Shown here piece by piece: positions 1 through 21,426 of a stretch of DNA of 21,426 nt. The stretch comes from a virus. The notes below the pieces were generated by a model. The model worked only from the letters and a program-made list of their open reading frames with translations. It ran no database searches and had not been told where the DNA came from. The translations under genes and the position numbers were made by a program. The DNA lies in the IMG/VR virus record IMGVR_UViG_3300022602_000219, positions 17,678-39,103 of that record; one strand, 5' to 3'. The stretch's first letter is position 1; every line of letters begins with the position of its first letter.

Positions 1-490
1 CATATTTTGCATAAACTGTGCCAGATATCCAATCATATCTATTAATCATCATAGATAAATTTGATGGTGTAATAATTTTACCAAAAATCATTTGTTCAAA
101 CAAATTATATTCTACGTTATTAACTGATTCATTTATTAATGCTGGAGATGATACTGCATAATATATGCTATTTGTAATTAAATTTGATGTTGCTGGTGTA
201 GTAAGAGTAATAAATGTACTATTGACAGTTAAGACAGTTCCTAATAATACAGCATCAGTCTGATACAGATAATATCCATTTGAAATATTTGAAGACACAT
301 CGACCGATGTTGCTACCAAATTATTTGCTGTATTACAAGTTACTGTTCCAGAAAGTTTGTTTAGTGCAAGACCTGAACCAGGAGTTGCCGCAAAAACGTA
401 ATATTGAGTATTCGCTATATCCTTAATAGGATTGTAATAATCAATAGAGGTTCTAACATTAAATAATTTTGTATTGCTGACTACAGTCAT
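1..490 (-). CDS. 8: Baseplate wedge protein, gp8-like (partial, C-terminus outside window)
   Basis: An open frame begins at the ATG at 490 and runs off the left edge, giving 163 residues. The start overlaps the stop of the upstream gp7-like gene (ATGA), so the two are probably translationally coupled; no good Shine-Dalgarno lies close by. The gp8 call rests on position (T4 order 25-6-7-8) and on the segment RYDWISGTVYAKY at about residues 151-163, which resembles the start of the conserved part of gp8 in T4-like phages (inference from memory). T4 gp8 is a wedge subunit that joins gp7 and gp10. Residues 47-100 carry a Ser/Thr-rich beta module beginning SGTVTCNTAN that also occurs inside the neighbouring gp7-like protein. 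The assignment is moderately sure; another wedge or fibre-attachment protein remains possible. Confidence 0.72.
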   Translation of the reverse strand, partial: MTVVSNTKLFNVRTSIDYYNPIKDIANTQYYVFAATPGSGLALNKLSGTVTCNTANNLVATSVDVSSNISNGYYLYQTDAVLLGTVLTVNSTFITLTTPATSNLITNSIYYAVSSPALINESVNNVEYNLFEQMIFGKIITPSNLSMMINRYDWISGTVYAKY

Positions 491-3447
491 GATATTGTAA
501 TACTAACCCCCGGTGTATTTAATGGTGCGTTTAATTCAGATTTAATAATTGCTTTACCAAATAATTCGGTTCCCGCAACGTGAACAAGTTTTTTTACCAT
601 ATCAGAATACTTGTTCAATGATAGTTTAGTTTGAATTTCGTAGGAATACTCTTGATAATATTGGTTGTCGTGAATATATTTATTAGAGTTTAATTGGCCG
701 TTTGTATTTTCCCAATATCCATTTGCAATACCCTGATGTTCTACACTAGCGGTACCAAAAATATCTTGAGCATTAGCATTTGTTACACCAGTAAGAACTA
801 GAGAAGCACCATTAGGATATCCATAACCAGAAGATAATACTTGTAATGTAGTAGCAATAGCATTAGCGGTAACCACATTGTCAGTAATTACAGCATTGAA
901 TCCCATCCAAGTATTACTTGTATAATCTGATGAAACTGTATTGATATAACCATTACCGAATCGAGTTCCTAGAGAATCTTGGCTATAGACTTGCGAATTA
1001 TTACTAAATGCATAATTAAATGATTGTCTACGCACAGAAATTGTATTGGAAGATACGCTTTTAATCAATCCTTTAGCTAGAACTGGTGAAGAGGTTGTTG
1101 TTACAGTATCTACAGTATCTGTAGTATGTGTAGATTGCCCAGTAATAGAATATGTAGTTAAGAATGTTCCAGATAATACTGTTATAGTCAATGTATTTGT
1201 GGTTTTTGCTGTTACAACACCCGTAGCTCCAGTAGTGGCTTGAATAATGCCTTCACCAACCTTAAATGATCCACCGCTATTTGTATGTAATATTAATAAT
1301 GTAGAAGATACTGTTGTTTGTTCAAAAATTGCTTGGCCAGGACTAAAATTAAAGTTTGTAGATGAAAGATCTAAAAATACATCTTTGTAATTATATGCAG
1401 CGGTATTTTTATCATAGATATATGTAAATGGTGCAGCATTATAATTGGAACCCGGATTAACTGCAGATAGAGATTGTATAGTTCCAATAATAGTTGTATT
1501 AGTTGTTAATGCATCTATAATAAGACCATTTAAATAACCAATTGTGCCATCTCCAGAAAATCCATATTCTGTGGTATTACAAGTACATTGATTTGATGTT
1601 AAATTAATAGAAGCATTAGATGATAGATATAAAATAGTATTACTTACAATAGTATTAATGATACCTACTGAAGAACCATTAGGTGCATTAAGCGTACTAC
1701 CAATGCCAAATCCTTGTTGTGTGTTTGTAAATTGAGTTCCAGAACCCGTAACAATAACATTTGCCGTATTGCAAGTAATTGTTCCGCTTGCTGTAGAAAA
1801 TCTTCTTGTTGGTTGTCCAGAATTGCTTCCACTAATTAGTAAGTCTAAAATTGCAATAGCAGAAGAATTGTTTCCAATAAGAACATCTGGTTGCGAGACA
1901 ATTGTTTCTTGGTTTATTAATGTACCAATATTAAATGTGGCTCCAGAACCAGTATTATAAACTGCTCCAGTATTGGCTGCTCCTGTTACAAAGGTGCGCC
2001 AAACAGTATTATTAGAAACATTATAATTTGAGTTAGATAAAAGGGTTAGATATGAGGAGTTTGTTACTGAATTTACTACTCCAATAAATCCATTATTTGC
2101 TCTAAAATATAAATTATCACCCGCATTTATTTGTGGATAAGTAAAATTAGCAGTATTTCCCATTACAATATTTGTATTTGTATTTGTAGTAACAAGCCCG
2201 ACTGGTTGACCAATATAAAATAGCAATGAAGCCTCTGGGTATAGTGTTCCAGAAATACTAGAAAGTCCCATAAATGCTACGTTTGCTCCAACAACTGTAG
2301 CATGAGCAGATACATTAGAATATGTATGAATAGTTGCATTTACTGCGTTGTTGCTAGTAACAACAATAGTTCCGTTTGCATTATTCCAGATACCACTTGT
2401 TGTACTAATAACTAAATTTCCTGTTGTATTACTAATAGGAAGAACGCCTACAACATATCCGGTAGCTACTGGAAGTGATAGGTTATTAGAATTATAGCCG
2501 GTTACAGGCAAAAGATTTGCAAATGATCCAACGTTTAAATTTTGATAGTATATACTTTGAAGCGGTTGTACAACAGACATAAGAGGAATAATTGTTCCTG
2601 TACTATTGGCATAACCAATTACTGCATTAGATATAAGAATTGAAGAGTTTGTCTCATAACCATATCCGCCATTAATTAAATTAAACGCAACTTTTCCGGT
2701 CCCAGAGATTGTGGCTCTTACAATAGCTTGTCCACCAAGACCTTCAGGCCCATAAATATTAAACAAGTCACCAATTTTATTGTTTGCACCACCTTCAGTA
2801 ATAATAATATTATTTAAAGACCCAGTTACTTGTGGAGCATCAATTAAACTATTTGTATTAGTGATATATTCATTGGTCTGGAATTCACCCACAATATTTG
2901 AAAGATAGACAACATCAATAAATCTACCATTAATATTTTTTCGAGTAATATTTTCTACGAAAGCAGTAGCTCCAGAAGTAGCACCAGTAATTTGAGTACC
3001 AATAAATTCTACGGTTCTATATGAAACAGTACATTCTAAGTATTGTGGAATACGCCATATGCCATCAGAAGGCTTGATAACATCTGTAAATGGATTATAT
3101 ACTTCAATATCATCTCCAAATACTAGACTGAATAGTAATTTGAAAGAATCTGTACTTCCTTTTGCCTTATATAAATCTTGAATGTGTTTTACAAGAGTTG
3201 ATTTTGATGCAGCAGTCTTTGCTGGAATACCTGTTAAATATTCTGCTTGAAATTTCGATACAAATTGATCTAAAGTAGTATCTATATCTCTATAAGATAG
3301 TATTTCTCTAGATTCTGAACCACCAGCATCTAAAAATTCATAATAAGCCTTAACAAATGCAACAAATTCTGGTCCATCCGAGTAATAAAACTCAGGAAAT
3401 TGGCTTTGAACTAGATTTGCAATATCTTTTTCAATATTTAATGCCAT
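487..3447 (-). CDS. 7: Baseplate wedge initiator, gp7-like
   Basis: This 986-residue protein lies between gp6 and a gp8-like gene, the place of gp7 in T4 (1032 residues), and has a similar length. The N-terminus (residues 1-110) has a conserved-looking helical domain with FPEFYYSDGPEFVAFVKAYY, as in wedge proteins of marine T4-like phages. Most of the rest is a long Ser/Thr/Asn/Gly-rich beta region with recurring modules of the form GT-x-F...G..L....G..IG.V.S.....L.L.SN. The C-terminus (about 930-986) is again ordinary and ends in SITIS. The ATG at 3447 sits 1 nt after the gp6 stop codon, with AAGAG 7 nt upstream as ribosome site. gp7 nucleates the wedge by binding gp10 and gp8, and later gp6, gp53 and gp25. 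The function is inferred from synteny more than from motifs. Confidence 0.78.
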   Translation of the reverse strand: MALNIEKDIANLVQSQFPEFYYSDGPEFVAFVKAYYEFLDAGGSESREILSYRDIDTTLDQFVSKFQAEYLTGIPAKTAASKSTLVKHIQDLYKAKGSTDSFKLLFSLVFGDDIEVYNPFTDVIKPSDGIWRIPQYLECTVSYRTVEFIGTQITGATSGATAFVENITRKNINGRFIDVVYLSNIVGEFQTNEYITNTNSLIDAPQVTGSLNNIIITEGGANNKIGDLFNIYGPEGLGGQAIVRATISGTGKVAFNLINGGYGYETNSSILISNAVIGYANSTGTIIPLMSVVQPLQSIYYQNLNVGSFANLLPVTGYNSNNLSLPVATGYVVGVLPISNTTGNLVISTTSGIWNNANGTIVVTSNNAVNATIHTYSNVSAHATVVGANVAFMGLSSISGTLYPEASLLFYIGQPVGLVTTNTNTNIVMGNTANFTYPQINAGDNLYFRANNGFIGVVNSVTNSSYLTLLSNSNYNVSNNTVWRTFVTGAANTGAVYNTGSGATFNIGTLINQETIVSQPDVLIGNNSSAIAILDLLISGSNSGQPTRRFSTASGTITCNTANVIVTGSGTQFTNTQQGFGIGSTLNAPNGSSVGIINTIVSNTILYLSSNASINLTSNQCTCNTTEYGFSGDGTIGYLNGLIIDALTTNTTIIGTIQSLSAVNPGSNYNAAPFTYIYDKNTAAYNYKDVFLDLSSTNFNFSPGQAIFEQTTVSSTLLILHTNSGGSFKVGEGIIQATTGATGVVTAKTTNTLTITVLSGTFLTTYSITGQSTHTTDTVDTVTTTSSPVLAKGLIKSVSSNTISVRRQSFNYAFSNNSQVYSQDSLGTRFGNGYINTVSSDYTSNTWMGFNAVITDNVVTANAIATTLQVLSSGYGYPNGASLVLTGVTNANAQDIFGTASVEHQGIANGYWENTNGQLNSNKYIHDNQYYQEYSYEIQTKLSLNKYSDMVKKLVHVAGTELFGKAIIKSELNAPLNTPGVSITIS

Positions 3448-3448
3448 G

Positions 3449-5206
3449 TTATGCTCTTACTGCGGTAACTGATACGTTGATATCGGCAGGATCGATTAAT
3501 AAAACTGTATTATTAATTGCAGCAAAATCCAAAATTGTTGGTTGTACATAAAGACTGATGTAATTTCCTACATAATCTGAAAGTGCTGGTAAAGATAAAT
3601 TAACTATTCCTGATGAATAATCAATTGTACCAATTGAGCTAAGTACCGTTGTTATATTTCCCCCGGACGAAACTGTAATAAGGTCTAAATAACCCAATCC
3701 ATTTTGATCCTGCAACATTGATGATATGTTGTTATAGGTCAGAAGTGAAGAGTACATAGTTTTTGGAACAATTGGATTGTTATAATTAATGGTATATAGT
3801 TCTGTAGTATTTAATGCAGGAACAATTCTTTTAATCATATTAGTTGTTAGGTTTGAACTTACAATTGATGTATCTGCGTTATCAATTGTTGCAGCCAACT
3901 TACTGTGTCTAAATGTAATATCAAAATTGTTTAGGCTTGCATTGTTATATCCATTGATAGCAGAAATCATTTCTGCTTTAATATCAGACGGACTTAATGC
4001 TGATATATTAATATTATATTCTGCTGTAGCAACAACTGAAACATAAAGATAATCTGGAGATACAATAACAGGATTCATTTCTACAGGCATTTTAGTTTTA
4101 ATGAATGATACTACGTCTGCAGCAATTACATTAGGAATTCCTACAAAACTACTAAAATCAATAGAGATGAATACTTTACCAAACTGAGGAGGATAAATCT
4201 TTTCTCCACCATATACGTTTAAAGCACGAATGTCTGGATAATGTGCCTTAAGAATAGTTTTATAATCTTCTGGAATAATAGCTCTATCTTGTGTTTGATA
4301 ATGGCGAGGTGCATTATACTTGATAGAAGAAATTGATTCAGAATTTGCACCACCAAATGCTGCTGTATTGCTAGTAACAGTTACGGTACTATATCCAGCA
4401 ATACTAGATGCTGGTGAAAAGTTAATCGCCTTAGTAGCATCTGATCCAGAAGCAACTCTATATGTTGCTTGAATTATATTACCGTTTAGTAGGGCCTTGC
4501 CGACATTTCCATCACCAAATACTAATTCATATTTTCCATTGTTTGTGGCTTGCACAAAGTAGATTGTTGATGTAGAATTATAACCAAGCATTGATGTTGC
4601 CTGTGCAAAATTCACAGTAGTTGTATCTGATTGAGAATTTTGAATTGTGACGGAGAGAGAGGATGTATCAATCTGTGAATTATTCAGAATGTAGTGTGGT
4701 TGGGTTACTGATGAATCTACTGTAAAGCTTTCTGTTACGTATACGCCTTCATAGATTGCCACATTGGCTGCTGAGTAATTATTGTGATCATATACTAGGA
4801 CGCTCTGATCTGTGGTAAAGGTATAGATGTTATTATCAAGACGAGCATTAAAAGCTGTTCCCTTTGGTACTACAATTACAGAGGGACTATCATTTGCTTG
4901 AATTGTAAAATCGATATAGGCTACTGCTGATGAGTATGATCTGGGAGTATAGTTAAGCTCTTTGGCTCGTGATACCACGGAATCCATAATCTGTGCAGAA
5001 TCCAAAAATGATTCAGAGATTGCCATATTGGTATAGAAGTTATTCATATAGGTATTATATGAAAGCAAATCAATCAGTACTGATAAATTTGAACCATCAA
5101 AATCGTAATCGGCAAATTGATTTTGAGATTTGAGAAAAGTCTTTAAATTATTTTTTATTGTATCGAAATCTAGAGAAGATACGACAAGAGCAGAATTTGA
5201 TGACAT
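3449..5206 (-). CDS. 6: Baseplate wedge subunit gp6 (baseplate J family)
   Basis: This 585-residue protein has the hallmark N-terminus of gp6: LDFDTIKNNLKTFLKSQ (about 12-28), then YDFDGSNLSVLIDLLSYNTY (about 34-53) and AKELNYTPRS (about 81-90). These are strongly conserved in T4-like phages, where gp6 forms the inner ring that ties neighbouring wedges together and transmits the dome-to-star change. T4 gp6 is somewhat longer (660). The centre carries a baseplate-J-like fold region ending in FGDGNVGKAL (about 231-240), typical of this family. The start ATG at 5206 overlaps the gp25 stop by one base (TAATG), with GGGG 7 nt upstream. It stands in the expected position directly after gp25. Confidence 0.92.
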   Translation of the reverse strand: MSSNSALVVSSLDFDTIKNNLKTFLKSQNQFADYDFDGSNLSVLIDLLSYNTYMNNFYTNMAISESFLDSAQIMDSVVSRAKELNYTPRSYSSAVAYIDFTIQANDSPSVIVVPKGTAFNARLDNNIYTFTTDQSVLVYDHNNYSAANVAIYEGVYVTESFTVDSSVTQPHYILNNSQIDTSSLSVTIQNSQSDTTTVNFAQATSMLGYNSTSTIYFVQATNNGKYELVFGDGNVGKALLNGNIIQATYRVASGSDATKAINFSPASSIAGYSTVTVTSNTAAFGGANSESISSIKYNAPRHYQTQDRAIIPEDYKTILKAHYPDIRALNVYGGEKIYPPQFGKVFISIDFSSFVGIPNVIAADVVSFIKTKMPVEMNPVIVSPDYLYVSVVATAEYNINISALSPSDIKAEMISAINGYNNASLNNFDITFRHSKLAATIDNADTSIVSSNLTTNMIKRIVPALNTTELYTINYNNPIVPKTMYSSLLTYNNISSMLQDQNGLGYLDLITVSSGGNITTVLSSIGTIDYSSGIVNLSLPALSDYVGNYISLYVQPTILDFAAINNTVLLIDPADINVSVTAVRA

Positions 5207-5616
5207 TAACGAACCCCGTTCAGTGCAACAGTAGCATTTACTGTAGTTGGCTGTAGACTATTTATGATAGAAAATGTAACTGATACGGCAATCTGATTAT
5301 TATCTGGAGCAACTGAAACAATTACATCCAAAATATTTGCTCTGGGTTCATAGTTATTGATTGCTGCGGTTACATCTTTTTTAATAAGCTGTAGTGTAAT
5401 AGGTGTAATAAGCTCAAATAGGTATGCTCGTATATTACATCCAAACATAGGCTGAAAAGGTCGCTCATAAAAATTTGTCTGTATGATATTCTTGATAGAA
5501 CGCTTAACGGCTTCCTCATTAGTAAAACGTGTTAAGTCTTTCTTAATGGGATGAACATTAAAGTTTGTGTTAAAATCAGAATATATGGTATTTGCTTGTA
5601 ATGCAGAAACAGACAA
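5206..5616 (-). CDS. 25: Baseplate wedge subunit gp25 (GPW/gp25 family)
   Basis: This 136-residue protein matches the length of T4 gp25 (132). It shows the family signatures: TNEEAVKRSIKNII (32-45), the ERPFQPMFG block (51-59) and the EPR core motif in NYEPR (88-92), followed by a C-terminal beta strand pair. gp25 lies in the wedge core bundle beside gp6 and gp53, and connects the baseplate to the first sheath ring. The start is a TTG at 5616: the codon is preceded by GGAG with a 7-nt gap, there is no upstream ATG in frame, and the N-terminus matches the family length. It is the first gene of the late operon, 35 nt below the TATAAATA element at 5651-5658. Confidence 0.93.
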   Translation of the reverse strand: MSVSALQANTIYSDFNTNFNVHPIKKDLTRFTNEEAVKRSIKNIIQTNFYERPFQPMFGCNIRAYLFELITPITLQLIKKDVTAAINNYEPRANILDVIVSVAPDNNQIAVSVTFSIINSLQPTTVNATVALNGVR

Positions 5617-5650
5617 TAAAGTTCTCCGATGAGAAAAGGAAATCTGTATT

Positions 5651-5658
5651 TATTTATA
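5651..5658 (-). promoter_or_regulatory. T4-type late promoter element upstream of gp25
   Basis: The minus strand reads TATAAATA, the exact consensus -10 element of T4 late promoters, which the phage sigma gp55 recognises with the sliding clamp. Transcription would start near 5640 and give a leader of about 24 nt containing the GGAG ribosome site of gp25. I found no other exact copy on this strand in the window, which fits the fact that this is the only late-type operon start here. The function is inferred; gp55, gp33 and gp45 genes are outside the window. Confidence 0.68.
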
Positions 5659-5674
5659 GTAAAACCCTGAGAGA

Positions 5675-5957
5675 GGGACCCGTGAAACGGATCAAAGGGA
5701 CCCGTAGAACGGATCAAAGGGACCCTATACTTTTCTGAAAGGGACCCGTAAGGGGACCCAATATAAGGTGGGGGGGGACCCTATACTTTTCTGAAAGGGA
5801 CCCGTATACGAAAAGGGGGGACCCTATACTTTTCTGAAAGGGACCCATAGAAAAAGGAAAAATGGAAAATTGAAATCCTATATTTTCCTGGGGGGGACCC
5901 ATAGAAAAAGGAAAAATGGAAAAACTAAACCGCTCGAAGCATCTCGTATGGGAACCC
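5675..5957. repeat. GGGACCC repeat array with nested longer direct repeats
   Basis: Ten exact copies of GGGACCC lie between 5675 and 5900 (starts 5675, 5697, 5719, 5741, 5753, 5775, 5797, 5818, 5840, 5894), and a degenerate GGGAACCC follows at 5950. The first three copies are 22 bp apart in two near-identical 22-bp units (5675-5696, 5697-5718). A 25-bp unit (CCC-TATACTTTTCTGAAA-GGGACCC) occurs three times: 5723-5747, 5779-5803 and 5822-5846. A 30-bp unit starting GGGACCCATAG occurs at 5840-5869 and 5894-5923. Runs of 6-8 G precede three copies. The heptamer is self-complementary apart from its centre, so neighbouring copies can pair. The open frames through the array are low-complexity and have no start context, so I treat the 5617-6046 gap as non-coding. 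Confidence 0.9.
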
Positions 5958-5992
5958 AATACAATATAGCCAAATAGAACTGTTTTTTTCGG

Positions 5993-6038
5993 AAGTATAG
6001 AGCAAGTCTAATCGCCAAACTAGACTTGCTCTATACTT
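5993..6038 (-). terminator. Perfect 18-bp inverted repeat after the 6047-6232 gene
   Basis: Bases 5993-6010 and 6021-6038 are perfect inverted repeats (AAGTATAGAGCAAGTCTA and its complement) with a 10-nt loop. It lies 8 nt after the stop codon of the 6047-6232 gene, so it would end that transcript as a strong hairpin. There is no U-tract after it on the minus strand (an A-run follows), so it is not a classical intrinsic terminator. It could be an RNA stabiliser, a processing site or a protein-binding palindrome. Its outer arm carries the box CTATACTT also found in the 5675-5957 array. Confidence 0.6.
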
Positions 6039-6046
6039 GACAGATA

Positions 6047-6232
6047 CTAGGCCGTTTGCTTCTCCATTTCATTAGCTAGAGTATTCATGACGACATGTAT
6101 TGCCGTCATTACATGAATAGGCGAATTCGACGCTTGCGCAATACTGTAGGCGTACTGCATAGCGTCTTTTAAAGTCTCGCGTTCGCTAAAGAAACCGTGG
6201 CGAATGCTTTGGGCGAGCGTCGTTTGTTGCAT
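6047..6232 (-). CDS. Small conserved phage protein (61 aa)
   Basis: This encodes a 61-residue, mainly helical protein with the central pattern LKDAMQYAYSIAQAS and the C-terminal pattern AIHVVMNTLANE. I recognise the pattern as one recurring in small proteins of many large phages, but no function is known to me. The start ATG at 6232 has AAAGG about 10 nt upstream. It follows the terminator hairpin at 6263-6290 that closes the previous gene, and its own end is followed by the 5993-6038 palindrome. It is the last gene before the early/late boundary. Confidence 0.75.
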   Translation of the reverse strand: MQQTTLAQSIRHGFFSERETLKDAMQYAYSIAQASNSPIHVMTAIHVVMNTLANEMEKQTA

Positions 6233-6262
6233 TTGCTTTGACCTTTTGTTGTATTGAAAAGA

Positions 6263-6290
6263 ACAGAGGCGGGGTTTAATCCGCCTCTGT
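6263..6290 (-). terminator. Intrinsic terminator after the 6302-6562 gene
   Basis: A perfect 10-bp stem (ACAGAGGCGG with its complement) encloses an 8-nt loop, and on the minus strand is followed by TTCTTTTC. It begins 11 nt after the stop codon at 6302. Strong GC-rich stem and a U-rich tail support termination, perhaps partial because the next gene starts only 24 nt past the tail. Confidence 0.75.
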
Positions 6291-6301
6291 ATTGCTTTCG
6301 A

Positions 6302-6562
6302 CTAGGCTTGCTCTTGTTCCTTTCGCGCCTTATCTTCCGCCTTGAATTGTTCAACTTGCTCTTTCGAGTAGATTTCACCGTTCAACACGCGCATTTCAAT
6401 ATTAGCCGGCTCGATTTCATAAGTAACCGTGCGATAGTCTTCGCCGCCGACATAGGTTGACTCGATGCGCTTCGCCTTGCCGAGTATTTCCATAACCTTG
6501 GCGGCATCGGCGATCGAGAGGGCGAAGGTAGCGCCGTAACCGATATTGAGAGAAGCGAACAT
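6302..6562 (-). CDS. Small conserved phage protein (86 aa)
   Basis: This 86-residue protein begins MFASLNIGYGATFALSIADA and has an alpha/beta N-terminal part with an AAKVMEILGKAKRIE helix (about 20-34). Its C-terminal tail is very charged (EQFKAEDKARKEQEQA). The N-terminal pattern resembles small phage proteins that I have seen without known function. The start at 6562 has AAAAGGAAC upstream at good spacing. It has its own promoter candidate (6704-6732), an unusually structured leader (6599-6706) and its own terminator (6263-6290), so it is a single-gene transcription unit that may be strongly expressed. Confidence 0.78.
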   Translation of the reverse strand: MFASLNIGYGATFALSIADAAKVMEILGKAKRIESTYVGGEDYRTVTYEIEPANIEMRVLNGEIYSKEQVEQFKAEDKARKEQEQA

Positions 6563-6598
6563 TTGTTTAGTTCCTTTTGATGTGATGTGAAGGATTAG

Positions 6599-6706
6599 GC
6601 GCGCAACGGAATGCCGCGCGCCTTGGTTAGGGGTTCACAATGTCAAAGATCGCCGGGGAGTCCGTCCCCGCCGGCCGGGGGCGAATCCCCCGGTGGCGAA
6701 GCCACC
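6599..6706 (-). promoter_or_regulatory. GC-rich, four-hairpin leader of the 6302-6562 gene
   Basis: Four hairpins lie in a row. 6692-6706: GGTGGC/GCCACC with a 3-nt loop. 6675-6693: a 7-bp CCGGGGG/CCCCCGG stem with loop ATTCG on the RNA strand. 6654-6670: a 6-bp stem closed on CGGAC. 6599-6623: GGCGCGC/GCGCGCC with an 11-nt loop. The segment is far richer in GC than its surroundings. It ends about 36 nt before the start codon, leaving the ribosome site free. It could stabilise the mRNA, act as a folded regulatory RNA, or be an inserted foreign repeat. Confidence 0.6.
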
Positions 6707-6732
6707 TTATCAATAACAATACTTGGTGTCAA
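6704..6732 (-). promoter_or_regulatory. Sigma70-like promoter for the 6302-6562 gene
   Basis: TTGACA (6727-6732), a 17-nt spacer, then TAAGGT (6704-6709). The flank GTTGACACC is shared with the promoters at 12180-12208 and 15756-15783. The -10 is weak and overlaps the first GC-rich hairpin. Confidence 0.5.
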
Positions 6733-6845
6733 CCCTTCAATACATGCTCCGAAAAATTATTTTTCTCTGCAATTTCAATGGGTTAGGGAACAATGGGGAA
6801 ATCGCGAAAATTTAACCTTAATCTGCTTTGCTCTATACAGTCTAG

Positions 6846-6926
6846 TTAGGTATAGGTCATATATAGGCAAGTAAGAACGATCAAAAAAATCGTCAATACT
6901 GCAAATTCAACAATCAAACGGGCCAT
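6846..6926 (-). CDS. Tiny single-TM protein (26 aa)
   Basis: A 27-codon frame encodes MARLIVEFAVLTIFLIVLTC followed by LYMTYT. Residues 4-22 form one hydrophobic helix, so the product would be a small inner-membrane peptide. The ATG at 6926 has GGAGC 8 nt upstream, which is a good ribosome site and the main reason I accept it. It follows the hairpin at 6948-6976, which ends the upstream gene. Candidate roles include modulating a host membrane protein or a toxin- or holin-like activity; none is shown by the sequence. Confidence 0.55.
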   Translation of the reverse strand: MARLIVEFAVLTIFLIVLTCLYMTYT

Positions 6927-6947
6927 TTGTATTTGCTCCAAAGTATA

Positions 6948-6976
6948 GAGGGGATTAGATCAAGTCTAATCCCCTC
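6948..6976 (-). terminator. Hairpin after the 6988-7224 gene
   Basis: A perfect 12-bp stem (GAGGGGATTAGA and its complement) with a 5-nt loop starts 11 nt after the stop codon of the 78-residue gene. The minus strand continues with TATACTTTGG, so there is no true U-tract. The same CTATACTT box follows the stem at 5993-6038, suggesting a shared element type rather than chance. Confidence 0.55.
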
Positions 6977-6987
6977 CGGTTCAAGTA

Positions 6988-7224
6988 TTAGGCGCTCTTA
7001 AGCATTGCCTTTAGTTCATCCTTCAGCGACTTTGCTTGTTCGCCGCGAAAGGTCGAAGCGTTGGAAAGGAAATAGAGAACAACAGACTTAGCAGAGTCGC
7101 AATAATAGTCATCTTGCATAGTATTCAGAGAAGACATTGCGTCAAGGTAAGGTTTAGCTGCAAAGTTAACCTTGGGCCAAGCCTTGCGGATATCCGAGGC
7201 GATAGTATAGAGAGGGCGATTCAT
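6988..7224 (-). CDS. Small conserved phage protein (78 aa)
   Basis: This 78-residue, mostly helical protein has the block AKPYLDAMSSLNTMQDDYY (about 23-41), then DSAKSVVLYFLSNAS (about 43-57) and a C-terminal amphipathic helix SLKDELKAMLKS. I recognise this as a widespread phage family without a known role. The start at 7224 has AAGGATC 5-8 nt upstream. It lies 10 nt below the end of the 33-residue gene at 7235 and belongs to the 7526-6988 cluster. Confidence 0.8.
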   Translation of the reverse strand: MNRPLYTIASDIRKAWPKVNFAAKPYLDAMSSLNTMQDDYYCDSAKSVVLYFLSNASTFRGEQAKSLKDELKAMLKSA

Positions 7225-7234
7225 CTTGTGATCC

Positions 7235-7336
7235 TTAAGCCGCTTTGGGAATAGGCGAGAGCACGTTGCGCTTGCCTAAGTACTCACGTAAGATAGCTTG
7301 TCTTTCAGCGCGTGTCAAGAGACTTTTTTGCTTCAT
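7235..7336 (-). CDS. Short basic protein (33 aa)
   Basis: A 34-codon frame begins with ATG at 7336, after AGGTG at 8 nt. The product is basic: MKQKSLLTRAERQAILREYL, then GKRNVLSPIPKAA. Residues 8-22 are likely one helix. A longer in-frame version reaching 7432 would overlap most of the upstream gene and begins with an unrelated-looking segment, so I prefer the short one. The gene sits 10 nt after the stop of the upstream 59-residue gene and 10 nt before the next start, as expected in a compact cluster. No function recognised. Confidence 0.6.
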   Translation of the reverse strand: MKQKSLLTRAERQAILREYLGKRNVLSPIPKAA

Positions 7337-7346
7337 TGCCGCACCT

Positions 7347-7526
7347 TTAATCAACCGCCATGTGTATAACGGGCTCACCATCCTTTTCAGCCAAAGCAAC
7401 CCATACCATATGCACCTTAGACTTAGGCGCATTTAGTAGCATGGTCGCAGCAATTTTGGCCGCATATAAACTACTCGCAGTTATTTCAACAGTTTTACCA
7501 TTATATCCCGCAATATAACCAAGCAT
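7347..7526 (-). CDS. Small conserved phage protein (59 aa)
   Basis: This 59-residue protein begins MLGYIAGYNGKTVEITASSL and contains YAAKIAATMLL and a C-terminal LAEKDGEPVIH. This YNGKTVEI...SLYAAK...DGEPV pattern recurs in many phages and is predicted to be a small alpha/beta fold, with no known role. I chose the ATG at 7526 rather than upstream ATGs because GGTGTGGATCA gives a usable ribosome site and the known relatives start with a similar residue. It opens the small operon 7526-6988. Confidence 0.75.
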   Translation of the reverse strand: MLGYIAGYNGKTVEITASSLYAAKIAATMLLNAPKSKVHMVWVALAEKDGEPVIHMAVD

Positions 7527-7578
7527 TGATCCACACCTTTCAAACAAAAAAAAGTATATCATGAAACGCATTTGTTTC

Positions 7579-7607
7579 TGATAGAAGAATTTCTATTTAA
7601 TTGTCAA
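7579..7607 (-). promoter_or_regulatory. Promoter candidate upstream of the 7347-7526 gene
   Basis: TTGACA (7602-7607) is followed after 17 nt by CTATCA (7579-7584), a poor -10. An alternative is the extended -10 TGATATACT further down (near 7554-7562), followed by a run of eight T. Either would give the 7526-6988 cluster its own start. Confidence 0.35.
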
Positions 7608-7681
7608 AGACCGCAGTTCTCTTTTGTTCTATTGTTCCTGTAGTGCCCTATCATGGCCTAGGATATACCTGCCGGGGAGCA

Positions 7682-7755
7682 CTAGATTAGTCTAGAATAT
7701 CCGCTTGGTCTAAGCTACTCCAAATTCCCGTAGGTTGGTAAGGCTTAGACCAAGC
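7682..7755 (-). other. Two palindromes in the gap after the 7777-8052 gene
   Basis: Bases 7703-7715 and 7743-7755 are perfect 13-bp inverted repeats (GCTTGGTCTAAGC) separated by 27 nt, and CTAGATTAGTCTAG at 7682-7695 is a shorter palindrome. They lie 21 nt and more after the stop codon at 7777. They may end the upstream transcript or bind a dimeric protein; no U-tract follows. The rest of the 7527-7776 gap holds only the promoter candidate and no convincing gene. Confidence 0.55.
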
Positions 7756-7776
7756 TTTAATTCTAATTCTATTTAG

Positions 7777-8052
7777 TTATTCTTCGATTTCATCATCTTC
7801 GTCTTGAATAGTATCGTCATCATCTTCCAGTTCATCATCAGACTTGTGATGGTCGGCGAGCTCATCCCAATCAATACATTCAAAATTGATCATATCATAG
7901 ATGAAACCGCCGCTTTCGCCGATCTTTTCTTCGACGTATTCAGCAACGACGTTCTGAATTTCAGCCGCAGACATATCCGTAAGGTAATCATCATCACCAA
8001 ACCAGATATTGACCAACCAAGTCTCGCGATTAGTCCAACCATTGTAAGACAT
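7777..8052 (-). CDS. Conserved phage protein with NGWTNRETWLVNIW motif (91 aa)
   Basis: This 91-residue protein opens MSYNGWTNRETWLVNIWFGD, a pattern shared by a large family of unknown function in phages, plasmids and bacteria. The middle is helical (AAEIQNVVAEYVEEKIGE, about 28-46). The last 25 residues are almost purely acidic (DDELEDDDDTIQDEDDEIEE), which is longer and more acidic than I expect for the family. The start at 8052 has AAGGAAC 6 nt upstream. It has its own promoter (8079-8107). The acidic tail could mimic nucleic acid or chelate metal, but that is speculation. Confidence 0.82.
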   Translation of the reverse strand: MSYNGWTNRETWLVNIWFGDDDYLTDMSAAEIQNVVAEYVEEKIGESGGFIYDMINFECIDWDELADHHKSDDELEDDDDTIQDEDDEIEE

Positions 8053-8078
8053 TTTGTGTTCCTTGCTTCGATTTATCT

Positions 8079-8107
8079 AAGGTATCAGAGGCGATTTAGT
8101 CTGTCAA
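8079..8107 (-). promoter_or_regulatory. Sigma70-like promoter for the 7777-8052 gene
   Basis: TTGACA (8102-8107), 17 nt, TACCTT (8079-8084). A run of seven T lies just upstream on the minus strand. Six nt below the -10 comes ATCGAAGC (8065-8072), a variant of the ATCGAAAC box found at the same place in other promoters here. Confidence 0.6.
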
Positions 8108-8115
8108 ACCTTTTT

Positions 8116-8301
8116 TTAATAAAAATTTTGAATTTCAGCCGCAACCCAAGAAAGAAAACCTTTGTGCTCGATTTCCACCGCCTGATTCGTATCGGGATTA
8201 TACATGATCCGATAATCTAAGCGAGAGATATCTTCCGCACGATAGAAAAAACCTTTGGAATAATAATAGGCCACAGCTTCAGCACCAGAGGCGAATTCCA
8301 T
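8116..8301 (-). CDS. Small hypothetical protein (61 aa)
   Basis: This 61-residue alpha/beta protein begins MEFASGAEAVAYYYSKGFFY and ends with LSWVAAEIQNFY. The GAEAVAYYYSKGF..AE..SR...R.M.NP..... pattern looks like a real small phage protein, but I do not recognise a named family. The start at 8301 is 34 nt below a well-formed promoter -10, with GGGAATAACGGAT before the ATG. The stop is directly followed by a T-rich stretch that leads into the -35 of the next promoter, so this is a one-gene unit. Confidence 0.72.
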   Translation of the reverse strand: MEFASGAEAVAYYYSKGFFYRAEDISRLDYRIMYNPDTNQAVEIEHKGFLSWVAAEIQNFY

Positions 8302-8335
8302 ATCCGTTATTCCCTAGCCGCGTTTCGATGTCCCC

Positions 8336-8364
8336 ATAATGGCCTATCAGCGTTTGCGTGTCAA
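8336..8364 (-). promoter_or_regulatory. Sigma70-like promoter for the 8116-8301 gene
   Basis: TTGACA (8359-8364), 17 nt, CATTAT (8336-8341), then six nt and the box ATCGAAAC (8322-8329). This is one of the best-formed members of the promoter family in the window. Confidence 0.68.
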
Positions 8365-8368
8365 TAAA

Positions 8369-8455
8369 TTATTTTTCCCCATAGAAATCAATCACATGCC
8401 TCATACAGAAGCCAAACCCATAATAAAGGGCATTCTTTTCTAAGTCTAAATACAT
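8369..8455 (-). CDS. Tiny hypothetical protein (28 aa)
   Basis: A 29-codon frame encodes MYLDLEKNALYYGFGFCMRH followed by VIDFYGEK. The residue mix (aromatics, one Cys, balanced charge) and codon use look protein-like. The ribosome site is weak (AAGTG directly upstream). Support comes from an extended -10 promoter at 8546-8554 that has no other downstream gene. The long leader (8456-8540) carries tandem repeats and a palindrome. No function recognised. Confidence 0.42.
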   Translation of the reverse strand: MYLDLEKNALYYGFGFCMRHVIDFYGEK

Positions 8456-8466
8456 CACTTTTCACT

Positions 8467-8522
8467 ATACACATTGGGTGTGTAGTACAGTTTTTTATTT
8501 CAGTGTGTATTCAGTGTGTATT
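8467..8522 (-). promoter_or_regulatory. Tandem 11-mers and palindrome in a leader (operator-like)
   Basis: CAGTGTGTATT occurs twice head to tail (8501-8511, 8512-8522). A palindrome TACACA-5 nt-TGTGTA lies at 8468-8484. All share the core TGTGTA. They fall between the extended -10 at 8546-8554 and the 28-residue gene. This spacing would suit binding sites for a repressor, or a small leader RNA. Confidence 0.45.
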
Positions 8523-8545
8523 GAGTCTTATGTTTACACTACTTT

Positions 8546-8554
8546 ATTATATCA
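8546..8554 (-). promoter_or_regulatory. Extended -10 promoter TGATATAAT
   Basis: The minus strand has an exact extended -10 (TG-n-TATAAT) 3 nt after the stop codon of the 8558-8881 gene. I see no matching -35. It would drive the leader and the 28-residue gene below it. Confidence 0.5.
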
Positions 8555-8557
8555 TTA

Positions 8558-8881
8558 TTAGTTCAATTGTTTATTCCAGGATTCGATTAGTTCACATTGA
8601 ATAGAACCGAAGTATTGTTTCACTTCATCCAGGGTTTTATTGATTCCATTGATATTGATTTCGTAACCATCAGCATTACGAGACTTATAGGCAGTAATGA
8701 TCTTATTCTGAATAGTAATAGAAAACCAATCATCATTAGATGAAATATTCGCTTCACCATAGACACTAGCATCGCCAGAGACTACAGCATTGCCATAGAC
8801 ATTAGCATTGCCATAGACCTTAGCATTGCCAGAGACATAAGCACTGCCATAGACCTTATTCTCGTTTTCAATATAAGCCAT
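8558..8881 (-). CDS. Hexapeptide-repeat beta-helix protein (107 aa)
   Basis: Residues 10-46 are six tandem hexapeptides of the type V-(Y/S)-G-(N/D)-A-x, which fold as coils of a left-handed parallel beta-helix. A second domain (47-107) opens ISSNDDWFS and contains SRNADGYEININGINKT and a C-terminal helix. The whole is a paralogue of the 9076-9561 product: the first residues MAYIEN and the ISSNDDWFS...SRNADGYE block are shared, but it has fewer coils. Such proteins are common in large phages and are often mislabelled as transferases; there are no catalytic residues I can see. Start at 8881 with AAGGAAC upstream. Confidence 0.82.
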   Translation of the reverse strand: MAYIENENKVYGSAYVSGNAKVYGNANVYGNAVVSGDASVYGEANISSNDDWFSITIQNKIITAYKSRNADGYEININGINKTLDEVKQYFGSIQCELIESWNKQLN

Positions 8882-8909
8882 TTGTGCGTTCCTTAGTTAT
8901 TTTAGTAGA

Positions 8910-9071
8910 TTATTGTTTGTTTTCATTAAAATATACTTTTAGTTCATCAGCGATTCTAATCGCTTCGTTTGATCTACTATAATAACCAAGTTCTTCGGCA
9001 TCTTCCTCAAGTCTATACAGTATTGCAATAGCTTGTTCCAGTAGATCATCAGGAATTCCTACTCGGTGCAT
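8910..9071 (-). CDS. Small helical protein between two hexapeptide-repeat genes (53 aa)
   Basis: A 54-codon frame begins MHRVGIPDDLLEQAIAILYR and continues with LEEDAEELGYYSRSNEAIRI and ADELKVYFNENKQ. It is helical and acidic. The ATG at 9071 lies 4 nt after the stop of the upstream gene, with AAGGATC about 9 nt before. It ends 28 nt above the next hexapeptide-repeat gene. The position between two paralogues suggests the three are cotranscribed. No named family recognised. Confidence 0.65.
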   Translation of the reverse strand: MHRVGIPDDLLEQAIAILYRLEEDAEELGYYSRSNEAIRIADELKVYFNENKQ

Positions 9072-9075
9072 TGTA

Positions 9076-9561
9076 TTAACGATCCTTAATAGCTTGTTCC
9101 AAAGCAGCCAATTCAGTCTTCAGGGCTTCAATCCTAATATCAATCTCAGACTTTGTAGGCTTAGACCACTTATCAATCGCATTCAATTGATTGGGCGTCA
9201 GATCATCAGCCACATCACCAATAGTGACCGCGAGACCATCAATATTCAGTTCATAACCATCAGCATTGCGAGAGCGATATCCAGTCAAAGTCTTACCACT
9301 ATAGATCAGGCTAAACCAATCATCATTAGATGAAATATTCGCTTCACCAGAGACAAAAGCATTGCCAGAGACATTAGCATTGCCAGAGACTACAGCATCG
9401 CCATAGACTAGAGCATCGCCATAGACATGAGCATCGCCATGGATCTTAGCATCGCCAAAGACATTAGCATTGCCAGAGACTACAGCATCGCCATAGACTA
9501 GAGCATCGCCATAGACATTAGCATTGCCAGAGACTTTGTTAGAATTTTCAATATAAGCCAT
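9076..9561 (-). CDS. Hexapeptide-repeat beta-helix protein (161 aa)
   Basis: Residues 10-76 are eleven V-(Y/S/F/H)-G-(N/D/E)-A-x hexapeptides, predicted to form a left-handed beta-helix. There follows a domain ISSNDDWFS...SRNADGYELNIDG (77-105) and a charged C-terminal helix (about 130-161) with coiled-coil potential. The DNA of the repeat region contains an exact 60-bp duplication, so the helix has lengthened by internal recombination. I chose the ATG at 9561 (MAYIEN, as in both paralogues) over an upstream TTG. The upstream gene stops 5 nt before. A role in oligomerisation or a surface interaction is possible; nothing points to an enzyme. Confidence 0.82.
   Translation of the reverse strand: MAYIENSNKVSGNANVYGDALVYGDAVVSGNANVFGDAKIHGDAHVYGDALVYGDAVVSGNANVSGNAFVSGEANISSNDDWFSLIYSGKTLTGYRSRNADGYELNIDGLAVTIGDVADDLTPNQLNAIDKWSKPTKSEIDIRIEALKTELAALEQAIKDR
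9369..9518. repeat. 60-bp direct repeat inside the hexapeptide-repeat gene
   Basis: Bases 9369-9428 and 9459-9518 are identical, offset by 90 bp (five 18-bp hexapeptide units). The basic period is 18 bp, one coil of the helix. Similar units occur at about 8754-8850 and 15418-15520. Confidence 0.88.
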
Positions 9562-9566
9562 AGCTA

Positions 9567-9749
9567 TCAATTTTCCTTAATATAGTTTTCGAGGTATTCA
9601 GCTACTCCGGGGACTCGCACAGACAGTATTTCGATAATACTATTCATATATCCATATGAATAGGCATATTGCCTTTCCCTATCATCAGGATATTGTTCCT
9701 TCGCGCCGCTATTTACAAAGTCTTCAAACCGTTCGCTAACGCTTTTCAT
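9567..9749 (-). CDS. Small conserved phage protein (60 aa)
   Basis: This 60-residue helical protein begins MKSVSERFEDFVNSGAKEQY and contains RERQYAYSYGYMNSIIEIL (about 24-42), a pattern I associate with small phage proteins of unknown role. The ATG at 9749 follows the GP88-like gene by a single base. It is followed by the 161-residue hexapeptide-repeat protein, and all belong to one unit starting at the promoter 10419-10447. No function recognised. Confidence 0.75.
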   Translation of the reverse strand: MKSVSERFEDFVNSGAKEQYPDDRERQYAYSYGYMNSIIEILSVRVPGVAEYLENYIKEN

Positions 9750-9750
9750 T

Positions 9751-10389
9751 TTATGCCGCAGCCTTCAATTGCTTAATCAGCTTCTTACTATGCGCCACAT
9801 ACGCAACAACGTCAACCGTTTTATCCCAACAAACGCGACAATCGCCGCATTTACCGTCCCGTTCATAAGCATCGCAAACGGCATTAGCTTGCGTGTCACT
9901 ATCAAAACTTGGCACTACGCAGGAACCATGTTCCGCGCTAAACATACCATCTACCGTAGGCGAAGAAAAGCGAACCGCCACATTAGGCAATTCTTTCATC
10001 ATATTCAGCCAAAAGCGAATTTTGGGGATATTGTAAGACTTAGTAGGGAGCCAATGCCTAACGTGCGGCGTTTGTTCCATCACATAGTAAATCTTTTCAG
10101 CCAAACCAGGATGATACACGTCGCCACTATCAAACCAACGAAAAAACTTTTCTTTGGCGATAGCAGCAACCATATCAGAAACCCAGTCTTCGCGTTTCCA
10201 ATCCTTGCGGTTTTCTTCGCGCGGCGCTTTGACATTAGGAAAAACATAGTTCCCTTGCGTGGCATAGCAGCCCGCACAAACCGGCAATAGCGTCTTAGTC
10301 GCCGGATCAATAGAGCCGGGACATGTTTCCCGCGCCTGTAATGACCACGACTTACCCGGCATTTTAGAAGCTTTAGAGAGGCGGATCAT
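9751..10389 (-). CDS. GP88-like cysteine-rich protein (212 aa)
   Basis: This 212-residue protein matches the gp88-type family first named in mycobacteriophages. Features seen: MIRLSKASKMPGKSWSLQA at the start, C23-P-G, C38-x2-C41-Y-A, FRWFDSGD (83-90), HWLPTKSY (112-119), RFSSPTVDG (140-148) and a C-terminal cluster C172, C181, C184, C187-W. Eight cysteines suggest one or more metal or iron-sulfur sites; the C-x2-C and C-x2-C-x2-C clusters are the likely ligands. The DSGD and TKS patterns are similar to radical-SAM-like folds, as far as I recall, but function is unknown. It is the first gene after the promoter at 10419-10447, with GGAAACACGGAT before the ATG. Confidence 0.85.
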   Translation of the reverse strand: MIRLSKASKMPGKSWSLQARETCPGSIDPATKTLLPVCAGCYATQGNYVFPNVKAPREENRKDWKREDWVSDMVAAIAKEKFFRWFDSGDVYHPGLAEKIYYVMEQTPHVRHWLPTKSYNIPKIRFWLNMMKELPNVAVRFSSPTVDGMFSAEHGSCVVPSFDSDTQANAVCDAYERDGKCGDCRVCWDKTVDVVAYVAHSKKLIKQLKAAA

Positions 10390-10418
10390 ATCCGTGTTTC
10401 CCGTGTTTCGATGGACTA

Positions 10419-10447
10419 ACTATGCACTAGCTAAAACACTATGTCAA
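10419..10447 (-). promoter_or_regulatory. Sigma70-like promoter for the GP88-like operon
   Basis: TTGACA (10442-10447), 17 nt, CATAGT (10419-10424), then six nt and ATCGAAAC (10405-10412). It starts directly after the terminator at 10458-10491, a back-to-back terminator/promoter layout. Confidence 0.62.
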
Positions 10448-10450
10448 ACG

Positions 10451-10491
10451 AAAAAATGCCCATATGTGAAAAAAATCTCTCACATATGGGC
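10451..10491 (-). terminator. Intrinsic terminator after the 10510-10896 gene
   Basis: A perfect 12-bp stem GCCCATATGTGA (10480-10491 with 10458-10469) has a 10-nt loop and is followed on the minus strand by A and six T. It lies 18 nt after the stop codon at 10510. Confidence 0.85.
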
Positions 10492-10509
10492 TAAAGTATT
10501 TGTGGAGTA

Positions 10510-10896
10510 TTATCGGTCCTCGAAGGAAAGGTTATTCAGTACAGACATCTTAAGATGATGATTTCGAGCAACTTTCTTAAGTGCATCCTTCATATCTTCA
10601 GTGGATAACCAAGAATACTCATCATCATGAATAGTCTGAAGCTGAGAAAGCATGTCTTGATTTCGAGCAAAATACTTAGGAATAGTATACCCATAATCAG
10701 ATTGAAATGCTAAAAGAGTCACAACATCCGTATTTTCCATCTTAGAAGAATACATATCATCAGGAATAAGACAACCGACAGCACACTTAAGACCGTCATT
10801 GGTCTTATACGCACATTGCTCATCGATAGTAATTGCTCGTCTACCTTGAGTAAACAGATGAGTCGCTACAGTATCAAAGATTTCTTGAGCGCGCAT
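10510..10896 (-). CDS. Conserved phage/bacterial hypothetical protein (128 aa)
   Basis: This 128-residue protein begins MRAQEIFDTVATHLFTQGRR and has the conserved centre GLKCAVGCLIPDDMY (about 34-48), then a helical C-terminal half ending HHLKMSVLNNLSFEDR. The CAVGCLIPD.MY block recurs in many phages and some bacteria with no assigned role. Cys at about 38 and 42 are part of that block. The start overlaps the upstream stop by one base (TAATG). It is the last gene of the unit 11772-10510 and is followed by a strong terminator. Confidence 0.82.
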   Translation of the reverse strand: MRAQEIFDTVATHLFTQGRRAITIDEQCAYKTNDGLKCAVGCLIPDDMYSSKMENTDVVTLLAFQSDYGYTIPKYFARNQDMLSQLQTIHDDEYSWLSTEDMKDALKKVARNHHLKMSVLNNLSFEDR

Positions 10897-11162
10897 TAGT
10901 ATTCTCCATAAACCTTGCTAAAGATATAGTCAACCATTTGATAACCTTCACTATACGCCGCGCCATAATCAGCATAGCTGAACAGAAGATTTTCAATTTC
11001 CTTCCAATTTACATCAGCCTTACTAGGCCAATTAGACATAAGCTCAGCCATACCAGCATTCAATTCATCAGCCGCACGATCACGACCATCAATATTATAC
11101 AATTGCCAATCATCAGCACTATAGCTAATCTTGATATTACTAATCTTAGTAAAGGCAATCAT
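10896..11162 (-). CDS. Hypothetical protein (88 aa)
   Basis: This 88-residue acidic protein begins MIAFTKISNIKISYSADDWQ and has YNIDGRDRAADELNAGMAEL (about 22-41) and a C-terminal YSEGYQMVDYIFSKVYGEY rich in aromatics. It looks like a compact alpha/beta protein of a phage-only family; I do not recognise a name. The ATG at 11162 is 2 nt after the upstream stop; AAGGAAT at 6 nt is the ribosome site. It overlaps the next gene by one base. Confidence 0.78.
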   Translation of the reverse strand: MIAFTKISNIKISYSADDWQLYNIDGRDRAADELNAGMAELMSNWPSKADVNWKEIENLLFSYADYGAAYSEGYQMVDYIFSKVYGEY

Positions 11163-11164
11163 TA

Positions 11165-11599
11165 TTAGAATTCCTTTGCAATAGTAGGACCAAACACCGC
11201 TTCAACAATAGACTTATGCGTCACAATGTAGTAAGGCATAGGCTCGATATCTTCGCCCAATTCTTCATCCCAATCCCATTGCGGCTCACTGTCCATCACG
11301 CAATCGGTATCACATTCAATATACAGTTCGCAAGGCAATTCGTCAATATATTGTCGCAGAGTATCCGCAACAATTCCGGTATAGGTTTCTTCTACTACAT
11401 CACCTTCAATGATAGCATCCACCAGATCATCATAAAAGGTTGCAACATGATCCATAGTAAAGTCTTCAATGATACCTTGCGGAATCAGTGACCAGCAGGG
11501 ACCATGCATCAGATCATATCGAATTGCATCAGCGCAAGCATAGATATGCTTAGGTGCATTGATATATTGAGCAATCGCTTGCTTTTGATCGTTATTCAT
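11165..11599 (-). CDS. Acidic hypothetical protein (144 aa)
   Basis: This 144-residue acidic protein begins MNNDQKQAIAQYINAPKHIY. It has a helical first half and an acidic centre (CDTDCVMDSEPQWDWDEELG, about 99-118). The final domain is YYIVTHKSIVEAVFGPTIAKEF. Two ATGs stand in tandem (11602, 11599); I take the second because AAGG is then 6 nt upstream. The upstream 54-residue gene ends 8 nt earlier. I do not recognise the family. Confidence 0.75.
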   Translation of the reverse strand: MNNDQKQAIAQYINAPKHIYACADAIRYDLMHGPCWSLIPQGIIEDFTMDHVATFYDDLVDAIIEGDVVEETYTGIVADTLRQYIDELPCELYIECDTDCVMDSEPQWDWDEELGEDIEPMPYYIVTHKSIVEAVFGPTIAKEF

Positions 11600-11607
11600 C
11601 ATTGACC

Positions 11608-11772
11608 TTATCCGATTAAATCAACAGACTCGACGAAGATATTACCATCATATACATCAAATACAGTAGCAGTTGACACACTGTCAAGCTGAATATTTCT
11701 GGCAATGATAGCCGCTTCAGTCGGGCTATCGGCCTCAATATCTATTTCCCAGACTAACCGATAAGTTTTCAT
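11608..11772 (-). CDS. Small conserved phage protein (54 aa)
   Basis: A 55-codon frame encodes MKTYRLVWEIDIEADSPTEA and continues with AIIARNIQLD and SVSTATVFDVYDG. This Y.V.WEIDI.ADSP.EAA..A..IQ......ATVFDV pattern is a very common small phage family of unknown role, which gives confidence in the start. Oddly, the ATG follows directly on a terminator hairpin (11799-11826) and there is no clear ribosome site; the TTGACA just upstream of it would put transcription start inside the gene. It may depend on readthrough of the hairpin. Confidence 0.78.
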   Translation of the reverse strand: MKTYRLVWEIDIEADSPTEAAIIARNIQLDSVSTATVFDVYDGNIFVESVDLIG

Positions 11773-11779
11773 CTGTCAA
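11751..11779 (-). promoter_or_regulatory. Promoter-like TTGACA/TAGTCT overlapping a gene start
   Basis: TTGACA (11774-11779), 17 nt, TAGTCT (11751-11756). The spacing is ideal, but the -10 falls inside the 11608-11772 gene. If it works, it serves the genes from 11599 down rather than the 54-residue gene. Confidence 0.35.
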
Positions 11780-11793
11780 CAATCTTTTTTCAG

Positions 11794-11826
11794 AAAAATA
11801 TGGGAAGGCGCGATTGCCTTCCCATA
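11794..11826 (-). terminator. Intrinsic terminator after the 11840-12151 gene
   Basis: An 11-bp stem (TATGGGAAGGC with its complement) and 6-nt loop at 11799-11826 are followed on the minus strand by TTTTTC. It lies 13 nt after the stop codon at 11840. Confidence 0.82.
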
Positions 11827-11839
11827 AAGTCACCATACC

Positions 11840-12151
11840 CTAGATCAGCTTTTCACGCAAGCTAGAAATTTCGCTTTGGGTCATAATTCCCGTACCAGTA
11901 GCCTTTTGGACAGCGACATAAATGTCAAGAGCCTGAAGCATAGCAGTCTTTTCCTCAATTTCAAAGAAAATTCCAGCATTTTCGGGCAATTCGCCAGCAT
12001 CACGCAAAGCAGCAATCAGTCGGTTAGGCGCGTCTTCCACGATATATTCAATGATATCGTTAGACAGAAGTCCACACAGGATGTCAGACACATCGAAATT
12101 TTCAATCACTTGATCCAGATCAACTTCGACATTAATAGAAGCGTAGGCCAT
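11840..12151 (-). CDS. Hypothetical protein (103 aa)
   Basis: This 103-residue acidic protein begins MAYASINVEVDLDQVIENFD, continues with NDIIEYIVEDAPNRLIAALR and ends TQSEISSLREKLI. It is mainly helical. I place the start at the ATG at 12151, with GGAG 7 nt upstream. A longer frame to 12196 would begin inside the promoter -10 region and translate the leader. It is a one-gene unit with promoter 12180-12208 and terminator 11794-11826. No family recognised. Confidence 0.8.
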   Translation of the reverse strand: MAYASINVEVDLDQVIENFDVSDILCGLLSNDIIEYIVEDAPNRLIAALRDAGELPENAGIFFEIEEKTAMLQALDIYVAVQKATGTGIMTQSEISSLREKLI

Positions 12152-12179
12152 TTGGTATCTCCGTTTGTTTCGATGACCC

Positions 12180-12208
12180 ATAATCTCATAGGCCAATCAG
12201 GGTGTCAA
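12180..12208 (-). promoter_or_regulatory. Sigma70-like promoter for the 11840-12151 gene
   Basis: TTGACA (12203-12208), 17 nt, GATTAT (12180-12185), then five nt and ATCGAAAC (12167-12174). Seven T precede it on the minus strand, probably also the tail of a weak terminator for the 12244-12567 gene. Confidence 0.68.
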
Positions 12209-12243
12209 CAAAAAAATTTCGTTGGGAAAATCAGAGAGTTAGA

Positions 12244-12567
12244 TCAATCCATATAGCTATCGCAATATTCGTTAATCGGCTTCAAGACATCTTCAAGATT
12301 AGTGGTGTAATCACTGATGACATCATAACCATCATTGCCATAGATAAAGTAAACCCAGCCGATACGTTTTTTCGATTCATTGTAAAAGCAAAGTGTATCC
12401 TCATCAGTGCTAAACATAGCACCAAAGATTTCATCAGCATCTTTGGAATTTTTAACAACAAATTCTTCACCATCATAGACGCCTAGAGCATAACCAGCCT
12501 TTAGACTGGCATCAATAGTCATCTTGACAATACGTTGCTCAAGTTCAATCCTAGCCTTAACCGACAT
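12244..12567 (-). CDS. Conserved phage protein with FSTDED and GNDGYDVISDYTTNL motifs (107 aa)
   Basis: This 107-residue protein has the pattern AGYALGVYDGEEFVVKNSKD (about 24-43), then MFSTDEDTLCFY (51-62), GWVYFIYGNDGYDVISDYTT (about 69-88) and a helical tail. All these blocks belong to a widespread phage family that I know only as hypothetical. The alternating strands suggest a small alpha/beta sheet fold. The start at 12567 has AGGGGAT 3-6 nt upstream. It lies 8 nt after the previous gene and is the last of the unit 12912-12244. Confidence 0.85.
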   Translation of the reverse strand: MSVKARIELEQRIVKMTIDASLKAGYALGVYDGEEFVVKNSKDADEIFGAMFSTDEDTLCFYNESKKRIGWVYFIYGNDGYDVISDYTTNLEDVLKPINEYCDSYMD

Positions 12568-12575
12568 ACTATCCC

Positions 12576-12797
12576 CTAATCACAAGAATTATAGCAATGG
12601 CACGAAACATAAAGTTCCGGCTTAGTGTGAACATTAGCCGTACTACCATATCCCCAAAGAGATTCCTGGATATACTTAGCATATGCTTCAGCTTCAGTCA
12701 AGTCATTAAATCCCTTCATAGACCATGACGACCCACCGCCGCCATGAGACCTATTAAAAATTTCCAGACCTTCGCGCATCTTAAATTCTTTAAACAT
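12576..12797 (-). CDS. Hypothetical protein (73 aa)
   Basis: This 73-residue protein begins MFKEFKMREGLEIFNRSHGG, with a GGGGSSWSMKG turn and the helix LTEAEAYAKYIQESL (about 34-48). It ends in a Cys-rich tail CHCYNSCD. I use the ATG at 12797, which overlaps the stop of the DUF7230-like gene (ATGTTTAA), with AGG 9 nt upstream; a longer frame to 12884 merely reads that gene in another frame. The tail CxCxxxC might bind a metal. No family recognised. Confidence 0.72.
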   Translation of the reverse strand: MFKEFKMREGLEIFNRSHGGGGSSWSMKGFNDLTEAEAYAKYIQESLWGYGSTANVHTKPELYVSCHCYNSCD

Positions 12798-12806
12798 CGG
12801 TGTCAA
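12778..12806 (-). promoter_or_regulatory. Promoter-like sequence inside the gene junction
   Basis: GTTGACACC (TTGACA at 12801-12806) is followed after 17 nt by TAAGAT (12778-12783). The nine-base flank is identical to that of three other promoters here. Transcription from it would start inside the 73-residue gene, so it would serve the 12244-12567 gene. Confidence 0.35.
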
Positions 12807-12912
12807 CCTTTTTATCGCGTTTAAAAACGGAACCCTTTCCCTTTTTGGCAGGGAAAGCCTTTGCCACATTACATTTGTGTGCAAAGCGGGCGATAGGATT
12901 TCTCGATTTCAT
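12790..12912 (-). CDS. Short basic phage protein, DUF7230-like (40 aa)
   Basis: A 41-codon frame encodes MKSRNPIARFAHKCNVAKAF, then PAKKGKGSVFKRDKKVDTDV. The MK.RNP.A......N....F..KK.....K family of tiny, very basic proteins occurs in many phages; I recall it as DUF7230, role unknown. Strong positive charge fits nucleic-acid or ribosome binding. The start at 12912 has AAAGGGAAC 6 nt upstream. It is the first gene after the promoter at 12937-12965. Confidence 0.75.
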   Translation of the reverse strand: MKSRNPIARFAHKCNVAKAFPAKKGKGSVFKRDKKVDTDV

Positions 12913-12936
12913 GTCGTTCCCTTTCTTGATAACCAC

Positions 12937-12965
12937 AATCTCTCACAATCCTATCGCCCCGTCAA
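12937..12965 (-). promoter_or_regulatory. Sigma70-like promoter for the 12912-12244 genes
   Basis: TTGACG (12960-12965), 17 nt, GAGATT (12937-12942). It begins 8 nt after the stop of the 12974-13132 gene and has no terminator before it. Confidence 0.52.
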
Positions 12966-12973
12966 CAAGTTTT

Positions 12974-13132
12974 TTAGAGCCTATCCGAAATGTTTATCAC
13001 GTTGTAATGGTCACGATTTCCCGGACGTTTAGCAGCATATTCAGCCGCTTCCTCATAGGTTTCAAATGAATCCATAAAGTTATCAGCCAAGGGATAATAT
13101 TGGTCATATCCCAATACCCAATAGATTTTCAT
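12974..13132 (-). CDS. Small hypothetical protein (52 aa)
   Basis: This 52-residue protein begins MKIYWVLGYDQYYPLADNFM, followed by DSFETYEEAAEYAAKRPG and a final strand HYNVINISDRL. The pattern (strand, SFETYEEAAEYA helix, strand ending V.ISDRL) is typical of small phage proteins with a ferredoxin-like half-fold. I use the ATG at 13132 with AGGAAAG at 8 nt, not the upstream in-frame start, which reads through the previous gene. No named family. Confidence 0.75.
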   Translation of the reverse strand: MKIYWVLGYDQYYPLADNFMDSFETYEEAAEYAAKRPGNRDHYNVINISDRL

Positions 13133-13145
13133 AACTACTTTCCTA

Positions 13146-13397
13146 TTAATGACGCCAGGAGGCTTCCCAAGGACTCTTTGTAGTCTTAAGAATATTATCA
13201 CCAGTAACCCAGGTATATTCAGGACCATCCGTAGGAACAGCCCAATTACCGGGAGAAACCATCAGCCATTCACCAGAGTCTTCGACTAGATCGAAATGAT
13301 TAACAGCCTGATACATTGCATCACTAGCAGTTAGAGCAACAATCTTAGTCTTTTTCTTGTTCACATTAAATGAGAACAGCGTTTCATTTTCATTCAT
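13146..13397 (-). CDS. Hypothetical protein (83 aa)
   Basis: This 83-residue protein begins MNENETLFSFNVNKKKTKIV, then ALTASDAMYQAVNHFDL and a Trp-rich second half (GEWLMVSP, GNWAVPTDGPEYTWVTG, PWEASWRH). The ATG at 13397 overlaps the upstream stop (ATGA). A GTG 15 bases further up is in frame but lies inside the previous gene. Translational coupling in the operon 13766-12974 is likely. No family recognised. Confidence 0.75.
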   Translation of the reverse strand: MNENETLFSFNVNKKKTKIVALTASDAMYQAVNHFDLVEDSGEWLMVSPGNWAVPTDGPEYTWVTGDNILKTTKSPWEASWRH

Positions 13398-13588
13398 TCT
13401 GCATTGTCCCACATTTCAGGAGTGTGAGGATAGATAGACTTCCATCCACCCTTGACCCATTTCTTACCAAATTCCTTAGCTTCCTTGCGCTTATAGAAGT
13501 TCATACCATCAACTTCCTTATCGTCAAGGAAAAGAGCCGCATAAAATTCACCATCGTCATCATAGACGCCGTAATCACGATTAGACAT
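13394..13588 (-). CDS. Hypothetical protein (64 aa)
   Basis: This 64-residue protein begins MSNRDYGVYDDDGEFYAALF, has LDDKEVDGMNFYKRKEAKEF (about 21-40) and a basic KKWVKGGWKSIYP segment. The start could be 13588 or the ATG at 13597 (MKQMSN); I use 13588, which overlaps the upstream stop by 8 nt. It overlaps the next gene by ATGA. A small phage alpha/beta protein without a known role. Confidence 0.72.
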   Translation of the reverse strand: MSNRDYGVYDDDGEFYAALFLDDKEVDGMNFYKRKEAKEFGKKWVKGGWKSIYPHTPEMWDNAE

Positions 13589-13766
13589 TTGCTTCATCTT
13601 CAATCTCGATTTCATCAATAGAGGTTTCACTGTTATAGTCTTCACAAAAAGCTTGGTCAAAAGTAGAAGACAGTTCCCATTCTTGGTTTACTTCATCCCA
13701 ACTTGCCCAGGCATCGACCAAAACATCTTTTGATCCACATTCTGAACAACACATCTGAAGTTTCAT
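13581..13766 (-). CDS. Zinc-ribbon-like phage protein with a lost ligand (61 aa)
   Basis: This 61-residue protein begins MKLQMCCSECGSKDVLVDAW and has the C-x2-C-G-S...V..DAWA.WD...W.L...F...C pattern of a common small phage zinc-ribbon family. The first knuckle (C7, C10, or C6) is intact. In the second, C41 is followed by E-D-Y44, where relatives as I recall have a second Cys, so the site is either three-Cys or broken. The tail is acidic (SIDEIEIEDEANV). The start at 13766 has AAGGGACT at 5 nt and follows the promoter 13810-13838. Confidence 0.75.
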   Translation of the reverse strand: MKLQMCCSECGSKDVLVDAWASWDEVNQEWELSSTFDQAFCEDYNSETSIDEIEIEDEANV

Positions 13767-13809
13767 CTTAGTCCCTTGTTTGGAGGCAAACCGTTTCGCC
13801 TATGACCCT

Positions 13810-13838
13810 AAGCTAACAGAGGCTAAATCGACCGTCAA
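13810..13838 (-). promoter_or_regulatory. Sigma70-like promoter for the 13766-12974 operon
   Basis: TTGACG (13833-13838), 17 nt, TAGCTT (13810-13815), then AGGGTCATAGGCGAAAC, a looser form of the shared start-region box. It directly follows the terminator at 13850-13877. Confidence 0.55.
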
Positions 13839-13839
13839 C

Positions 13840-13877
13840 AAAAAAATGAGGGGATATGGAATTTTTCCCATATCCCC
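13840..13877 (-). terminator. Intrinsic terminator of the SPFH operon
   Basis: A 10-bp stem GGGGATATGG (13868-13877 with 13850-13859) has an 8-nt loop and is followed on the minus strand by TCA and seven T. It starts 12 nt after the stop of the acidic micro-gene. Confidence 0.87.
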
Positions 13878-13889
13878 TTTGGTTAAAGG

Positions 13890-14003
13890 TTAGTAGTCGA
13901 AATCCCCAAAGTCTTCCGGGTAATCCTCTTGCATGTCATAGTCATAATCATCATAGTCGTCATAATCAGCATCAACATCATAGTCATAATCATCAAATTC
14001 CAT
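13890..14003 (-). CDS. Extremely acidic Asp/Tyr-rich microprotein (37 aa)
   Basis: A 38-codon frame encodes MEFDDYDYDVDADYDDYDDY and DYDMQEDYPEDFGDFDY. It has 16 Asp, 3 Glu, 8 Tyr and 3 Phe in 37 residues and no Lys, Arg or His. The ATG at 14003 has AAGG 6 nt upstream, which is a near-ideal ribosome site, and the gene ends 12 nt before a strong terminator. The alternation of acid and aromatic residues could mimic nucleic acid, bind metal or bind a basic partner. It is the last gene of the SPFH operon. I know no family name. Confidence 0.75.
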   Translation of the reverse strand: MEFDDYDYDVDADYDDYDDYDYDMQEDYPEDFGDFDY

Positions 14004-14006
14004 TTT

Positions 14007-14072
14007 TTACCTTCCGATCTTCTTAGATTTTGTGGGTTTAATAGGTTTACGGTTACTAATACGCTGTTTCAA
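14007..14072 (-). CDS. Possible basic micropeptide or SPFH readthrough extension (21 aa)
   Basis: Between the SPFH stop and the acidic gene, the frame from TTG 14072 encodes a basic peptide MKQRISNRKPIKPTKSKKIG then R, ending 3 nt before the acidic gene's ATG. It is in the same frame as the SPFH gene, so readthrough of that TGA would add 27 residues. The TTG has no ribosome site, so the evidence is only composition (10 Lys/Arg of 21) and position. Confidence 0.25.
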   Translation of the reverse strand: MKQRISNRKPIKPTKSKKIGR

Positions 14073-14090
14073 TGTACTATTTACTATATA

Positions 14091-14921
14091 TCAGTCGGGC
14101 TTTACCATCATCATAGTATTGCTACCAGTCACAGTGGTTGGAAGAACGCCATTCCACTTGGAAATCCACTCTTGTTGCAGCACTTGGGGGTTAGCGTGCA
14201 GTGCTTCACCCTTGATACGAGTAGCATCAGCTTCACCACGAGCCTTAGCAACAGCAGCATCAGCACGATTCTTTTCAACTTGTACTTGGCGCTCAGCAAC
14301 TTGTGCTTCCTGGTCAGCCTTGGTCTTGTTCTCAATTGCTTGAGTTACAGCAGCAGGGAAACGAATAGACCCGATCCACTGTAGATCAGAGATTTCAATA
14401 CCAGAACCAGCAAAGTGTTGTTGAACGTCCTTCAGAGCATTAGTAATGACTTGTTGACGAGCAGCAGTATAAAGTTGATCTGAAGTCAGCTTGGAAGCTT
14501 CCAGAGCAATAGAAGTACGAACATATGCACGCACAGGACCATCACGCAGAGCATCAAAGTCAAGCTTATACTTGGTATAGATTTCTGCAACCTTGGAAGG
14601 ATCGACGTGCATAGTAACAGATACATCAGCAGTCAGAGGCAGACCAGTAGAGTCATTGAAAGCAAACTCTTCATTTGCGTTCTTGTTATCACCATCCCCA
14701 GGCTTAGTCCACTGATAAGTACGAGTGATAGCAGGGTATTCGATGATATACTCATTAGGACCAGTAAAGTGATACCCAACAGCAAGCGGTTGTGGTTGAA
14801 CACCAGCACCTTCACCAACAGTCTTAACTAGAAAGCCAACATTACCTACTTGTACATTAGGACCACAAGCAGTAAGCAGCATAGCAGCAGAGACAGACAG
14901 AATTACATTACGAAGTTGCAT
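14091..14921 (-). CDS. SPFH/band-7 (prohibitin-like) lipoprotein
   Basis: This 276-residue protein has a lipoprotein signal (residues 1-18) with lipobox L-T-A-C19 and Gly at +2, which predicts outer-membrane sorting. An SPFH core follows: VGFLVKTVGEG (28-38), a beta-rich middle (SVTMHVDPSKVAEIY), RAYVRTSIALEASKLTSDQL and GIEISDLQW. The C-terminal part (about 195-240) is an Ala/Glu/Lys coiled coil, QAIENKTKADQEAQVAERQV onward. Bacterial SPFH proteins such as HflK/HflC form ring cages on membranes and guard proteases. This one would stand in the periplasm on a lipid anchor. AAGGATC lies 11 nt before the ATG. Its neighbour upstream is a two-TM protein 3 nt away. Confidence 0.87.
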   Translation of the reverse strand: MQLRNVILSVSAAMLLTACGPNVQVGNVGFLVKTVGEGAGVQPQPLAVGYHFTGPNEYIIEYPAITRTYQWTKPGDGDNKNANEEFAFNDSTGLPLTADVSVTMHVDPSKVAEIYTKYKLDFDALRDGPVRAYVRTSIALEASKLTSDQLYTAARQQVITNALKDVQQHFAGSGIEISDLQWIGSIRFPAAVTQAIENKTKADQEAQVAERQVQVEKNRADAAVAKARGEADATRIKGEALHANPQVLQQEWISKWNGVLPTTVTGSNTMMMVKPD

Positions 14922-14924
14922 GTA

Positions 14925-15149
14925 TTATTGATCCTTCTTAGAAGTAAAGTCGTTGAAAAAGATAGAGCCGAGGTAGAACAGACCAACGATAGTTCCACCG
15001 ACAAGCAGAGGAATAGCGAGGACCACTAGATCAGACGGCATACCCAGAGTAAAGGGAATAGCCACACGAAACATAAAATAAGCAATAGTGATAAGGATCG
15101 TAATATAACATACGGCCTTAATAATTAGTCCAGTTTCTTTATTCACCAT
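14925..15149 (-). CDS. Two-TM membrane protein in the SPFH operon (74 aa)
   Basis: This 74-residue protein begins MVNKETGLIIKAVCYITILI. It has two hydrophobic helices (about 9-32 and 40-62) and a polar C-terminus FNDFTSKKDQ. The start ATG at 15149 has GAAGGA 4 nt upstream and overlaps the upstream gene by 11 nt. It ends 3 nt before the SPFH lipoprotein gene, so the two are cotranslated in tight stoichiometry and are likely partners. A holin is possible from topology alone, but the context argues for a membrane partner of the SPFH protein. Confidence 0.78.
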   Translation of the reverse strand: MVNKETGLIIKAVCYITILITIAYFMFRVAIPFTLGMPSDLVVLAIPLLVGGTIVGLFYLGSIFFNDFTSKKDQ

Positions 15150-15357
15150 AAAATCCTTCAATAGGCCATACACGATTGATGGCGCGTTCATATGAGTATT
15201 TGATATTTTTTTCAGCTTTAGTATTCATATATTCACAATAAGCCTTAGCTTGATGTTCATGAAACATGACTGAATTTAGAGTACAATCACCATTATTATA
15301 GTCACTAACATATACAACATATGAGTATGAAGTATGATCGTTAATGTTTGTAGACAT
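15139..15357 (-). CDS. Hypothetical protein (72 aa)
   Basis: This 72-residue protein begins MSTNINDHTSYSYVVYVSDY, has a strand-helix pattern with MFHEHQAKAYCEYMNTKAEK (about 31-50) and ends IEGFYGE. It looks like a small soluble alpha/beta phage protein. The ATG at 15357 overlaps the upstream stop by one base (TGATG), with AGGAG 7 nt before. It overlaps the two-TM gene by 11 nt. No family recognised. Confidence 0.75.
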   Translation of the reverse strand: MSTNINDHTSYSYVVYVSDYNNGDCTLNSVMFHEHQAKAYCEYMNTKAEKNIKYSYERAINRVWPIEGFYGE

Positions 15358-15542
15358 CACATTACTCCTGAATCATCAAAAGAGAATAGTTGGGGAGCAT
15401 CAAAGACTGTACCGCGAGCAAAGACTACAGCATTGCCAGAGACTACAGCATCGCCAAAGACATTAGCATTGTCAGAGACATTAGCATGGCCAGAGACATA
15501 AGCATTGCCATAGACATTCATAGGGTTTTCGATAAAAGCCAT
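15357..15542 (-). CDS. Short hexapeptide-repeat protein, third paralogue (61 aa)
   Basis: This 61-residue protein starts MAFIENPMNVYGNAYVSGHA and holds about six hexapeptide coils (10-46), the last ones degenerate (FARGTVFDAPQL). It lacks the ISSNDDWFS domain of the two paralogues at 8558-8881 and 9076-9561, so it may be a truncated copy or a cap-like version. The ATG at 15542 matches the paralogue start (MAxIEN) and has AAGGAAAC upstream. It is the first gene after the promoter at 15575-15602 and opens the SPFH operon. Confidence 0.75.
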   Translation of the reverse strand: MAFIENPMNVYGNAYVSGHANVSDNANVFGDAVVSGNAVVFARGTVFDAPQLFSFDDSGVM

Positions 15543-15574
15543 GTTCGTTTCCTTGTTTCCGATTTTGTAAGACC

Positions 15575-15602
15575 ATTTTATCAGGCCTCGAATTAATGTC
15601 AA
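15575..15602 (-). promoter_or_regulatory. Sigma70-like promoter of the SPFH operon
   Basis: TTGACA (15597-15602), 16 nt, TAAAAT (15575-15580). The -35 overlaps the stop codon of the upstream 43-residue gene. The start region includes ATCGGAAAC, similar to the shared box. Confidence 0.65.
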
Positions 15603-15730
15603 TCTGCGGTTTCGACCTCGATCTCGTACTCGGTCAGACCAAGGTAGTCGATGTCGGCCAAAAGGCTGGCAAACTCGGCATAGAATTGGCGAAGGCCTTC
15701 AGCCGTGGTTAGGACGTAATTGGTGGTCAT
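15599..15730 (-). CDS. GC-rich small hypothetical protein (43 aa)
   Basis: A 44-codon frame encodes MTTNYVLTTAEGLRQFYAEF followed by ASLLADIDYLGLTEYEIEVE and TAD. It is an acidic helical protein. The ATG at 15730 has GGAG 6 nt upstream and a promoter just above (15756-15783), so it is probably real. Its third codon positions are rich in C and G (GCC, GAG, GAC, ATC), unlike the AT-rich neighbours, which suggests a recent arrival. No family recognised. Confidence 0.7.
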   Translation of the reverse strand: MTTNYVLTTAEGLRQFYAEFASLLADIDYLGLTEYEIEVETAD

Positions 15731-15755
15731 TTCGTTCTCCATAATGCGTAAAATC

Positions 15756-15783
15756 ATCATATACGATCAAAAAATGGTGTCAA
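15756..15783 (-). promoter_or_regulatory. Sigma70-like promoter for the 15599-15730 gene
   Basis: TTGACA (15778-15783), 16 nt, TATGAT (15756-15761), with the GTTGACACC flank. Seven T precede it and may be the tail of a terminator for the long operon. Confidence 0.62.
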
Positions 15784-15929
15784 CAAAAAAAGCTTGTGGC
15801 AGGTGGGGTATCTGGAGCCGGCTCTTGCCCGGCTCTTGCCCATCCTCCTTTTAACGGTAGATCAATCCGTTTTCCATCGAGACTCTGGCCAGAGCATCAC
15901 GACAGAACTTTCCTTACCACAAATAACAA
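15784..15929 (-). other. GC-rich gap with direct repeat, hairpin and a possible gene remnant
   Basis: CCGGCTCTTGC occurs twice in tandem (15816-15838 region), giving a GAGCCGG/CCGGCTC hairpin on the minus strand. Seven T follow some 20 nt later (15784-15790), so this may be the end of the long operon. Further up, the frame 15851-15913 reads FCRDALARVSMENGLIYR before a stop. It has no start codon other than the internal ATG at 15877, and may be the leftover of a small gene. Confidence 0.4.
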
Positions 15930-16184
15930 TTATTTAACAGCCTTTACGGCATCATGAAAATTTCCATCATAAAATTTCTTAAAATGTATATCACCATCAC
16001 AGATGTCTGAGCAATCGATTCCACGCCCATCATCTTTTGACATATCCATCAAAGTACATACTGCATCATAGATATCATCAACATACTTTCTAGGAGACTC
16101 TGTGGGACTACCAGAAATATTACGCAGTACGACATATAGAGTAGCAACTTCTTCTTTAGTTAGTTCGAGAATATAATGTTCCAT
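15930..16184 (-). CDS. Hypothetical protein (84 aa)
   Basis: This 84-residue protein begins MEHYILELTKEEVATLYVVL and has a helix-rich N-terminal half with RNISGSPTESPRKYVDDIYD (about 21-40). The C-terminal segment has C-S-D-I-C and FHDAVKAVK. The LTKEEVA.L..VL...GSP..S.R...D.IY..L pattern is seen in small phage proteins. I take the ATG at 16184, one base after the upstream stop, over the ATG at 16211 inside that gene. It is the last gene of the long operon. Confidence 0.75.
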   Translation of the reverse strand: MEHYILELTKEEVATLYVVLRNISGSPTESPRKYVDDIYDAVCTLMDMSKDDGRGIDCSDICDGDIHFKKFYDGNFHDAVKAVK

Positions 16185-16185
16185 A

Positions 16186-16377
16186 TTATGAATCCAAGTA
16201 AACGACGCCATTGGGATATACGGCAGAAAGATGCATGTAATTAGCTAATTCTTCTACAGTATGGTATATGATATCATCGATCTTATTATACGTCCCATCA
16301 GTTAGATCATCAATCACCACAACGTCCATATCAGGAGGAAGCTTAGATAGAGCTTCAATCAGTTCAGATACCTTCAT
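16186..16377 (-). CDS. Conserved phage protein, LPPDxxVVV family (63 aa)
   Basis: This 63-residue protein begins MKVSELIEALSKLPPDMDVV and ends HLSAVYPNGVVYLDS. The KVSELIE.L..LPPDM.VV.... opening marks a very common small phage and bacterial family of unknown function, normally of similar length. The start overlaps the upstream stop by one base (TAATG), with AAGGAAAT before it. The next gene starts one base after its stop. Confidence 0.83.
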   Translation of the reverse strand: MKVSELIEALSKLPPDMDVVVIDDLTDGTYNKIDDIIYHTVEELANYMHLSAVYPNGVVYLDS

Positions 16378-16574
16378 TACATTTCCTTTGCAGCTTCACG
16401 GAGTTCATCTTCCGTGAGAGGAACCCACCCTACCACCTTACCGGTTTCGTTGTCAATATCAATTACGATATAATCGCCACCCCCGATAGCCGCGATATAA
16501 GGGACATATCCATCAGCATCAATACATTCCACTAGATCACCAGGACCAATGTCAGTCAATGTAAAATCTCCCAT
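16377..16574 (-). CDS. Small beta-rich (SH3-like) phage protein (65 aa)
   Basis: This protein has GPGDLVECIDADGYVPYI (about 10-27), YIVIDIDNETGKVVGWVPLT (about 35-54) and a short C-terminal helix. The GDLVECID...Y.V..I..E...V...PL pattern is that of small SH3-like phage proteins without a known role. The start is uncertain: the ATG at 16574 overlaps the upstream gene by 23 nt, while a TTG at 16559 has GGGAG 8 nt upstream and overlaps by 8 nt. Confidence 0.75.
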   Translation of the reverse strand: MGDFTLTDIGPGDLVECIDADGYVPYIAAIGGGDYIVIDIDNETGKVVGWVPLTEDELREAAKEM

Positions 16575-17130
16575 CCACCGGAATACCCTTTAGGGTCTTA
16601 TCAACAATATCGCTAACATAGAATTGTACGGCTCGATTGTCAAGCACATAATTCTTCTTTGTGTATTTTACGATACGCTTAAAGGTAGCCATAGGAAAAT
16701 CCACCTTATGCAGGGTAATTCGCTTCCTACGCATATCTCGAATAGCGTTTCGGTCAGTGTAGATCATATCAGCCCAAAATGCAATGCGGCAGGCATTAAT
16801 ATCAAAGGTGTCGATCAGATTTTCGGGAGAAGGATAGAAATTTTCGGTGATAAGCTGAACCTTAAGATCACCGCGCTTATAGGAAGTAAGCTTGCCTTCA
16901 GGACACTTGAAAATGACTTCAAATCCAATGTCTTCAAGGTCAAGACCAACTTCATGAGAAACCAATCCATTAGGAAAGAAAACATCATAATCCATAATGG
17001 TTTCGTCCTTACCGAAGATACCCCGAAGAGCACCCCCAGCCAGATAGACATCACGCTTACGAATGATACTCATAACGTCGGTATCAAGAATCAGACGGTC
17101 GGCAACTCGTTTAAATGGAACGGTAATCAT
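16552..17130 (-). CDS. Nucleotidyltransferase-fold protein (192 aa)
   Basis: This 192-residue protein has the pol-beta-type nucleotidyltransferase head: VYLAGGALRGIFG (28-40, with G32, G33, R36) and MDYDVFF (46-52), where D47 and D49 are the metal-binding pair, as in poly(A) polymerases and CCA-adding enzymes. The later part (ITENFYPSPENLIDTFDINACRIAF...) fits the same phage family, and has FDI as candidate third acid. It is much shorter than cellular CCA enzymes and lacks their RNA-binding body, so the substrate is open: RNA 3' ends, nucleotides or a protein. The ATG at 17130 overlaps the upstream stop (ATGA), with GGAG 5 nt before. Confidence 0.8.
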   Translation of the reverse strand: MITVPFKRVADRLILDTDVMSIIRKRDVYLAGGALRGIFGKDETIMDYDVFFPNGLVSHEVGLDLEDIGFEVIFKCPEGKLTSYKRGDLKVQLITENFYPSPENLIDTFDINACRIAFWADMIYTDRNAIRDMRRKRITLHKVDFPMATFKRIVKYTKKNYVLDNRAVQFYVSDIVDKTLKGIPVDGRFYID

Positions 17131-17873
17131 TTTATCTCCAAAAGATTTTCCACGAAACAATAGTCTCGGTAGTGGTTTGTTTTAGTATCGACTCTATAAC
17201 CCACCACAGGATCGTTTGTCAACACCCATCGTTCAAAATCATATCGACTTTCTAACAATTTAGGTTTTGGTAGATTAACCAAGTATTCGGTGGTTGTCCA
17301 GTAAAAATTACCAGAGACTAAATTGTTAGTTTTCATATCATTTAAGTATTTAATTTTGACCGGGTTAGCATCCTGAACACCAACAAGGTCAAACTTTTCT
17401 AGGTCTTTTAGACATTCTCTCCATTCAGTGATTAGAAAGTGATTGAGGACTTCGAACCAATTTTTTACAGCAAGACCGCCAAGATTAATACTATGAGAAC
17501 CTTTGCTGTGAATGTAAAGAACAGAACCATTGTGAACTTTTGAATATTCCCACATTTTTTCTAGGGTTGGTCCCTCAAATAGATTAAATTCTTGAGTAGA
17601 CCGCACACTAAGAATGATAATCCAAGGATATCTGTTATTGATATACTCTACTACTTTTTGAGCAAAGTTGAATTTATTAGAACTCCTGTCTGCATGAAAT
17701 TCCATATTGTGCATACTACCATAATGAGTTGGCATAGTAATACACATATAGACCTTGGCATTATCCTTAAGTCCACTCTCTATCATAAGACGAGCCTGTT
17801 CATCTAGCCAATATGACCACATAACAATAGACCCATCAGGAATAAAGTAGTGATAGAATACTGCATTATTCAT
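17127..17873 (-). CDS. Glycosyltransferase-like protein (248 aa)
   Basis: This 248-residue protein resembles a group of GT-A-like proteins in large viruses and bacteria. Features seen: YHYFIPDGS (7-15), DEQARLMIESGL (24-35), VLYIHSKG (118-125), WFEVLNHFLITEWRECLKDL (139-158), FDLVGV (161-166) and SGNFYWTTTEYLVNLPKP (187-204), then R210...FERWV. The [HS]KG and SGNF[YW]W blocks are the conserved core as I remember it. No classical DxD is evident, so activity is uncertain. A role in modifying phage DNA, capsid or host sugars is possible. It is AT-richer than its neighbours. The start at 17873 has no good ribosome site and probably depends on coupling. Confidence 0.68.
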   Translation of the reverse strand: MNNAVFYHYFIPDGSIVMWSYWLDEQARLMIESGLKDNAKVYMCITMPTHYGSMHNMEFHADRSSNKFNFAQKVVEYINNRYPWIIILSVRSTQEFNLFEGPTLEKMWEYSKVHNGSVLYIHSKGSHSINLGGLAVKNWFEVLNHFLITEWRECLKDLEKFDLVGVQDANPVKIKYLNDMKTNNLVSGNFYWTTTEYLVNLPKPKLLESRYDFERWVLTNDPVVGYRVDTKTNHYRDYCFVENLLEIK

Positions 17874-17875
17874 GA

Positions 17876-18148
17876 TTAATAGTTAACCTTTGGATCATTG
17901 CCACGCAAAAATTCTCTGGCATCAAGCCAATTCTTTTTTACTCGGTCAATAGAACACCATTGATGAATATAAGGCCAAGACTCTTCTGTAGTAATTAGAA
18001 GATGTTTTGTTAACTCGGCATTTCTGGCTTTAAGTTCTTCAAGTTCATCAGCAGCACCCCGCATTAGACGAGCAGCATTGAACCACCCGTCCTCTTCTAC
18101 GTTCTCTGCTTGTACTCTAAGACGAGCAGATAAATCCTTATAACTCAT
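17876..18148 (-). CDS. Small helical phage protein (90 aa)
   Basis: This 90-residue protein begins MSYKDLSARLRVQAENVEED and has GWFNAARLMRGAADELEELK (about 21-40), a coiled-coil-like helix, then a separate tail ESWPYIHQWCSIDRVKKNWL. The LS.RLR.QA......W..A..LM..AA.E...L. pattern is common in phage genomes, function unknown. I take the ATG at 18148; it overlaps the upstream gene by 11 nt, with AGGAAC 9 nt before. Confidence 0.78.
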   Translation of the reverse strand: MSYKDLSARLRVQAENVEEDGWFNAARLMRGAADELEELKARNAELTKHLLITTEESWPYIHQWCSIDRVKKNWLDAREFLRGNDPKVNY

Positions 18149-18935
18149 AAACAAAGTTCCTATTATAATGTGGATTCTGGTCATTGTAGCCTTTTGGATT
18201 ACAATAGACCGAAGTAGACCCTAACATATAAACAAATGAGTCGTGCATATGTCCATGCATCCAGGCTTTAATAGAAGGATGATCGATGATCTCGTCTTCT
18301 ATATTAGAATAATAACCACCATTCATATGATAATCATGACGATACCGAGGATGGACAGACATTTCAGAAGGAGCATGATGAGAAACTACCACACACTTAT
18401 CGTGAGTCTTAGCAGTATCAAAGATAAACTTTCTTGATTGAATATGAACCGCTAAAGCATCCTTGGGTAGAAACTTCCGATGAGTAGCCTTATTCTCAAT
18501 CAACTTAAAGTCGTTCATACCATGTCGAAGAGTTTCCATAGTAAGAGGATCACCCCTATGCATATCAGTCCACAAAGTAGAACCAATAAATCGAGTATCA
18601 CCAATATCAACAAACTGATCATTTAGAATATGAATGTTCTTGTACTTGGACAGAGCTTCGCGGATATCATCTAGCGTTCTATCAATATAACCACGATAAT
18701 ATTCATGGTTGCCGGGAACATAGATTACATTCTCAAACTCATCAGAAACAATAGCAAAGAACCGATCAAAATTGTGTGCTACTTGATAATAAGGACTCTC
18801 GACAGGACGTGTGAAATAGTCACCAACACAAATATCACCAGCAAGAACTAATACATCAACCGGAGTTTCATTTTGCCGAATAGTTGTATGTGGAGAAAAT
18901 TCCAAATGTATGTCACTTGCTAGTTTAATCTTCAT
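18138..18935 (-). CDS. Calcineurin-like metallophosphoesterase (265 aa)
   Basis: This 265-residue protein carries all five motifs of the metallophosphoesterase superfamily in order: D8-I-H10, G33-D34, G75-N76-H77-E78, H186-H187 and G228-H229-x-H231. These bind two metal ions and hydrolyse phosphoesters. Length and motif spacing fit single-domain enzymes common in large phages; the substrate could be a nucleotide, cyclic nucleotide, nucleic acid or phosphoprotein. The ATG at 18935 overlaps the upstream stop by one base (TAATG), with AGGAAAAG before it; a longer start at 18953 lies inside that gene. It lies in the same operon as a nucleotidyltransferase-fold protein. Confidence 0.92.
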   Translation of the reverse strand: MKIKLASDIHLEFSPHTTIRQNETPVDVLVLAGDICVGDYFTRPVESPYYQVAHNFDRFFAIVSDEFENVIYVPGNHEYYRGYIDRTLDDIREALSKYKNIHILNDQFVDIGDTRFIGSTLWTDMHRGDPLTMETLRHGMNDFKLIENKATHRKFLPKDALAVHIQSRKFIFDTAKTHDKCVVVSHHAPSEMSVHPRYRHDYHMNGGYYSNIEDEIIDHPSIKAWMHGHMHDSFVYMLGSTSVYCNPKGYNDQNPHYNRNFVYEL

Positions 18936-19201
18936 TACTTCTTTTCCTGACAAACGCTATCTACAGGCACACCGTCTTCTAGTACACCTACTATATTATG
19001 TTCGCTATGAATATGCTGAACATAATACTTATCGTCTAGCTTAACGATATAGGTTTCTTCAAGACACACCCTCACAACTGCAGCTTCGCCGTTTTCAATT
19101 CGATCTTTTACCTTATCTAGGGTATCATATTGTTTTGGTGGTTCTACCTTATGACAGGCTGTAAGTGTTAGAACCATAGCTAGTACTAAAATCTTATTCA
19201 T
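18935..19201 (-). CDS. Small phage lipoprotein (88 aa)
   Basis: This 88-residue protein has a lipoprotein signal with lipobox L-T-A-C16 after a short basic start (MNKILVLAMVLTLTAC) and His at +2. The mature part is mixed strand/helix with two more Cys (about 46 and 84) that could form a disulfide in the periplasm. It would be a periplasm-facing lipid-anchored protein. Phage lipoproteins of this size often block superinfection or control lysis; nothing here decides. The start overlaps the upstream stop (TAATG). Confidence 0.82.
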   Translation of the reverse strand: MNKILVLAMVLTLTACHKVEPPKQYDTLDKVKDRIENGEAAVVRVCLEETYIVKLDDKYYVQHIHSEHNIVGVLEDGVPVDSVCQEKK

Positions 19202-19620
19202 TAAATTTTGCTTTCTAGATATGTCTTAATAGCAATTGGATTTCCACCTACTGCCTTTAGGGTTTGACCAAGATACCAACCCATAGACTTGCCAGGGTTA
19301 TCGTCAATTAATTGATCAACGACGGAGTGAAAATCAACCGCTTCATCTTCCTTATTGTATACCGACACAATCTTATATTCACGAGAAAGGGTATTCAGAT
19401 CACTTTCACGAGTAAGATGAATTGCCTTAGCAACAGCGTACATACTGATATCAAGATTCTTAAGAAACTTCCTAACAACCTTTACAACTTGGTCGTCATT
19501 CGGTTCCTTAGTTTCTCGGCATAGTTCTGCAATAAGCGTATTAAGTACGTTCACCTTAGTTTGGTCACGATCCTTACGAGCCTGAAGGACATCAGCTTTG
19601 ATAGTTTCAAAAATAGTCAT
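19201..19620 (-). CDS. YqeY-like (GatB/YqeY domain) protein (139 aa)
   Basis: This 139-residue protein begins MTIFETIKADVLQARKDRDQ, followed by TKVNVLNTLIAELCRETKEP, the opening of YqeY-type proteins. It ends with GKSMGWYLGQTLKAVGGNPI and AIKTYLESKI, like the C-terminal helical tail that YqeY shares with the GatB tRNA-binding part. The middle (45-105) is less like bacterial YqeY. The bacterial protein is thought to touch tRNA metabolism; the phage role is unknown. The ATG at 19620 overlaps the upstream stop (TAATG). Confidence 0.72.
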   Translation of the reverse strand: MTIFETIKADVLQARKDRDQTKVNVLNTLIAELCRETKEPNDDQVVKVVRKFLKNLDISMYAVAKAIHLTRESDLNTLSREYKIVSVYNKEDEAVDFHSVVDQLIDDNPGKSMGWYLGQTLKAVGGNPIAIKTYLESKI

Positions 19621-19772
19621 TATATAATTCCAATTCTAACATGTTGTACGATCCAAAAGATAATATACATGATAACCCAAACAATGGCCATAGGTAAAGT
19701 GCCCATACCCCAAATAGTACAAGCTATTAAGAACCTGTTTTCCCATGAATTAGGATCATATTGATCTTTCAT
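19620..19772 (-). CDS. Small membrane protein (50 aa)
   Basis: A 51-codon frame encodes MKDQYDPNSWENRFLIACTI, then a long hydrophobic stretch WGMGTLPMAIVWVIMYIIFW and IVQHVRIGII. Residues 15-43 form one long or two short membrane helices with several Trp. Both ends overlap neighbours (ATGA at the start, TAATG at the end), which strongly supports it as a real gene. No family recognised. Confidence 0.75.
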   Translation of the reverse strand: MKDQYDPNSWENRFLIACTIWGMGTLPMAIVWVIMYIIFWIVQHVRIGII

Positions 19773-20110
19773 TTGTAAATAACTTTTCGCTTAGAATATT
19801 CTTCTAAGTCTTTTTCATCATAGATAGAATTATGCAACTCTAGAAATCCACAATCCATACCTATAACATAAGAATCTGGACCAAATCCAAATACATCATA
19901 AAGAATCCAACGATAAGAGCCACGATCTTCAAGTTCGCCTTTATGTATACGTTTAACTACAGAATAGAAAGCCTTTAGTTGATCATCATAAGAAAGGTTC
20001 TTCCAATAGGTATCACAGTCCTTTTCGTATTGATTAGTACTTTCTCTCATGTGTTCAGAAAGTTTTTGTAGTTCATCCCAATCAATCGTCTTTTTGGGTT
20101 CTTCAGTCAT
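19769..20110 (-). CDS. Conserved phage hypothetical protein (113 aa)
   Basis: This 113-residue acidic protein begins MTEEPKKTIDWDELQKLSEH. It has YWKNLSYDDQLKAFYSVVKR (about 34-53), GELEDRGSYRWILYDVFGFG (about 57-76) and DSYVIGMDCGFLELHNSIY. The block DRGSYR..LYDVFGF..D.Y..GM..GF..LHN is conserved in T4-like phages, as far as I recall, without function. I take the ATG at 20110, with GGAAG 6 nt upstream; it overlaps the previous gene by 8 nt. Confidence 0.8.
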   Translation of the reverse strand: MTEEPKKTIDWDELQKLSEHMRESTNQYEKDCDTYWKNLSYDDQLKAFYSVVKRIHKGELEDRGSYRWILYDVFGFGPDSYVIGMDCGFLELHNSIYDEKDLEEYSKRKVIYK

Positions 20111-20321
20111 TATTAACTTCCCAAGCCCAATTAACCGCAACCCAATCATCAATACAATTGTCTTTAGTAACTAGATGATCCTTGCGTTGATGGCACATTT
20201 CTCTAGACCAATGAACATAATATGAATCGATAATCTCTTCTTCAGTTAAAGTATATACCAGATTACCTACAATATTGCCGACATCATCATATTCTGGTTC
20301 ATTATAAGAATATGTCTTCAT
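20103..20321 (-). CDS. Conserved T4-like phage hypothetical protein (72 aa)
   Basis: This 72-residue protein begins MKTYSYNEPEYDDVGNIVGN and has TLTEEEIIDSYYVHWSREM (about 24-42) and CIDDWVAVNWAWEV near the end. The TEEEI...Y...W...M.......CI.DWV.V.WAWE. pattern recurs in marine T4-like phages. Function unknown. Three in-frame ATGs are possible (20342, 20330, 20321); the last follows the upstream stop by one base, with GGAG further up. Confidence 0.75.
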   Translation of the reverse strand: MKTYSYNEPEYDDVGNIVGNLVYTLTEEEIIDSYYVHWSREMCHQRKDHLVTKDNCIDDWVAVNWAWEVNND

Positions 20322-20322
20322 A

Positions 20323-20490
20323 TCAGTCATATCTCCATTCATGTATATAATCGATTATCAGCTTTTCAATAAGCTTGTTAAGAGTAATATCTTGCCTATG
20401 AGCCATCATCATGAGATTATAGATTTCTTCACGACTCATTTCAAGAACTAATTCTGCACGACCATCTAAAGGTTCATCATTTAGGCTCAT
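20323..20490 (-). CDS. Small conserved helical phage protein (55 aa)
   Basis: A 56-codon frame encodes MSLNDEPLDGRAELVLEMSR, then EEIYNLMMMAHRQDITLNKL and IEKLIIDYIHEWRYD. The motif LEMSREEIYNLM..AH..DITLN.L.E..I resembles small ribbon-helix-helix-like proteins seen in phages. It could bind DNA as a dimer, but this is inferred from pattern only. The ATG overlaps the upstream stop (ATGA), and its stop overlaps possible starts of the next gene. Confidence 0.72.
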   Translation of the reverse strand: MSLNDEPLDGRAELVLEMSREEIYNLMMMAHRQDITLNKLIEKLIIDYIHEWRYD

Positions 20491-20693
20491 TCGGGTACAC
20501 TATACCAAGAAATGATAAGATTAAGAGCATCGACCATCCTTTGAATTTCTACAGCATCTTCTTCGGGATCAATAGAGAAGACACGAGCATTACCCCTAGC
20601 CAAATCATCAACAAAATTCTGCCGACACAACTTAAGTTCTTTTAAGATAATCGTGTCAACCATTTCATAAGTTAGTTCAACTGAATAACTCAT
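20487..20693 (-). CDS. Conserved T4-like phage protein (68 aa)
   Basis: This 68-residue, two-helix protein begins MSYSVELTYEMVDTIILKEL and has KLCRQNFVDDL, then DPEEDAVEIQRMVDALNLII and SWYS near the end. The MSYSV.LTYE.VD.I....L......D.....PE.D..EI..M..AL..VI.WY pattern is common in T4-like phages; role unknown. Both ends overlap neighbours by ATGA, supporting tight coupling. Confidence 0.83.
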   Translation of the reverse strand: MSYSVELTYEMVDTIILKELKLCRQNFVDDLARGNARVFSIDPEEDAVEIQRMVDALNLIISWYSVPE

Positions 20694-20977
20694 TGCTTTA
20701 CTGCGTCCTTTTCTAGTGTCTTATAGAAATTCTGTAGGTTAGGAGGAAGAGACGAGATATCATCATCTCGAACTAGGTTCCATGCCAGAGTGCGGATCAT
20801 AGCTTTATCTTCCTTGGTAGATACACCGCTATAGGCAAGCTGCATACTCTCGATCTCACGTTCGACTTGTGGGTGATAGGTATTATGCATGATATTACTG
20901 GTCTTAGGTTGGCTAAATGCCATAGTAAGACCTATGGTACAGAGAACAGCAGTTCCCAACATAATTCGCTTAAACAT
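20690..20977 (-). CDS. Secreted small protein (95 aa)
   Basis: This 95-residue protein has an N-terminal signal peptide (MFKRIMLGTAVLCTIGLTMA, probable cleavage near AFS-Q). The mature part is helical and ends FYKTLEKDAVKQ. It would be exported to the periplasm, or stay as a single-TM protein if not cleaved. The start at 20977 has GGAG 7 nt upstream. A TATAAT at 21028-21033 may be its promoter. No family recognised. Confidence 0.77.
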   Translation of the reverse strand: MFKRIMLGTAVLCTIGLTMAFSQPKTSNIMHNTYHPQVEREIESMQLAYSGVSTKEDKAMIRTLAWNLVRDDDISSLPPNLQNFYKTLEKDAVKQ

Positions 20978-21027
20978 TTTTTGTCTCCGACTGTATTGAG
21001 GAATATACTAATAATTTATCTAAGATT

Positions 21028-21033
21028 ATTATA
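21028..21033 (-). promoter_or_regulatory. Possible -10 element (TATAAT) upstream of the 20690-20977 gene
   Basis: An exact TATAAT lies 2 nt after the TAA stop at 21036 in a 58-nt gap, the only sizeable gap in the long operon. No good -35 or extended TG is visible, so this is weak. Confidence 0.3.
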
Positions 21034-21035
21034 AG

Positions 21036-21356
21036 TTAAAACTTCTTCCAGATATATGTTGAGTTACCGGTCTTAAATCGAACGCATTCGACTTCGTCGC
21101 CATTAGCTGTGGTATCTTTCCACTCATCAGTAATCTCGGTAATCAAAGTCGTCTGCCACCAGTCCTGCAGAAAAGTCCTGACGCCGATACTTCCGACTCT
21201 CATGGCTACACCCACTCTAGGACGAGCACTATGCTCGTACTCTACACCCGAAATGTGATAGTTCTCAGCCTCTGTGTTGTCGGATGGCCAAAGAGCCATT
21301 GACATAGGACCGGAGTCCCCCATACCATCAGAAACCCTATAAAGAGAATATGTCAT
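21036..21356 (-). CDS. Hypothetical protein (106 aa)
   Basis: This 106-residue protein begins MTYSLYRVSDGMGDSGPMSM and has YEHSARPRVGVAMRVGSIG (about 40-58), RTFLQDWWQTTLITEI (about 60-75) and a C-terminal strand FKTGNSTYIWKKF. The region RVG..MRVGS...RT...DWW.TT.ITEI looks like a beta-rich domain recurring in large phages, with no known role. The ATG at 21356 has AGGAAAAAG about 10 nt upstream. Confidence 0.78.
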   Translation of the reverse strand: MTYSLYRVSDGMGDSGPMSMALWPSDNTEAENYHISGVEYEHSARPRVGVAMRVGSIGVRTFLQDWWQTTLITEITDEWKDTTANGDEVECVRFKTGNSTYIWKKF

Positions 21357-21386
21357 GTTTTACTTTTTCCTGTTTTAAAGAATATA

Positions 21387-21426
21387 TTACATCAACCATT
21401 TAACAGCATAACTTAGAGTAATGACC
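21387..21426 (-). CDS. C-terminal end of an upstream gene (partial)
   Basis: An open frame enters from the right edge and ends in VITLSYAVKWLM at the TAA at 21387. The hydrophobic character suggests the end of a small membrane protein. Only 13 codons are visible, so this is a guess based on the compact layout: the stop lies 30 nt before the next start. Confidence 0.35.
   Translation of the reverse strand, partial: VITLSYAVKWLM

Follow-up and report, generated by a model that had tools for sequence, protein, structure and literature searches.

What is the role of a dense array of short repeats, all in one orientation, at the boundary between the accessory and late genes of a phage? The question was raised by a window of 21,426 nucleotides (positions 17,678 to 39,103 of IMG/VR record IMGVR_UViG_3300022602_000219), for which the first-pass annotation had described ten GGGACCC heptamers with nested 22-, 25- and 30-bp direct repeats, lying between the last accessory gene and the late promoter of a baseplate operon. 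Counting confirmed ten exact copies, all on the + strand (array at 5674..5900), starting at 5675, 5697, 5719, 5741, 5753, 5775, 5797, 5818, 5840 and 5894. The steps between them are 22, 22, 22, 12, 22, 22, 21, 22 and 54 bp, giving a period that is mostly 22 bp. Only 0.53 copies are expected in the whole window, and none of 100 dinucleotide shuffles reached 10; a scan of the whole window revealed no GGGACCC on the - strand or outside the array. The nested repeats are also present, as 22-bp units at 5674/5696, a 25-bp unit CCCTATACTTTTCTGAAAGGGACCC in three + strand copies (5723..5846; starts 5723, 5779 and 5822) and a 30-bp unit GGGACCCATAGAAAAAGGAAAAATGGAAAA in two (5840..5923, +; starts 5840 and 5894). 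The sequence CCTATACTTTTCTGAAAGGGACCC occurs three times, at 5724, 5780 and 5823, with one further degenerate copy, and a degenerate heptamer copy GGGAACCC forms the outer edge of the array (5950..5957, +). On the strand that codes for the late genes behind the array, the word reads GGGTCCC. An 81-aa open reading frame on the - strand (5714-5959) was rejected as an artefact of the repeat, and no plausible coding sequence covers the array. At 5993-6038 lies a perfect inverted repeat of 18 bp whose loop is 10 nt long; it lacks a T-run and has AAGTATAG in common with the array spacer.

The heptamer is not dense elsewhere in the genome. The 39,103-bp record contains 10 copies, all within the array, and a longer record of this virus (99,158 bp) contains 11, namely the same 10 and a solitary one 31 kb from them. 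Three IMG/VR records, possibly samples of one population, carry the array without any difference, and the length variation by G-run slippage suggested earlier was not seen among them; the 99-kb record contains a single G/C run of 8, which is in the array, and two of 7, one of which is. Each copy does form an AvaII/PpuMI site, as had been pointed out, but this is uninformative, since GGWCC occurs outside the array at the expected frequency (70 observed versus 68 expected). Selection on restriction sites or their modification (GGWCC or GGGWCCC) was therefore rejected, as there is no GGWCC bias and a GGWCC enzyme would be indifferent to the central base, whose orientation is strict here.

The surroundings of the array are those of a T4-type late promoter module. 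The late promoter element TATAAATA (5651..5658, -) lies 16 bp from the proximal heptamer and ahead of gp25, a baseplate wedge gene (5206..5616, -; Pfam PF04965, E=3.5e-15) that is the first late-operon gene behind the array, and a gp6-like baseplate wedge gene follows (3449..5206, -; Pfam PF21379/PF21871). The placement between accessory genes and the baseplate-operon late promoter is thus borne out. A terminator-like hairpin, found by a consensus scan only and with no strand assigned, ends the neighboring accessory genes (6263..6290). Judged by its gene content (gp25, gp6, a T4-type gp16 assigned to phrog_445, terminase and T4 portal), the virus is T4-like. Its terminase and portal genes lie at 64-72 kb of the 99-kb record, and the array is about 40 kb before gp17. 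The terminase and ribonucleotide reductase genes look split by inteins or homing-endonuclease-like insertions (L050:3648-7835, L051). Within the window, three paralogous open reading frames (8558-8881, 9076-9570 and 15357-15602) have 18-bp/hexapeptide repeats (V-GNA-V-GDA) that likely form a left-handed beta-helix, and 14091-14921 encodes a protein that has a Band 7/SPFH domain and begins like a lipoprotein.

No deposited phage has megablast-level DNA similarity to this virus. The highest gp6 identity in the phage collection is to Caulobacter phage Cr30 (43%), whose whole genome contains no GGGACCC pairs. T4-like relatives sampled at 54-60% gp6 identity have no array at this locus and carry a gp5-like peptidase gene or a permuted tmRNA instead. 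The latter, of the alphaproteobacterial type (Rfam RF04321/RF01849), is antisense and just upstream of gp25, where the present virus has its accessory island and array; it was located at L005:2642-2954 (-), L006:3781-4108 (-) and L011:6-318 (-), occurs also in L045 and L046, and is partial in L004 and L008. The first-pass annotation would have counted it against its proposal if all close relatives of like gene order lacked the array; this holds for the relatives sampled, yet the array class recurs in unrelated phages.

To place the array in a wider context, IMG/VR was scanned for three GGGACCC copies within short gaps, with CCCAGGG, a heptamer of equal composition and equally near-palindromic, as the control; the figures that follow are those among the matches listed. 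Many unrelated phage contigs carry GGGACCC arrays. Among the viral matches listed, 55 of 126 GGGACCC clusters were non-coding, versus 16 of 141 for CCCAGGG (Fisher 1.6e-9). Copies within one array nearly always agree in the orientation of the central base, which implies a strand-sensitive reader. Most of the records scanned in full have their paired copies at a single locus, and two loci are seen in Lacusarx, RXM and the record of L130. The class therefore shows the one array per genome, or two at its ends, expected of pac or cos sites; the exceptions are the Brevundimonas jumbo phages Gurke, Kikimora and Domovoi, which have 2-3 arrays each, 10-20 kb apart and not all at proven ends. The class was not seen in bacterial genomes, where 12 of 122 clusters were non-coding and mostly perfect tandem repeats. 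A bacterial host repeat element was accordingly rejected, the matches in actinobacteria and other bacteria being mostly coding or simple tandem repeats. A search of the open literature found the motif nowhere described, which argues only weakly for its novelty.

The heptamers are selectively conserved while their flanks diverge. Between CcrRogue and phiCbK, 42 of 42 heptamer columns are identical versus 74% of the flanks (p=1.6e-5); phiCbK was taken by accession and not by motif, whereas pairs ascertained by the motif are biased towards agreement. The motif-ascertained figures are 42 of 42 versus 71% for L052/L079 and 21 of 21 versus 51% for L102/L097, and L121/L098 showed no difference between heptamers and flanks. 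A strict helical-phasing rule was rejected because, although the array here is coherent at 11 bp, others have periods of 18, 24-25 or 36 bp. The case for a strand-specific RNA was not made either, because the folding energies of the two strands are similar (-88.6 and -93.0), and Rfam gave no match in the window.

The genes next to the arrays point to packaging. Among the matches listed, about 24 of the 43 large open reading frames within 3 kb of non-coding arrays were assigned with PHROG to the large terminase (TerL), versus about 11 of 71 for the controls (p=8.6e-6), counts that were taken from family tallies in which a few members may have been counted twice; because several of the array phages are related, we also give the value with one genus collapsed (p=1.1e-3). 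In L083, L119, L132, L152 and L163 the array separates terS from terL, and some other arrays adjoin amidoligase or virion-structural genes instead. A strict rule for array orientation relative to terL was dropped because L104 breaks it. Among records fetched by TerL similarity alone, an array is present in Gurke, Kikimora, Domovoi, BL47, C1 and RXM; no array was found in DSS3P8, RcXuper, MD18, CRP-902, Pkon1 and MW202675, the first three being CbK-like relatives without an array at terL. The small terminase (TerS) families of the carriers are unrelated (T4-type phrog_445 here, phrog_1482 in others), which leaves the shared recognition word unexplained. Terminase proximity is thus enriched for the class, and the virus studied here, with its 40-kb distance, departs from it.

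The evidence is strongest in cultured CbK-like phages: where their termini are mapped or annotated, the array class adjoins the genome ends. The arrays lie 844-970 bp from the left record end in CcrRogue, 853-980 bp in phiCbK and 355-481 bp in Colossus; this end rests on experiment in phiCbK and on coverage in CcrRogue and Colossus (PMC3556154), a paper whose text does not contain GGGACC. Arrays of C1 and BL47 are 1.1-1.2 kb into the annotated repeat. The direct terminal repeat (DTR) of RXM spans 1-10,992 (PMC8953757), and one RXM array (10148-10232) is inside its terL-side end while the other (103993-104070) lies 136-213 bp beyond the other end. Lacusarx has two arrays 10.4 kb apart that span the record start, to be compared with a double-coverage region of 10.5 kb. 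In phiCbK, CcrRogue and C1, a single GGGACCC stands exactly 44 bp before the cut that forms the right terminus; the terminus sequences of phiCbK and CcrRogue are homologous, and that of C1 is not closely similar to them. Like the virus studied here, phiCbK-like phages with long direct terminal repeats carry GGGACCC arrays, theirs having a period of 23-25 bp and a place just within the left terminus. The difference is that those phages are siphoviruses with fixed ends, whereas the virus here is a T4-like myovirus, presumably with headful packaging.

A search for two GGGTCCC copies paired with TATAAATA matched this virus, L439/L440, L319 and L441. L439/L440 (fuller records L442/L443) have a T4 portal and terminase and a gap of 21 bp between array and TATAAATA; the array in the record of L439 is oriented towards gp17, which it precedes by 37 kb. 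L319 has gp59 and gp32 and a gap of 17 bp, and had already been found by a search that did not require TATAAATA. An array of like orientation thus precedes TATAAATA by 17-21 bp in at least two other T4-like lineages. With the central base of the heptamer flipped, the search matched one contig, not T4-like in appearance. L441/L444 was dropped as a parallel since its record has no T4 portal or terminase match, and it is further weakened by a relative, L445, that lacks TATAAATA at that spot.

Several explanations were weighed against these data. The array may be a transcription element, a set of operators through which a phage or host protein represses, activates or road-blocks at one late promoter and so shields the late operon from accessory-gene read-through; we regard this as a serious but rather improbable alternative. 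Such a role fits the position between accessory genes and late promoter, the proximal heptamer 16-21 bp upstream of TATAAATA in T4-like phages, and the frequent occurrence of arrays ahead of late operons; L319 also has one copy just downstream of TATAAATA, the heptamers of L083 abut a -35 TTGACA and a -10 TATGAT, and the T4-like cases would be explained equally well by an operator or boundary element specific to one promoter. An array for a general late activator, one of four roles suggested in the first-pass annotation, is unlikely because the motif adjoins only 1 of the 17 TATAAATA sites in the 99-kb record; a packaging signal, another of the four, is favored by the comparative evidence. Further points against a transcription element are that the gene downstream of the array differs among T4-like phages, and that the motif in CbK-like phages is found at DNA cut sites and faces the other way with respect to the genes that follow it. 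Mycobacteriophage stoperators and start-associated repeats are single sites dispersed across the genome. They resemble the present motif in being asymmetric, near-palindromic words with one orientation relative to transcription, but GGGACCC clusters are confined to one or a few loci, and such single-locus occurrence is unlike dispersed operators.

Iterons for replication initiation or partition, serving as an origin or in episome maintenance, are in our view improbable. Tandem spacing near two helical turns does resemble iterons, and a parS-like TGTTTCACGTGAAACA is found within or beside the arrays of the terS-terL phages L098, L132 and L152 and, in degenerate form, in L052. CbK-like phages, moreover, persist as episomes and have been proposed to carry a host-recognized origin (PMC12195562). 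Against this, no initiator gene adjoins the array and no GC- or AT-skew switch is confined to it, the GC sign change near 25 kb of the 99-kb record being one that also occurs elsewhere; nor would an origin lead one to expect a GGGACCC 44 bp from a terminase cut or a terminal repeat with an array at each end. Neutral or selfish expansion of a tandem repeat without function in this phage appears very improbable. Recently duplicated internal units, G-runs that favor slippage and close relatives without an array agree with it, but the same one-orientation heptamer is found in unrelated phages and kept while flanks diverge, and its position is constrained relative to the late promoter.

By contrast with these rivals, a role in packaging draws on the same word being clustered beside packaging genes and at mapped ends of unrelated phages, and the array would for this reason probably mark a packaging start. 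That the array is the preferred, pac-like packaging-initiation site of this T4-like phage is the reading we favor most, as an evenly balanced proposition judged from sequence comparison. In T4, gp17 binds gp55, and concatemers are packaged about 100-fold less well by extracts that lack gp55 (PMC3012670; also PMC9026906). This coupling, together with an array set against a gp55 promoter as a natural loading place, led us to propose the array in the window as a packaging start. At a late stage of infection gp55, the late sigma factor, would open TATAAATA together with the sliding clamp, and terminase (gp16/gp17) or its loading factor would bind the adjacent repeated heptamers, whose common orientation would set the direction. 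The bound terminase would be delivered onto the concatemer, and headful packaging would then begin near the array. Binding of terminase or a loader at the array, and a packaging start there, are thus putative steps in this phage.

Small terminases bind pac and cos sites that are built as arrays, such as the lambda cosB R sites, SPP1 pac and P1 pac. GGGACCC arrays are like these in comprising oriented, short repeated words within a few hundred bp, at one locus per genome, near terminase genes or ends. They differ in that one heptamer is common to phages with unrelated TerS families, and in that T4-like phages have the array next to a late promoter, a long way from terminase. A strict pac is absent from T4 itself, which has a preferred gp16 site within gene 16 (PMC3012670). 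The phage here shares with T4 the T4-type gp16 and gp17, terminase loading in T4 being tied to the late-promoter sigma factor, whereas its candidate site is a discrete intergenic array at the gp25 promoter and not a region inside gene 16. Several observations count against the packaging role: the array is far from gp17 here whereas elsewhere it is usually beside terminase, Cr30 and the sampled close relatives lack it, the word is shared despite unrelated TerS, T4 does without a strict pac, some CbK-like relatives have no array at terL, the Brevundimonas jumbo phages have more than one array, and some arrays adjoin amidoligase or virion-structural genes.

More tentatively, and with more doubt than conviction, we suggest that GGGACCC is a packaging word that crosses phage families, an oriented heptamer common to CbK-like, terS-terL and T4-like phages, read by a common factor that marks the terminase start or cut, and placed at a late promoter in T4-like phages. 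The putative reader would, in the same tentative view, be a host-encoded or conserved loading protein, the phages being probably mostly those of alphaproteobacteria. How terminase selects its start point on concatemers has been worked out in only a few phages, and those of the T4 type are generally said to have no strict pac. A word that recurs at the ends of CbK-like phages and beside other terminases would allow termini to be predicted from sequence, and it raises the sharp question of which protein reads the same heptamer where small terminases are unrelated. If the word does cross families, the T4-like array at a late promoter would couple the start of packaging to late transcription, and late-promoter-coupled packaging of the T4 type would become directly testable by end mapping.
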